Positions 1 to 48,301 of a DNA stretch of 48,301 nt are shown here, piece by piece (position 1 is the first letter of the stretch; each line of letters starts with the position of its first letter). The translations under genes were made by a program, and so were the position numbers. Under the pieces are notes generated by a model. It did not search any database. It had not been told where the DNA came from and was given only the letters and a program-made list of their open reading frames with translations. The stretch is from Clostridia bacterium (GTDB lineage Bacteria; Bacillota; Clostridia; Christensenellales; Aristaeellaceae): NCBI GenBank assembly GCA_017465155.1, contig JAFTWV010000049.1, positions 1-48,301 on the forward strand. Reading direction: 5' to 3'.

Positions 1-529
1 ACATAGTAGACTTTGCCCGGAGTTGTCTTTCCCACATGGGCCTCGCGGGGGCGTGCCGTTTCTCCACGGCTCCTTTGTTTGTCGGTGCGCCGCTCCCCTT
101 CGGCGTCGCGTCGCGGCCGGAACTCCGCGCTCCTTTGCGGCTGGGCGGTTGTGGTGCTAAAGTGTATGAGCGCAGCGAAGTGGATCTGGTAGTTGCTCTC
201 TTGTGCAACGGCTCGCCAAATTCGGATTTATCAGTTTGATGCACGAGCGGCGCTTCCGCGATCCATGCACCGCATGCGTTCCTCCAACCCGGTGCGGTTA
301 CTGCTCAACCTACAAAGGAGCAATGCGGCTCCGCTTTGCAGCCGCGCGACCAACTCCCAAAAGGACGGGGGGTGTCCGGGGGGAAAGCACTTTTTTGCTT
401 CCCCCGGCGGCTTTGCACCGCTTTCGACGCGTGAAAGCGGCTCCCTGCAGCAAATCAATTCCGCATGGAAGAAAATGCATATCCACAAAAACAAATTCAA
501 GTTTATCACTTTCACTCTATCATAGCAGT
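1..529. other. GC-rich stretch with no recognised gene
   Basis: No convincing coding region is visible on either strand. The short open frames overlap in several frames and read as low-complexity Arg/Ala/Ser sequence without domains or good ribosome binding sites. The stretch is rich in small inverted repeats (one is listed at 376-407) and ends at a strong bidirectional terminator. It may be degenerate intergenic repeat material. Confidence 0.5.
376..407. repeat. GC-rich inverted repeat (hairpin)
   Basis: The left arm at 376-388 (CC, six G, AAA, GC) pairs with the right arm at 397-407 (GC, TT, CCCCCGG) with two single-base bulges, leaving an A/T-rich loop. It lies in non-coding sequence and looks like an extragenic palindromic unit. 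It could also be a weak terminator. Confidence 0.45.
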
Positions 530-569
530 ACCAAAAACCGCAAGCCTTGACCAGCTTGCGGTTTTTGGT
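530..569. terminator. bidirectional rho-independent terminator
   Basis: A perfect 16-bp inverted repeat, arms 530-545 and 554-569, surrounds an 8-base loop. Each arm begins or ends in an A or T run (ACCAAAAACCGC / GCGGTTTTTGGT), so it can stop transcription from both sides. It is the likely terminator for the leftward genes that end at 661. Confidence 0.85.
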
Positions 570-660
570 TTGTTTCTGACTGTTCGTCCCAAATCATTTA
601 CAGTTATGATGTAATGTGAAGGATATCCTTTCCATCGCCTTGCCGGCCCTCGCGCCTTTG

Positions 661-1503
661 TTATTTGTCTGGTTCCGGGGAATCCGGAAGAGTCTGGAGC
701 AGGTCACACATGCTTTGCTGCATGGATTCCTGCAGCTCCTCCCAGGACTTTGGACCGTGCTTTACCGGCGGAATAATCCCGGCGGCTTCGTCCGCTTTTG
801 CCTGACGGATCGCGGTGAGCAGCTGCTCAACCTGCGTGCGGATCTCATGGTGATCCGTACTTTCCGGCTCAACGACGAAGATGCATACCTCGCCCGTATG
901 ATCGAAAACGCCCGCGCATTCCTCAATCACACCCCAGGTAAGCTTGCCCGTCAATGCATCCCATACAGACCCACGCTCCATGTAACTGCTCTCCTGAACA
1001 GCTTCAGGCTCCCTGAGCACCTCGTAGTATTCCATTTTCACCATTTCCATTGCTGCGGTAGCCACGTGACTTGTAACCGTAGGTGGCAGACACGTAGATG
1101 TCCATGTCGCCCGTGCTGTCGCTGTCGGTATCGCGGAGCTGCAGCGTGTGCCAGCTGTGATGGTCGGAATCGCGCACCTCCACCACCGGCAGCGCGGACA
1201 GATAACCGCCATCCATCTCCAGATATGCGACGCCGTCGATAATCTCACGGAATTCTGCTTCCGTAAGCAGCGTTTCCATCACGGGGAATGTCATATCGTG
1301 CAGAAAGTGCTCTACGCCCCAATTCGCCAGCGTGATCAACACAATCAACAGCGCCGCCCCATACCGGCGCAGGAACGCAAAAGCCCTGCTGCCGGGCCAT
1401 CGAATATAGATTCCGCTGCATCCTGATGCTGGGCTTCCTTGTCGCCTGCAAGCCACCGAGGCGCCGCAGCAGCCGCATCCTCACTGGCTCCCTTGATCGC
1501 CAT
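661..1503 (-). pseudogene. frameshifted membrane-protein gene, function unknown
   Basis: Protein-like sequence continues leftward across three reading frames. It starts at ATG 1503 (MAIKGASEDAA...) with a soluble N-terminus of about 35 residues. Near 1380-1400 it shifts into the frame holding one membrane helix (ALLIVLITLANWGVEHF) and an Asp-rich domain (LRDTDSDSTGDMDIYV). Near 1050-1065 it shifts again into the frame reading MEYYEVLREPEAVQESS to the stop at 661. Neither junction lies in a long homopolymer and no ribosome binding site precedes a restart, so I read this as a disabled gene rather than three small genes. Sequencing error is possible. The zinc-ribbon gene is 34 bp upstream, so the two were probably co-transcribed. 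I do not recognise the family. Confidence 0.55.
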
Positions 1504-1537
1504 CACGTTCAAAAGCAGCACCCTCGTGCAGCCTCCC

Positions 1538-1750
1538 TCAGTCACCCAACAGGAAGTCCAGGATGTTTGAGCCGTCATTCTGGGTGTCCCTGTACAGCTC
1601 AGTATAGCCGCATTGGCAGCAGCTGACGGTCACAAACTTCTTGTTCTGGATATCAAAAATCTTCGCGAAGTTGCCGCCAGTCGCCTGAAACTGATCGACC
1701 TCATACTGGTTGCAGCCGCACTTCACACAAACAAACTGTCTCTGAGTCAT
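1538..1750 (-). CDS. small zinc-ribbon protein (DUF2082-like)
   Basis: A 70-residue protein with two CxxC pairs, Cys8/Cys11 (VCVKCGC) and Cys44/Cys47 (SCCQCGY), separated by a phenylalanine-rich stretch (TGGNFAKIFDIQNKKF). This layout matches small predicted nucleic-acid-binding zinc ribbons of the DUF2082 type; the four cysteines would bind one Zn. The start at 1750 is chosen over an upstream ATG because GGGAGG lies 8 bases ahead of it. It leads a short leftward unit with the broken membrane-protein gene downstream and has its own promoter at 1776-1804. No partner or substrate can be read from the sequence. Confidence 0.8.
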   Translation of the reverse strand: MTQRQFVCVKCGCNQYEVDQFQATGGNFAKIFDIQNKKFVTVSCCQCGYTELYRDTQNDGSNILDFLLGD

Positions 1751-1775
1751 TTGAAATACCTCCCTTTCATCGCAA

Positions 1776-1804
1776 ATCATACCACATCCGCCGCACCTTG
1801 TCGA
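1776..1804 (-). promoter_or_regulatory. sigma-A-type promoter for the zinc-ribbon gene
   Basis: On the minus strand TCGACA (1804-1799) and TATGAT (1781-1776) are separated by 17 bp, about 25 bp upstream of the start codon at 1750. The -10 matches the consensus in 5 of 6 positions. Confidence 0.6.
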
Positions 1805-1845
1805 TGTCAGACGGCCAAATGATACAATTCCGCGCCTGAAATGTC

Positions 1846-1876
1846 AAAAGGAGCCGCGCCGTACAGACGCAGCTCC
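1846..1876 (-). terminator. terminator after the glycosyltransferase operon
   Basis: On the minus strand GGAGC-T-GCG pairs with CGC-G-GCTCC, followed directly by TTTT. It begins 7 bp after the stop of the PH-like membrane protein gene at 1883. Confidence 0.6.
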
Positions 1877-1882
1877 TGAAGT

Positions 1883-2359
1883 TCACTTTTTCTTCTTACC
1901 CTTCTTCTTCGCGGCAGGGCGAGGCTCCGCAGGAAAATTTGCGGCAATCCACACCTTGACCGTCTCCGGATCCGGCACGCCGCGCAGGTAGATTGCAGTC
2001 CCCTTGACGCGGAGATGACACACCTTGCAGGCCTTTTCGATGAAGTTCTGCTTCACCAGCACCTCCGGTACGCACACGCCGTGAATCTCCGTTTCATTCC
2101 GGCCCAGACGCGCGAGGATGCGCGCGCCCTTGTATGCCGTAGCAGGCAAGAACAGGTATGTTCCCAGATAGGAGGGCAGGCACAGCGCGAAGGTCACGAT
2201 GATCACCAGCAGCAGCAATCCGGAAACCAGCAGCGCTGCCTGCACCGGAAGAATCAGCATGGTTGCGCCCACCATCAGCAGCAGCGCCAGCAGCATGGGC
2301 CAGACCGTCGTCAGGATAACGGCGCCCTTGTGGGTTTTGTATTCAAGCCTCTCGCGCAT
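1883..2359 (-). CDS. membrane protein with PH-like domain, function unknown
   Basis: 158 residues. Two adjacent hydrophobic segments (about residues 16-38 and 40-64) form a hairpin in the membrane. A cytoplasmic domain follows, with a segment (GTAIYLRGVPDPETVKVWI) that resembles bacterial PH-like domains of the YdbS/bPH2 type, where IYLxxVxDPExV is typical; this link is tentative. The last dozen residues are almost all Lys/Pro/Arg, suitable for contacting acidic phospholipid or RNA. The start overlaps the end of the glycosyltransferase gene by 17 bp, with GGAAGGAG ahead of the ATG, so the two are translationally coupled. It is the last gene of the operon and may assist the glycolipid enzyme at the membrane. 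Confidence 0.65.
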   Translation of the reverse strand: MRERLEYKTHKGAVILTTVWPMLLALLLMVGATMLILPVQAALLVSGLLLLVIIVTFALCLPSYLGTYLFLPATAYKGARILARLGRNETEIHGVCVPEVLVKQNFIEKACKVCHLRVKGTAIYLRGVPDPETVKVWIAANFPAEPRPAAKKKGKKKK

Positions 2360-3494
2360 CAGGGGGCTCCTTCCTGCCGCGCGCAGCGGTCCGTTCGATC
2401 AGGATCTCTGCCATGCGGCGCGCGGCATCGGGATCGATGTTGCGGCGCTGTGCAGCAATCATCTGCCGGCAGGCCGTTTCGCTCTGCAGCAGTTCTGCAA
2501 CCTTGTCGGTCAGTTCATCGTCGCTGCGGGCCCATGCAGCCATGCCCTTGCTCTCCATGAAGCGGATATTCTCCGTTTCACAGCCCGCGATAGGACGCGA
2601 GACCACCATGGGTGTACCGATGGTCATTGCCTCGGTGGAGGTCAGACCGCCGGATTTGCTGACCAGCACGTCTGCCGCAGCAATGCGGGGCGTAAGGGGC
2701 GCGATCCGGCCGCAGATGGTCACACGGCTGTCATTGCCGTAGCGTTCCTCGGCCTTTTCCTTTGCGCGGACATTGGAACCGCACACAACGGTGAGATGGC
2801 CCTCCTTCCCCAGCGCAGGCAGGATACGGCCGATCATGCCCGGCAGATTGCCCGAACCCATGGAGCCGCCCACCAGCAGCACCTCCTTGCGGTCGGGGTC
2901 AAGGCCCACGGCCTGCTTGGCGGCGCGTTTGTCATGGCAGGGGGTGCACTTGAGGCTCACAGGGATGCCCGTGCAGTGAATGGCGTCAGGCGCAAGGGTC
3001 TTCAGCTTTTCACTCTCCGCCTTGGCTGTTTCGTGGATAAAGAGCAGATCGCTCTCGACGTCCTCCACGAAGGGATGGATGGTGTAATCAGTCATGACCG
3101 TCGCCAGCAGGCCGTTGTACATGCCGCGGCGGCGCAAAGACGTCACGCTCTGTCCGGCAAAGACATGCGTGCAGATGATCATGTCCGGATGGAATTCCTC
3201 CAGGATCTTCTGCATCCGATGGGCGTATGCCGCATTGAACAGATAAACCGGCGATTTCACGCGCGAGGTGCTCACATGCTTGCATCCGCCGTAGAGCGTG
3301 CCGAAGGTTCGCGGCGCAACCTGCACCCATTTCACATATGTACCGCAGACGCACCGGGACAGCCATGCGCCGCCAAAGGCCACACAGTCCATCACCCTGC
3401 ACGTCACGCCCCGCTCGGTCAGCGCTTCCTCGATGGCATATGCCGCCGCATCATGTCCGCCGCCGGTGTGGGTGGAAAGGATCAGTGCATTCAT
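2343..3494 (-). CDS. processive diacylglycerol glycosyltransferase-like protein (MGDG synthase/UgtP family, GT28)
   Basis: 383 residues, the usual length of UgtP/MGDG-synthase enzymes, which move glucose or galactose from a UDP-sugar to diacylglycerol on the inner membrane face. The N-terminal domain opens with the family motif LSTHTGGGHDAAA (residues 6-18), like the SxGxGH loop of MurG relatives. The C-terminal domain has VGGSMGSGN, the acceptor/donor loop KSGGLTSTEAMTIGTPMVV and a following region rich in acidic residues. The start codon overlaps the upstream stop (ATGA, 3491-3494). A role in glycolipid or lipoteichoic-acid anchor synthesis is inferred from the family. MurG is less likely because the N-terminal domain and GxGH motif fit MGDG synthase better. 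Confidence 0.85.
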   Translation of the reverse strand: MNALILSTHTGGGHDAAAYAIEEALTERGVTCRVMDCVAFGGAWLSRCVCGTYVKWVQVAPRTFGTLYGGCKHVSTSRVKSPVYLFNAAYAHRMQKILEEFHPDMIICTHVFAGQSVTSLRRRGMYNGLLATVMTDYTIHPFVEDVESDLLFIHETAKAESEKLKTLAPDAIHCTGIPVSLKCTPCHDKRAAKQAVGLDPDRKEVLLVGGSMGSGNLPGMIGRILPALGKEGHLTVVCGSNVRAKEKAEERYGNDSRVTICGRIAPLTPRIAAADVLVSKSGGLTSTEAMTIGTPMVVSRPIAGCETENIRFMESKGMAAWARSDDELTDKVAELLQSETACRQMIAAQRRNIDPDAARRMAEILIERTAARGRKEPPDAREA

Positions 3495-3964
3495 TCAGTT
3501 TTCTCCTGCTGCATTTCTTCAAGCATCTCATCAATGATCTTGCAGGCGCTGCGGATGATGCGCGCACAGGGACGGCTCTTGTAGTATTCCGGCGTTCGCG
3601 CATCCGGCACAGGAGCCTCAGGGCCCCTGGCACGGCCCAGGAGCTCCGCGCAGGAAATGGTGCCGTTGCGCTGGATGAAGCGTCGGTGCACTTCCTGGAC
3701 CCTTGCATAGGTCTGGGGGCGATGCTCCTTCAGGGCGCCTTCGGGGCCCTCCAGCGCGCCGCAGAGCATCACTGCGGCTGAAAACGCGCCGCAATGCTCC
3801 CTCAGCCTGCCCATACCGCCGCCAAATCCCACGGACACCATTGCCGCCTGCTCCTGCGTCAGACCCAGCACGTCGGCATAGGTCGTCAGCACAGCCTGCG
3901 CACAGTTGCACCCCTCGGCAAATCGCCGGACAGCCTGCTTCTCCCGTTCGGAAATCACATTCAT
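3491..3964 (-). CDS. C_GCAxxG_C_C family redox-like protein
   Basis: 157 residues with the spaced cysteines of the C_GCAxxG_C_C family: Cys19/Cys21 (EGCNCAQAV), a glycine-rich stretch (GFGGGMGRLREHCGAF) with the central Cys, one Cys in TISCAELL, and two near the C-terminus (RPCARIIRSAC). Members are small helical proteins suspected of metal or redox roles, often near iron-sulfur or thiol enzymes; no reaction is established. It starts 6 bp after the lipoprotein gene ends and overlaps the glycosyltransferase gene by 4 bp, so it belongs to the same operon. Its membrane-related neighbours give no direct clue. Confidence 0.85.
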   Translation of the reverse strand: MNVISEREKQAVRRFAEGCNCAQAVLTTYADVLGLTQEQAAMVSVGFGGGMGRLREHCGAFSAAVMLCGALEGPEGALKEHRPQTYARVQEVHRRFIQRNGTISCAELLGRARGPEAPVPDARTPEYYKSRPCARIIRSACKIIDEMLEEMQQEKTE

Positions 3965-3970
3965 TCCCTC

Positions 3971-4804
3971 TTAGTGCGTAATCTTGATGGTATCGCGCAG
4001 GTGGTGGAACACCTGATCGATATAGGTGTCACGATAGGCGTAAGGATAGGTAATGTGGATGGTATACAGCACCTTGTCCACACAGGCAGCATGGACGCGG
4101 CCCGCAATCTTCCGGCCGTCATTCAGCGTGCCGGTATAGTTGGCGTAGATGCCGTTTTTGCCCAGCAGCGTGCGGCTGGCGGTGCTGGACTGATCATACG
4201 TGTCAAAGCCCGCTGAGCCGATGTCATCCAGCATGCCCTCGACAACGGACTTGAGCTGGGAATTGGTGTACGCACTGCTCACCTTTTCCGCACGGATGGT
4301 CATCGTAGCGGGATAATCCATGGCAGCGTTGGGATTCTGGATGATAAAGGTATTCGCGTTGGTATCATCCGTGGTCCAGCCGGTGGGGCCCTCGAAGGAC
4401 AGACCAATGTTGACAGCGTCATAGGTCTGATAGGTGAAGGTCAGCGGCGGGACAGGGGTGGGCGTAGGCTTGTCGATCGGGTCGATCACCACGGGCGTCG
4501 CGCCGGCATACTCGCTGCGGATGGTGGGAGCAGGCGTCGCGGTCGCAGCAGGCGGAACGGCCGTCATGTTGCCCCAATAATCCGCATCGCCCTCGTAGGA
4601 ATCCTCCTCCGCGAGAGGATCGTATCCATCATCGTTGGCCGCGGTCTGACTGTTCTGCATCTGGTTCTGGGTATTCGCGGTGCCGCCGGTGCTGCCGGTG
4701 TTGGCGGACTTCACGTTGAAGCGCTGCGGCTCGCTGCTCTGACATGCCGTCAGCAGCACGAGGCACAGGAGCATCGTCACAGCCAGAATCAACCTTTTCT
4801 TCAT
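3971..4804 (-). CDS. secreted lipoprotein with Pro/Thr linker and PsbP-like C-terminal domain
   Basis: 277 residues. The start at 4804 is preferred over an in-frame ATG further upstream because GGGAGG lies 6-7 bp ahead and a complete signal peptide follows. The signal peptide MKKRLILAVTMLLCLVLLTA ends in a lipobox (LLTAC, Cys21), so the mature protein should be lipid-anchored outside the membrane. A disordered region rich in Asn/Gln/Thr and Pro (about 22-140) leads to a folded domain (about 145-277) beginning YQTYDAVNIGLSFEGPTGW, which resembles PsbP-like or similar alpha/beta extracellular domains; that is a guess from pattern. First gene of the lipoprotein - C_GCAxxG - glycosyltransferase - PH-like set; transcription may also read through from yhaM. 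Confidence 0.75.
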   Translation of the reverse strand: MKKRLILAVTMLLCLVLLTACQSSEPQRFNVKSANTGSTGGTANTQNQMQNSQTAANDDGYDPLAEEDSYEGDADYWGNMTAVPPAATATPAPTIRSEYAGATPVVIDPIDKPTPTPVPPLTFTYQTYDAVNIGLSFEGPTGWTTDDTNANTFIIQNPNAAMDYPATMTIRAEKVSSAYTNSQLKSVVEGMLDDIGSAGFDTYDQSSTASRTLLGKNGIYANYTGTLNDGRKIAGRVHAACVDKVLYTIHITYPYAYRDTYIDQVFHHLRDTIKITH

Positions 4805-4865
4805 CGTCGTTCCCTCCCGATATTCGTGATCGTGTTCACACATATAACGAATCAGTGTGGCAGAA

Positions 4866-5816
4866 TTATTCAGCATCCTCATCGTAATGCGGATGATACA
4901 GCCGGCGGTCCAGGCTCCAGATCTTCTCGGAGAACGCGCCTGCCGGAACGCGGGCCATGATGCCCTCCATCTCGTTCATGCGCGCGTCAAGGGTATCGAT
5001 CCAGTTGAGCACCTCAGCCTCGGGGAACATAGGCGGCTTGGGACTGCCGTATTCCGGGATACCGTGATGGCTGATGATCATGTGCTCCAGCAGCACCACG
5101 ATCTCGCCCGTGACGCCCACATTGCGGGCCGCCTCTGCCAGCTTCGCCACACCCCGCACCAGATGGCCTACCAGCAGGCCGTCCCGGGTATAGTCGGTGA
5201 CGTTGCCGAGGGTATCGCTCTTCATCTCTGTGATCTTGCTCAGGTCGTGCAGGATCACGCCCGCACGCAGCAGATCACCGTGCAGGAAGGGATACGCCTG
5301 AATGATGTGCTCCGCCGTGCGCAGCATGCTGGTCGTATGATGCAGCAGACCCGTGCGTTCCGCATGATGCAGACGCTGCGCCGCCGGGAACCACTCGATA
5401 TCATCGCCTGCCAGACGCAGCATCTCGCGTACGATCTTCTTCAGATCCTCCGATGCGAAGCGGTCAATCGTCGCTTCAATCTCCTGGCGGTACACATCCG
5501 GCGTTTCCGGCGCGCAGGGGACAAGGCGGGACAGATCAAACGCGTCCATATCATTGGCAGGGCGCATCTTCTCGACGCGCAGCTGCTTGCGGCCGTTGTA
5601 CTCCTGCACAAGGCCGCGCACCTTGATGACCGTACCGGACTGCGGAGGCACCGCCGTTCCGTCCCACATCTTGCAGTTGATTTCGCCCGTGCGGTCCGTC
5701 AGGTTCATATCCAGGTACTTGCCGCCGTTGCTGCCCGTACGCTGATCAGCGCTGCGCACCAGCAGGAAGCCCTCAAAGCGCATATTGGTTTCAAGAAGGG
5801 AAACAGAAATATCCAT
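4866..5816 (-). CDS. yhaM: 3'-5' exoribonuclease YhaM family
   Basis: 316 residues, matching YhaM of Bacillus. An N-terminal OB fold (about 13-85, with FLLVRSADQRTGSNGGKYLDMNL) binds single-stranded nucleic acid. A C-terminal HD domain (about 145-290) supplies metal ligands: His159 (GLLHHTTSML), His190-Asp191 (ILHDLSK) and the pair in EHMIISHHG. The family trims RNA and single-stranded DNA from the 3' end with Mn or Co. The gene starts 25 bp after dnaB ends and is probably co-transcribed with it. It ends 61 bp before the lipoprotein gene, with no clear terminator between. Confidence 0.9.
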   Translation of the reverse strand: MDISVSLLETNMRFEGFLLVRSADQRTGSNGGKYLDMNLTDRTGEINCKMWDGTAVPPQSGTVIKVRGLVQEYNGRKQLRVEKMRPANDMDAFDLSRLVPCAPETPDVYRQEIEATIDRFASEDLKKIVREMLRLAGDDIEWFPAAQRLHHAERTGLLHHTTSMLRTAEHIIQAYPFLHGDLLRAGVILHDLSKITEMKSDTLGNVTDYTRDGLLVGHLVRGVAKLAEAARNVGVTGEIVVLLEHMIISHHGIPEYGSPKPPMFPEAEVLNWIDTLDARMNEMEGIMARVPAGAFSEKIWSLDRRLYHPHYDEDAE

Positions 5817-5841
5817 GTGAATAATCCTCGTTTATCGTAGA

Positions 5842-7203
5842 TTAGAACGGCGCGTCTCCGCTCCCGCCTCCGGCTTCCGGAGCCAGATTGGCATAGGTTG
5901 CAAATTCGCTCAGCCATGCCACCTTGACCGTGCCGAGCGGACCATTTCTCTGCTTGGACACGATGATCTCGCCCACGTTCTTCTCCTCGCAGTCGGGGTC
6001 ATAGTACCCTTCGCGGTGGATGAACATAACCACGTCTGCGTCCTGTTCGATGGAGCCGGAATCGCGCAGGTCCGTCAGGGCAGGGCGCTTGTTTTCGCGG
6101 GCCGCGTTGGCACGGGACAACTGCGCGCAGGCGATCAGCGGGATCTTCAGCTCCAGCGCGATGGCCTTGAGCTGACGGCTGATTTCCGAAACCTCCAGCT
6201 GGCGGCTTTCCGTCTTTCCATCAGCATGCATCAGGCCCAGATAGTCCACCACGATGAGGTCAAGACCCTTGTCCATCATCAGGCGGCGGCAGCGCGAGCG
6301 CAGCTGCGTGGGGGTGATGCCTGCGGTATCGTCGATAAAAATGCGGCTATTGGACATCGGGCCGATGGATCGGGCCAGACGCATCCAGTCGTCGCCCGTA
6401 AGCGTACCCTGACGAACGCGCTGCATATTCACCTTTGCATCCGAGCACAGAAGGCGCAGGGCAATCTGTTCCCGGGGCATTTCCAGCGTGAACACAGCCA
6501 CAGACTTGCCGCCATACAACGCCGCATGCCCCGCCATGTTCATCGCCAGCGAGGTCTTGCCCATTGAGGGACGCGCGCCCAGAATGATCAGCTCGCCGCC
6601 ATGAAAGCCGGTCAGCATCTGATCCAGCGCCGTGAAGCCCGACGGCACACCGGCAATCCGGCCCTTGAGCTTCGCCAGTTCCTCGATGCTGGCATATGTG
6701 TTGTACAGCACCTCCTTGACATGCACAAGGCTGTCGCCGGAGGAGCGGTTCATGACGATATCAAAGATGGCCTTCTCCGCATGGCCCAGCGTTTCCTGCA
6801 GAGGGTTCTGCTGGCTGTAGCACTCCTGCGCGATCTCCTGCGACGCGCGGATAAGCTTACGCAGGGTTGATTTCTCTGCCACGAGGCTGATATACGCCTT
6901 GACGTTAGCAGTCGTGGGCACATACTGTACCAGCCGCAGCAGATACTCTGTACCGCCCACGCCCTCCAGGGTACCGCGGCGGGAAAGCTCCGAGTCCACA
7001 GTGATAAAGTCCACCGGCGTTTGCTCCCGGTGGAGCTTGATCATCGCGTCGAATATCTCCTTATGCTGCGGCTGATAGAAATCTTCCGGCTGGAGGGCTT
7101 CACCGGCCTGCAGCACGGCATTGGCGTCCTGCAGCATCGCACCCAGCACGGACTGCTCCGCCTCGACGCTGTTAGGCGGCGTCACTCCCCTGTATTCCGA
7201 CAA
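5842..7203 (-). CDS. dnaB: replicative DNA helicase DnaB
   Basis: 453 residues, full length for DnaB, the hexameric helicase that unwinds the replication fork. The N-terminal primase-interacting domain (PPNSVEAEQSVLGAML, about 9-110) is followed by a RecA-like motor with Walker A GARPSMGKTS (209-218), Walker B LIVVDYLGLM and the DnaB motif SRQLKAIALELKIPLI. The only start that gives the conserved N-terminus is TTG at 7203. It is supported by GGAGGTGA about 9 bp upstream; no ATG is available there. It follows rplI and DUF2232, the usual order in clostridia, although a gap of about 147 bp with palindromes separates it from rplI. Confidence 0.95.
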   Translation of the reverse strand: MSEYRGVTPPNSVEAEQSVLGAMLQDANAVLQAGEALQPEDFYQPQHKEIFDAMIKLHREQTPVDFITVDSELSRRGTLEGVGGTEYLLRLVQYVPTTANVKAYISLVAEKSTLRKLIRASQEIAQECYSQQNPLQETLGHAEKAIFDIVMNRSSGDSLVHVKEVLYNTYASIEELAKLKGRIAGVPSGFTALDQMLTGFHGGELIILGARPSMGKTSLAMNMAGHAALYGGKSVAVFTLEMPREQIALRLLCSDAKVNMQRVRQGTLTGDDWMRLARSIGPMSNSRIFIDDTAGITPTQLRSRCRRLMMDKGLDLIVVDYLGLMHADGKTESRQLEVSEISRQLKAIALELKIPLIACAQLSRANAARENKRPALTDLRDSGSIEQDADVVMFIHREGYYDPDCEEKNVGEIIVSKQRNGPLGTVKVAWLSEFATYANLAPEAGGGSGDAPF

Positions 7204-7220
7204 AAGCCCTCACCTCCCCA

Positions 7221-7264
7221 GGGGCGCTGCCCCTATACTCCGTCAGAGGGACACAGCCCCTCTG
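7221..7264. repeat. double palindrome between rplI and dnaB
   Basis: Two adjacent perfect hairpins lie here: GGGGC/GCCCC (7221-7233) and CAGAGGG/CCCTCTG (7244-7264, 7-base loop). The surrounding 7204-7350 contains no gene. On the minus strand it lies just ahead of the dnaB ribosome binding site, so it may modulate expression of dnaB relative to rplI, or may simply be an extragenic palindrome. Confidence 0.5.
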
Positions 7265-7350
7265 GATTCCCTTTGTTTGTACCCCGTCCTGGCGCCTTCC
7301 TTGCGGGGGCACGGCGCGCGACAGGCGCGCCGCGACGCTGTGCTGGCGGC

Positions 7351-7803
7351 TTACTTCACCGCCAGTGCTTCCACGTGAACTACCATCTTCACGTTGATGT
7401 CCTTGTAAATGCGGGCCTCGATCTCCACATCGCCCACAGCGCGGATGTTCTCGCACTTGATATCGCGCTTGTCAATCTCCACGCCATGCTGCTTCTTGAG
7501 CTCCGCAGCGATCTCCGCGCTGGTGATGGAGCCGTAAAGACGACCCTGAGCGCCGCACTTGACCTGCATGTTGATGACCTTGCCGCGCAGGCCGTTAGCG
7601 GTTTCCATGGCGTTGGCACGACGCTCCGCTTCGCGGTCAGCCTCAGCCTTGCGCATCTTTTCGATACCCTTCATCGCGCCGGCAGTGGCTTCCACCGCCA
7701 GCTTCTGGGGAAAGAGGAAGTTGCGGGCATAACCGTCCGCAGCGTTCACCACCTGATCCTTCTTACCGACGCCCTTGACATCCTTGAGCAAAATAACCTT
7801 CAT
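7351..7803 (-). CDS. rplI: 50S ribosomal protein L9
   Basis: 150 residues, the standard length. The N-terminal RNA-binding domain [19 protein letters not shown]...[10 protein letters not shown] is the L9 signature and binds 23S rRNA. A long connecting helix (about 42-75, charged, with many Ala/Glu/Arg) leads to the C-terminal domain with [14 protein letters not shown]9 helps maintain reading frame and decoding. It lies 26 bp downstream of the DUF2232 gene and upstream of dnaB, a conserved order in Bacillota. Confidence 0.97.
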
Positions 7804-7829
7804 TGTTCATATCCTCCTTGGAATCCTTC

Positions 7830-8894
7830 TTATTCTTCATCGTCAGCCGCATTGTCCTCCCGCAGCTTCCGCGGGTCGGCAAACTGATCGTAGAGACCGA
7901 TCAGCATCAGCACAAATGGTGCGATCAGCAGTCCCAGCACCAGCGTCAGCGTGCATCGCATCCTTGACGCTTGCTGTCTCTGCAGCATGAACATTAGACA
8001 CGCCGCACCCTGCACCGCAAAGGCCCAGTAGCCCAGCGTGCGGCACATGATCGCCGTCTGTGCAATCGGGATGCTTCTCGTCAGCAGCTGCACCACACCC
8101 AGCAGCATGATGACCAGCATCATCCTGCCAGTCTGCACGGGCATGTACCACTGGCTCAGCCTTGGAAGACGGCCTCTGCCGGTCTGCCAGCGCAGCGTTT
8201 CATCGCCAGCGAAAGCTGTCAGCAGCACCGTCAGCATTGCCCACTGCACCATGATTTCCGGCAGCAGCGAGGGAAGCAGCTGCTCCACCGTCGTGCAGAA
8301 GCTGTTGATGAGCTGCAGCTGAATCTCCGGCGATATACCCAGCACGCCCGCCAGCTTCACACCAAGGGTCAGCATCTGCGCCGTTTCCGTTTCAAGCCGT
8401 GCAAATCCCGCCTGATAGAGCATCAGCAGCACCCGTGGCTTTTCAAGCACCGGCAGTCCCTCGATCCTCGCGCACAGTGAAGACGCCAGACCGTCGATAA
8501 TCTGCCCATGATACCTGCCGCCTGCCAGCGCCAGCGTTGTCAGCAGCACTGCCGCGCACGCCCCGCCCCAGTACAGGAGCATACCCCTTCCCCGGAGCCT
8601 GGAAGCCAGCAGGACATATACCGCATTCACCACCAGCCACAGCCCAACAGGAACAGCCAGCCACATCGGCAGCGCCAGGGACTCCGCCGTGAAGGGCAGC
8701 GCCATCAGCGCAAGTCCCGCCGCGCAGACCACCCCGGCGATTTGCAGCTCCATGGAGGCCGCGATAGCCATCAGCAGCGGCAGCGCCGCCACCGCCAGCA
8801 CCGTATACCAGCTTCCCAGCATATGCGGCAGCACCACACTCAGCACGAGCGCGCCCAACACTGCAGACACGCGCCGCTGCTGCTTCACCGGCAT
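7830..8894 (-). CDS. DUF2232 (YybS-like) multispanning membrane protein
   Basis: 354 residues, mostly hydrophobic, with about eight predicted membrane helices (for example LGALVLSVVLPHMLG and VLGLLIAPFVLMLIGL) and an acidic C-terminus (EDNAADDEE). Size, topology and position directly upstream of rplI fit the DUF2232/YybS family, whose function is not firmly known. In many relatives a GdpP-type c-di-AMP phosphodiesterase gene lies between this gene and rplI; it is absent here. The start at 8894 is chosen over an ATG 24 bp upstream because GGAGGG is 7 bp ahead of it. The gene opens the DUF2232 - rplI - dnaB - yhaM transcript from the promoter at 8932-8960. Confidence 0.8.
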   Translation of the reverse strand: MPVKQQRRVSAVLGALVLSVVLPHMLGSWYTVLAVAALPLLMAIAASMELQIAGVVCAAGLALMALPFTAESLALPMWLAVPVGLWLVVNAVYVLLASRLRGRGMLLYWGGACAAVLLTTLALAGGRYHGQIIDGLASSLCARIEGLPVLEKPRVLLMLYQAGFARLETETAQMLTLGVKLAGVLGISPEIQLQLINSFCTTVEQLLPSLLPEIMVQWAMLTVLLTAFAGDETLRWQTGRGRLPRLSQWYMPVQTGRMMLVIMLLGVVQLLTRSIPIAQTAIMCRTLGYWAFAVQGAACLMFMLQRQQASRMRCTLTLVLGLLIAPFVLMLIGLYDQFADPRKLREDNAADDEE

Positions 8895-8931
8895 GCCTTC
8901 ACCCTCCAATGCATACATTGTCTCAACTTAT

Positions 8932-8960
8932 ATAATACAGCTAAATCGTAGAAAAAGCAA
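8932..8960 (-). promoter_or_regulatory. putative promoter of the DUF2232-rplI-dnaB operon
   Basis: On the minus strand TTGCTT (8960-8955) and TATTAT (8937-8932) are 17 bp apart, about 38 bp ahead of the start codon. The -35 is weak, so the call is moderate. Confidence 0.45.
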
Positions 8961-8963
8961 GTC

Positions 8964-8991
8964 AAAAACAGAGCTGACCTGCCCGGTCAGC
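8964..8991 (-). terminator. terminator after the DUF4867 gene
   Basis: On the minus strand GCTGACC (8991-8985) and GGTCAGC (8979-8973) form a perfect 7-bp stem with a 5-base loop, followed by TCTGTTTTTG. It lies 23 bp beyond the stop at 9014. Confidence 0.7.
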
Positions 8992-9013
8992 CCTGCATGT
9001 ATGATATATTGGC

Positions 9014-9646
9014 TCAGATATCCTTGGCAATGTCGATGTTCTCGCCCGTGAGAGCCACAACCGCGCCCTGTGCAGCCTCACTGGATTCCGGATGGGCCAG
9101 CAGCCACTTGTTGCGCGCCCAGAGCATCTTGTCCATGGTGTTTGCGCCGCCCTCGGGACGGTAATCGGTGTTGGTCTTGTCCGGCAGGGCAATCAGGACG
9201 CGGAAGCCCTGTCCCAGCTTGGCAGAGCAGGGAGCATAGTGCAGAGTGGTCGCATAGCACTCCACCATGACGCCTGCGGGAGCCTTGAAAGCCACGACCT
9301 TCGAGGTATCCAGTACGCCGTCCACAATATCGCCCTGCTTGGCAACCAGCAGGATGAAGTCCTCCGTGCCAAGGTTGAACTCGGAATCGCGGTGGAATTC
9401 CAGGCAGTTCAGCTTGGTGTTTACGCCGTTGCAGAAGCCGAACTGGAAGGGCATGCCGCCGTAGAGTGCCTCGCCGATGGTCTCGGCGTTTTCTGCCTGA
9501 TGCAGCGCCTCAATGCGGGGCTCGTAAACCACCGCGTCAGTGCAGGGAGTTTCAGCCAGCGCCTTCAGGATGCCCTCCACAGGATAACCCTCCACCACGC
9601 GGCCATAGGGACGGAACGCCTCATCGTATACAGACAGGATGTTCAT
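9014..9646 (-). CDS. DUF4867 family protein
   Basis: 210 residues, soluble, no signal peptide. The conserved beginning (ILSVYDEAFRPYGRVV) and core (EALYGGMPFQFGFCNG, LNCLEFHRDSEFNLGTED) match DUF4867, a family with a cupin-like pattern of beta strands; the His/Glu in LEFHRDSE and Tyr/His in TTLHYAPC are possible metal or sugar ligands. Members are often found beside carbohydrate-metabolism genes, but the reaction is unknown. GGAGGAAT precedes the ATG. The gene is followed by its own terminator and is about 95 bp from the next upstream gene, so it may be transcribed alone or at the end of a three-gene unit. Confidence 0.8.
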   Translation of the reverse strand: MNILSVYDEAFRPYGRVVEGYPVEGILKALAETPCTDAVVYEPRIEALHQAENAETIGEALYGGMPFQFGFCNGVNTKLNCLEFHRDSEFNLGTEDFILLVAKQGDIVDGVLDTSKVVAFKAPAGVMVECYATTLHYAPCSAKLGQGFRVLIALPDKTNTDYRPEGGANTMDKMLWARNKWLLAHPESSEAAQGAVVALTGENIDIAKDI

Positions 9647-9741
9647 CGGTGTATTCCTCCAATTTTGTCAGATTCGGTAAACCTCTTCATGAAGGATTCG
9701 CCACAGACAGGCGAAGTCCTGCCTTGCACGGCGAAATTCCC

Positions 9742-10236
9742 TCAGCTGATGATTCCCTCATCCGGCTCGGAATGATCGTACCATGCCCGCAGCATTTGAT
9801 CCTTATAATCAGGCTGCACAACATATTCATACCAGCGGTAGCTGCCGCCGCCGTCCCTGGGCGCCGTATGGATGCTGAAATAATACTTGCCGGTGTCCCC
9901 AAGGCACTCGACATCCAGAGAGATGGCCTGAGCCAGCGCCTGCAGCGCAGGAGGCTGATCCACCGGATCAAGGCCATATGCCTCGAAGATAAACCGGAAT
10001 GTGCGGTTCATCGGCTTATACAGCACGATCCGCACCTCCTCCGGCCGGATAAGCACCCGTTCAATACAGCATTGGTTGCACTTTTCCAGCACAGGATACA
10101 GTCGGGAATACATCGCCGACGTACGCACGCGGGCCATCAGCACCTCTTCCCTGCGGTGCCTCCGCTTCAGCCGGCGCAGCACCATCCCCAGCACTGCCAG
10201 CGCTGCCGCCGCTCCGGCAATGATCCAACCGGTCAT
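9742..10236 (-). CDS. membrane-anchored protein of unknown function
   Basis: 164 residues. One N-terminal membrane helix (about 3-20, IIAGAAAALAVLGMVL) is followed by a strongly basic stretch (RRLKRRHRREE), which places the rest of the protein in the cytoplasm. The soluble part contains a Cys pair (EKCNQCCIERV) and a region YYFSIHTAPRDGGGSYRWYEYVV that suggests a mixed alpha/beta fold. I do not recognise the family. It lies 86 bp downstream of the small SH3-like protein gene, probably in the same transcript started at 10652-10680. Confidence 0.6.
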   Translation of the reverse strand: MTGWIIAGAAAALAVLGMVLRRLKRRHRREEVLMARVRTSAMYSRLYPVLEKCNQCCIERVLIRPEEVRIVLYKPMNRTFRFIFEAYGLDPVDQPPALQALAQAISLDVECLGDTGKYYFSIHTAPRDGGGSYRWYEYVVQPDYKDQMLRAWYDHSEPDEGIIS

Positions 10237-10322
10237 GCGACCGCCCCTTTCATCTCATCATTCACTATCAAGATGATAGCAGGGCCCGGCCACATTGTCA
10301 AGTTTTTGCCGCTATTGTCCGT

Positions 10323-10616
10323 TTATGGCTGATTCTTCACCAGCGATCCGGCGCGTACCATTCCCATGCGGGTTTCGCCGCTGACCATATATTCGATGGC
10401 CTGCCACGAATCTCCGACGGTTTCCTCCGCCCGGCAGGGCGTGCCCGCCGGCAGCGTAATGGCAATGTCATCCGCCGTGCCGGGAGTATATACCTGCGTC
10501 GCTCGGGCAGTGGCATAGAGACATTCCGCATCCCAGCGCCACTGAATATAGGCACACAGGCCCATGTACGCCAGCAGACAAAGACTGATCAGCAGGGCTG
10601 CATTCCGGCTCTTCAT
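10323..10616 (-). CDS. small exported or anchored protein with SH3-like domain
   Basis: 97 residues. An N-terminal hydrophobic helix (about 6-24, ALLISLCLLAYMGLCAYI) acts as signal anchor. The remaining 70 residues read as short beta strands (ATQVYTPGTADDIAITLPAGTPC ... SWQAIEYMVSGETRMGMVRA), a pattern typical of SH3b-like extracellular domains that bind cell-wall peptides. The assignment is by pattern only. Its ribosome binding site (GGAGG) and a near-consensus promoter upstream support that it is a real gene. Confidence 0.6.
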   Translation of the reverse strand: MKSRNAALLISLCLLAYMGLCAYIQWRWDAECLYATARATQVYTPGTADDIAITLPAGTPCRAEETVGDSWQAIEYMVSGETRMGMVRAGSLVKNQP

Positions 10617-10651
10617 GTAGGAGGACCTCCTGTGTGTTTCTCGTTAAAGTC

Positions 10652-10680
10652 ATCATACCGTAATATTTCCATTTTGTCAA
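10652..10680 (-). promoter_or_regulatory. strong sigma-A promoter, leftward
   Basis: On the minus strand a perfect TTGACA (10680-10675) and TATGAT (10657-10652) are separated by 17 bp, 36 bp ahead of the start at 10616. No equally clear promoter was found for the divergent PHP gene in 10617-10802. Confidence 0.8.
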
Positions 10681-10802
10681 TCACATTTTGTAACATTTTC
10701 GTCATGTTTTATTTCATTTCAAACCGGTTTTGCAGGAAAACGAACCAAATATGACGAATGCTTCATCCTGTGAATGTCATTGATTCAGCAGGAGGTACAC
10801 CC

Positions 10803-11585
10803 ATGTCCTACCGCTACGAAACCCATCTGCATACCTGTCAGGGCAGCGCCTGCGGCGTATCCACCGGCGCTGAACATGCCCGTTATTACAAGTCTGCCGG
10901 TTACCAGGGCATTTTCGTGACCGACCATTTTTTCGGCGGAAACACAGCCGTCCCGCGGGAGCTTCCATGGCGCGAACGCATTCATTGGTTTTGCTCCGGC
11001 TTTGAGGACGCATGGAACGAAGGGCAAAAGGTCGGTCTGGATGTTTTCTTCGGCTGGGAGGAGTCCTTCGACGGCGACGATTACCTCGTCTACGGGCTGG
11101 ACAAGCAATTCATGCTCGACCACCCGGAGATGGAGCACTGGTCCCGCAAGGATCAGTACGAAGCCGTCCACGCGGCAGGCGGCTGCGTCATTCAGGCGCA
11201 TCCGTTCCGCATGCGCGGCTACATTCAGGCCATCCACCTTGGCGACCGCTTTGCTGACGGCGTAGAAATCGCCAATGCGGGCAACACCCCCGCGCAGGAC
11301 GTCTATGCTGCCCACTACGCCAGACAGCATCAGCTCTACACCATCACCGGCAGCGACAATCACCGTTCCCATGAGGATTCCGCGCTCTACGGCGTGGCGC
11401 TTGACCAGCCGCTGGACAGCATACAGGACTGGGTACAGCATATCCTGACCCGCCAGCCTCATGTGCTCCTTTGCCCTGCCGACCGCTGGGACAGCCCCAC
11501 AGAAGCGGAGCCGCTGATCCGTACCTACCGCATGGATGCAGCCAACCAACGCGTCGAGCTGCACGGCGACTGGCGGACATGGTGA
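10803..11585 (+). CDS. PHP-domain phosphoesterase
   Basis: 260 residues. The start at 10803 is set by AGGAGG 7 bp upstream; an earlier in-frame ATG lacks one. Metal-binding motifs of the PHP fold are in order: HLHT (His8, His10), VTDHFF, a Glu in WEESFDGDDY, IQAHPFR and GSDNHRS near the C-terminal third. PHP enzymes hydrolyse phosphoesters such as histidinol phosphate or nucleotides. The length and lack of other domains fit a free-standing PHP hydrolase of unknown substrate. asnA follows after 78 bp with a possible separate -10 (TATGAT, 11626-11631). Confidence 0.85.
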   Translation: MSYRYETHLHTCQGSACGVSTGAEHARYYKSAGYQGIFVTDHFFGGNTAVPRELPWRERIHWFCSGFEDAWNEGQKVGLDVFFGWEESFDGDDYLVYGLDKQFMLDHPEMEHWSRKDQYEAVHAAGGCVIQAHPFRMRGYIQAIHLGDRFADGVEIANAGNTPAQDVYAAHYARQHQLYTITGSDNHRSHEDSALYGVALDQPLDSIQDWVQHILTRQPHVLLCPADRWDSPTEAEPLIRTYRMDAANQRVELHGDWRTW

Positions 11586-11663
11586 AAATACAAACAGAAA
11601 ACTTCCCTTCCGCCGCATGATGTGCTATGATAAATCGTAATCTTCCGCAAGGAGGCGTTTTCC

Positions 11664-12671
11664 ATGAGCAAGACCTTTATTCCTGCGGGCTATGAGCCCA
11701 AGCTGTCTTTGTATGAAACGCAGGCTGCCATCAGCCTGATCAAACGTACCTTTCAGGATCGTCTCGCACAGGCGCTGAATCTCAAGCGCGTGTCTGCGCC
11801 GCTGTTCGTCGAGCCCTCCAGCGGTCTGAATGATGACCTGAACGGCGTTGAGCGCCCCGTCTCCTTCGATATCCCGGCAGCGGGCGTGGATGCGGCAGTC
11901 GTTCACTCCCTGGCCAAGTGGAAGCGCATGGCCCTTTATCGTTATGACATCTGGCCCGGCAAGGGTATCTATACCGACATGAACGCCATCCGCCGCGATG
12001 AGGAGCTGGACAATCTCCACTCCATCTACGTCGATCAGTGGGACTGGGAAAAGGTCATCACCCGCGACATGCGCACCATGCAGACCCTCAAGGATACTGT
12101 CCGCGACATCGTCCGCTGCATCTGGGAGGCAAGTCTGGTGGTCAACGGCCGCTATCCCAAGCTGCAGACCCAGCTGCCCGAGGATGTGACCTTCATCACC
12201 TCCGAGGAACTGCTGGCCCTCTATCCCGACAAGACCGCCAAAGAGCGCGAGAACCTCTTCGTCAAGGAGCACCCCGTCACGTTCCTGATGCAGATCGGCC
12301 ATAAGCTGTCCAACGGCAAGCCCCACGACGGCCGCGCCCCTGACTACGACGACTGGACACTCAACGGCGATCTGCTCTACTGGTGCCCGATGCTCAACTG
12401 CGCCATTGAGCTTTCCAGCATGGGCATCCGTGTGGACGCCGAGACCCTTGACCGCCAGCTGACGCTTGCAAACTGCGACCACCGCCGTACGCTGACCTAT
12501 CACAAGATGCTTCTGGACGGCGAGCTGCCCCTGACCATCGGCGGCGGTATCGGCCAGAGCCGTCTTTGTATGCTGCTGCTGGGCAAGGCCCACATCGGCG
12601 AGGTACAGTCCTCCATCTGGGACCAGGATACCCAGCGCAAGTTCCGCGAAGCCCGGATTACGCTGCTGTAA
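11664..12671 (+). CDS. asnA: aspartate-ammonia ligase (asparagine synthetase A)
   Basis: 335 residues, the usual AsnA length. The enzyme makes asparagine from aspartate, ammonia and ATP through an aspartyl-AMP intermediate and is related to class II aminoacyl-tRNA synthetases. Characteristic segments are KLSLYETQAAISLIK, SAPLFVEPSSGLNDDLNG, the motif-2-like MNAIRRDEELDNLHSIYVDQWDWE and the motif-3-like LTIGGGIGQSRLCMLLL near the end. AAGGAGG precedes the ATG. The short 78-bp leader leaves no room for a T-box. It makes the organism able to use free ammonia, in keeping with glnA elsewhere in the window. Confidence 0.95.
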   Translation: MSKTFIPAGYEPKLSLYETQAAISLIKRTFQDRLAQALNLKRVSAPLFVEPSSGLNDDLNGVERPVSFDIPAAGVDAAVVHSLAKWKRMALYRYDIWPGKGIYTDMNAIRRDEELDNLHSIYVDQWDWEKVITRDMRTMQTLKDTVRDIVRCIWEASLVVNGRYPKLQTQLPEDVTFITSEELLALYPDKTAKERENLFVKEHPVTFLMQIGHKLSNGKPHDGRAPDYDDWTLNGDLLYWCPMLNCAIELSSMGIRVDAETLDRQLTLANCDHRRTLTYHKMLLDGELPLTIGGGIGQSRLCMLLLGKAHIGEVQSSIWDQDTQRKFREARITLL

Positions 12672-12706
12672 CGCTTGCAGACCTTCCTCGCAAGGAGACG
12701 ATCGCG

Positions 12707-13495
12707 ATGAAAACCATTCTGGTCACCGGCGCATCCGGCGGCATGGGCAGCGCGATCTGCCGCCAGCTGACGGAGCATGGTTTTCGCGTGTATGCGCTGG
12801 ATGTGAAGCCGCTTGACCTGCCGGATGTTTCCTCCTTCGTGTGCGATCTGCGCTCAGAGACAGGCACGTCAACTGCGCTGGCGTGGCTGCAGGAACATCA
12901 GACCCGTCTGGATGCAATTGTCCACGCCGCAGGCATATACGACCTTGATTCCCTGGTCGAGATGGACGACGAGCGGTTCCGCCGCATCTTTGAGGTGAAT
13001 GTGTTCGCGGCCTGCCATGTGAACCGACTGTTCACACCGATGATGGAACCGGGCAGCCGCATCATCTTTATCACCAGCGAGCTCGCGCCGCTCCATCCCC
13101 TGCCCTTTACGGGCGTATATGCTGTGACGAAGAAGGCCCTTGAGGGCGTCGCTTCCTCTCTGCGGACGGAGCTGGCGCTGCGGGATATCACAGTGAGTGT
13201 CATACGTCCCGGCGCTGTCCAAACACCTCTGCTGGGCGATTCCACCCGCGCACTCGACCGATTCTGTGGGAACACTGTGCACTACCGGGTGAATGCCGCC
13301 CGTTTCCGCCGCATCGTGGACGGCGTGGAATCCCGTTCCATCCCGCCCGAGAAGGTTGCTGACAACGTGTACCGTGCGTTGACCAGCCGCAGGCCCCGGC
13401 CCGTGTATAACCTTAACCGCAATCCCCTGCTGCTCCTGCTCAATGCCCTGCCAAAGGGACTGCAGCAGTGGGTGCTTGTTAAAATTCTCAAATAA
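12707..13495 (+). CDS. short-chain dehydrogenase/reductase
   Basis: 262 residues of the classical SDR type. The NAD(P)-binding motif TGASGGMG (7-14) is followed by LDVKP after strand 2, the NAG-like HAAGIY (74-79), the catalytic Ser124 (FITSE) and YAVTK (Tyr138, Lys142). IRPGAVQTPLL after the active site is typical. It should oxidise or reduce an alcohol/carbonyl; the substrate cannot be read. The basic C-terminal tail (RNPLLLLLNALPKGLQQWVLVKILK) is hydrophobic and may touch a membrane. The ATG at 12707 has AAGGAGA upstream and lies 35 bp after asnA, so the two are likely co-transcribed up to the terminator at 13503. Confidence 0.85.
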   Translation: MKTILVTGASGGMGSAICRQLTEHGFRVYALDVKPLDLPDVSSFVCDLRSETGTSTALAWLQEHQTRLDAIVHAAGIYDLDSLVEMDDERFRRIFEVNVFAACHVNRLFTPMMEPGSRIIFITSELAPLHPLPFTGVYAVTKKALEGVASSLRTELALRDITVSVIRPGAVQTPLLGDSTRALDRFCGNTVHYRVNAARFRRIVDGVESRSIPPEKVADNVYRALTSRRPRPVYNLNRNPLLLLLNALPKGLQQWVLVKILK

Positions 13496-13502
13496 CCGCA
13501 TC

Positions 13503-13534
13503 AAAAAAGGAGAGCATGGCCGCTCTCCTTTTTT
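13503..13534. terminator. bidirectional terminator between convergent genes
   Basis: AAAAAAGGAGAGC (13503-13515) and GCTCTCCTTTTTT (13522-13534) form a perfect 13-bp stem with a 6-base loop. It serves the rightward SDR gene and the leftward HD-domain gene. Confidence 0.9.
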
Positions 13535-13539
13535 ACGTG

Positions 13540-13965
13540 TCACAGATTCAACAGGTACATCAGCGCATCATTGTATTTGCGCTGCCTCAGCACATCCTGA
13601 AGCGTAACTACCGGCAGGCGTGACAGGCTGCTGTTATCGATCAGGTCGGCGATCTTGACCTCCCGGCCCAGTGGATTCGCCCCTGCCCGGCGAACGAAGG
13701 CTTCATATCCCTCGTCCCCGCGCCTTGTCACCGACAAAACGCCGTCAGCGATGCGGTCGCCGAAGATACGGCGCATCTCCGTTTCCGGCAGCACGTCCGT
13801 ATCCTCCAGTACGTCATGCAGATACGCGACACATTTCGCATCGTCGGAGACCACGCGGGCTGCTACACGCTCAATATGTCCGATGTAAGGCATGCCGGCC
13901 TTGTCAACCTGCCTGGCATGGGCACGCTGAGCAATTTCGTACGCGAGCTGAACCAATTCATTCAT
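13540..13965 (-). CDS. HD-domain hydrolase of the RelA/SpoT-MESH1 type
   Basis: 141 residues, a single HD domain. The pattern AHARQVDKAGMPYIGHIERVA, YLHDVLED (His50-Asp51) and KIADLIDN matches the hydrolase domain of SpoT/Rel and the stand-alone MESH1-like small alarmone hydrolases, which remove pyrophosphate from (p)ppGpp using Mn. There is no synthetase or regulatory domain. The exact substrate is inferred from the family; related HD_4 proteins may act on other nucleotides. It is separated from the GH31 gene by about 125 bp, and converges with the SDR gene on a shared terminator. Confidence 0.8.
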   Translation of the reverse strand: MNELVQLAYEIAQRAHARQVDKAGMPYIGHIERVAARVVSDDAKCVAYLHDVLEDTDVLPETEMRRIFGDRIADGVLSVTRRGDEGYEAFVRRAGANPLGREVKIADLIDNSSLSRLPVVTLQDVLRQRKYNDALMYLLNL

Positions 13966-14090
13966 CAGCCGGACCCCTCCCCGTGGTTTAGTCAGGCATC
14001 AATCATCCATCTGACCGCTTCCATTCTGCCTGCGCACAGCGAAAATCCCCAGCATGCAGGCACAGCACAGCTTCGGATGGGCCGCCTGCG

Positions 14091-16166
14091 TCACTCCTGC
14101 GTGTAGATGGGGTAATCCTTGCCGTCACGGATCATCACAGGGATGACGTCAATCGGCGCAGGCACGGTGACCATCTGACCGCCCTCGTACAGCTTGCCGG
14201 TGTACGCGTCCTTCCACGTGCAGCCTGCGGGCAGATAGATCCGGCGCTCCGCCGCACCAGCCTCCATGACAGGCGCAATCAGCAGATCAGGACCAAACAT
14301 GTAGCAGTCCTCAACCTTCCATGCCTGCCCATCCGCCGGGAAATCATAGAACAGCGGGCGCATGACGGGCGCACCGGTCTCATGGGCGTCCTGCATGAGC
14401 TGACGGGTGTAGGGACGCAGGCGCTCGCGGATGAACAGGTACTTCGTCAGGATGGGATAATTCTCCTCGCCGAAGCTCCACACCTCATTGTCCTGACCCG
14501 AGGTGAGCTGACGCACACCGTTGCGGAATTCCTGCTCACGCTCATGCCACGGGCTGCGCTCGCCATGCATGCGGAACACCGGGCAGAAGCAGCCCCACGC
14601 AAACCAGCGCAGAAGCAGCTCCTTGAAGGCCGGATCGCTGATGTCGCCGCCGAGGAAGCCGCCGATGTCGCTCGTCCACCACGGGATACCCGCCATAGAC
14701 ATCGACAGGCCTGCCTGCAGCTGCTCCTGCATCGCCCGGAAGGAGGAATGAATATCGCCCGACCATGTCAGCACGGCGTACTTCTGGCTGCCCGCCCATG
14801 CACAGCGCACAAGGGACATGACATCCTTCTCACCCTCGGCAATCAGGCCATCGTAGAAGCCCTTGGCATAGCCCACAGGGTAGGTATTGGTGCACTGCAG
14901 CGCCGGGCCGGCCCAGTAGCGGTAGTTGTCGAAATCATAGGGACCGTACTCTGGCTCCGCTTCATCCAGCCAGAAGCACCGGATACCCTTGGTATAGTAA
15001 TTCTCGCGGCACTTTTCCCAGACGAACTTCTGTGCACCGGGGTGGGTCGCATCGTAGAAGGTGGTATTGCCCATCCACGTCATGTGAATGCCATTGCCGC
15101 GGTCTGCACGAACAAGGTAGCCCTTGTCTGCCATTTCGCCAAAGTTGCGGCTGCGCTCGTCAATCGTCGGCCACACGGACACGACCGGCTCAATGCCCAT
15201 TTCCCGCAGCTCCTTCACCATCCCTTCAGGATCAGGCCAGTCCAGCGGTTCAAACCTGAAGTCGCCCTGCAGCGTCCAGTGAAAGAAGTCAATGACGATC
15301 ACATCCAGCGGCAGCCCGAGGCTCTTATGCTTGCGGGCAACAGCCATCAGTTCGTCCTGCGTGCGATAGCGGAGCTTGCACTGCCAATAGCCCAGACCAT
15401 ATTCGGGCATCATGGGCGTGCGACCCGCAGCCGCGGAATAATTACGCTCGATTTCCGCCGGGGTGTCGCCGCAGGTGATGAAGTAATCCAGCTTTTTGGT
15501 AGAGCAGGCCGTCCATTCGGTGCGGTTGGTGCCAAATGTCGCCGTGCCGATGGCCGGATTATTCCACAGGAAGCCGTAGCCCCTGCTGGATACATAGAAG
15601 GGCACGCTGGCCTGTGAGTTGCGGTGGCAAAGCTCCAGCACCGCGCCCTTCTTGTTCAGATGGCGATCCTGATACTGGCCCATACCGAAGATCATCTCGT
15701 CGTCGAAGGCCTCGAAACGAGCGGCAAGGCTATAATCCGTGCCGCCGGGAACAGGCTTCAGCTCCCGTGCGTCCACACGCAGAGGCACGCAGTAACGGTT
15801 GATGCGGTTGCGGTTGCGCCAGTATTCCTGCGTGAGCAGCTCGCCCTTCTGGTTGTAGAAGGACAGCCATCCCTCATGGGACACCCGGACGGTCAGCTTG
15901 CCGTTGACCAGCTGCGCCTGCACCGCCTTTTGATGATAATGCGAAAACTCCTCGGTCTTGTACCACGGATCGGTCACGTCAATCTCCTCGAAGGTGATTA
16001 CGGGCGTGACGGCGGGCATTTCCTCCGTGAGCGCCCAGTCATGACCATCCATCTCCGGCTCGCAGGTCATGCGGACACGGACGCTGTCAGGCCCCCAGGG
16101 ATCAATCCAGACCTGAGAAGCGCCACTGTAAATGATCAGCCGGTTGCCGTTTTGTTCAATACGCAT
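14091..16166 (-). CDS. glycoside hydrolase family 31, alpha-xylosidase-like
   Basis: 691 residues. An N-terminal beta-sandwich (about 1-235) precedes the catalytic barrel. The nucleophile is Asp401 in FWLDEAEPE, the form seen in alpha-xylosidases of the YicI type, and the likely acid/base is Asp471 in TWSGDIHSSF; IPWWTSDIGGF follows. C-terminal beta domains contain APVMRPLFYDFP and FGPDLLIAPVM. No signal peptide, so the enzyme works in the cytoplasm, removing alpha-linked xylose from imported oligosaccharides. The start at 16166 has GGAGGAAC upstream and overlaps the GH74 gene end by 11 bp, so both are translated from one message. alpha-Glucosidase is the alternative; the GH74 neighbour favours xyloside. 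Confidence 0.85.
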   Translation of the reverse strand: MRIEQNGNRLIIYSGASQVWIDPWGPDSVRVRMTCEPEMDGHDWALTEEMPAVTPVITFEEIDVTDPWYKTEEFSHYHQKAVQAQLVNGKLTVRVSHEGWLSFYNQKGELLTQEYWRNRNRINRYCVPLRVDARELKPVPGGTDYSLAARFEAFDDEMIFGMGQYQDRHLNKKGAVLELCHRNSQASVPFYVSSRGYGFLWNNPAIGTATFGTNRTEWTACSTKKLDYFITCGDTPAEIERNYSAAAGRTPMMPEYGLGYWQCKLRYRTQDELMAVARKHKSLGLPLDVIVIDFFHWTLQGDFRFEPLDWPDPEGMVKELREMGIEPVVSVWPTIDERSRNFGEMADKGYLVRADRGNGIHMTWMGNTTFYDATHPGAQKFVWEKCRENYYTKGIRCFWLDEAEPEYGPYDFDNYRYWAGPALQCTNTYPVGYAKGFYDGLIAEGEKDVMSLVRCAWAGSQKYAVLTWSGDIHSSFRAMQEQLQAGLSMSMAGIPWWTSDIGGFLGGDISDPAFKELLLRWFAWGCFCPVFRMHGERSPWHEREQEFRNGVRQLTSGQDNEVWSFGEENYPILTKYLFIRERLRPYTRQLMQDAHETGAPVMRPLFYDFPADGQAWKVEDCYMFGPDLLIAPVMEAGAAERRIYLPAGCTWKDAYTGKLYEGGQMVTVPAPIDVIPVMIRDGKDYPIYTQE

Positions 16167-18492
16167 CGTTTTGTTCCTCCATCTCTCCGTACAGCAGTCC
16201 GCTCGATCCTGTGGCAAGGTAGAAACGCCCGAAAATGCGCTTGTCCCCGTCGATCGAGTGCATGCGTCCGTACATTTGCCTTTCATCGTTGATCCGCTCA
16301 AAGGACGCGCCTTCGTCAAGGGTACGGTAGAAGCCGTAGACGCCGTCCAGCACGCCGTTGAAATAGATTGCCTTCGGTTCCTCCGCGTAGCTGCCGCCGG
16401 GGCGACCCACGCCGAGTCCCACGCAGAATGCCGCATCTGCCGCTTTTGTCAGGCGTCTGCCGGCAAAGCAGTCCGCAGCATAGTCGTATTGCAGCTTCCA
16501 CAAGCCCTCGCCCGTGGCGATATACAGCCTGCTGACGCTTTGCCCATCCGGCTCCATGGATGGCGCAACGCGGATCTCTGTCCTGTCTGCGCAGTCCACA
16601 AGGCCGAAATTCACCTGCGGGAAGCCCTCGGGCGCCGGACGCTGACGGAAGGTATCGCCTCCGTCCGTGCTGACATACATTTGCCCCTCCTCGCCAAAGC
16701 CGTAGAACACATGCGGCAGCAAGCGGTCAGCAAGGGGCTTCATCAACCCGGCCGCAGGACGCCCGTCAGCGTCTAAGACACAGCTGCGTCGGAAGGTGCA
16801 GCCGCCGTCGTGGGATACGATCACATTCCGGGCATGCAGGCGGATTTTCTCCGCCACCGCCCAGACATAGGTGCTGCCGTCGGCGCTCATCGCCGCCCAG
16901 CCCGCATTGATGTTGACGCCCGAAATGCGCCGCAGCAGCTCATCCAGCTCCCCGGACAGGCCCATGGGTATACCGATGCGCCGCCAGGTCTGCGCACCAT
17001 CGTGGGAAACGATCAGCCCGCCCTTTGTTTTCCCCTTCCAGTTGCCGCGGGCAGTCACGATGATATGCGCTGGATCGCTGTCCTGCCAGTCGCAGTTCAG
17101 GCAGGTAATCCAGCGGTTTCCCTCGCCGTCTGCAAAGGAATTGTCACAGTGCATGTCCACGTCAGTGAAGGCAAAGCCGCCCAGATCACCAATCATGTCC
17201 AGCACCTGCACGCGGCCGGAGGGCGGCGCATATACGCCGATGTGCACCGTTTCCTCCATACCGTCGCACCAATCCTCCCAGACGACCGTTTCTGCCCGCA
17301 GGTTGCCTGTGCGGAACACGCCTGTGCCTGTGTTGAACCATGCCCTGTCCGCATCATGGGGATCGATTTTGACATCGGTCAGCCAGTGGATCAGGTTCTC
17401 GCCGCCGTTGCAGCAGGGCCGCATATAGGGCAGCCGGAAACGCATTTCACCCACATCAAGGCGGTGGAGAATCTTCCTCCACGTTCGGCCCTGATCCCGG
17501 GAGAGGTACACCGCATCGCCGTCCCGGCGGCTGATCGTTGCGGTGATGAGCAAGCCTGCCCCCGCATGCACATCGACGGCAGAATAGCCCCACGGCCCCT
17601 TTTCCGGGGTGATATCCACCGGCTCAGCTGGCCGGCCGCTCTCCAGTGCATACCGGGCAATGCGGCCGCATGCACAATCGCCGCTGTCGCAGGTGTAGCC
17701 GCGCTCCACATTCTGGCTCCGGGGACCGTTTGCTGAAAAGCTGACATACAGATACCTGCCGTCGCAGGCGCACCGCTGCGCTACAAGACCATGCAGCCTG
17801 CTGCCCTCCACCGGCGTATATTCGATCTGCCGGACAGGCTCGAAGCTCATGCCGCCGTCATAGGAAGCGTACAGGCTTGGGCCGCGCTGATCACCGCAGC
17901 GGCAGGCGATTCCCTCCGTGCCGACAAGCAGCAACCCCTCCCTGTGGTACACAAAGGTGCATGCCGTCTCCGGGAAGCTGTCCACGTGGCGCCATGATAC
18001 GCCTTCATCCGTCGAATGCCACAGGCCGTCCGCCTGCGTCGCAAACCACAGATGCGTTCCGCCGTCACGGGGAGGACGGCATATCAGCCGCTCGCCCGCG
18101 CCGCGCCCATGGAGATTCCCGTGCACAAAGAAGGGCAGCTCGTGCCGCCGGAAAGTTTCGCCGCAGTCATCAGAAATGGTCAGCAATCCGTGCGAACCCG
18201 GATCCCGCAAGCCGCCGGCGATATACAGCCTCCCCGGACGGGACTCATCCAGCGCAGCAGAGATGGGACAGGTTTCGCGCAGATCATCGTGGGACACATG
18301 ATCAATCAGGGAAACCCAGCGCTCCTTCCCGGCGTCGTATCGATACATGCCTCCGATATCCGTGCGGCAGTACAGGGCGGGTGATGCGCCGTGCGAAAAG
18401 AAGAAGCCTGTTACGTAGCCGCCCCCGCCAATGGGGATATGACGGTATTTGTATGGAACGCAGCGAATAACCATCACACGCCTTTCAATCAT
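16156..18492 (-). CDS. GH74-type xyloglucanase, cytoplasmic
   Basis: 778 residues in the pattern of a twin seven-bladed beta propeller. It opens with the GH74 hallmark IGGGGYVTGFFFSHGASPALYCRTDIGG, and carries repeated Asp-box-like motifs (for example SDDCGETF, STDEGVSW, SRDQGRTW, SHDGAQTW, STDGGDTF). The two family catalytic aspartates are present: Asp45 (RTDIGG) and Asp436 (IGDLGGF). GH74 enzymes cut beta-1,4-glucan backbones of xyloglucan. There is no signal peptide, so it probably acts on imported oligosaccharides or as an exo/oligosaccharide-specific enzyme. The start (18492 or six codons later) is not decided by a strong ribosome binding site. It lies 45 bp after the MATE gene and overlaps the GH31 gene. 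Confidence 0.85.
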   Translation of the reverse strand: MIERRVMVIRCVPYKYRHIPIGGGGYVTGFFFSHGASPALYCRTDIGGMYRYDAGKERWVSLIDHVSHDDLRETCPISAALDESRPGRLYIAGGLRDPGSHGLLTISDDCGETFRRHELPFFVHGNLHGRGAGERLICRPPRDGGTHLWFATQADGLWHSTDEGVSWRHVDSFPETACTFVYHREGLLLVGTEGIACRCGDQRGPSLYASYDGGMSFEPVRQIEYTPVEGSRLHGLVAQRCACDGRYLYVSFSANGPRSQNVERGYTCDSGDCACGRIARYALESGRPAEPVDITPEKGPWGYSAVDVHAGAGLLITATISRRDGDAVYLSRDQGRTWRKILHRLDVGEMRFRLPYMRPCCNGGENLIHWLTDVKIDPHDADRAWFNTGTGVFRTGNLRAETVVWEDWCDGMEETVHIGVYAPPSGRVQVLDMIGDLGGFAFTDVDMHCDNSFADGEGNRWITCLNCDWQDSDPAHIIVTARGNWKGKTKGGLIVSHDGAQTWRRIGIPMGLSGELDELLRRISGVNINAGWAAMSADGSTYVWAVAEKIRLHARNVIVSHDGGCTFRRSCVLDADGRPAAGLMKPLADRLLPHVFYGFGEEGQMYVSTDGGDTFRQRPAPEGFPQVNFGLVDCADRTEIRVAPSMEPDGQSVSRLYIATGEGLWKLQYDYAADCFAGRRLTKAADAAFCVGLGVGRPGGSYAEEPKAIYFNGVLDGVYGFYRTLDEGASFERINDERQMYGRMHSIDGDKRIFGRFYLATGSSGLLYGEMEEQNDAY

Positions 18493-18537
18493 ACAGACAG
18501 CCGTCCTCGCACGCTTTCGCAGAAGGTCTCGGGAGTC

Positions 18538-19968
18538 TTACACAGCGTCATCCACCACATTGTTCGCCCAGAAATCGCTGCGCAGCATCACCAGGCCGAT
18601 GATCAGCTTTACCACGTCGATAAACTGGATGCAGAAATACATTGACACCACGTCCATTCCGGTAAAGCGGCTCAGGCAATACGCCAGCACCGCCGGCACA
18701 CACCATGTATATACGCTGTCAAAGAGGAAGGTAATCAATGTCTTCCCGCCGGAACGGATGGTGAAATATGTCGCGTGAAGGAAGGCGTGGATGGGCAGAG
18801 ACATGCCCGCAATCACAAGCGTCCTGCTGGCCAGCGTCCGTGCTTCCTCCGTAACCGCAAACCAGTGGGGAATCACCCCGGCAAACAGCGCCAGCAGACC
18901 GCCCAGCGCAAGATGGCTTACCACGGTGATGAACAGCAGCTTCGTGTCCACATCCCGTGCGCCCCGCTTGTCGCCGCGGCCAAGGTACTGTCCAACCATG
19001 ATGGACACCGCGTTGCCCATCGCAAACATGATGATGCAGAACAGATTCCAGGCCGTGCTGGTGATGTTCAGCGCCGCAAGAGCCGTCATGCCGCGCGTGG
19101 AGTAGCACTGGTTGATGAACGTCATGCCCAGGGACCACAGCACCTCGTTAAGCAGCAGCGGCGTGCCGGTAACTGCGACCTTCTGGATCAGGGACATGGA
19201 TACATGGCCGCTGCGATACACACCCTTGAGGAAGGTGTAGCGGTGCGCGTTCATATGCGCATAGACAGCCACAACGCACATTTCCACAAAGCGTGACGCA
19301 ACCGTTGCCGCCGCTGCGCCGCGCACGCCCATGCCTGCGCCCCACATCATGAAGCTCTGCCCCAGCACCGTCATCTCCCGCACAGGATAGATCAGCAGGA
19401 AATTAAGCACAAGGTTCGTCAGGATGGCGATGATGCTGGCCACCATAATGGCCACTGTGCGCCCCGTCTCACGCATTGAGCCTGCATAGCACTGCACCAG
19501 CACGAAGGGCGGCAGACCCCAGAGCATGACGCGAAGATAATCACAGCCCTCCTGCAGTGCAAAGGCAGCACGGGCCGGATCGACCTCGCTGGCCATGAAG
19601 ATCCGGACGAAGCTCTCACCCTTAAGCAGCAGCACGCTGATACCGATCACCAGCACTGCCGTACCGAAGTACATTTTCGTCCGGAAGGCCTGACGCATAC
19701 CCTCCACATCATTCTTGCCTGCAAACTGCGAGCCGAAGATTGACACGCCCGAGAGTCCGCCGAAGATCGTCAGGTTAAAAACCATCAGGATCTGATTCAC
19801 CACGCCAACCGCGCTGAAGCTTTCTTCGCCCAGCGATCCCACCATCAGCGTATCCAGCATGTTCACAAAGGAGGTGAAGCCCTGCTGCACCACCAGCGGC
19901 AGCAGGATAATCAGCACCGTACGGTAAAAGGCCTTGTCACCGATAAACTTACGCATGAACTTTCGCAT
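18538..19968 (-). CDS. MATE family efflux transporter
   Basis: 476 residues with about twelve membrane helices in two homologous halves, the standard MATE layout. N-terminal signatures include PLVVQQGFTSFVNMLDTLMVGSLGEESFSAVGVVNQ; the second half repeats with GTPLLLNEVLWSLGMTFINQCYSTRG. MATE proteins export cationic or other small organic compounds with Na+ or H+. The start has AGGAG ahead and its own promoter at 20008-20035. It is first in the MATE - GH74 - GH31 unit. Whether it moves a product of the sugar pathway or simply shares the promoter is unknown. Confidence 0.9.
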   Translation of the reverse strand: MRKFMRKFIGDKAFYRTVLIILLPLVVQQGFTSFVNMLDTLMVGSLGEESFSAVGVVNQILMVFNLTIFGGLSGVSIFGSQFAGKNDVEGMRQAFRTKMYFGTAVLVIGISVLLLKGESFVRIFMASEVDPARAAFALQEGCDYLRVMLWGLPPFVLVQCYAGSMRETGRTVAIMVASIIAILTNLVLNFLLIYPVREMTVLGQSFMMWGAGMGVRGAAAATVASRFVEMCVVAVYAHMNAHRYTFLKGVYRSGHVSMSLIQKVAVTGTPLLLNEVLWSLGMTFINQCYSTRGMTALAALNITSTAWNLFCIIMFAMGNAVSIMVGQYLGRGDKRGARDVDTKLLFITVVSHLALGGLLALFAGVIPHWFAVTEEARTLASRTLVIAGMSLPIHAFLHATYFTIRSGGKTLITFLFDSVYTWCVPAVLAYCLSRFTGMDVVSMYFCIQFIDVVKLIIGLVMLRSDFWANNVVDDAV

Positions 19969-20007
19969 ATCCGGATGCTCCTGTCACATCAAGTTGTACT
20001 CCCCCCT

Positions 20008-20035
20008 ATTGTAACGTGAATTCATGCAAAGTCAA
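20008..20035 (-). promoter_or_regulatory. promoter of the MATE-GH74-GH31 operon
   Basis: On the minus strand TTGACT (20035-20030) and TACAAT (20013-20008) are 16 bp apart, about 40 bp ahead of the start at 19968. Confidence 0.65.
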
Positions 20036-20044
20036 GCAGAAAAA

Positions 20045-20075
20045 CCCGCCCTGCCCCTAAAGGGAACAGGACGGG
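20045..20075 (-). terminator. terminator of the DUF3798 ABC operon
   Basis: On the minus strand CCCGTCCTG (20075-20067) pairs with CAGGGCGGG (20053-20045) with one mismatch, followed by TTTTTC. It sits after the last permease gene and just upstream of the MATE promoter. Confidence 0.8.
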
Positions 20076-20081
20076 CCAGTT

Positions 20082-20112
20082 TGTCAAAAAGTTCTCTGGG
20101 AGGTGTCGGAGG
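20082..20112. repeat. extragenic repeat, copy 1 (stop-to-terminator spacer)
   Basis: The sequence TGTCAAAAAGTTCTCTGGGA followed by GGTGTCGGAGG also occurs, with few changes, at 48170-48202. It fills the gap between the permease stop codon and the operon terminator. Confidence 0.6.
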
Positions 20113-20125
20113 ACTTGCGTCAGTC

Positions 20126-21535
20126 TCAGCTCTTGAGAGCCTCGTCTGCCTTTTTCTTCTTTTGCACGCCGCTCCATGCATGCATCACCAGTGCCAGCGC
20201 AATAACGCCGTAGGAGATGAACACGCGGAAGTACTCGCCGATTGCCGCGTCGCCGAACAGGTTCTTGCCTGCATTGGGCGCCACAATAAACAGCAGGTGG
20301 AACAGGATACAGCCCAGCAGCGCCTGGCCATTGGTCGCTTTGCGGATGGACGCGCCGCCCACCAGAATCGCTGCGCCGGCATACAGACCAACCTGCTCGT
20401 GCGCGCCATAGGTCTGGAAGGAGCCCATGTTCTGCACAAAGATCAGCTGGCCCCAGCCTGCGAGCACGGTGGAGATCATGATGGCAATCACGCGCACCTT
20501 ATCCACATTGATGCCCGAAGCATTGGCAACCGTACGGTTCTGGCCGACTGCGCGGAACTGCTGGCCGATACGTGTCTTGAGCAGCGCCGTGTTGAACAGG
20601 CAGAGCACGCCCACCACCATGAAGGTCGCCATGGGGACCTTGACCATGGCAAACAGGCTTGCAACCGCCGGAATGCGCACAATCGCCGTACAGACTGCCA
20701 GCACCCCCAGATAGATCAGCGGCTTCTGCAGCTTGAAATCCGCTCCGCCCAGCATGATGGTAAACATCAGCAGGATCACACCGGAAACAATTGCCATGGG
20801 AAGCGTCAGACCAAGCTGGGGCGCAATTGCGCTCACCAGACAGGCAGCAAACGTCAGCAGAACGCTGCAGCTCACGCGGATCACCGCGTTCTTCTTCACC
20901 ACCAGGCGGAGCGCCAGCGCAATCAGCAGCGCAACCAGCATCACCAGAGCCGCATCCGCAAAGGATACCTGCCACAGGCCGTCCAATGCATACTTGAAGC
21001 CACGCGTGGTGGACAGGTCAATGGTGTTCGCCACGCCCGTGGAGCCCTTGATGACAAGGCCCGGGGCATTCAGAGGAATGAGGTTGCCGAAGATGAAGAG
21101 GAACAGCAGCTGATAGAGGCCATTGGCAAAGTAGCCCAGAATCAGACCGCCGATCATTTCCTGACCCTTCATCTTGTTCAGAAGCTTGCCAATCAGGAAG
21201 CCAAAGAACGCAGCCAGCGGCACAGTCATCAGCGCAGCCAGCGCCATGCCCGGCAGTCCGCTGATGCCCCATTCAATCACCCACAGCACGGCAATCTGCG
21301 CCGCCATTGCGCCGATGGTGATGGCAAAGTTGATGCCCATGCCTGCGACGATCGGGATGATCAGCGCCAGCACAATGAAGGCATTGCGGCTCAGGCGGCC
21401 GAACAGCTCGTACATCACGAAGGACAGGGATTGTCCGCTGTACGCCAGGCAAAGCACGCACAGCGCGACGAACATAACCGTCACCGCATTGTTGCGCAGT
21501 ATGCTGCGCCAGTCGATCTTACGCACGCGAATCAC
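20126..21535 (-). CDS. ABC transporter permease (BmpB/RbsC-like), second subunit
   Basis: 469 residues with about ten membrane helices. The family core is visible: MGINFAITIGAMAAQIAV near the start, the EAA-like segment GHxF... replaced by GQQFRAVGQNRTVANASGI, and VGLYAGAAILVGGASIRKA near the end. Such permeases belong to importers for sugars or nucleosides (ribose, purine or BMP-type). It overlaps the preceding permease gene by 17 bp and is the last gene of the operon before the terminator at 20045. The C-terminus is a short Lys-rich tail. Together with the other permease it should form the membrane channel; substrate unknown. Confidence 0.85.
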   Translation of the reverse strand: MIRVRKIDWRSILRNNAVTVMFVALCVLCLAYSGQSLSFVMYELFGRLSRNAFIVLALIIPIVAGMGINFAITIGAMAAQIAVLWVIEWGISGLPGMALAALMTVPLAAFFGFLIGKLLNKMKGQEMIGGLILGYFANGLYQLLFLFIFGNLIPLNAPGLVIKGSTGVANTIDLSTTRGFKYALDGLWQVSFADAALVMLVALLIALALRLVVKKNAVIRVSCSVLLTFAACLVSAIAPQLGLTLPMAIVSGVILLMFTIMLGGADFKLQKPLIYLGVLAVCTAIVRIPAVASLFAMVKVPMATFMVVGVLCLFNTALLKTRIGQQFRAVGQNRTVANASGINVDKVRVIAIMISTVLAGWGQLIFVQNMGSFQTYGAHEQVGLYAGAAILVGGASIRKATNGQALLGCILFHLLFIVAPNAGKNLFGDAAIGEYFRVFISYGVIALALVMHAWSGVQKKKKADEALKS

Positions 21536-23390
21536 CTCCGGACTTGGTCAGGGCATACAGGATGATGCCGTTAGAGATCAGGATGCGCAGCGTTTCAGAA
21601 ATGGTGGAGCCGGGAACGAGCACGTTCGCCACCGGCATACCCAGCGTCAGCACGCCCTGGAACAGGAACGTACCGATCAGCACATGGCTGATCTTGCAGC
21701 GGGACGTGGACGCGCCGCCGATGAGGATCGCAGAGGCCGCGATGAAGCCCATCTGACGGGGAGCCGTGTACAGCTGCATGAAGCCGTAGCTCTGGGAGTA
21801 CACCAGAATACCCACCGCGCCCAGCACCGTGGACAGCACAGTACCAATGACGCGCATCTTATCAACATTGATACCCGTCGCTTCTGCGAAACGGGGATTG
21901 TTGCCGACCGCCTGCATGGCTACGCCCGTCTTGGAGCGGGTGAAAAGCCACACAATGAAGCAGCACAGCAGCATGAACAGCATCAGGCCCGTCGGCACCG
22001 TGAAGCTTCCGATATCGAAGGCCAGGAAATCATCCAGAATGTGCTTGAAGTTGGTAGAGTCCAGACCGATGGTATTGCGCAATCCGGTACCCATGGGCCA
22101 GCGCAGCTTCAGACTCGTGAAGGGCAGTACCAGCCAGGCAATACACATCAGCGACACAATGGAGAAGCCCACGTAGGTCGTCACGGACATCTCCTCGCCC
22201 TTGAGGCGATTGAGCAGCTGTGCATACAGCCAGCCCGCCACCGCCGCGATGATGACGCCCACCACGATCGCCAGCAGGAAGCCCCACGCACCGGGAACGC
22301 CCAGCTCAATCGTCACCAGACCGCCGATCAGACCGGCAACCAGACCAATGGGCAGACCCAGATTCAGGCTGATGCCGCACTGGATGCCCGGCACCATAGC
22401 CAGCACCATGATGGAGTTCATGCCCATGCGCACCAGGGAGTTGGACAGCAGCGTGGACAGGTCCAGATCATACCACAGGCTCATGAAGCACAGCAGAATG
22501 AAGAACAGACCGATGATGATACGCGGGATGCCCAGCTTCTTGCACAGCAGCTCGTAGAACAGCACCACAGCCGCCGCTACCACCAGCGCCAGCGCACCGT
22601 AGAGCAGGTCGTCCGCATAGCGGATCAGGAATGCGGATGTGCCGTTTGCAACAGCGCTGCCGCTGCCTGCCGCCACATAGCGGTCATACTGCACGGTAAA
22701 GCTGTCTCCGCGCTGGAACACAACACTGGAAATGGTATCCTTCAGAGTCGCAAGGGCGCTGTCGTCCAGCACGGGATAGATCCCCTTGAGGGCCTCACCC
22801 ACACCGTTGAAGGCCTCGTCCGCCTTGGCCAGCAGCGCGGTCATTTCCTCCGTCGCCACGAAGCCGGACATATCGACCTCAACCTTTTCCTCCTCGCCTA
22901 CCTCCTGTCCAGCGTCGATCTTCGCCTGACGCTCTGCCTCTGCCTTGGCCTCGGCCTCGGCAAGATGCTCGGCGATGTAAGCCTCCTCCGCAGCAACGGT
23001 CACCGCATAATAGGGCTCCAGCTGTGCGGCATAGGCAGCCACCGCATCCTCCAGCGCCGCTGTGTCAAGGGTGCTGTAATCGGTGGTCGTGTTTTCATAC
23101 TTTGCGCGGGTTTCTTCCTCAGCCTTGGCAACTGCCGCGCGGATGGCCTTCATGCCGCCGCCGGCTGCTTTGGCCGCTGCCTGCGCTTCCTTCTTGGCGA
23201 TGGCCACGTAGCTCTCTACCACGCCGTCGCCGGTGGCATTGAGCAGCGTACGGATTCGCAGCGCCTCAATGATATCCTTGCCCTCCTGCGCATCGCGCTT
23301 GGGCAGGTTCACCGCGCCCAGCACCGCCAGCACCACGGAGGCGATCACCAGCACAATGGCAATCACGCGTTGAATCTTGTTCTTCGTCAC
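21519..23390 (-). CDS. ABC transporter permease with a large extracytoplasmic insertion
   Basis: 623 residues, far longer than the roughly 300-400 usual for this permease family. After a first helix (about 8-28) comes a hydrophilic segment of about 230 residues (33-262) that is rich in Ala, Glu and Lys (AIAKKEAQAAAKAAGGG, EHLAEAEAKAEAERQAK) and looks helical or coiled-coil. The rest is a normal permease: about nine helices, MGMNSIMVLAMVPGIQCGISLNLGLPIG, GVAMQAVGNNPRFAEATGI and MGFIAASAILIGGAS. The insertion should lie outside the membrane and might hold the binding protein or span the wall. It overlaps the ATPase gene by 4 bp (ATGA). Confidence 0.85.
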   Translation of the reverse strand: MTKNKIQRVIAIVLVIASVVLAVLGAVNLPKRDAQEGKDIIEALRIRTLLNATGDGVVESYVAIAKKEAQAAAKAAGGGMKAIRAAVAKAEEETRAKYENTTTDYSTLDTAALEDAVAAYAAQLEPYYAVTVAAEEAYIAEHLAEAEAKAEAERQAKIDAGQEVGEEEKVEVDMSGFVATEEMTALLAKADEAFNGVGEALKGIYPVLDDSALATLKDTISSVVFQRGDSFTVQYDRYVAAGSGSAVANGTSAFLIRYADDLLYGALALVVAAAVVLFYELLCKKLGIPRIIIGLFFILLCFMSLWYDLDLSTLLSNSLVRMGMNSIMVLAMVPGIQCGISLNLGLPIGLVAGLIGGLVTIELGVPGAWGFLLAIVVGVIIAAVAGWLYAQLLNRLKGEEMSVTTYVGFSIVSLMCIAWLVLPFTSLKLRWPMGTGLRNTIGLDSTNFKHILDDFLAFDIGSFTVPTGLMLFMLLCCFIVWLFTRSKTGVAMQAVGNNPRFAEATGINVDKMRVIGTVLSTVLGAVGILVYSQSYGFMQLYTAPRQMGFIAASAILIGGASTSRCKISHVLIGTFLFQGVLTLGMPVANVLVPGSTISETLRILISNGIILYALTKSGGDSRA

Positions 23391-24994
23391 TGTGCGTCGC
23401 CTCCCTTCTTGTGCTCGCCGGGTTTGATGCCGCTCATGGCCAGACCGAAGTCCGCGTCAGAGGCGTCCGGCGGCAGCACGTCCACCAGCTTACCTTCCGA
23501 AACGATCATAATGCGGTCGGAAATGCTGCGCAGCTCCTGCAGCTCGGAGGATACCATAACAATGGTCATGCCCTGTTCACGGTTGAGCTTGACGAGGGTC
23601 TCCAGCACCAGCTTCTTCGCACCGATGTCAATGCCGCGGGTGGGCTCGGAAACGAACAGGAAGCGCGGCTTCATCGTCAATGCGCGGGCAATACAAACCT
23701 TCTGCTGGTTGCCGCCGGACAGCGTGCCGGAATGCTGCGTCGGGCCAAAGCAGCGGATATCCAGATCCTTGATCATCTGATTCGCCTGCTGACGGATGGC
23801 CTTGGAGGATTTGAGGGTAATGGGGCCGTACTTGTTCAGGAACTCGCCCTTGATCTGCATGGCCGTGAAGACGATGTTATCCTCAATAGACTGATCCAGC
23901 AGCAGACCCACGCCCTTGCGATCCTCGGACACCATAGCAATGCCTGCCTTCAGCGCATCGGACGCATTGCCCAGCTTAAGCTCCTCGCCGAATACCTGGA
24001 CCTTGCCGGCGGAGGAGTACAGGCTCATCACGCCGTTGGGGATGCCCAGCTTGCCCTGGCCGGCCAGACCGCCGATGCCCAGGATCTCGCCCTCATGCAC
24101 ATCAAAGGAAACGCCGCGGACTTCCTCGCCGGGCATATCCACATACAGGTCGCGCACGGAAAGCGCCACATTGCCCTTGGGAACCTCGCGGGGCTCGACG
24201 GACACCATGGCTTCGCCCTTGCGTCCAATCATCAGCTCGGCCAGCTCCAGGATGCTGGTGTCCTTCTTCTCGCGCTTGGCGGCCAGCTTACCGTCACGCA
24301 GGATGGTGATGGAGTCCGCCGCCGCCATGACCTCATCCAGACGATGGGTGATAAAAATGATGGCGATACCGGTGGCCGCAATCTGCTTCATGACGGACAC
24401 CAGCTGCGTGGCTTCACTCTCGGTCAGAACGGCGGTGGGCTCGTCGAACACAAGGAGCTTGATGCCGGTCTTGTCGATTTCACGCGCAATCTCGACAAAC
24501 TGCATGTAACCCACGGGCATGCCTTCCACGCGGGTGTACTCATCAATATTCATGCCAACGCTGTCCAGCGCCTTGCGGGCAGCGGAGGACATCGCGCCCA
24601 TGTCCAGCGTCTCCAGGTTCTTACCCAGCATGCGGCTGATCAGGTTGCGGTTGGTGACCTCACGGTTCAGCTTGATGTTCTCCGTGACGGTAAAGCCCGG
24701 CAGCAGCATGAACTCCTGATGCACCATGCCGATGCCCTTGGTCATGGCGTCATGGGGCGATGCGATATGGGTGACCTCGCCGTCCAGCAGCACTTCGCCG
24801 TCGAAGCCGCCGGTGGAATGGATCACGGGCATGCCGAACAGCACGTTCATCAGCGTGGACTTGCCTGCGCCGTTTTCGCCCAGCAGCGCATGGATCTCGC
24901 CTGGGCGCACCTTCAGCGTCACATCGCTCAGAACGGTATTCTCACCATAGCGCTTGCCGATATTTTTCATTTCAAGAACAAATTCAGCGCTCAA
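23387..24994 (-). CDS. ABC transporter ATPase with two nucleotide-binding domains (MglA/RbsA/YufO-like)
   Basis: 535 residues with two ABC domains. Domain 1 has Walker A GENGAGKST (39-47), a signature replaced by VGYMQFVEIARE as in galactose/ribose importers, and Walker B LLVFDEPTAVLT. Domain 2 has a degenerate Walker A (IGGLAGQGKLGI), signature LSGGNQQKVCIARAL and FVSEPTRGIDIGAKK, where the usual Asp before Glu is Ser. Only one site should hydrolyse ATP fully, normal for this family. The start is TTG at 24994, chosen because AAGGAGG lies 9 bp upstream; the longer ATG frame has no supporting site. It is the second gene of the DUF3798 operon. Confidence 0.9.
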   Translation of the reverse strand: MSAEFVLEMKNIGKRYGENTVLSDVTLKVRPGEIHALLGENGAGKSTLMNVLFGMPVIHSTGGFDGEVLLDGEVTHIASPHDAMTKGIGMVHQEFMLLPGFTVTENIKLNREVTNRNLISRMLGKNLETLDMGAMSSAARKALDSVGMNIDEYTRVEGMPVGYMQFVEIAREIDKTGIKLLVFDEPTAVLTESEATQLVSVMKQIAATGIAIIFITHRLDEVMAAADSITILRDGKLAAKREKKDTSILELAELMIGRKGEAMVSVEPREVPKGNVALSVRDLYVDMPGEEVRGVSFDVHEGEILGIGGLAGQGKLGIPNGVMSLYSSAGKVQVFGEELKLGNASDALKAGIAMVSEDRKGVGLLLDQSIEDNIVFTAMQIKGEFLNKYGPITLKSSKAIRQQANQMIKDLDIRCFGPTQHSGTLSGGNQQKVCIARALTMKPRFLFVSEPTRGIDIGAKKLVLETLVKLNREQGMTIVMVSSELQELRSISDRIMIVSEGKLVDVLPPDASDADFGLAMSGIKPGEHKKGGDAQ

Positions 24995-25020
24995 TCCGGT
25001 GAACCTCCTTTGCAAAAGAT

Positions 25021-25046
25021 GGGCCCGCCCATCATGGGGCGGGCCC
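25021..25046 (-). promoter_or_regulatory. intercistronic hairpin after the DUF3798 gene
   Basis: GGGCCCGCCC (25021-25030) and GGGCGGGCCC (25037-25046) make a perfect 10-bp GC stem with a 6-base loop, between the binding-protein stop and the ATPase start. There is no long T run, so it is likely an RNA-stabilising or partially terminating element that keeps the binding protein more abundant. Confidence 0.65.
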
Positions 25047-25061
25047 GAGCCTACGCCTGTA

Positions 25062-26201
25062 TTACTTGGCCAGGTAGTCGTTGAAATCGACGGGAGCCAG
25101 CAGGATGGTGTAGTAGTTGTCGAAGGTGGTGCCTTCCGCGTTGGTGTAGTTGGCGACAACAGCGCCCTCGATCTTCGCGTTGAACAGCTCCTTCAGCTTC
25201 GCAGCGTCGTTGCGGCCGGTCAGCTGGCCGTCGATGTAAGCCTTGCCGTACTCAACACCGATCTCGATGATGGTCATGGCAACGGGGGAAGACCAGGTGG
25301 AGAAGCGGCCGGTCGCGCCGTGCTCTTCCAGCTTGGCAGCGATCTGCTTCAGGGCCTCTGCGTCATCGCCGCCCACGGTCAGCTCCAGGCCGAGGGTCGC
25401 GGGGAAGGCATGATAGGGAGAGGGGCAGCAGGGCTGGGGATAGTAAGCATTGGGCTCAGCCAGAACAGCCGCCTGCAGAGAGGGCTGCATGCCGCAGTTG
25501 GTGGTGAAGAAGGCAACCTTCTTGCCAGCGTACTTTTCCATCTGCTGGGGAACATCCTCCAGGATGAACTGCTGGGAAGCGGACAGACCAGCCTCAGCGG
25601 TGGGGTCGGGAGCGGTAACATTGACCAGCTCAATGCCCAGAGCGTCAGCATTCTCCTGCAGCAGCTCGTAACGGCCAACGATCAGCTCCATGGCCATGTG
25701 GCGGGGGAAGGAGTAGTGGATGAACACTTCGATGCCCCACTCAGCGCACTTCTCCATGATGGAGTCGCCCTGAGCGATCTCGTCAGCGTACATGACAACG
25801 TCAGCAGCGGCAGAGATAACAGCGGGATCTTCCTGGGGAGTGCCGGCAACCAGCAGGATGTCGTCACGGCCCATTTCCTTGATCTTGTCGAAAGCAGCCT
25901 TGGTGCCGGGCACAGCCTGGCAAACCACGATGGCCTTCACGTCAGGATCAGAGGCGAAGCCCACGATCTTGGAAACGGTGGTTTCCATCTCGGACATGAA
26001 GTTGTCCGGATAGGTGTCAGTCACAACGTGGTCAGCGCCCCAGGTGGCGATGGCCTTCTCAGCCGCGCGGAATTCTTCCTCGCCCTGAGACACAGTACCG
26101 GTCAGGATAGCGATCTTCCAGGTGGCCTCTTCGGCAACGGCGAAAGCCGTCACGGACAGCAGCATAGCCACAGCCAGAACGAAGCTCAGCAGTTTCTTCA
26201 T
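25062..26201 (-). CDS. DUF3798 periplasmic-type binding protein
   Basis: 379 residues. A signal peptide (MKKLLSFVLAVAMLLSVTAFAVAEE) is cut after an AVA-type site; there is no lipobox cysteine, unlike most binding proteins of monoderm bacteria. The mature part has the two-lobe layout of type I binding proteins: WKIAILTGTVSQGEEEFRAAE at the start, VKAIVVCQAVPGTKAAFDKIKEMGRDD and KVAFFTTNCGMQP in the second lobe. This matches DUF3798. The family is genetically tied to BMP/ribose-type ABC genes, as here; its ligand is not established. GGGAGG precedes the ATG. It is first in the operon with a strong promoter and a hairpin behind it. Confidence 0.88.
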   Translation of the reverse strand: MKKLLSFVLAVAMLLSVTAFAVAEEATWKIAILTGTVSQGEEEFRAAEKAIATWGADHVVTDTYPDNFMSEMETTVSKIVGFASDPDVKAIVVCQAVPGTKAAFDKIKEMGRDDILLVAGTPQEDPAVISAAADVVMYADEIAQGDSIMEKCAEWGIEVFIHYSFPRHMAMELIVGRYELLQENADALGIELVNVTAPDPTAEAGLSASQQFILEDVPQQMEKYAGKKVAFFTTNCGMQPSLQAAVLAEPNAYYPQPCCPSPYHAFPATLGLELTVGGDDAEALKQIAAKLEEHGATGRFSTWSSPVAMTIIEIGVEYGKAYIDGQLTGRNDAAKLKELFNAKIEGAVVANYTNAEGTTFDNYYTILLAPVDFNDYLAK

Positions 26202-26261
26202 GATTGTTTCCTCCCTTAGTCACTTTATCCGAACATATACCTCGTCGGATAGAATAATGAT

Positions 26262-26290
26262 AAGTTACCACATTCATTTTCATCTGTCAA
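26262..26290 (-). promoter_or_regulatory. promoter of the DUF3798 operon
   Basis: On the minus strand a perfect TTGACA (26290-26285) is 17 bp from TAACTT (26267-26262). A small hairpin (ATCCGA ... TCGGAT, about 26231-26254) lies in the leader between it and the ribosome binding site. The -10 is weak, so the call is moderate. Confidence 0.5.
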
Positions 26291-26533
26291 CCAGGCGGAA
26301 AGTTCGTACAAGAATTATCTGGAAGCTCTTTCATCCCAGTATTTTCAAGGCTTTGCGCCGTTTTGGGCCCCCTGTCCCTGAAAGCAGAAAAACAATAAAA
26401 ACACAATTTATCCGGTCGAAATGCGTCCGTTTCCTGCATTTCATCCCTTGCGTAACGGGTTTTGCAGCTTCTTCTTTGCAGGAAAGCTGCGGCTTCGCTG
26501 CATTTTCCGCCGCATTATACCTGCAGCAGACAC
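26291..26533. other. intergenic stretch without recognised gene
   Basis: Between the DUF3798 promoter and the pgi terminator I see no coding region, RNA gene or repeat that I can name. Several GCAGC/GCTGC repeats occur around 26467-26525 and could form weak stems. Confidence 0.5.
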
Positions 26534-26570
26534 GAAAAAGCCCTCCCGCAGCCGTCAGGCCGCAGGAGGG
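26534..26570 (-). terminator. terminator of pgi
   Basis: On the minus strand CCCTCCTGCGGC (26570-26559) pairs with GCTGCGGGAGGG (26552-26541) with one mismatch (a possible G-U), 6-base loop, followed by CTTTTTC. It lies 16 bp after the stop of pgi. Confidence 0.9.
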
Positions 26571-26585
26571 ACAGTACCATTTGGA

Positions 26586-27923
26586 TTACAGGCGGGCTTC
26601 CAGCTCAGCCTTGCGGGCCTCGAAGCCGGGCTTGCCCAGCAGGGCAAACATGTTCTTCTTGTAAGCCTCCACGCCGGGCTGATCGAAGGGATTCACACCC
26701 AGCAGATAGCCGGAGAGACCGCAGGCCTTCTCGAAGAAGTAGCACAGATAGCCGAAGTGGTAGGCGTCCGCCTCATCAATCTCGATGATGATGTTGGGCG
26801 TGCCGCCGTCCATGTGAGCCATCAGCGTGCCCTGATAGGCCTTGCTGTTGACAAACTGCACAGACTTGCCGGCGAGGTAGTTCAGGCCGTCGATGTCCTC
26901 AGCGGCCTCCTCAATGTAGGCCTCGCTGCGGGGCTTGCTGACCCAGATCACGGTTTCAAACAGGTTGCGGGTGCCGTCCTGAATGAACTGACCAATGGAA
27001 TGCAGGTCGGTGGAGAAGTTTGCAGCGGTGGGGAAGATGCCCTTCTGATCCTTACCCTCGGACTCGGCAAACAGCTGCTTGAACCACTCGCCCATCATGG
27101 TCAGCGCGGGCTCGTAGTTGACGAGGATCTCGGTATTCTTGCCCTTACGGTACAGGATGTTGCGCAGCGCAGCATACTTCATGGAAGGATTCGTGTCAAG
27201 GTCGCCGTCCTTGCAGACCTCACGGGCTTCAGCAGCGCCCTTCATCATGGCAGCGATGTCGATGCCGGCAGCTGCGATGGGCAGCAGGCCCACAGCGGTC
27301 AGCACGGAGAAGCGGCCGCCCACGTCGTCCGGAACTACGAAAGTCTCGTAGCCTTCGACGTTCGCCAGATTCTTCAGCGCGCCGCGGGCCTTATCGGTCG
27401 TGGCATAGATGCGGCTCTTGGCGCCTTCCTTGCCGTACTTTTCCTCCAGCATCTTCTTGAACACGCGGAAAGCGATGGCAGGCTCGGTGGTGGTGCCGGA
27501 CTTGGAAATGATGTTCACAGAGAAGTCGCGGTCGCCAATGATCTTGATGACGTCATTCAGATAGGAAGAGGAAATGTTGTTGCCGGCAAAGTAAATCTCC
27601 GGGATTCCCTCGGGACGGACGCCGTTGTACATCTGGCCATTGACGAACTCAATCGCCGCGCGCGCGCCCAGATAGGAGCCGCCGATGCCGATGACCACCA
27701 GCACCTCGCTGTCGCCCTGAATCTTCTTCGCCGCCTTCTGGATGCGGGCAAATTCGTCCTTGTCGTAGTTCACGGGCAGGTCCAGCCATCCCAGGAAATC
27801 GTTGCCCGCGCCCTTGCCGGACAGGAGCACCTCATTCACAGTGCCCATCAGGGAAGCCATATTGTCCATCTCGGACTGGTTCACAAAACCGTTCACGCCG
27901 GTCAGCTTCAGGTTCATCGCCAT
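26586..27923 (-). CDS. pgi: glucose-6-phosphate isomerase
   Basis: 445 residues, the short form found in Bacillota (about 450). It converts glucose-6-phosphate to fructose-6-phosphate in glycolysis. Diagnostic segments are [40 protein letters not shown] (phosphate-binding SGTT), [20 protein letters not shown], and the C-terminal signature [15 protein letters not shown] with the catalytic Lys. It is monocistronic, with a clear promoter at 27975-28003 and its own terminator. Confidence 0.97.
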
Positions 27924-27974
27924 CGTTTATCGTCTCCAATCATCGTAGATTGCTTGGGCTATGTGCCTTCTTTT

Positions 27975-28003
27975 ATTATACCGCTTTGACAGCAGCTTGA
28001 CAA
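27975..28003 (-). promoter_or_regulatory. promoter of pgi
   Basis: On the minus strand TTGTCA (28003-27998) and a perfect TATAAT (27980-27975) are 17 bp apart, about 50 bp ahead of the start at 27923. Confidence 0.8.
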
Positions 28004-28035
28004 GCCTTTTCTTAGCGGATGCTGGCGGTTCATGG

Positions 28036-28064
28036 TTGCATCCTGAGCACATTTATCGTATAAT
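28036..28064 (+). promoter_or_regulatory. promoter of the chromate-type transporter operon
   Basis: TTGCAT (28036-28041) and a perfect TATAAT (28059-28064) are 17 bp apart, 31 bp ahead of the ATG at 28095. Confidence 0.8.
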
Positions 28065-28094
28065 GCAGGCAAGAAACACCCGAGGAGGATCCGG

Positions 28095-28634
28095 ATGAAG
28101 ACCTTATGGACATTGTTCCGCGCGTTTTTCACCATCGGCGGACTGACCTTCGGCGGCGGCTATGCCATGCTGCCGATGCTGGAGCGGGAGATCGTCACCA
28201 GACACCGCTGGGCCACAAAAGAGGAGATTCTTGACTACTTCGCCATCGGCCAGTGCACGCCCGGCGTCATCGCCGTCAATACGGCAACCTTTGTCGGCTA
28301 CCGCACCTGCGGCGTCGCAGGCGGCGTCGTTGCGACCCTGGGCGTGGTCTCCCCTTCGCTGATCATTATCACCCTGATTGCCATGGTGCTGGAGCATTTC
28401 ATGGATATTCTCTGGGTGCAGCATGCTTTTGCCGGAATCCGTGTGGCCGTGTGCGCGCTGATCGCCGCCAGCGTGATCAAGCTGTTCAAGTCCAACGTGA
28501 AGAAGCATTGGCACATCGCGCTGGCAGCCGCCGCTTTTGTTGTAGTGGCGTTGTTCAAGCTGTCCCCGGTATATGTGGTGGTGGGCTGCGCGGTGCTGAG
28601 CGTGGTTTTCGGAAAGAAGGTGCATCAGGCATGA
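28095..28634 (+). CDS. chromate transporter, N-terminal half-type subunit
   Basis: 179 residues, one CHR domain with about five or six membrane helices. The signature GGLTFGGGYAMLPMLEREIV, followed by YFAIGQCTPGVIAVNTATFVGY, is typical of the short-chain CHR proteins that occur as adjacent pairs. Paired CHR proteins are annotated as chromate exporters, but in anaerobes the true anion may be different. GAGGAGG precedes the ATG. It overlaps the second half gene by 4 bp. Confidence 0.9.
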   Translation: MKTLWTLFRAFFTIGGLTFGGGYAMLPMLEREIVTRHRWATKEEILDYFAIGQCTPGVIAVNTATFVGYRTCGVAGGVVATLGVVSPSLIIITLIAMVLEHFMDILWVQHAFAGIRVAVCALIAASVIKLFKSNVKKHWHIALAAAAFVVVALFKLSPVYVVVGCAVLSVVFGKKVHQA

Positions 28635-29191
28635 CAGAGCTGCTGACGATCTGTCTGGAATTCCTCAAAACCGGTCTTTTCGCCGTAGGCGGGGGCCTTG
28701 CAACCCTCCCCTTCCTGACGCAGATGCAGCAGACCTACGGCTGGTTCACCGCCGAGGAACTGGCAAACATGATCGCCGTGTCCGAGTCGACGCCCGGCCC
28801 TATTGGCGTGAACATGGCCACCTATGCAGGCTACTCCACCTATGGCATCTGGGGCGGACTGTGCGCCACGCTAAGCCTGATCCTCCCGTCCATCGTCGTC
28901 ATTCTGCTGATCGCACGGGCGCTGGACCGCTATCAGCAGAATCCCTTCGTGCAGAATTTCTTCGCCTTCACCCGTCCCGCCGTGACCGGTTTGATCGCCG
29001 CAGCAGGCTTTCAGGTGCTGCAGATCGCGCTGTTCACGAGGACAGAGGCGCAGCCCATCTCGGTCAACTGGGTGGCCATGGCAATCTTTGCCGTCCTGCT
29101 GACGCTGACACAGTTCAAACAGCTCAAGAAGGTGCACCCCATCGCCTACATCGCCGTGGGCGCAGTGCTCGGCATCCTGCTGAAGATGTAA
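28631..29191 (+). CDS. chromate transporter, C-terminal half-type subunit
   Basis: 186 residues, the second CHR domain of the pair. The start ATG at 28631 overlaps the stop of the first gene (ATGA). The motif LKTGLFAVGGGLATLPFLTQM and MIAVSESTPGPIGVNMATYAGY repeat those of the partner, with six likely helices. Opposite membrane orientation of the two halves is the known arrangement and would give a functional heterodimer; I did not verify topology here. A strong terminator follows. Confidence 0.9.
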   Translation: MTELLTICLEFLKTGLFAVGGGLATLPFLTQMQQTYGWFTAEELANMIAVSESTPGPIGVNMATYAGYSTYGIWGGLCATLSLILPSIVVILLIARALDRYQQNPFVQNFFAFTRPAVTGLIAAAGFQVLQIALFTRTEAQPISVNWVAMAIFAVLLTLTQFKQLKKVHPIAYIAVGAVLGILLKM

Positions 29192-29216
29192 TTCAGCGTT
29201 TCCCAATCTCCGTTCC

Positions 29217-29261
29217 CCCCGGCAGCCCGTTCAGTGCGTGCTGCCGGGGCTTTCTTTTTTG
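29217..29261 (+). terminator. terminator of the chromate-type operon
   Basis: CCCCGGCAGC (29217-29226) pairs with GCTGCCGGGG (29240-29249), 13-base loop, followed by CTTTCTTTTTT. Confidence 0.9.
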
Positions 29262-29303
29262 CCCGTCAAGCCCTGAAACCCGGTTATTCCAAGCATTTGA
29301 ACA

Positions 29304-29376
29304 AACTGTAAACCATCGCGAAAACAACTGTGAATTTTCTTGAATAACGGCCGGTTTTCACTTTCCCTTCACAGTT
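29304..29376 (+). promoter_or_regulatory. three-copy AACTGTRAA motif upstream of the adaptor cluster
   Basis: AACTGTAAA occurs at 29304-29312, AACTGTGAA at 29326-29334 (22 bp later, two helical turns) and its perfect inverse TTCACAGTT at 29368-29376, just ahead of the -35 position of the cluster promoter. Two direct copies on the same helix face plus an inverted one suit a response-regulator or similar activator. No regulator gene is in the window. Confidence 0.45.
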
Positions 29377-29379
29377 CCG

Positions 29380-29408
29380 TCACGGGACGATGAAGCGTCC
29401 TCTATACT
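29380..29408 (+). promoter_or_regulatory. promoter of the adaptor/MacB cluster
   Basis: TATACT at 29403-29408 is a good -10. The -35 position (TCACGG, 29380-29385) is poor, and the spacer holds a small stem (GGACG/CGTCC, 29385-29400). A weak -35 fits dependence on an activator. The start codon is about 54 bp further on. Confidence 0.5.
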
Positions 29409-29461
29409 CTTCATATTTGTAAAACCATTATCCCCACCCCTGCTACGGAGGTTGAACAATC

Positions 29462-30715
29462 GTGCAAAAACAAAGATCCGGCAGGAAGAAGCGGCGGTTC
29501 CTGCGCCGCAGCCTGTCGCTGGCGCTTCTGACCGGCGTGATCCTGCTTGGCAGAAGCTTCCTCGCCCCACTCCTTGGCGGTACGGAGATCGAGACCTACG
29601 CCAGCTACACCGTTACACGAGGCGACATCAGGACATACAAAAGCTTCAGCGCATCCATCAGCGTCCTGAACAGCGAAACCCACACCAACACCTCCGGTGC
29701 AGAGTCCATCCGCGAATTGTACGTAACGGCCGGGCAGGAAGTCAAAGAGGGCGACAAGCTGATGCTGCTGGACAACGGCGAGCTGCTCAAAGCCGGTCTG
29801 GACGGCGTGGTCAATCAGATGCGCTACGACACCAGCGATGCGCTGTGGCGCAATGTCCAGCTGATCGAAATCAGCGACCTGACACACCTGCGCGTCTCCC
29901 TGTCGGTGGATGAATACGACGTGCGCGGCGTAGCTCCCGGCCAGCCGTGTACCGTGAGCATCCTCCCGCTGGGCGTCTCCTTTGAAACGGAGATTGAGCA
30001 TGTGAACCGCGTATCCGCCTCCTCCGGTCAGATAGCCTATTATACCGCCACGGCTGAATTGACCGTACCGCCAAGCGTGCTCCCCGGCATGTCCGCCAGC
30101 GTGTCCATCCCGGACAGCGCAGTCAGCGATGTTCTCACTCTGGACATGAAGGCTCTCGCCTTTGACGAGGACAAGCAGCCCTATGTGCTGCTGAAGCAGC
30201 AGGACGCTTATGTCCGGCAACCGGTTGCCACCGGTTTAAGCGATGGCATGACCGTGGAGATCGTCAGCGGATTGCAGGAAGGCGACGTCGTCTGGGCTGT
30301 GTCCGGCACGGAAACCGTCGACGGCGGCCTCACCCTGACCGGGCTGTACAAGAAGCTGGTCGGCGAAAAGGTCGTGATCAACAACGCAGAGGGCAGCAGC
30401 CGTAGTAATACACGTTCCGGCAGCGACGCTTCCCGCAGCGGCATGTCCTTCCCTGCAGACGGCAGCTTTTTGCGGGACGGCGACGCTGCTCCGGCTGAAG
30501 AAGAAGGCACAGCCGCACCAGGCGAATCTGCACCCGGACCAGACGACACGGCGTCCGGAAGCCGCACCCCGGGCCGCAGCGGCTCAGGAAGCCGGAGCAG
30601 CGGTATGGCAACCGGCAGCGATCTTCCCGGCGAATCCCCCACCCGAACCGAACGCAGCAGACCTGATGGCAGCGTTATCCCCCGCGGCAATGAAGAAAGG
30701 ACGGACCCGCAATGA
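29462..30715 (+). CDS. membrane-anchored HlyD/MacA-like adaptor 1
   Basis: 417 residues. It starts at GTG 29462 with GGAGG 10 bp upstream. A basic N-terminus (KQRSGRKKRRFLRR) and one helix (about 17-36) anchor it. The folded part (about 45-300) has a split lipoyl/barrel-sandwich (SIRELYVTAGQEVKEGDKL ... DGVVNQMRY) and beta-barrel domains (LRVSLSVDEYDVRGVAPGQPC, LPGMSASVSIP), as in MacA-type adaptors but without the long helical hairpin. Residues about 310-417 are a Ser/Gly/Pro/Arg-rich tail predicted to be disordered. It is a clear paralogue of the adaptor at 34374 and should dock on the MacB-like permease. First gene of the seven-gene unit. Confidence 0.85.
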   Translation: MQKQRSGRKKRRFLRRSLSLALLTGVILLGRSFLAPLLGGTEIETYASYTVTRGDIRTYKSFSASISVLNSETHTNTSGAESIRELYVTAGQEVKEGDKLMLLDNGELLKAGLDGVVNQMRYDTSDALWRNVQLIEISDLTHLRVSLSVDEYDVRGVAPGQPCTVSILPLGVSFETEIEHVNRVSASSGQIAYYTATAELTVPPSVLPGMSASVSIPDSAVSDVLTLDMKALAFDEDKQPYVLLKQQDAYVRQPVATGLSDGMTVEIVSGLQEGDVVWAVSGTETVDGGLTLTGLYKKLVGEKVVINNAEGSSRSNTRSGSDASRSGMSFPADGSFLRDGDAAPAEEEGTAAPGESAPGPDDTASGSRTPGRSGSGSRSSGMATGSDLPGESPTRTERSRPDGSVIPRGNEERTDPQ

Positions 30716-31749
30716 AAAAACTGATTTCCTTCCTGCTTTGCATGTTGTTTGTATGCCCAGCGCTCGCAGAAGAGCGGTTTGACGGCCAGGTGATCGCCGG
30801 CGAAGCTGTCAGCGTCATCGCGCCCTTTGGCGGCACAATAGAGTCGATCAACCTGCGGACAGGCGCGCTGACGTCGGTGAACGACGTGGTGGCAAGGCTG
30901 GCCACAACCCGCGTTCTGGCCAGCGAGGACGGCACCATCCGCGGCATATTCAGCGGCGAAGGAGACGCTGCCTCCGGCACGGTTCTGTACCTTGCGCCCC
31001 TGGGGAAATATACCATTTCCGCCAGCATCGCCAAGGCCTATGAATCCGCATCCACCAAATATGTGACCATCGGCGAGAAGGTCTATATCCGCTGCAGCAA
31101 GGATGGCAGCCACCGCGCCGAAGGAGTAATCAGTGCCGTAAAAGGCAGCAGCTACACCGTATACACCACCGCAGGCGAGCTTTATATGGAAGAAACGGTG
31201 AACATCTACCGCAGCAGCGATTACAGCTCCCGCGCATGCATCGGCAGCGGTTCCGTTTCCCGTACGGACGCATTGGCAGTCAGCGGCAAGGGCGTGATTC
31301 TCCGCATGCACGTCAAGGACGGCGATATGGTTGAGCGCGGTCAGCTGCTCTTCGAGACCGTCGACGGCCAAACAGACGGCATGGTTTTTACCGACAGCTG
31401 CATCCGCTCCACCGCAGCGGGCGTCGTTGCCGAAATGAAGGTGAAGGCCGGCCAGCAGGTCAGCAAGGACGACGTACTCATGACCGTTTATCAGCCTGAT
31501 GATTATCAGATTCAGATCAGCGTCCCCGAGGACATGCTTTTCACCCTGCAGCCCGGAAGCCCCTGCTCCATCTATTTCAGCTGGAACGAGGGAGAAGGCA
31601 AGCCCTATGAAGGCGTGATCCGCGAAATTTCCTATATGAGCAATGCCCCTGCAGGCAGCAGCGGTGAAACGACATACAATGCATATGTTGACTTTCAGGC
31701 AGATGAGACCGTTCGTCTGGGCATGAACGTCACCGTCGTGCTGCCGTAA
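30712..31749 (+). CDS. secreted HlyD-like protein 1
   Basis: 345 residues. A cleavable signal peptide (MKKLISFLLCMLFVCPALAEE, AxA site) sends it outside; no membrane anchor or lipobox follows. It has two lipoyl-like halves (APFGGTIESINLRTGALTSVNDVVARL and LRMHVKDGDMVERGQLLFETV ... GVVAEMKVKAGQQVSKDDVLMTVY) and a final beta-barrel segment (AYVDFQADETVRLGMNVTVVLP). It closely resembles the protein at 37338 (shared SxTKYVxIGExVYI, ETVxIYRSS, HVKDGDxVxRGxLLFETV). The start overlaps the previous stop (ATGA). Soluble adaptor-like proteins of this kind could link or stack with the anchored adaptors; that role is inference. Confidence 0.8.
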   Translation: MKKLISFLLCMLFVCPALAEERFDGQVIAGEAVSVIAPFGGTIESINLRTGALTSVNDVVARLATTRVLASEDGTIRGIFSGEGDAASGTVLYLAPLGKYTISASIAKAYESASTKYVTIGEKVYIRCSKDGSHRAEGVISAVKGSSYTVYTTAGELYMEETVNIYRSSDYSSRACIGSGSVSRTDALAVSGKGVILRMHVKDGDMVERGQLLFETVDGQTDGMVFTDSCIRSTAAGVVAEMKVKAGQQVSKDDVLMTVYQPDDYQIQISVPEDMLFTLQPGSPCSIYFSWNEGEGKPYEGVIREISYMSNAPAGSSGETTYNAYVDFQADETVRLGMNVTVVLP

Positions 31750-31764
31750 GAAAGGAGAGATTCC

Positions 31765-34371
31765 GTGAAAAAGCTGCTCTCCATGATCATGGCGCTGACC
31801 ATCTGCCTGCTTTCCAGCTGTGCAGGGGCCGACACACTCACTACGCCAACCGATATGGCCTCCTCTGCCGACACATCCGTCAGCACATCCGAAGAACCTG
31901 CTGCACCTTATGATCCCTCTGCAAGTGCGGAACCTGCTGCAACGGAAGAGCCCGCCGCAGAGACGCCCCCTGCCGCTGAACAGCCAGACAGCACTCCTGC
32001 CGTCCCTGTCTCCACGCCGGATGACGGGCCCCTGTATGTGCTGCTGAACGGTGAAAAGCTGTACGGTGAGCCCGATCAGCTGATTCCCATGGGGCTGGTG
32101 ATCTACCTGTATCACAGCCGCGTCGTCGAACTGACCGGCTATACGCCCGAAATGCTTGCAGATGTGCAGTTTGCGCTTGATCCCGATGTGTTCAAAGGCA
32201 GCAAATACTGCGTCAACCTGTCCGCTCTTGACCCGGACGGCTTTGCAAAGCAGAATACGCTCTTCCTCTGGGCCGGCCGGAAGGACCAGTCGCCCGACAC
32301 ATCCGCAGATATGGACAGCGTGGCGGATGCCGATGAAGTCACCGAGCATGAAATCCTTGTTTCTGCGCAGCGGTATACCGCTGACGCCCCCTGCACCCCG
32401 ACCTTCGGGCTGTCCGCTGTACCTGAGATGGAGGACGGCATGTCCTTCGCAGTCATCGTAAACGACGGCGATGCCCAGCGTCTTGCAGGCAACAGCTACA
32501 CGCCCTCCCGCTCCGGTACATACCGCTTCGTGCTGCTTGCTTCCGACGGCTCTCAACTGCATCGCTCCGCCCCTTACAACGTGACGCTTCCATCCGCGCC
32601 GTCTCCCACTGCCACTCCAAAGTCGAAGTTTTCCAGCGGATTCGCTATTGTGCCGCATGCGACGCCCACGGTTTCCCCGGAGGCGACCGCGGAGCCTGCC
32701 ATTTCTCCCGAAGTGTCCCGCACTGCTGCGCCAACGTCCAAGCCTGCCACAACTCCGGCCGCCCAGCCCACCGCTGCGCCGACGGGCACTCCGGCTGCCG
32801 ACCGCACCGCCAAGCCCATCTCCGGCTTTGGCACCGCTGCACCGGCCACGCCGACGCTGACCGCCGTGCCGCCCATGGGTGATCCGACCGCCGTGCCTTC
32901 CGCCGCGCCTGAGGCAACCGACGCACCCGCCATCCTGCAGGCATGGGCAGAAACCGAAGACGGCCGCATAAATGGCGAGCTTTCGCAGCTGCTCCTGACG
33001 GATGCTGACGTGATCTACATCCTGACAGACCGGATCATCGTGCTGGACAGCGGCAACGCCCAGCTTTCCGGCAAGACGCTGCTGCCTGATCCCGAGCGCT
33101 TCGGCAATGATTATATTGTCCGTATTTCCGGCGAGAACGAGGATGTGGAGCGCAGTGAATCTCTGTTCGTCTGGCTGGAAATGAAGGGTCAGAAGGACGA
33201 GACGCCCGTCAGTCTGTCCGTATCCGCTGCGGGGCATGCAGAAGCCGCCTGGGTCACTGCCGCACCCCGATTCCTCCTGACTGCCCAGCCTGATCTGGCC
33301 GCACTGGGCGACGGCTACGTCTATGCCGTTTCCATCGACGGCGGCACGCCCATCCTGCTCGCCAGCGGCGAATATACTGCCGCGGAGGAAGGACAGTACG
33401 CGCTGCAGTTCCATCTGCTTGCCCCCGACGGCAGCGCAGTGGCGGTGTCTGCCGTGTACACCGTCTGGCTGGACGCCGCTGCGCCGCTGGTGCAGATCAA
33501 GGCCGGCGCTTCGGGCACATTGCAGATCACCGCAGGCGACGCACTCAGCGGCGGTGACGCTGTGTCCATGGACGGCGGCGCAACATGGCTGCCCCTCACC
33601 CCCGGCGAAGGTTCAGTAAGCACCTATACCTATACCACCAAGCAGACCGTAACCTTCCCCAGGGAAAGCATCATCGTACGCGACCAGGCCGGTAATCAGA
33701 CTGTGTACCCGGAGGAAGTGACCGTACGGATCATGTCCGGCAGCCGCGGCGGCAGCTCCAGCCGCAGCACCAGTCATTCGGAATCCACGACAGATACCGT
33801 TGTCGCATATGACGGCGTGGAACTCACCCTGACCACCGGCAAAATGTCCCAGCTGAAGGTCGGCGGTGAAATGATGGAGCTTTCGCTGCAATACAACGGC
33901 ACGGACGCATCCCGCAGGGCAAGCACGCCCACTTTCACCGCCAGCTTCATCAACCTGACCAGATCCAGCGAGAAGAATACCCTCATGCTCGTCGCCAGCG
34001 ATGCGACCGCCGCGGACGCCGGGGATTACACATGGTTCTTCTCCGGTCAGGTGTGCAAGAAGCTTTCGGTCTCAGGCATCGAATACATCATGCTGCGCAT
34101 TGAAGACGAGGTGACGCTGCTGCCTACATCCGGCTTCTCCGCCGGGCTGCGCTACAACATGTGCCGTGCCGAGGGACTGGTCAGCAAGGACTTCAGCTAT
34201 GCCGTCCGCATGGGCCTGGAGGATTACGCCATGGAGCTGGATGTGACTGTCGCTGAAAGCACCTACCGCATGAGTAATGATCCCAACGCGGAGTTCTATT
34301 ATTATGACGTGTTCACCGGCCCCATTGAAGCCCTCGAATGGCTGCTCACAACTTATGGAAAGATCGGGTGA
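31765..34371 (+). CDS. large putative lipoprotein with duplicated module, Ig-like and C-terminal beta domains
   Basis: 868 residues. Signal peptide with a possible lipobox (LLSSC, Cys19). Low-complexity Thr/Ala/Pro linkers (about 24-86 and 275-392) separate two copies of one module: 88-275 and 393-570. Matching landmarks are DPDVFKGSKYCVNLSALD / DPERFGNDYIVRISGENE, NTLFLWAGRKDQSP / ESLFVWLEMKGQKDETP and SGTYRFVLLASDGSQL / EGQYALQFHLLAPDGSAV. Residues 571-657 read as a bacterial Ig-like domain (ending RDQAGNQTVYPEEVTV). A Ser-rich linker (658-676) leads to a C-terminal beta domain (677-868). GAAAGGAGAG precedes the ATG. It lies inside the adaptor unit, so it may be the exported surface partner or cargo-binding part. 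No known family recognised. Confidence 0.8.
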   Translation: MKKLLSMIMALTICLLSSCAGADTLTTPTDMASSADTSVSTSEEPAAPYDPSASAEPAATEEPAAETPPAAEQPDSTPAVPVSTPDDGPLYVLLNGEKLYGEPDQLIPMGLVIYLYHSRVVELTGYTPEMLADVQFALDPDVFKGSKYCVNLSALDPDGFAKQNTLFLWAGRKDQSPDTSADMDSVADADEVTEHEILVSAQRYTADAPCTPTFGLSAVPEMEDGMSFAVIVNDGDAQRLAGNSYTPSRSGTYRFVLLASDGSQLHRSAPYNVTLPSAPSPTATPKSKFSSGFAIVPHATPTVSPEATAEPAISPEVSRTAAPTSKPATTPAAQPTAAPTGTPAADRTAKPISGFGTAAPATPTLTAVPPMGDPTAVPSAAPEATDAPAILQAWAETEDGRINGELSQLLLTDADVIYILTDRIIVLDSGNAQLSGKTLLPDPERFGNDYIVRISGENEDVERSESLFVWLEMKGQKDETPVSLSVSAAGHAEAAWVTAAPRFLLTAQPDLAALGDGYVYAVSIDGGTPILLASGEYTAAEEGQYALQFHLLAPDGSAVAVSAVYTVWLDAAAPLVQIKAGASGTLQITAGDALSGGDAVSMDGGATWLPLTPGEGSVSTYTYTTKQTVTFPRESIIVRDQAGNQTVYPEEVTVRIMSGSRGGSSSRSTSHSESTTDTVVAYDGVELTLTTGKMSQLKVGGEMMELSLQYNGTDASRRASTPTFTASFINLTRSSEKNTLMLVASDATAADAGDYTWFFSGQVCKKLSVSGIEYIMLRIEDEVTLLPTSGFSAGLRYNMCRAEGLVSKDFSYAVRMGLEDYAMELDVTVAESTYRMSNDPNAEFYYYDVFTGPIEALEWLLTTYGKIG

Positions 34372-34373
34372 CA

Positions 34374-35381
34374 ATGATGACCAGCCCTGTAAAAAAGAAA
34401 AAGAAACGCTTCCGCTTTCTGAAAAAGCTGCTGATCTGGGCCATCGTGCTGCTGCTTGCCGCCGGTGCATTCTTCCTGCTCGTGCTTCCGAAGCTGGAGG
34501 CGGGAGCGACCACCACCTATAACAGCTATACCGCCCGCATCGGCACCATCTCCAACGCGCTGAGCTTCTCCGGCTCCATTCAGGTGCAGAACAACGAGAC
34601 CATCACCGCCGGCGCAGCAGGCACGGTACGCCAGATCTACGTCGCCGAGGGCGAGAAGGTCGTACGCGGCCAGCGCCTGATCCGCCTTTCCACGGGCGAA
34701 ACCGTCAAGGCCAGCTTCGACGGCGAGGTCAATCAGATCAGCGTTGAGGTCGGCGATGACGTGAACGCCAACGGCAGCCTCATTCAGATCGTCGATTTTG
34801 AAAAGATGGAGGTCTCCATGCGCGTGGACGAGTATTCCATCTCCGATCTGCAGCTCGGGCAGGAATGCCGCATCACCGTCACCGCGCTGGGGGAAACCTT
34901 TGAGTCACGGATCTCCCACATCAACCGTATTCCCTCCGGCGGCGGCAACACAGCCTATTACACCGTGACCGCCGAGCTGACAGTCAGCCCCGACGTCCTG
35001 CCCGGCATGGCTGCAACGGTCACCATTCCTCAGGAGGAGGCCGTCGATTCGGTCATCCTGAATAAGAACGCACTCTCCTTCGGCCGTGACAACAGCGCAT
35101 ATGTACTGATGTATGATGCAAATCAGACCCTGCAGCAGGTGCCGGTTACCGTCGGGCTGGACAACGACAGCTACGTGGAGATCACCTCCGGCCTGAAGGA
35201 CGGCGACACCGTGTACGCACAGGTCGCATCCAGCACAGGCAGCACCAGCCTGTTCTCCTCCCTCTTTTCCAACATGGGCGGCGGCGGAAGCTCGCAGACG
35301 CCCAGCCGCAACAGCCAGACCAACCGCACCGCGCCCGGCGGCTACGGTGGTTATGGCGGTGGATACGGCGGCGGACGTTAA
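34374..35381 (+). CDS. membrane-anchored HlyD/MacA-like adaptor 2
   Basis: 335 residues. Basic N-terminus (VKKKKKRFRFLKK), one anchor helix (about 18-37), split lipoyl domain (GTVRQIYVAEGEKVVRGQRLIRL ... ASFDGEVNQISVEVGDDV) and beta-barrel (MRVDEYSISDLQLGQECRITV, LPGMAATVTIP). The last 35 residues are Gly/Ser/Gln then Gly-Tyr-rich (GGYGGYGGGYGGGR). It aligns along its length with adaptor 1. The start is one of two adjacent ATG codons 2 bp after the stop of the previous gene; the ribosome binding site is poor, suggesting coupling. Directly followed by the MacB ATPase gene, it is the most likely partner of that transporter. Confidence 0.88.
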   Translation: MMTSPVKKKKKRFRFLKKLLIWAIVLLLAAGAFFLLVLPKLEAGATTTYNSYTARIGTISNALSFSGSIQVQNNETITAGAAGTVRQIYVAEGEKVVRGQRLIRLSTGETVKASFDGEVNQISVEVGDDVNANGSLIQIVDFEKMEVSMRVDEYSISDLQLGQECRITVTALGETFESRISHINRIPSGGGNTAYYTVTAELTVSPDVLPGMAATVTIPQEEAVDSVILNKNALSFGRDNSAYVLMYDANQTLQQVPVTVGLDNDSYVEITSGLKDGDTVYAQVASSTGSTSLFSSLFSNMGGGGSSQTPSRNSQTNRTAPGGYGGYGGGYGGGR

Positions 35382-35394
35382 GGGGGAACAGTGC

Positions 35395-36093
35395 ATGAAT
35401 GATATCTTCTTTCAGATGCGAAAAATCGTCAAACAGTACCCCCTTGGCGACGAGGTTTCCACCGTGCTCAGGGACGTCGATCTGGACGTTCAGGAGGGCG
35501 AGTACCTGTCCGTGCTGGGCCCCTCCGGCTCCGGCAAATCCACGCTGATGAACATCATCGGCTGCCTCGACCTGCCCACCTCCGGCGAATACATCCTGCG
35601 CGGTCAGTCCGTAGAGGAGCTGGACGAAATGGAGCTGGCCCACATCCGCCGCCGGGAGATCGGCTTCATCTTCCAGAACTCTCAGATGCTCAAACGCATG
35701 GACGCGCTGAAGAACGTGGAGCTCCCGCTGATCTACGCCGGCGTATCTCCCCGCGAACGCGCCCGACGGGCCGAGGAGATGCTGGTCAAGGTCGGCCTGC
35801 AGGATCGCCTGCATCACTTTCCCAACCAGCTTTCCGGTGGTCAGCAGCAGCGCGTCGCCATCGCTCGCGCACTGGTGACCCGTCCCAGCCTTCTGCTGGC
35901 CGACGAGCCCACCGGCGCGCTCGACCAGTCCACAGGCAAGCAGATCATGGCCCTCTTCAGCGAGCTGAATGCCGACGGTCACACCATCATCATGATCACC
36001 CATGACATCAACATCGCCAAACACGCCAAACGGGTCGTCAACATCATCGACGGCGTACTGAGCGAACCAAAGGGCGAGGTGACCTTCGCATGA
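35395..36093 (+). CDS. MacB/LolD-type ABC ATPase
   Basis: 232 residues, standard for the stand-alone ATPase of MacB-type systems. Walker A is GPSGSGKST (42-50), Q-loop FIFQNSQML, signature LSGGQQQRVAIARAL, Walker B LLLADEPTGALD and His-loop MITHDINIAK. It drives conformational change of the FtsX-type permease rather than classical import. The start at 35395 has AGGGGGAAC upstream; the earlier in-frame ATG lies within the preceding gene. It overlaps the permease gene by 4 bp. Confidence 0.95.
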   Translation: MNDIFFQMRKIVKQYPLGDEVSTVLRDVDLDVQEGEYLSVLGPSGSGKSTLMNIIGCLDLPTSGEYILRGQSVEELDEMELAHIRRREIGFIFQNSQMLKRMDALKNVELPLIYAGVSPRERARRAEEMLVKVGLQDRLHHFPNQLSGGQQQRVAIARALVTRPSLLLADEPTGALDQSTGKQIMALFSELNADGHTIIMITHDINIAKHAKRVVNIIDGVLSEPKGEVTFA

Positions 36094-37310
36094 TCAATCC
36101 ATTCCGCCCCCTGATTGCCGGCATCAATATGTTCGTGGAAAGCCTGCGCATGGCCATTGCGAACATCACGGCCAACAAGCTCCGTTCCTTCCTGACGATT
36201 CTGGGCATCATGATCGGCGTCACGGCAGTCATCGCCCTGATCACCACCATTTCCGGCGTTTCCTCCTCCATTTCTGATTCCTTTACCTCCATGGGCGCGG
36301 GCAGCATCACCGTCTCCACGCCCGGCAGCGACCTGAAAAGCGGCTTGAGCAGCGAGGATCTGGACGACATCGCCGCCCTTGAAAACGTACAGGGCGTTAC
36401 ACCCAGCGTGAGCCTGTCCGTCAAGGCGGCCCGCAACGGCGTCAGCGAAACCGGTATCACCGTCTCCGGCGTGAACGAATACTACTTCATCAACAAGCCC
36501 GACGCGCTGGAATCCGGCCGCAGCATCAACCCCATCGACATTGCAGATATGTCCCGCGTTTGCATGATCGGCAGCGACGTGATGGAAAGCTTCTTCTACG
36601 GCGTGAACCCCATCGGCCAGACAATCTATCTGGCAGGCGTACAGTTCACCGTCGTGGGCATTCTTGCGGAGGATACGGATACCTCCATCGCCAGCATCAT
36701 GTCCGGCACGCCCGATATCCTCATGCCCTATACCACCGCCATGAAGATGAACAGCCAGAACCTTGTCACCGGCATCACCGTGTACATGAACAACCCGGAT
36801 GATACCGAGGACGTCAAGACGCTGCTGGAGGAACATCTGGACGCGCTTTTCAGCTTTGAGGACGACACCTACACCATCACCACCATGGAAAGCATCGAAT
36901 CCACCATGGACACCATGCTTTCCATGATGTCAGCGCTGCTGGCGGGCATCGCCTCCATCGCGCTGATCGTGGGCGGCATCGGCATCATGAACATGATGCT
37001 CACCTCCGTCACCGAACGAACGGTAGAGATCGGCCTGAAGAAGGCCATCGGCGCAGAGCCCGGGCAGATCCAGATTCAGTTCCTGATCGAATCCTTCCTG
37101 CTGTCGATGATCGGCGGCGTGACGGGCGTTGTGCTGGGCCTTGTGGTATCGGCCGCCATGTGCTCGGTCATGGGCACCAACTTTACCATCAATTACGGCG
37201 CAATCGCGCTGGGCGTGGGCTTCTCGGCAGCAGTGGGCATCATCTTCGGCTGGAGTCCCGCACGCAAAGCCAGCAAGCTCAGTCCCATCGACGCGCTCAG
37301 GCGGATGTAA
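36090..37310 (+). CDS. MacB-type ABC permease
   Basis: 406 residues. It has a first membrane helix (about 33-55, LTILGIMIGVTAVIALI), an extracytoplasmic domain of about 220 residues, and three C-terminal helices (SMMSALLAGIASIALIVGGIGIM, FLLSMIGGVTGVVLGLVVSAAM, ALGVGFSAAVGIIFG), the FtsX/MacB architecture. The cytoplasmic segment ERTVEIGLKKAIGAEPGQI contacts the ATPase. Such mechanotransmission transporters move lipids, peptides or antibiotics with help from an adaptor. It overlaps the ATPase gene by 4 bp and is followed 27 bp later by the second secreted HlyD-like protein. Confidence 0.95.
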   Translation: MINPFRPLIAGINMFVESLRMAIANITANKLRSFLTILGIMIGVTAVIALITTISGVSSSISDSFTSMGAGSITVSTPGSDLKSGLSSEDLDDIAALENVQGVTPSVSLSVKAARNGVSETGITVSGVNEYYFINKPDALESGRSINPIDIADMSRVCMIGSDVMESFFYGVNPIGQTIYLAGVQFTVVGILAEDTDTSIASIMSGTPDILMPYTTAMKMNSQNLVTGITVYMNNPDDTEDVKTLLEEHLDALFSFEDDTYTITTMESIESTMDTMLSMMSALLAGIASIALIVGGIGIMNMMLTSVTERTVEIGLKKAIGAEPGQIQIQFLIESFLLSMIGGVTGVVLGLVVSAAMCSVMGTNFTINYGAIALGVGFSAAVGIIFGWSPARKASKLSPIDALRRM

Positions 37311-37337
37311 TATCATCGAATATAAGGAGGCACCCAA

Positions 37338-38456
37338 ATGAAGAAAATCCTGGCAATCCTGATGTTCCTGACGCTCCTGCCCGTTGCTGCGCTGGCGGAG
37401 ACTACCTTCGACGGCACAGTCGTGGCCGGCGACGCAGTGACGGTGACCGCACCCTTTGGCGGTACGGTCACCGGCTTCAGCCTGCGCGCCGGCAGCAAGA
37501 TCGCCATGGGCGACGTTGTTGCAGCCATCGGCACCACCAAGGTCTATGCATCTGCGGACGGCACCATCGCGGGCGTCTTTGCCCAGGAAGGCGACACCAT
37601 CGACAGCGTTACCAGCCGCTGGGGCGCGGTGATGTACATCATGCCCACCCACAAGTACACCATCACCGCCGACATCGAAAAAGCCTACAATTCCAGCGAG
37701 ACCAAGTATGTCAACATAGGCGAAACAGTCTATATCGCCTGTACTGCCGGGAACGACCACAAGGCTGTGGGCGTCGTGACCGCCGCCAGCGGCAACACCT
37801 ACACCGTAGAGACAACCTCCGGCACGCTGATGCTGGATGAAACGGTCTCCATCTACCGCTCCTCCGGCTATGCTGCGAACAGCCGTATCGGCCGCGGCAC
37901 GGTAGGCCGCACACAGGAGATCGCTGTGAATGGCAGCGGCAGCATCCTCAAGCTCCACGTCAAGGACGGAGACAAGGTTTCCCGCGGCGACCTGCTGTTT
38001 GAGACGGTCACCGGCACGCTGGACGGCCTCTACGCCGTGGGCAGCGAGGTTGTCTCCACGGTCAGCGGCGTGGTAGCCTCCGTAAACACCTCTTCCGGCT
38101 CCAACGTCAGCAAGGGCGATATCCTCCTCACCGTATACACCATGGACACCCTTCAAATCGAAATCAGCGTCAACGAATACGACCTGATGGCCATCTCCGA
38201 GGGCGATACAGTCAACATCACCTTCAATTACAATCCCGATGCGCCTGCCCAGCTGACCGGCGTCGTCTCCATGATCTCCCACCTGAGCTCATCGCAGGAC
38301 GGTGAAGCCACCTACCTTGCCTACGTCGACTTCGTACCGGATGACAACGTCCGCATCGGCATGACCGCTGTCGTCACCACCATCGACGAGCAGCCTTCGG
38401 CCGGAGAACACGCCATGACCGAGGATGCGCCTGACGCCGCAACGCCCGCCGCATAA
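37338..38456 (+). CDS. secreted HlyD-like protein 2
   Basis: 372 residues. Signal peptide MKKILAILMFLTLLPVAALAE (AxA site, no lipobox). Two lipoyl-like halves (APFGGTVTGFSLRAGSKIAMGDVV; LKLHVKDGDKVSRGDLLFETV ... GVVASVNTSSGSNVSKGDILLTVY) and a beta-barrel end (AYVDFVPDDNVRIGMTAVVTT), followed by an acidic tail of about 20 residues (GEHAMTEDAPDAATPAA). Paralogue of the protein at 30712. AAGGAGG precedes the ATG. Last gene of the unit; a terminator follows at 38471. Confidence 0.82.
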   Translation: MKKILAILMFLTLLPVAALAETTFDGTVVAGDAVTVTAPFGGTVTGFSLRAGSKIAMGDVVAAIGTTKVYASADGTIAGVFAQEGDTIDSVTSRWGAVMYIMPTHKYTITADIEKAYNSSETKYVNIGETVYIACTAGNDHKAVGVVTAASGNTYTVETTSGTLMLDETVSIYRSSGYAANSRIGRGTVGRTQEIAVNGSGSILKLHVKDGDKVSRGDLLFETVTGTLDGLYAVGSEVVSTVSGVVASVNTSSGSNVSKGDILLTVYTMDTLQIEISVNEYDLMAISEGDTVNITFNYNPDAPAQLTGVVSMISHLSSSQDGEATYLAYVDFVPDDNVRIGMTAVVTTIDEQPSAGEHAMTEDAPDAATPAA

Positions 38457-38470
38457 TGCATTCCCCCAGC

Positions 38471-38514
38471 AAAAAGGTTTGCCGCCTGTATCGCAACAGA
38501 CGGCAAACCTTTTT
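38471..38514. terminator. bidirectional terminator
   Basis: AAAAAGGTTTGCCG (38471-38484) and CGGCAAACCTTTTT (38501-38514) form a perfect 14-bp stem; the loop can pair further (CTGT/ACAG). It separates the rightward adaptor cluster from the leftward liv operon. Confidence 0.92.
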
Positions 38515-38524
38515 TTCATTTGAT

Positions 38525-39235
38525 TTAGTTGCCCAGATATGCCTTGCGCACGTCATCATCGTGCAGCAGGTCGTCTGCCAGACCAGACTTGATGACCCTG
38601 CCGGTTTCCAGCACATACGCACGGTCAGCGATGGACAGTGCCATCTGCGCGTTCTGCTCGACCAGCAGAATGGTTACGCCCGCTGCATGGAGCTCCGTGA
38701 TGATGTCAAAGATTTGCTCCACCAGAATGGGCGCCAGACCCATCGAAGGCTCGTCCAGCATCAGCAGGCGGGGCTTGGACATCATCGCCCGGGCGATGGC
38801 CAGCATCTGCTGCTCGCCGCCGGAAAGAGTGCCCGCAATCTGCTTTTCACGTTCCTTCAGACGGGGGAAGCGCTCGAACATCTCCTCGATGGAGCCGGGG
38901 ATCTCCGCCGCAGGACGGGTGTAGCCGCCCATTTCGAGGTTCTCGCGAACCGTCATCTGCTGGAAGATGCGCCGTCCCTCGGGACACAGTGCCATGCCCA
39001 GCGACACAGTCTTGTTGCAGGGAGTAGCAACGAGGTTCTTGCCATCAAAGGTCATTGTACCCGTACGGGGACGCAGGAGGCCCGCAATGGTATTCAGCGT
39101 AGTGGACTTGCCGGCGCCGTTCGCACCAATCAGCGTCACAATCTCGCCCTCGTTGACCTCAAAGCTGATGCCCTTGATGGCATGAATCGCGCCATAGTAT
39201 ACGTTGATGTCATCAATTTTGAGCAGGCTCATCAC
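38525..39235 (-). CDS. livF: branched-chain amino-acid ABC ATPase LivF
   Basis: 236 residues, LivF length. Walker A GANGAGKST, signature LSGGEQQMLAIARAM, Walker B LLMLDEPSMGLAP, and the LivF-specific beginning INVYYGAIHAIKGISFEVNEGEIVTLIG. One of the two ATPases powering uptake of Leu/Ile/Val or related amino acids. Its start overlaps livG by 4 bp. Last gene of the operon. Confidence 0.93.
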   Translation of the reverse strand: MMSLLKIDDINVYYGAIHAIKGISFEVNEGEIVTLIGANGAGKSTTLNTIAGLLRPRTGTMTFDGKNLVATPCNKTVSLGMALCPEGRRIFQQMTVRENLEMGGYTRPAAEIPGSIEEMFERFPRLKEREKQIAGTLSGGEQQMLAIARAMMSKPRLLMLDEPSMGLAPILVEQIFDIITELHAAGVTILLVEQNAQMALSIADRAYVLETGRVIKSGLADDLLHDDDVRKAYLGN

Positions 39236-40095
39236 TCTACCTCCTTATGCTGGGAACCGAGGTAGGCCTCGATGACCACAGGATTGGACTGGATTTCATC
39301 CGGCGTTCCCTTGGCGATGATCCGGCCATAGTTCAGCACGCAAATGCCCTCACAGATGCCCATAACCAGATTCATGTCATGCTCGATCAGCATGACGGCA
39401 ATCTGGAACTGATCGCGGATCTTGATGATATTCTGCATCAGTTCTTCCGTCTCATGGGGGTTCATACCAGCCGCAGGCTCGTCCAGCAGCAGCAGGGACG
39501 GATTGGTCGCCAGCGCACGGACGATTTCCAGGCGACGCTGGGCGCCATAGGGCAGGCTGCCGGCCTTCACATTCGCCATGTCCTGCATGCCGAAGATGCT
39601 CAGCAGGTCAAGCGCCTTTTCATGCTGCTTCTTCTCACCCTGCCAGAACTGGGGCAGACGCAGGATGCCGGAGAACATGCCGTAGCGGATCTGGTTGTGC
39701 AGGCCGATGCGCACGTTGTCCTCCACGGTCATGTTGGAGAACAGGCGGATATTCTGGAACGTACGGGCAATACCCATTCGGTTGGCCTGCTCGGTATTCA
39801 TGCCGGAGGTGTCCTTGCCGTTGATGAGCACAGTGCCGGTTGTGGGCTGATACACCTTGGTCAGCAGGTTAAAAACGGTGGTCTTACCTGCGCCGTTAGG
39901 GCCGATGAGGCCGCAGATCTCCGTCGGACCGACGGCAATATTGAAGTCCTCTACCGCCTTCAGGCCGCCGAATTCGATGCCCAGATGACGGGTTTCAAGC
40001 ACAGGGCGCTTGTCAACGTCGCGCTCCGGAACGATGGATTGGCTGGGCACCGGCACCATCTTGGTGTCGAGCAGTCGCTTCTTGGGCTGGGTCAT
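39232..40095 (-). CDS. livG: branched-chain amino-acid ABC ATPase LivG
   Basis: 287 residues, about 25 longer than usual because of an N-terminal extension before LETRHLGIEFGGLKAVEDF. Walker A GPNGAGKTT, signature LPYGAQRRLEIVRAL, Walker B LLLLDEPAAGMNPHE. LivG signatures include GIARTFQNIRLFSNMTVEDNV. The extension (MTQPKKRLLDTKMVPVPSQ) has no evident domain; an internal start is possible, but the first ATG is in ATGA overlap with livM. Confidence 0.93.
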   Translation of the reverse strand: MTQPKKRLLDTKMVPVPSQSIVPERDVDKRPVLETRHLGIEFGGLKAVEDFNIAVGPTEICGLIGPNGAGKTTVFNLLTKVYQPTTGTVLINGKDTSGMNTEQANRMGIARTFQNIRLFSNMTVEDNVRIGLHNQIRYGMFSGILRLPQFWQGEKKQHEKALDLLSIFGMQDMANVKAGSLPYGAQRRLEIVRALATNPSLLLLDEPAAGMNPHETEELMQNIIKIRDQFQIAVMLIEHDMNLVMGICEGICVLNYGRIIAKGTPDEIQSNPVVIEAYLGSQHKEVE

Positions 40096-41168
40096 GCAGC
40101 GTCACCTGCCTTTCCGGATTTGGCTTTACGCCCACTGAGCAGCGCCTTGATTTTCCCGGTGATGCTGCTCAGCACACTCTTCATCATCGGGCTGTTGGTC
40201 GCCAGCATGACGAGGATCAGCACGATGGCATACACCAGCATGCGATAGGTGCTGAAGGAACGCAGGAGCTCGGGCAGGAGCGTCAGCAGGGCAGCGGCGA
40301 TAATAGAGCCGCGGATGTTGCCGATGCCGCCCAGCACCACAAACACCAGCACCAGAATAGAGGTATCAAACTTGAACTTCGCCGCCGTAACGGTGGAGTA
40401 GTTCAGGCCGTAGAGCGCGCCCGCCATGCCTGCCAGCACCGCAGAGGTCACGAAGGCCATCATCTTGTACTTCGTCACGTTCAGGCCAACGGATTCTGCC
40501 GCGATGCGGCTGTCACGGATGGCCATGATCGCACGGCCGGAACGGCTGTTGATCAGGTTCAGCACCACGAACAGCGTGAAGAGAATCAGCACAAAGCCCA
40601 TCTCGAAGGTCGCGATCTTATCCACACCCACTGCGCCCGCAGGACCGTTGTAGACAATCTTGCCGGTCAGATTGGGGTTGTTGAAGCCGATATGCAGCGC
40701 CTTGCCGTCAACGGAGAAATACAGCGTGTTGAGCACATTACGGATGATCTCGCCAAAGGCCAGCGTGACGATGGCGAGGTAATCGCCGCGCAGACGAAGC
40801 ACAGGGATGCCAATCAGCACGCCCGCAATACCTGCAAACACGCCGCCGGCGATCATCGCCAGCAGCAGTCGCACCAGCTCGTTTTCCATCTGGAAGGCAC
40901 TCACCAGCCACGAGGACATGATGATGCCCGAGAACGCGCCGACGCTCATGAAGCCTGCATGGCCAAGGGACAGCTCACCGGAGATGCCGACTGTCAGGTT
41001 CAGCGACACAGCCATCACGATGTACACGCAGATCGGAATCAGCTGACCCTTGAGGGAGCGAGTCATCTTGAAGCCGTCAATGGAGCCGGAAATGGCCACC
41101 TGACACACAATGAAAGCCAAAATGACGATACCATAAGTAATGAGGTTGCTGCGGAGCTTTTTGTTCAT
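40092..41168 (-). CDS. livM: branched-chain amino-acid ABC permease LivM
   Basis: 358 residues, about nine or ten helices. Family segments SLNLTVGISGELSLGHAGFMSVGAF and LRGDYLAIVTLAFGEIIRNVLN are clear, with ALYGLNYSTVTAAKFKFDTSILVLVFVVLGGIGNIRGSIIGAALL-like organisation near the end. The start at 41168 is chosen because GAGGTGA precedes it; an ATG ten codons earlier would overlap the end of livH. It lies 16 bp after livH. Confidence 0.92.
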   Translation of the reverse strand: MNKKLRSNLITYGIVILAFIVCQVAISGSIDGFKMTRSLKGQLIPICVYIVMAVSLNLTVGISGELSLGHAGFMSVGAFSGIIMSSWLVSAFQMENELVRLLLAMIAGGVFAGIAGVLIGIPVLRLRGDYLAIVTLAFGEIIRNVLNTLYFSVDGKALHIGFNNPNLTGKIVYNGPAGAVGVDKIATFEMGFVLILFTLFVVLNLINSRSGRAIMAIRDSRIAAESVGLNVTKYKMMAFVTSAVLAGMAGALYGLNYSTVTAAKFKFDTSILVLVFVVLGGIGNIRGSIIAAALLTLLPELLRSFSTYRMLVYAIVLILVMLATNSPMMKSVLSSITGKIKALLSGRKAKSGKAGDAA

Positions 41169-41184
41169 TTTCACGCTTCTCACC

Positions 41185-42069
41185 TCACACTTTCTCATGG
41201 ATCTTCTTGCCCAGCAGGCCCGTGGGCTTTACCAGCAGCACGATGATCAGCACCGCAAAGACGAATGCGTCACCCAGCTCCATGGAGATGTAGGCCTTGC
41301 CGAGGATTTCGATCACGCCCAGCAGGATACCGCCGACCATCGCACCCGGGATGGAGCCGATGCCGCCGAAGACCGCTGCGGTAAACGCCTTGATGCCCGG
41401 CATGGAGCCGGTGGTGGGCGTCAGCGCCGGATACGCAGTACACAGCAGCACGCCCGCAATCGCCGCCAGCGCAGAGCCGATGGCAAAGGTTACGGAAATG
41501 GTCAGATTGACATTGATGCCCATGAGCTCCGCCGCGCCCTTGTCCTCAGAGACGCCGCGCATGGCCTTGCCCATCTTTGTCCGGGAGGTGAACAGCGTCA
41601 GCGCGATCATGATCACCACGCAGGCAAGGATGGTCACGATAGCCTCGCCCTTGATGATCAGCTCACCGCCCAGCAGGGAGATGGCAGGCACATTGATCAT
41701 ATCCGGGAAGGACTTGGTGTTGGAGCCCCAGATGAGCAGCGCGGAATTCTGCAGCAGGTAGCTCATGCCGATGGCAGTGATCAGCACCGCCAGAGACGTT
41801 GCCTGGCGCAGAGGCTTATAAGCCAGACGCTCGATGACGATGCCCAGCACCGTACAGACGGCCATCGCCGCCACAAGTGCCAGCGCCGGGGGAAGATTCC
41901 AGTAATGAATGGCGCAGAAGGAGATGTACGCGCCGATCATGATCACGTCGCCGTGAGCAAAGTTCAGCATCTTGGCGATGCCGTACACCATCGTGTAGCC
42001 CAGCGCGATGATCGCATACACGCTGCCAAGGCTCAAGCCGTTCATCAGGTGGGAAAGGAGCGATATCAT
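41185..42069 (-). CDS. livH: branched-chain amino-acid ABC permease LivH
   Basis: 294 residues, standard LivH. The N-terminal GLSLGSVYAIIALGYTMVYGIAKMLNFAHGDVIMIGAY is diagnostic, as is the loop MRGVSEDKGAAELMGINVN and FTAAVFGGIGSIPGAMVGGILLG. Eight or so helices form the channel with LivM. It is 117 bp downstream of livK, with a hairpin in the gap. Confidence 0.94.
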   Translation of the reverse strand: MISLLSHLMNGLSLGSVYAIIALGYTMVYGIAKMLNFAHGDVIMIGAYISFCAIHYWNLPPALALVAAMAVCTVLGIVIERLAYKPLRQATSLAVLITAIGMSYLLQNSALLIWGSNTKSFPDMINVPAISLLGGELIIKGEAIVTILACVVIMIALTLFTSRTKMGKAMRGVSEDKGAAELMGINVNLTISVTFAIGSALAAIAGVLLCTAYPALTPTTGSMPGIKAFTAAVFGGIGSIPGAMVGGILLGVIEILGKAYISMELGDAFVFAVLIIVLLVKPTGLLGKKIHEKV

Positions 42070-42132
42070 TCCTTCTCGACCTCGTTTCTTTCATGATAGT
42101 ACGAAGAATGCAATTCTCACAATGACAACAAC

Positions 42133-42166
42133 CGCCCGACTCCCGCAAAACCGCAGGAGTCGGGCG
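42133..42166 (-). promoter_or_regulatory. intercistronic hairpin between livK and livH
   Basis: CGCCCGACTCC (42133-42143) and GGAGTCGGGCG (42156-42166) form a perfect 11-bp stem. On the minus strand the following bases (GTTGTTGTCATTG) are only partly T-rich, so it is probably a partial terminator or 3'-end stabiliser that keeps livK mRNA more abundant than the downstream genes. Confidence 0.7.
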
Positions 42167-42185
42167 CAGACACGCCTGTGTGAGG

Positions 42186-43319
42186 TCAGTCGACCTTCGC
42201 GTAGGCGCCGTCCTTGACGACGTACACAGCAGGAGTCTTGATGACTTCGCCGGTCGCAGCCCAAGTCAGCTCGCCGGTCAGGCCGGAAATCTGCAGCGTC
42301 GGGAACTGAGCGATCAGCAGCTCACAGACTTCATCGTAGGCGGTATCGCCGTTGATGCCGGCGTTCTGAGCAGCGGTGTACAGGGCATAGATGCCGTCAT
42401 AGGCGTCAGCGGCAAACTGGTTGGGCTCTTCACCGAAGGCAGCCTTATAAGCCTGCACGAACTTCTGGGTCTTTTCGTCCTGAGAGGAAGCGGCGAAGGG
42501 AGTCAGCAGCATGAGGCCTTCAGCCAGCGTCTTGTCGAAGCCTTCCAGAGCCAGGATGCCGTCCATGCCGTCGCCGCCGAAGAACACGGGCGCATAGTCA
42601 ACGGCCTTGGCCTGAGCCAGAATCAGGGAAGCGGGGGTGTAATAGATGGGCAGGAACACCAGATCAGCGCCGGCATCCTTGCAGGCAGCGATCTGCACGG
42701 AGAAGTCCGCGTTGTCATCGGAGGAGAAGGTGGTGGTGGCGACGATCTCCAGGTTCAGCTCAGCCGCACGGGCAGCGAAGGCCTGGTAGATACCGGTGGA
42801 GTACACATCGGCGTTGTTGTAGATGACGCCGATCTTGGTGCCCATGCTCTTGGCGACGATCATGTCAGCAGCAGCGACGCCCTGACCGGGGTCGGTGAAG
42901 CAGACCTGGAAGGCATTGTCGCGGCCCTCAGTCACGCCGGTAGCAGAGGCAGAGGGGGTCAGCATGAACACGCGCTCTTCATAGGCCTCAGCAGCAACAG
43001 CCAGGCAGGGAGCGGTGGTAACGGTGCCCAGAATCATCTGCACGCCATTATCCAGCACGGTGTTGAAAGCGTTGATGCCCTTCTCGGGGTCATGCTCGTC
43101 GTCCTGCACATCCAGCACGATCTGCATGCCGCCCATTGCGTTGATCTCGTCCACAGCAATCTTCGCGCCGTTGGCAACAGCGATGCCATACACAGCAGCG
43201 CCGCCGGTCATCGGGCCGATAACGCCGATCTTCAGCGCATCCTCAGCAGAGGCGGTAGCAGACAGGCTCATCAGCATGCACAGAGCCAGCACAGCAGCAA
43301 ACAGCTTGCGAATCTTCAT
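42186..43319 (-). CDS. livK: branched-chain amino-acid binding protein LivK
   Basis: 377 residues. Signal peptide MKIRKLFAAVLALCMLMSLSATASAED with an AxA site and no lipobox cysteine after it. The mature part is a type I periplasmic-binding fold: LKIGVIGPMTGGAAVYGIAVANGAKIAVDEIN at the start, GTVTTAPCLAVAAEAYEERVFMLTPSASA (ligand loop), GVIYNNADVYSTGIYQAFAA. AAGGAGG precedes the ATG. First gene of the operon, with a near-consensus promoter at 43385-43413. Confidence 0.94.
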   Translation of the reverse strand: MKIRKLFAAVLALCMLMSLSATASAEDALKIGVIGPMTGGAAVYGIAVANGAKIAVDEINAMGGMQIVLDVQDDEHDPEKGINAFNTVLDNGVQMILGTVTTAPCLAVAAEAYEERVFMLTPSASATGVTEGRDNAFQVCFTDPGQGVAAADMIVAKSMGTKIGVIYNNADVYSTGIYQAFAARAAELNLEIVATTTFSSDDNADFSVQIAACKDAGADLVFLPIYYTPASLILAQAKAVDYAPVFFGGDGMDGILALEGFDKTLAEGLMLLTPFAASSQDEKTQKFVQAYKAAFGEEPNQFAADAYDGIYALYTAAQNAGINGDTAYDEVCELLIAQFPTLQISGLTGELTWAATGEVIKTPAVYVVKDGAYAKVD

Positions 43320-43384
43320 AAAACAGATCCTCCTTAAACCAAATCGGATTGCTTCACATCAAGTGCTGCAATCAGGATGCTCAT

Positions 43385-43413
43385 ATTATACAGAGTTGTG
43401 GCCTTTGCTTCAA
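43385..43413 (-). promoter_or_regulatory. promoter of the liv operon
   Basis: On the minus strand TTGAAG (43413-43408) and a perfect TATAAT (43390-43385) are 17 bp apart, 66 bp ahead of livK. The 43320-43637 gap between livK and glnA holds this and the divergent glnA promoter; nothing else was recognised. Confidence 0.85.
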
Positions 43414-43561
43414 GTCATTTCCTGTATCTTTCCTGTTTTTTTGACGGAAATATTCGGATTCGGAGGCAATCTGCGGCAATCCCATGAAGCAAAACAGTCT
43501 TCTCCCCCGCAGCAGGGACCGAGAGCCGTGAACGTTCGCTGCTCAGTCTCCCGGCGGCCCA

Positions 43562-43590
43562 TTGACGAAGCTGCGAAAAATTGCTATACT
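43562..43590 (+). promoter_or_regulatory. promoter of glnA
   Basis: TTGACG (43562-43567) and TATACT (43585-43590) are 17 bp apart, 48 bp ahead of the ATG at 43638. Both boxes match consensus in 5 of 6 positions. Confidence 0.85.
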
Positions 43591-43637
43591 TGAAAATAAC
43601 AATCCACCGATCAAAACATGAAAAGGAGCAAACAACC

Positions 43638-45062
43638 ATGGCAAAGACTGTTCAGGACGTGTTGGCACTGATCAAGGAGCATGGGATCCGGATGATCGAC
43701 TTCAAGATGGTCGACATCAACGGCCAGTACCGTCACGTAACCATCCCGGCGGAGAATTTCTCCGAGGACACGATGACAAGCGGTATCGGCTTCGACGCCT
43801 CCAACTATGGCTACGCGGTGGTCGAAAAGAGTGACATGGTGTTCATCCCCGATCCGGACACCGCTGTGATCGACCCCTTCTGCTCGATTCCGACCCTGTC
43901 CATGACCGGCAACGCAATGATCATCGACCACCCCTTTAACCGGCCGCTGGCCCAGTATCCCCGCAACATCGTCCGCGCGGCGGTAAAGTACATGCAGCAT
44001 CTGGGCATTGCTGATGAAATGAAGATTCTGCCGGAATTCGAGTTCTACCTGTTTGATCAGGTGGGCTGGGAGGTCGCCCCCCATACCGTAAGCGCCACCG
44101 TGGACGCAAAGCAGTCCTACTGGAACAGCGGCGTAGAGGGGCAGGGCGTGATCGTCCCCAAGCAGAAGGCCTACCACATCGCCAAGCCCTTCGACACCTC
44201 CTACGAATGCCGCAGCGAAATGTGCATGCTGATGAAGGATGCAGGCATTGAGATCAACTATCACCACCCGGAGGTAGCCGCCTCCGGCCAGTTCGAAATC
44301 GAGCCTCAGCTGGGCGAAATGACCAAGCTGGCGGACGATACGATGATGATCAAGTATATCATCCACAACACCGCCCTGAAGTACGGCAAATCCGCTACCT
44401 TCATGCCCAAGCCCATCTACGGCGAAGCCGGCAGCGGTATGCACGTACACATGCTGCTGTTCAAGGATGGTCAGCCCGTCTTCTCCGATGACGAAGGCTA
44501 CGCGCACCTGAGCAAGGAAGCCCACTGGTTCATGGGCGGCCTGCTGAAGCACATCAGCTCCCTGTGCGCGCTGACCAACCCCTCCACCAATTCCTTCAAG
44601 CGTCTGGTACCGGGCTTTGAGGCGCCGGTAACCGTGGGCTACGCCACCTCCAACCGCAGTGCGGTCATCCGCATCCCTGCCTACGCCAAGAGCCCCGACA
44701 AACGCCGCTTCGAGCTGCGCAATCCTGATGCAACCTGCAACCCCTACTTTGCCTATGCCGCAATCCCCATGGCTGGTCTGGACGGCATCAAGAACCAGAT
44801 TGATCCCCACGAGAACGGCTGGGGCCCCTACGACATGAACCTCTACACGCTTCCCGAGGAGGAGAAGGCCAAGCTCAAGGGCCTGCCCGTCCGCCTGGAG
44901 GACGCCCTCGATGCCCTCGAGGCCGATCACGATTACCTGACCGCCGGCGGCGTGTTCCCCGAGGCACTACTGAAGAACTTCATCAAGACCAAGCGCGCCG
45001 AATGCAGCGAGATGTCCAAGATTCCCCATCCCGCAGAATTCGACAAGTACTATAACCTGTAA
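43638..45062 (+). CDS. glnA: glutamine synthetase, type I (beta-like)
   Basis: 474 residues, longer than the roughly 444 of typical Bacillota GlnA. It joins ammonia to glutamate with ATP. Signatures in order: MVDINGQYRHVTIP, FDASNYGY, LPEFEFYLFD, EVAASGQFEIEPQLGEM, KPIYGEAGSGMHVHMLLFKDG and VPGFEAPVTVGYATSNRSAVIRIPA, ending RFELRNPDATCNPYFAYAA. The stretch NLYTLPEEE aligns with the adenylylation-site loop (NLYxLP) of the beta type. The start at 43638 has AAAAGGAG upstream. It diverges from the liv operon, consistent with shared nitrogen control, though no TnrA/GlnR-type site was identified. Confidence 0.95.
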   Translation: MAKTVQDVLALIKEHGIRMIDFKMVDINGQYRHVTIPAENFSEDTMTSGIGFDASNYGYAVVEKSDMVFIPDPDTAVIDPFCSIPTLSMTGNAMIIDHPFNRPLAQYPRNIVRAAVKYMQHLGIADEMKILPEFEFYLFDQVGWEVAPHTVSATVDAKQSYWNSGVEGQGVIVPKQKAYHIAKPFDTSYECRSEMCMLMKDAGIEINYHHPEVAASGQFEIEPQLGEMTKLADDTMMIKYIIHNTALKYGKSATFMPKPIYGEAGSGMHVHMLLFKDGQPVFSDDEGYAHLSKEAHWFMGGLLKHISSLCALTNPSTNSFKRLVPGFEAPVTVGYATSNRSAVIRIPAYAKSPDKRRFELRNPDATCNPYFAYAAIPMAGLDGIKNQIDPHENGWGPYDMNLYTLPEEEKAKLKGLPVRLEDALDALEADHDYLTAGGVFPEALLKNFIKTKRAECSEMSKIPHPAEFDKYYNL

Positions 45063-45081
45063 TCTTTTTCCATTTCAAAAT

Positions 45082-45118
45082 CATCAGCCCTGTCTGCAGC
45101 ATCGCGACAGGGCTGATG
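45082..45118 (+). terminator. hairpin after glnA
   Basis: CATCAGCCCTGTC (45082-45094) and GACAGGGCTGATG (45106-45118) form a perfect 13-bp stem. No T run follows, so termination may rely on the next hairpin at 45131. Confidence 0.6.
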
Positions 45119-45130
45119 TCATATACACAA

Positions 45131-45165
45131 AAAACACTGCGCGAGCCATGCCCGCGCAGTGTTTT
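45131..45165. terminator. bidirectional terminator between glnA and the DUF6273 lipoprotein
   Basis: AAAACACTGCGCG (45131-45143) and CGCGCAGTGTTTT (45153-45165) form a perfect 13-bp stem with a 9-base loop. The same terminator is duplicated at 47202-47228. Confidence 0.85.
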
Positions 45166-45210
45166 CGTTACGGCAGCCTGACCCAGATACAGGGTCGGAC
45201 AAGAGTGTCG
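45135..45210. repeat. 76-bp direct repeat, copy 1 (terminator plus 3' end of gene)
   Basis: By eye, 45135-45210 is identical to 47202-47277. It covers the terminator stem, the stop codon and the last 14 codons or so of the DUF6273 gene (LVRPCIWVRLP). Identity at the third codon positions points to recent duplication or gene conversion. Confidence 0.85.
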
Positions 45211-46604
45211 ACATAACCATCACCGGTGTACCAGTCTACTTCGTTTTCCGGCAAGAAGCCTGCGAGGGAACCCTCTCCATTCCCACTCAAACCATCCCGC
45301 AGCCACCAGAAGCAGATCCTGCCATACTCCGCTTCAAAACGTTCCGCAGGCGCAGCCAGCCGTAGTTTCTTTTCCAGTTCATAGAACTCATTGCTATCCA
45401 ACAGAAACACCATATCCTGCGTGCTGATTTTTTTCGTCTGATTACTTTGGACTGTCACCACAGTCGTCGTAACAATCCTTTCAAGCTCCTCTTTAGAAAA
45501 GGCACGGTACAGAAAATCATTGTTCAACCACTTGCGGAGACTGCTCGTCTTCCATGTGATGCCTGTCCGACCGGAGGTATCGTATACTTTGGACTCCAAT
45601 CCATAACAAGCCATCAGCAGATACGCATCATCCTTCTTATCCAGCACTATCCACTCTATCTGCTCCTTGCCGTTACCAAAGATACCGTCCTGCTCATAGC
45701 CGCCAAAGCTTACGCTCTTGCCGATCTCATAGCGTTCAGCCTTGGCAACGGTGCCGCTCGTCTTTCCAGGCGTAGTTGTCACTAATGTGACCCCACCCAG
45801 AGCTGGATATGCAGTGCTGGTTTCCGTACTTCCATATGGGCAGCGGCTACAGCTGCCTGTTTGATCCAGCTTATGATACTCATAGGTCTGCTCCTTCTGG
45901 TTTGTTTGAACCGTTCGGGAACAATCCTGACAGATCAAATCGTATGTACGCACATACTTATGCAGGCTGTCCGATTCAACAGCATACGTCCCATCTGATG
46001 TATAGCGCTTCGTTGTGTTCTTATGCCGGCAAGTTCTGCTGATGCGATAGTCGCACAGCGAACACATTGTCACATTGCCAGAGGTTTCCCAGCTGTGTTG
46101 CTGTTCCTCAGTATACCATGCTTCATCCTTGATCGTGACTTCACCACAATCCTTACACTCCCATGTATTGTAGCATGTAATCCAGTGATACTCATCATTT
46201 CCCGCGATTTGCTCATAGGAGTATCGTGTTTTTGTGATTTCCTGATTCTTGTGCTTGCAAGTCTCCTGCTTCGCACCGCAGTGCACGCACTGCCCATGGA
46301 GATAATCTGCACAGACTCTGATCACAGAAGAAGGCGCACCTGCAACACTCTTCCCACAACAAATACACGTATTCTGTCGATGTGGACACACCGTATGCTT
46401 TCTGTCAGAATATGCATAATCTGTGTGCCCGCACTGAACGCAACGCATACCGCATCCTTCAGAGACAGCAAGTTCTTTCTTCGTGTTGGCCTTGCATTGT
46501 CTGCACCACCACCATTCATCTCCTGCATATCCTTCATGACATCCTCCCAGCAATATGACTGCTACCAGTATTCCTACCATTGACATATACAGGTATTTCT
46601 TCAT
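45168..46604 (-). CDS. lipoprotein with many zinc ribbons and a C-terminal DUF6273 domain
   Basis: 478 residues. The start at 46604 is preferred because GAGAGGGGAA and a full lipoprotein signal (MKKYLYMSMVGILVAVILLGG, Cys22) belong to it; an upstream ATG gives only hydrophilic sequence. The first 270 or so residues carry at least eight Cys pairs (for example WWCRQCKAN, RCVQCGHTDYAY, NTCICCGKS, QCVHCGAK, WECKDCGEV, MCSLCDYR, ICQDCSRT, SCSRCPYG), a row of zinc-ribbon-like units, unusual outside the cytoplasm. A linker (LVTTTPGKTSGTVAKAE) leads to a DUF6273 domain (last 190 residues or so, from YEIGKSVSFGGYEQDG to the end). Function unknown. It is a longer paralogue of the protein at 47235. Confidence 0.8.
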   Translation of the reverse strand: MKKYLYMSMVGILVAVILLGGCHEGYAGDEWWWCRQCKANTKKELAVSEGCGMRCVQCGHTDYAYSDRKHTVCPHRQNTCICCGKSVAGAPSSVIRVCADYLHGQCVHCGAKQETCKHKNQEITKTRYSYEQIAGNDEYHWITCYNTWECKDCGEVTIKDEAWYTEEQQHSWETSGNVTMCSLCDYRISRTCRHKNTTKRYTSDGTYAVESDSLHKYVRTYDLICQDCSRTVQTNQKEQTYEYHKLDQTGSCSRCPYGSTETSTAYPALGGVTLVTTTPGKTSGTVAKAERYEIGKSVSFGGYEQDGIFGNGKEQIEWIVLDKKDDAYLLMACYGLESKVYDTSGRTGITWKTSSLRKWLNNDFLYRAFSKEELERIVTTTVVTVQSNQTKKISTQDMVFLLDSNEFYELEKKLRLAAPAERFEAEYGRICFWWLRDGLSGNGEGSLAGFLPENEVDWYTGDGYVDTLVRPCIWVRLP

Positions 46605-46728
46605 CACTTTCCCCTCTCTCAGATCCTTGAATTTTTCGCTGCCGTGATCAATCAAATACACTTTCACGTCCTCATTACAGGTCACAAAATAGTATTTTTA
46701 TTTTTACACCGCATTGAATCTGAGAAAT

Positions 46729-46757
46729 ATTTTATCACATATTCACATTTTTAGCAA
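46729..46757 (-). promoter_or_regulatory. promoter of the DUF6273 lipoprotein gene
   Basis: On the minus strand TTGCTA (46757-46752) and TAAAAT (46734-46729) are 17 bp apart. The leader of about 120 bp before the ATG at 46604 shows no other element that I recognise. Confidence 0.65.
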
Positions 46758-46789
46758 GTATTCTACCACTTTTAATATTCTGTGATAAA
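46731..46789. promoter_or_regulatory. candidate XRE operator pair between divergent genes
   Basis: TTTATCACA (46731-46739) and its perfect inverse TGTGATAAA (46781-46789) overlap the -10 of the leftward lipoprotein promoter and lie just ahead of the rightward -10 (TATACT, 46796-46801) of the regulator gene. A near copy (TGTGGTAAA on the minus strand) overlaps the -10 at 48070-48075. The neighbouring XRE protein is the obvious candidate to bind them. Confidence 0.45.
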
Positions 46790-46825
46790 CGTATGTATAC
46801 TATAAAATAAGAAGGAGTGATCATC

Positions 46826-47137
46826 ATGCTTGGTGAACGCCTGCAGGAAATCCGCAAAGACCACGGGGATACGCAGCAGGCATTGGCCGATAAGCTGCAT
46901 GTTTCGCTTCATGCCGTCCGCTGCTGGGAGCAGAACAAGAGCGACCCCAGTCATGATACGCTTGTATCAATTTGTCGTCTCTATCATGTTTCTTCCGATT
47001 ATCTGCTGGGACTGATCGATGACGATCCTTCCCTGATTCTGCACCGACGCCGTAGGCTATCTATCGAGAATCAGACGCTTCTCAGGCGCTTTGAATCCTT
47101 CCTGCTTCATGATCAGGAAGGGAACACCGGGCGATAA
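46826..47137 (+). CDS. XRE-family transcriptional regulator
   Basis: 103 residues. The N-terminal helix-turn-helix (about 3-58) has the XRE pattern LGERLQEIRKDHGDTQQALADKLHVS, then LHAVRCWEQNKSDPSHDTLVSICRLYHVSSDYLLGL, where the second and third helices form the DNA-binding turn. The remaining 40 residues (RRRRLSIENQTLLRRFESFLL) are a short helical tail without a sensor domain. The start at 46826 is set by GAAGGAG 8 bp upstream; a GTG three codons earlier is less likely. It sits between the two DUF6273 genes and diverges from the first, so it probably controls them and itself. Confidence 0.88.
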   Translation: MLGERLQEIRKDHGDTQQALADKLHVSLHAVRCWEQNKSDPSHDTLVSICRLYHVSSDYLLGLIDDDPSLILHRRRRLSIENQTLLRRFESFLLHDQEGNTGR

Positions 47138-47201
47138 GCATTACTGTACCATATCGCATACACTACATGTACGTCTTGATCCAGAAGCGATCACAAAAAA
47201 T

Positions 47202-47228
47202 CACTGCGCGAGCCATGCCCGCGCAGTG
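47202..47228. terminator. terminator between XRE gene and second DUF6273 gene
   Basis: CACTGCGCG (47202-47210) and CGCGCAGTG (47220-47228) form a perfect 9-bp stem with A/T flanks on both sides. It duplicates the terminator at 45131. Confidence 0.8.
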
Positions 47229-47277
47229 TTTTCGTTACGGCAGCCTGACCCAGATACAGGGTCGGACAAGAGTGTCG
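47202..47277. repeat. 76-bp direct repeat, copy 2
   Basis: Identical by eye to 45135-45210; homology continues at lower identity into both DUF6273 genes. Confidence 0.85.
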
Positions 47278-48026
47278 CCATAACCATAACCGATGTACCA
47301 GTCTACTTCATTTTCCGACGAGAAGCCTGCAAGACTACCCTCCATGTTTGCAGCTACACCATCCCGCAGCCACCAGAAACAGATCCTGCCATGCTCCGCT
47401 TCAAAACGCTCCGCAGGCGCAGCCAGCCGCAGTTGCTTTTCCAGTTCGTAGTACTCATCGCCATTCAGCAGGAACACCGTATCCTGCGTACCGATCTGGA
47501 CAGTCTGATTAAGCTGCTCCGTTACCAATGTGGTGGGAATAATTTTCGCGATCTCTTCCTCCGTAAAGGCCACGTTCAGGAAGGTCTTGTTCATCCAGGC
47601 CCGGAGCGTGCTCGTCTTCCATGTGACGCCTGTATTGCCGGAGGTATCGTAGTCCTTTTCCTCCAGACCGTAACGGGCCATCAGCATGTATTCGCCATTG
47701 GAAGAGCCCATCACAATCCATTCGATCGGCTCTTTTCCGTTGCCGAAATTGCCGTCCTGTTCATATCTGCCGAAGGTAACGATGTCACCAACCTCGTACG
47801 CACGCAGGCGTGCGCCGCAGTTACCGCAGTGCTTGAAGGTCTCAATTTCCTCCACCCACCAGCCGCAGGCAGGGCAGCACGCAGGCTTCTTCTCGCCGCA
47901 TGATGTACAGAATGCGTACGCCTGATCCTTTGCGCCGCAGGTATTGCATACCCAGCCCTCGCCAAGAGCAAGCGAGCCGGACATCACCAGACATACACAC
48001 AGCAGCAAGGCAAAAATCCTTTTCAC
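47235..48026 (-). CDS. secreted zinc-ribbon protein with DUF6273 domain
   Basis: 263 residues. Signal peptide MKRIFALLLCVCLVMSGSLA (cleavage near ALGEG, no lipobox). Residues 27-70 hold Cys pairs in the zinc-ribbon style (WVCNTCGAK, AFCTSCGEK, CCPACGWW, HCGNCGAR). The DUF6273 domain fills 77-263 (AYEVGDIVTFGRYEQDGNFG ... RICFWWLRDG ... LVRPCIWVRLP). It looks like the short paralogue of the protein at 45168, with a single group of ribbons instead of eight pairs. Its promoter lies at 48070-48098, with a palindrome (TGTACT/AGTACA, 48042-48059) in the leader. Function unknown; ligand binding at the cell surface is possible. Confidence 0.82.
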   Translation of the reverse strand: MKRIFALLLCVCLVMSGSLALGEGWVCNTCGAKDQAYAFCTSCGEKKPACCPACGWWVEEIETFKHCGNCGARLRAYEVGDIVTFGRYEQDGNFGNGKEPIEWIVMGSSNGEYMLMARYGLEEKDYDTSGNTGVTWKTSTLRAWMNKTFLNVAFTEEEIAKIIPTTLVTEQLNQTVQIGTQDTVFLLNGDEYYELEKQLRLAAPAERFEAEHGRICFWWLRDGVAANMEGSLAGFSSENEVDWYIGYGYGDTLVRPCIWVRLP

Positions 48027-48069
48027 AGCAATTCCCCCTTATGTACTTTTCTCAGTACAATGATGGCTT

Positions 48070-48098
48070 ATTTTACCACATCAATAGATACCTGTCAA
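48070..48098 (-). promoter_or_regulatory. promoter of the second DUF6273 gene
   Basis: On the minus strand a perfect TTGACA (48098-48093) and TAAAAT (48075-48070) are 17 bp apart, 43 bp ahead of the ATG at 48026. TGTGGTAAAATA around the -10 resembles TGTGATAAAATA at the first DUF6273 promoter. Confidence 0.8.
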
Positions 48099-48140
48099 TA
48101 CACCGGGTTCTGTACGGCAGCAGCCAGACGCATCTCAAAA

Positions 48141-48163
48141 GGCCCTTCCGTTGAGGAAGGGCC
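48141..48163 (-). terminator. hairpin terminator for a gene beyond the right edge
   Basis: GGCCCTTCC (48141-48149) and GGAAGGGCC (48155-48163) form a perfect 9-bp stem with a 5-base loop; on the minus strand TTTT follows. The leftward gene it serves lies outside the window. Confidence 0.6.
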
Positions 48164-48169
48164 GCAGAC

Positions 48170-48202
48170 TGTCAAAAAAGCTCCATGGGAGGTGTCGGAG
48201 GG
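48170..48202. repeat. extragenic repeat, copy 2
   Basis: TGTCAAAAAAGCTCCATGGG followed by AGGTGTCGGAGG closely matches 20082-20112. Here too a terminator stands immediately to its left. Confidence 0.6.
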
Positions 48203-48301
48203 CCCGCAGGCCCTCTGACTGTAATCGTATCGCGGGGCTTTGCCGCGCGGGCGGGGCGGTTTCGGCATTAGCCGAAACCATTCCTTACATTTTTCACGGC
48301 C
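48203..48301. other. GC-rich intergenic end with hairpins
   Basis: No coding region. A perfect 9-bp stem (GGTTTCGGC / GCCGAAACC, 48258-48279) and a GCGGGGC...GCCGCGC stretch are present, similar in style to the palindromes at 376 and 7221. Confidence 0.5.

Follow-up and report, generated by a model that had tools for sequence, protein, structure and literature searches.

Two described systems of single-membrane cells, YknWXYZ of Bacillus and Spr0693-0694-0695 of Streptococcus pneumoniae, combine a separate ATPase and a MacB-type permease with an anchored adaptor. Each has one adaptor, which carries an α-hairpin according to the accounts in PMC4446572 and PMC5768738, and YknW is described as a Yip1 protein (PMC4887032). 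Two 2015 reviews recount that adaptors of Gram-positive bacteria might have been thought to be hairpin-less, an expectation that did not hold, and call the retained hairpin puzzling, as set out in their sections on these proteins (PMC4446572; PMC4338810). The premise of the initial annotation that known MacAB systems have one adaptor is left standing, with exceptions outside MacAB in the form of TriABC, which has two, and DSY0927, a fused pair, as treated in PMC4338810. The locus described here shares the separate ATPase, the MacB-type permease and the anchored adaptor with the Bacillus and Streptococcus systems; unlike them it has two such adaptors, both hairpin-less, and none of its seven proteins has a Yip1 match in Pfam. 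A literature search returned no paper in which Christensenellales, ABC transporter and HlyD are all mentioned.

Layout of the locus and its relatives

The window, the whole stretch of 48,301 nucleotides that was analysed, holds seven open reading frames on the plus strand at the positions claimed for them by the initial annotation (Table 1), with reading frames and labels assigned mechanically by script. With the likely starts, neighbouring genes either overlap by 4 bases or are separated by gaps of at most 27 bases. Pfam places HlyD/lipoyl domains in four of the proteins, ABC_tran in another and MacB_PCD plus FtsX in a further one. The seven genes are read as a single operon for a MacB-type ABC pump. 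Scans of the window for Rfam families and tRNA gave 0 and 0, and a promoter/terminator consensus scan gave 5 and 8 matches against shuffle means of 3.4 and 6.6.

Table 1. Features of the locus in the window. Anchored and exported proteins were told apart by eye from their N-termini (a hydrophobic helix preceded by basic residues; the cleavage motif ALA-E).
Feature	Position	Strand	Remark
Putative OmpR/PhoB-type operator TTCAC-N6-TTCAC-N6-GTCAC	29357..29383	+	11-bp period; begins 105 bp upstream of A1
A1, membrane-anchored hairpin-less adaptor	29462..30715	+	Long low-complexity C-terminal tail (by eye)
S1, exported tandem barrel-sandwich/β-barrel protein	30712..31749	+	
LP, large exported or lipid-anchored protein	31765..34371	+	
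A2, membrane-anchored hairpin-less adaptor	34374..35381	+	Reading frame opens at 34338; start 34374 picked by eye
ATP, ABC ATPase	35395..36093	+	Reading frame opens at 35347; start 35395 picked by eye
PERM, MacB-type permease (MacB_PCD + FtsX)	36090..37310	+	
S2, exported tandem barrel-sandwich/β-barrel protein	37338..38456	+	Structure modelled

The ATPase matches PF00005 (1e-34), and Walker A, signature and Walker B motifs can all be seen by eye in its sequence. PERM matches PF12704 (MacB_PCD, 6.8e-37) followed by PF02687 (FtsX, 1.3e-20), and its top structure matches include MacB and Spr0695/YknZ (5lil, 1.2e-80; 5xu1, 2e-58; 5f9q, 3.3e-12), with the 5lil alignment covering profile positions 15-403. 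Pfam and structure matches thus agree on the one MacB-type ATPase/permease pair that had been proposed, and by homology this pair is a MacB-type ABC transporter.

Loci with an A1 gene are referred to here as type I. All seven genes are present in identical order in 12 of the 14 related loci of this type, a conservation beyond chance, which bears out the expectation that the unit stays together in other genomes. One of the two exceptions lacks LP and the other the last gene, S2, near a contig end; neither LP nor S2 therefore seems strictly required. The A2 gene is present in 14 of 14 type I loci, which had been chosen for A1. Outside the family the unit is likely absent, as judged from wider genome searches in which at most 8 or at most 6 preselected candidates per genome were scored.

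Two peptide patterns taken from proteins of the S2 type were used as queries and found 71 loci, several of them the same records as L066-L105. In 35 of the 71, a proportion biased by the choice of patterns, S and LP lie beside a sugar-type importer (type III), together with solute-binding-like proteins, BPD_transp_1 permeases and often another MacB-like permease; 8 were too short for typing. Adaptor-like S genes do then occur away from the pump among other neighbours, but still with LP and often with a MacB-like permease. An LP-type gene adjoins an S gene in all three layouts, be it at the pump (types I and II) or at the importer (type III). This shows that the S-LP pair is not tied to the MacB pump and speaks for a wider role.

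Other Clostridia have operons of a hairpin-less adaptor, an ATPase and a permease with neither S nor LP in the stretch (L228-L231, L233). This implies that S and LP are not needed to offset the lost hairpin, and S as a plain replacement for the hairpin is ruled out. A related operon, L234, encodes an adaptor with an insert at the hairpin site. Both the three shared layouts and the pump operons devoid of S and LP would suit another role, in which S1, S2 and LP are substrate-binding or receptor proteins of the wall zone that pass cargo to the adjoining membrane machine rather than forming a conduit. This is possible, if on the unlikely side, in view of the properties of S and LP given below.

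Anchored adaptors, exported proteins and the envelope

A1 and A2 contain lipoyl and β-barrel domains and an N-terminal anchor, the latter assigned by eye, and the structure matches of the adaptors are headed by MacA and BesA. In the alignment of A2 with MacA, which runs in two stretches with the N-terminal one weak on its own (i-Evalue 0.95), residues 103-110 of A2 (8 residues) face residues 90-185 of MacA (96 residues), so that the α-hairpin is absent. An insert at the hairpin site was found in 0 of 28 aligned adaptor rows. As they lack the α-helical hairpin between the lipoyl halves, A1 and A2 are not canonical MacA proteins. The adaptor row of L087 has 11 extra residues, which lie beyond the hairpin site.

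In EcMacA, the ring residues are E231, Y276 and T293, as reported in the relevant part of PMC8277102, and their positions were placed by hand on the adaptor and S rows from alignments. The adaptors have Glu at the E231 position in 27/28 rows and Tyr at the Y276 position in 28/28, with a register shift of one residue in the pairwise alignment, while the T293 position is Gln or Ala in 25/28, so the third ring residue is not retained. The corresponding positions in the S rows hold Glu (37/40), Tyr (33/40) and Thr or Ser (30/40). That S retains the residues which form the MacA ring contact argues against a receptor role for these proteins.

The S proteins are tandems of the hairpin-less adaptor core, the N-terminal half matching the C-terminal half with an hhalign probability of 98.5% (E 1.7e-15). 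S2 is predicted to be nearly all β (pLDDT 88.8). An adaptor fold in the secreted proteins, as first proposed, is thus upheld by the repeats in sequence and by a monomer model, that of S2 being the sole model. The two paralogous pairs also hold, with 41% identity over 264 aa for A1-A2 and 49% over 349 aa for S1-S2. In the S tree, rooted at its midpoint, the S1 and S2 lineages are already apart in six-gene relatives; the S1 sequences do not form a single supported clade, and two type I S1 rows, those of L122 and L125, join the last S of type II. A1 forms its own clade in the adaptor tree. The suggested duplication of an adaptor pair is therefore sound as far as paralogy goes but not as a recent event: the S and adaptor trees rule out recent tandem duplication, and the A1/A2 and S1/S2 duplications look ancient.

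LP consists of two repeated modules, Pro/Thr-rich spacers, a weakly Ig-like stretch, a Gly-rich linker and a conserved C-terminal domain. The module copies share 30% identity over 192 aa (hhalign 99.9%), so the modular part of the label "modular lipoprotein" stands; the lipid anchor is doubtful, as LSSC in the LP of the window runs straight into AGA-D, an arrangement compatible with a type I site, and as few as 5/15 type I relatives match a loosely defined lipobox. LP matches amount to 61/150 with low-complexity matches included. Pfam and further domain searches recognised no binding domain in LP, which also weakens the idea of S and LP as receptors, and the best hit of a PDB sequence search (E 0.0018) falls on the low-complexity N-terminal stretch.

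The initial annotation had remarked on the lack of an outer-membrane channel gene. There is indeed no duct gene, but this is no oddity: TolC-like or Omp85 genes were found in 0/40 family genomes and the outer-membrane duct family PF02321 in 0/40, including 0/24 of those at least 90% complete. The host appears to belong to a Clostridia lineage without an outer membrane, and the absent channel is ruled out as an anomaly.

Putative regulation and a proposed model of extrusion

A TTCAC repeat with an 11-bp period lies upstream in 11/15 type I regions, the window counted (shuffles: mean 0.39, maximum 2), for a pattern picked after inspection of the window and its relatives. Other periods from 7 to 15 give a repeat in at most 3/15 of these regions, and upstream of type III loci the 11-bp-period repeat occurs in 0/19. 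No second triple-repeat site with at most one mismatch was found in the assembly using a pattern derived from the operator site itself. A divergent OmpR-type kinase and/or regulator gene adjoins 6/14 type I loci, a count that may miss genes in the six loci with 860 to 1434 bases upstream, and 3/12 type II loci. In the window, no two-component genes are adjacent to the operon, and the best regulator match in its own assembly (68.5% complete) is 40% identical. For MacAB, too, control by a two-component system is described in PMC5985334, namely by PhoPQ in Salmonella and E. coli.

The preferred reading, with a probability of roughly 0.5, is a MacB-type extrusion pump under regulatory control, in which hairpin-less rings and wall-zone proteins would make up the outer part. 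ATP hydrolysis would drive mechanotransmission in the permease dimer, on whose extracellular domain A2, with or without A1, would make a hexameric ring. S1 and S2 may build additional rings or take part in them, or may bind substrate as it emerges, between membrane and wall; LP would position the assembly in the wall, and an OmpR-type two-component system would control the operon. Most likely, envelope-active compounds such as antimicrobial peptides or other amphiphiles would be pulled off the membrane and released away from it, as has been proposed for YknXYZ and Spr0693-0695. This choice of substrate is a guess by analogy with these relatives and from the regulation.

An export of endogenous products such as a surface polymer, lipid or peptide, instead of toxic compounds, would agree with the large wall-type LP within the operon and with MacB systems that export their own products, as covered in PMC5985334. 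It is nevertheless unlikely; the non-unit neighbour clusters in more than 2 pump loci (from 40 loci of all types, annotated only above that threshold) are kinase c8 and regulator c10, which speaks weakly against it. A trans-wall conduit of stacked hairpin-less β rings, with anchored A, detachable S1 and S2 and wall-spanning LP, and with S-LP shared between export by the MacB pump (types I and II) and uptake by a sugar-type importer accompanied by a MacB-like permease that lacks an ATPase (type III), is quite improbable. Less likely still is a mechanotransmission switch in the manner of FtsEX or Bce which, rather than transporting, would act via A, S and LP in sensing or in remodelling of the wall or surface. 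FtsX and BceB are MacB-fold proteins acting in this way (Table 3 of PMC5985334) and the exported partners are many, but none of the seven proteins matches a wall hydrolase in Pfam, and a scan of one neighbouring kinase gave HisKA and HATPase_c with no other sensor match.

Comparison with known systems

The locus adds a conserved MacB system with two hairpin-less anchored adaptors and exported tandem copies of the adaptor core, in a family whose genomes gave no outer-membrane marker. The role of adaptors outside a two-membrane envelope thereby becomes directly testable, and the three-, six- and seven-gene versions, together with the L234 operon with its hairpin-site insert, offer natural comparisons.

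With MacAB-TolC the unit shares the MacB-type permease and MacA-like lipoyl and barrel domains; in contrast to it, there is no hairpin or TolC, the ATPase and permease are encoded by separate genes, and two adaptors, S1/S2 and LP are present. The best single-sequence structural relative of A2 is BesA of the Borrelia BesABC system, colinear over residues 55-297 and likewise without a hairpin as described in PMC3807786, whereas BesABC is an RND pump with an outer-membrane duct and one adaptor. TriABC-OpmH of Pseudomonas resembles the unit in having one transporter with two paralogous adaptors (36% identity, as stated in PMC4338810), but it has an RND transporter and an outer membrane, and the sections describing it mention no exported tandem proteins. 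In DSY0927 of Desulfitobacterium hafniense, which belongs to a Gram-positive ABC system, two adaptor units are fused, and the N-terminal half lacks the coiled coil according to the section on it in PMC4338810. Unlike DSY0927 as so described, S1 and S2 have no anchor, lack the hairpin in each half and are paired beside separate anchored adaptors.

The seven-gene block and its products

The open frames of the window give a tight block of seven plus-strand genes in the order A1, S1, LP, A2, ATP, PERM, S2. Pfam assigns HlyD/lipoyl domains to the membrane-anchored adaptors A1 and A2 as well as to the exported tandem adaptor-core proteins S1 and S2, an ABC ATPase to ATP, and MacB_PCD with FtsX to the permease PERM; LP, a large exported or lipid-anchored modular protein, has no confident Pfam match. 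The adaptors are paralogous in pairs, A1 with A2 (41% identity, 264 aa) and S1 with S2 (49%, 349 aa). By eye, the N-termini of A1 and A2 consist of a basic stretch followed by a hydrophobic helix, those of S1 and S2 of a signal peptide with ALA-E at its end. The window is one entire contig of a 2.8 Mb assembly (136 contigs, 68.5% complete); beside the unit, Pfam names genes for chromate transporters and for branched-chain amino acid transporters. Two very long open frames antisense to the unit are probably an effect of codon composition; nothing marks them as genes.

Features of the window
Feature	Position	Strand	Remark
ATPase with two ABC domains	23390-25159		
DUF3798 protein	25065-26201	-	adjoins the ATPase
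Chromate-transporter pair	28095-29191	+	split; ordinary flank
TTCAC-N6-TTCAC-N6-GTCAC	29357-29383		upstream region of unit
Seven-gene unit	29462-38456	+	
Open frame	30208-33414	-	antisense to unit; 1068 aa
Open frame	36930-38282	-	antisense to unit; 450 aa
Branched-chain amino acid ABC transporter set	38525-43319	-	ordinary flank
Protein with C-terminal DUF6273 domain	45171-46685	-	close to contig end
Protein with C-terminal DUF6273 domain	47238-48026	-	close to contig end

By profile comparison, the N- and C-halves of S repeat each other (98.5%, E 1.7e-15). Of the two, the second is nearer to A2 (99.7%, E 5.3e-27), and HlyD_3 and Biotin_lipoyl were matched in all 40 S members of the alignment. 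The predicted model of S2 (mean pLDDT 88.8, pTM 0.69, 275 of its 372 residues reaching 90) has no helix longer than 8 residues beyond the signal peptide, and in the alignment the equivalents of the MacA ring contacts are mostly retained in S. The proteins of the unit may form rings, these rings could be stacked and would be placed in the wall, and detoxification is the putative job of the unit. LP carries one module in two copies (80-290 and 385-580; 30% identity, 192 aa), a weakly Ig-like stretch, with Big_13 matched in 2 of 32 members, a Gly-rich linker and, at the C-terminus, a domain some 200 residues long. Of the 22 columns of the LP alignment that are invariant or nearly so, 17 lie in this domain.

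Gram stain alone is no proof of an outer membrane. The TolC-like PF02321 and the Omp85 PF01103 were found in none of 40 genomes of the family (Aristaeellaceae), of which 24 have a completeness of 90% or more. Of 14 control genomes, the same 7 gave both (E. coli, Caulobacter, Synechococcus, Thermus, Deinobacterium, Bacteroides and Thermotoga). Relatives, Aristaeella included according to a table, are reported to have Gram-stain-negative cells (PMC12694931).

Locus types and the history of the paralogues

A scan of named genomes gave 71 loci, which were typed by script, 8 being too short for typing. Type I comprises 14 loci with an A1 gene, 12 of which have the complete order A1-S1-LP-A2-ATP-PERM-S2; L146 is without LP, and L156 shows no S2 in the 674 bases left before the stretch ends. 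Two cut type I loci with A1 out of view (L121, L126) are counted beside the 14. Type II, a six-gene relative, reads A2-ATP-PERM-S2-LPlike-S1 in 11 loci and additionally in L171, there with the first four genes only. Type III (35 of 71 loci) has solute-binding-like or MalF-like genes, and in 20 of the 35 the order is LP, S, solute-binding-like protein(s), MalF-like, MalG-like, HlyD-like, MacB_PCD permease; the remaining 15 have fewer parts, many of them apparently at stretch ends, or a different order (L175).

In type III, LP and one S-lineage protein lead the cluster (L078:601-11099, L132, L136, L167 and others), and downstream of S follow one to three large solute-binding-like proteins, named by eye, and two BPD_transp_1 permeases. 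The one solute-binding-like protein scanned had no Pfam match, the HlyD-like protein bears a helical insert by eye, and FtsX was not found in the two MacB_PCD permeases scanned. No matching ATPase gene is labelled within these clusters; L147 has ABC ATPase genes further along.

The locus titles name Candidatus Pullichristensenella, Faecaligallichristensenella, Ventricola, Faecivicinus, Fimadaptatus and Alectryocaccomicrobium, genera which we take to be Aristaeellaceae in GTDB, besides other Clostridia assemblies. Within the family, S2 was matched in 117 of 150 genomes (E up to 0.001, a count that includes other adaptors) and LP in 61 of 150, part of these matches being low-complexity. Across 248 genomes of the order and 341 of the class, S matches of at least 249 bits were seen in Aristaeellaceae only. 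At order level 18 genomes pass E 1e-20, 11 of them Aristaeellaceae, the other seven matches scoring 74-99 bits and covering part of the model; at class level two pass, the source genome itself and one at 77 bits.

The IQ-TREE phylogeny of S (96 rows, drawn with a midpoint root) has one clade in which type I S2 and the first type II S stand with every type III S (67 rows, 100/99). Type I S1 and the last S of type II fall outside it, and the S1 side is not one supported clade. Because the S2-side clade is separate from the S1-side rows, both S lineages were probably already present before types I and II diverged. A1 is a single clade (15 rows, SH-aLRT 100) separate from all 29 A2 rows. Identity between the window and its closest relative, L116, is 87% for ATP, 86% for PERM, 80% for S2, 74% for A2, 71% for S1, 64% for A1 and 57% for LP; in this comparison the core parts of the unit are conserved and the outward parts drift.

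Upstream repeats and regulator genes

Upstream of A1 the window has the triple repeat TTCAC-N6-TTCAC-N6-GTCAC (29357-29383). Sites of the OmpR/PhoB family usually consist of direct repeats with an 11-bp period. Repeats of this period related to the one in the window are present upstream of type I loci in 11 of 15 cases, one of them the window itself (shuffled sequences gave a mean of 0.39 and a maximum of 2), in 2 of 11 of type II and in 0 of 19 of type III; other periods within 7-15 reach at most 3 type I regions each. Searching the assembly with one mismatch allowed gave no second copy of the triple repeat. A divergent kinase-regulator pair adjoins 6 of the 14 type I loci and, in type II, 3 of 12; in L123 the regulator alone is in view, and in L067 Pfam names Response_reg and Trans_reg_C in the regulator and HisKA and HATPase_c in the kinase. 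In the window, no kinase-regulator genes adjoin the unit.

Adaptors without the hairpin

A2 is without the roughly 96 residues of the alpha-helical MacA hairpin, because its residues 102 and 111 pair with MacA 89 and 186 in an alignment whose first stretch is weak on its own (i-Evalue 0.95). No insert occurs at the hairpin site in any of 28 aligned adaptor rows. Adaptor A was matched in 134 of 245 genomes of the class (E up to 1e-15), and among the matches listed most start at about residue 90-136, where a match broken by a hairpin would be expected to begin. Also among those listed, six genomes outside the family (G522, G440, G564, G466, G570, G581) have a match in one stretch that begins close to the start, and at least two further rows (G528, G519) span the site without space for a hairpin. 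Around the six, L228-L231 and L233 contain adaptor, ATPase (a short frame of 159 aa in L229) and permease and no S match; the sixth stretch, L232, is cut. The related operon L234 has an adaptor with an insert of about 94 residues at the hairpin site. The hairpin-less operons L228-L231 and L233, from other families of the class, form with it a natural pair for questions on the role of the hairpin.

No description of the seven-gene unit was met with in the titles and abstract openings listed from an open library, which covers no bioRxiv preprints and only a minority of subscription papers. The mechanism proposed for the unit draws on published work: MacB mechanotransmission and Gram-positive relatives (PMC5985334), the Spr0693 nanotube (PMC5768738), YknWXYZ (PMC4887032) and reviews of adaptors (PMC4446572, PMC4338810, PMC8277102). 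The top match of A2 is BesA (PMC3807786), itself hairpin-less, which aligns in a single stretch over residues 55-297.
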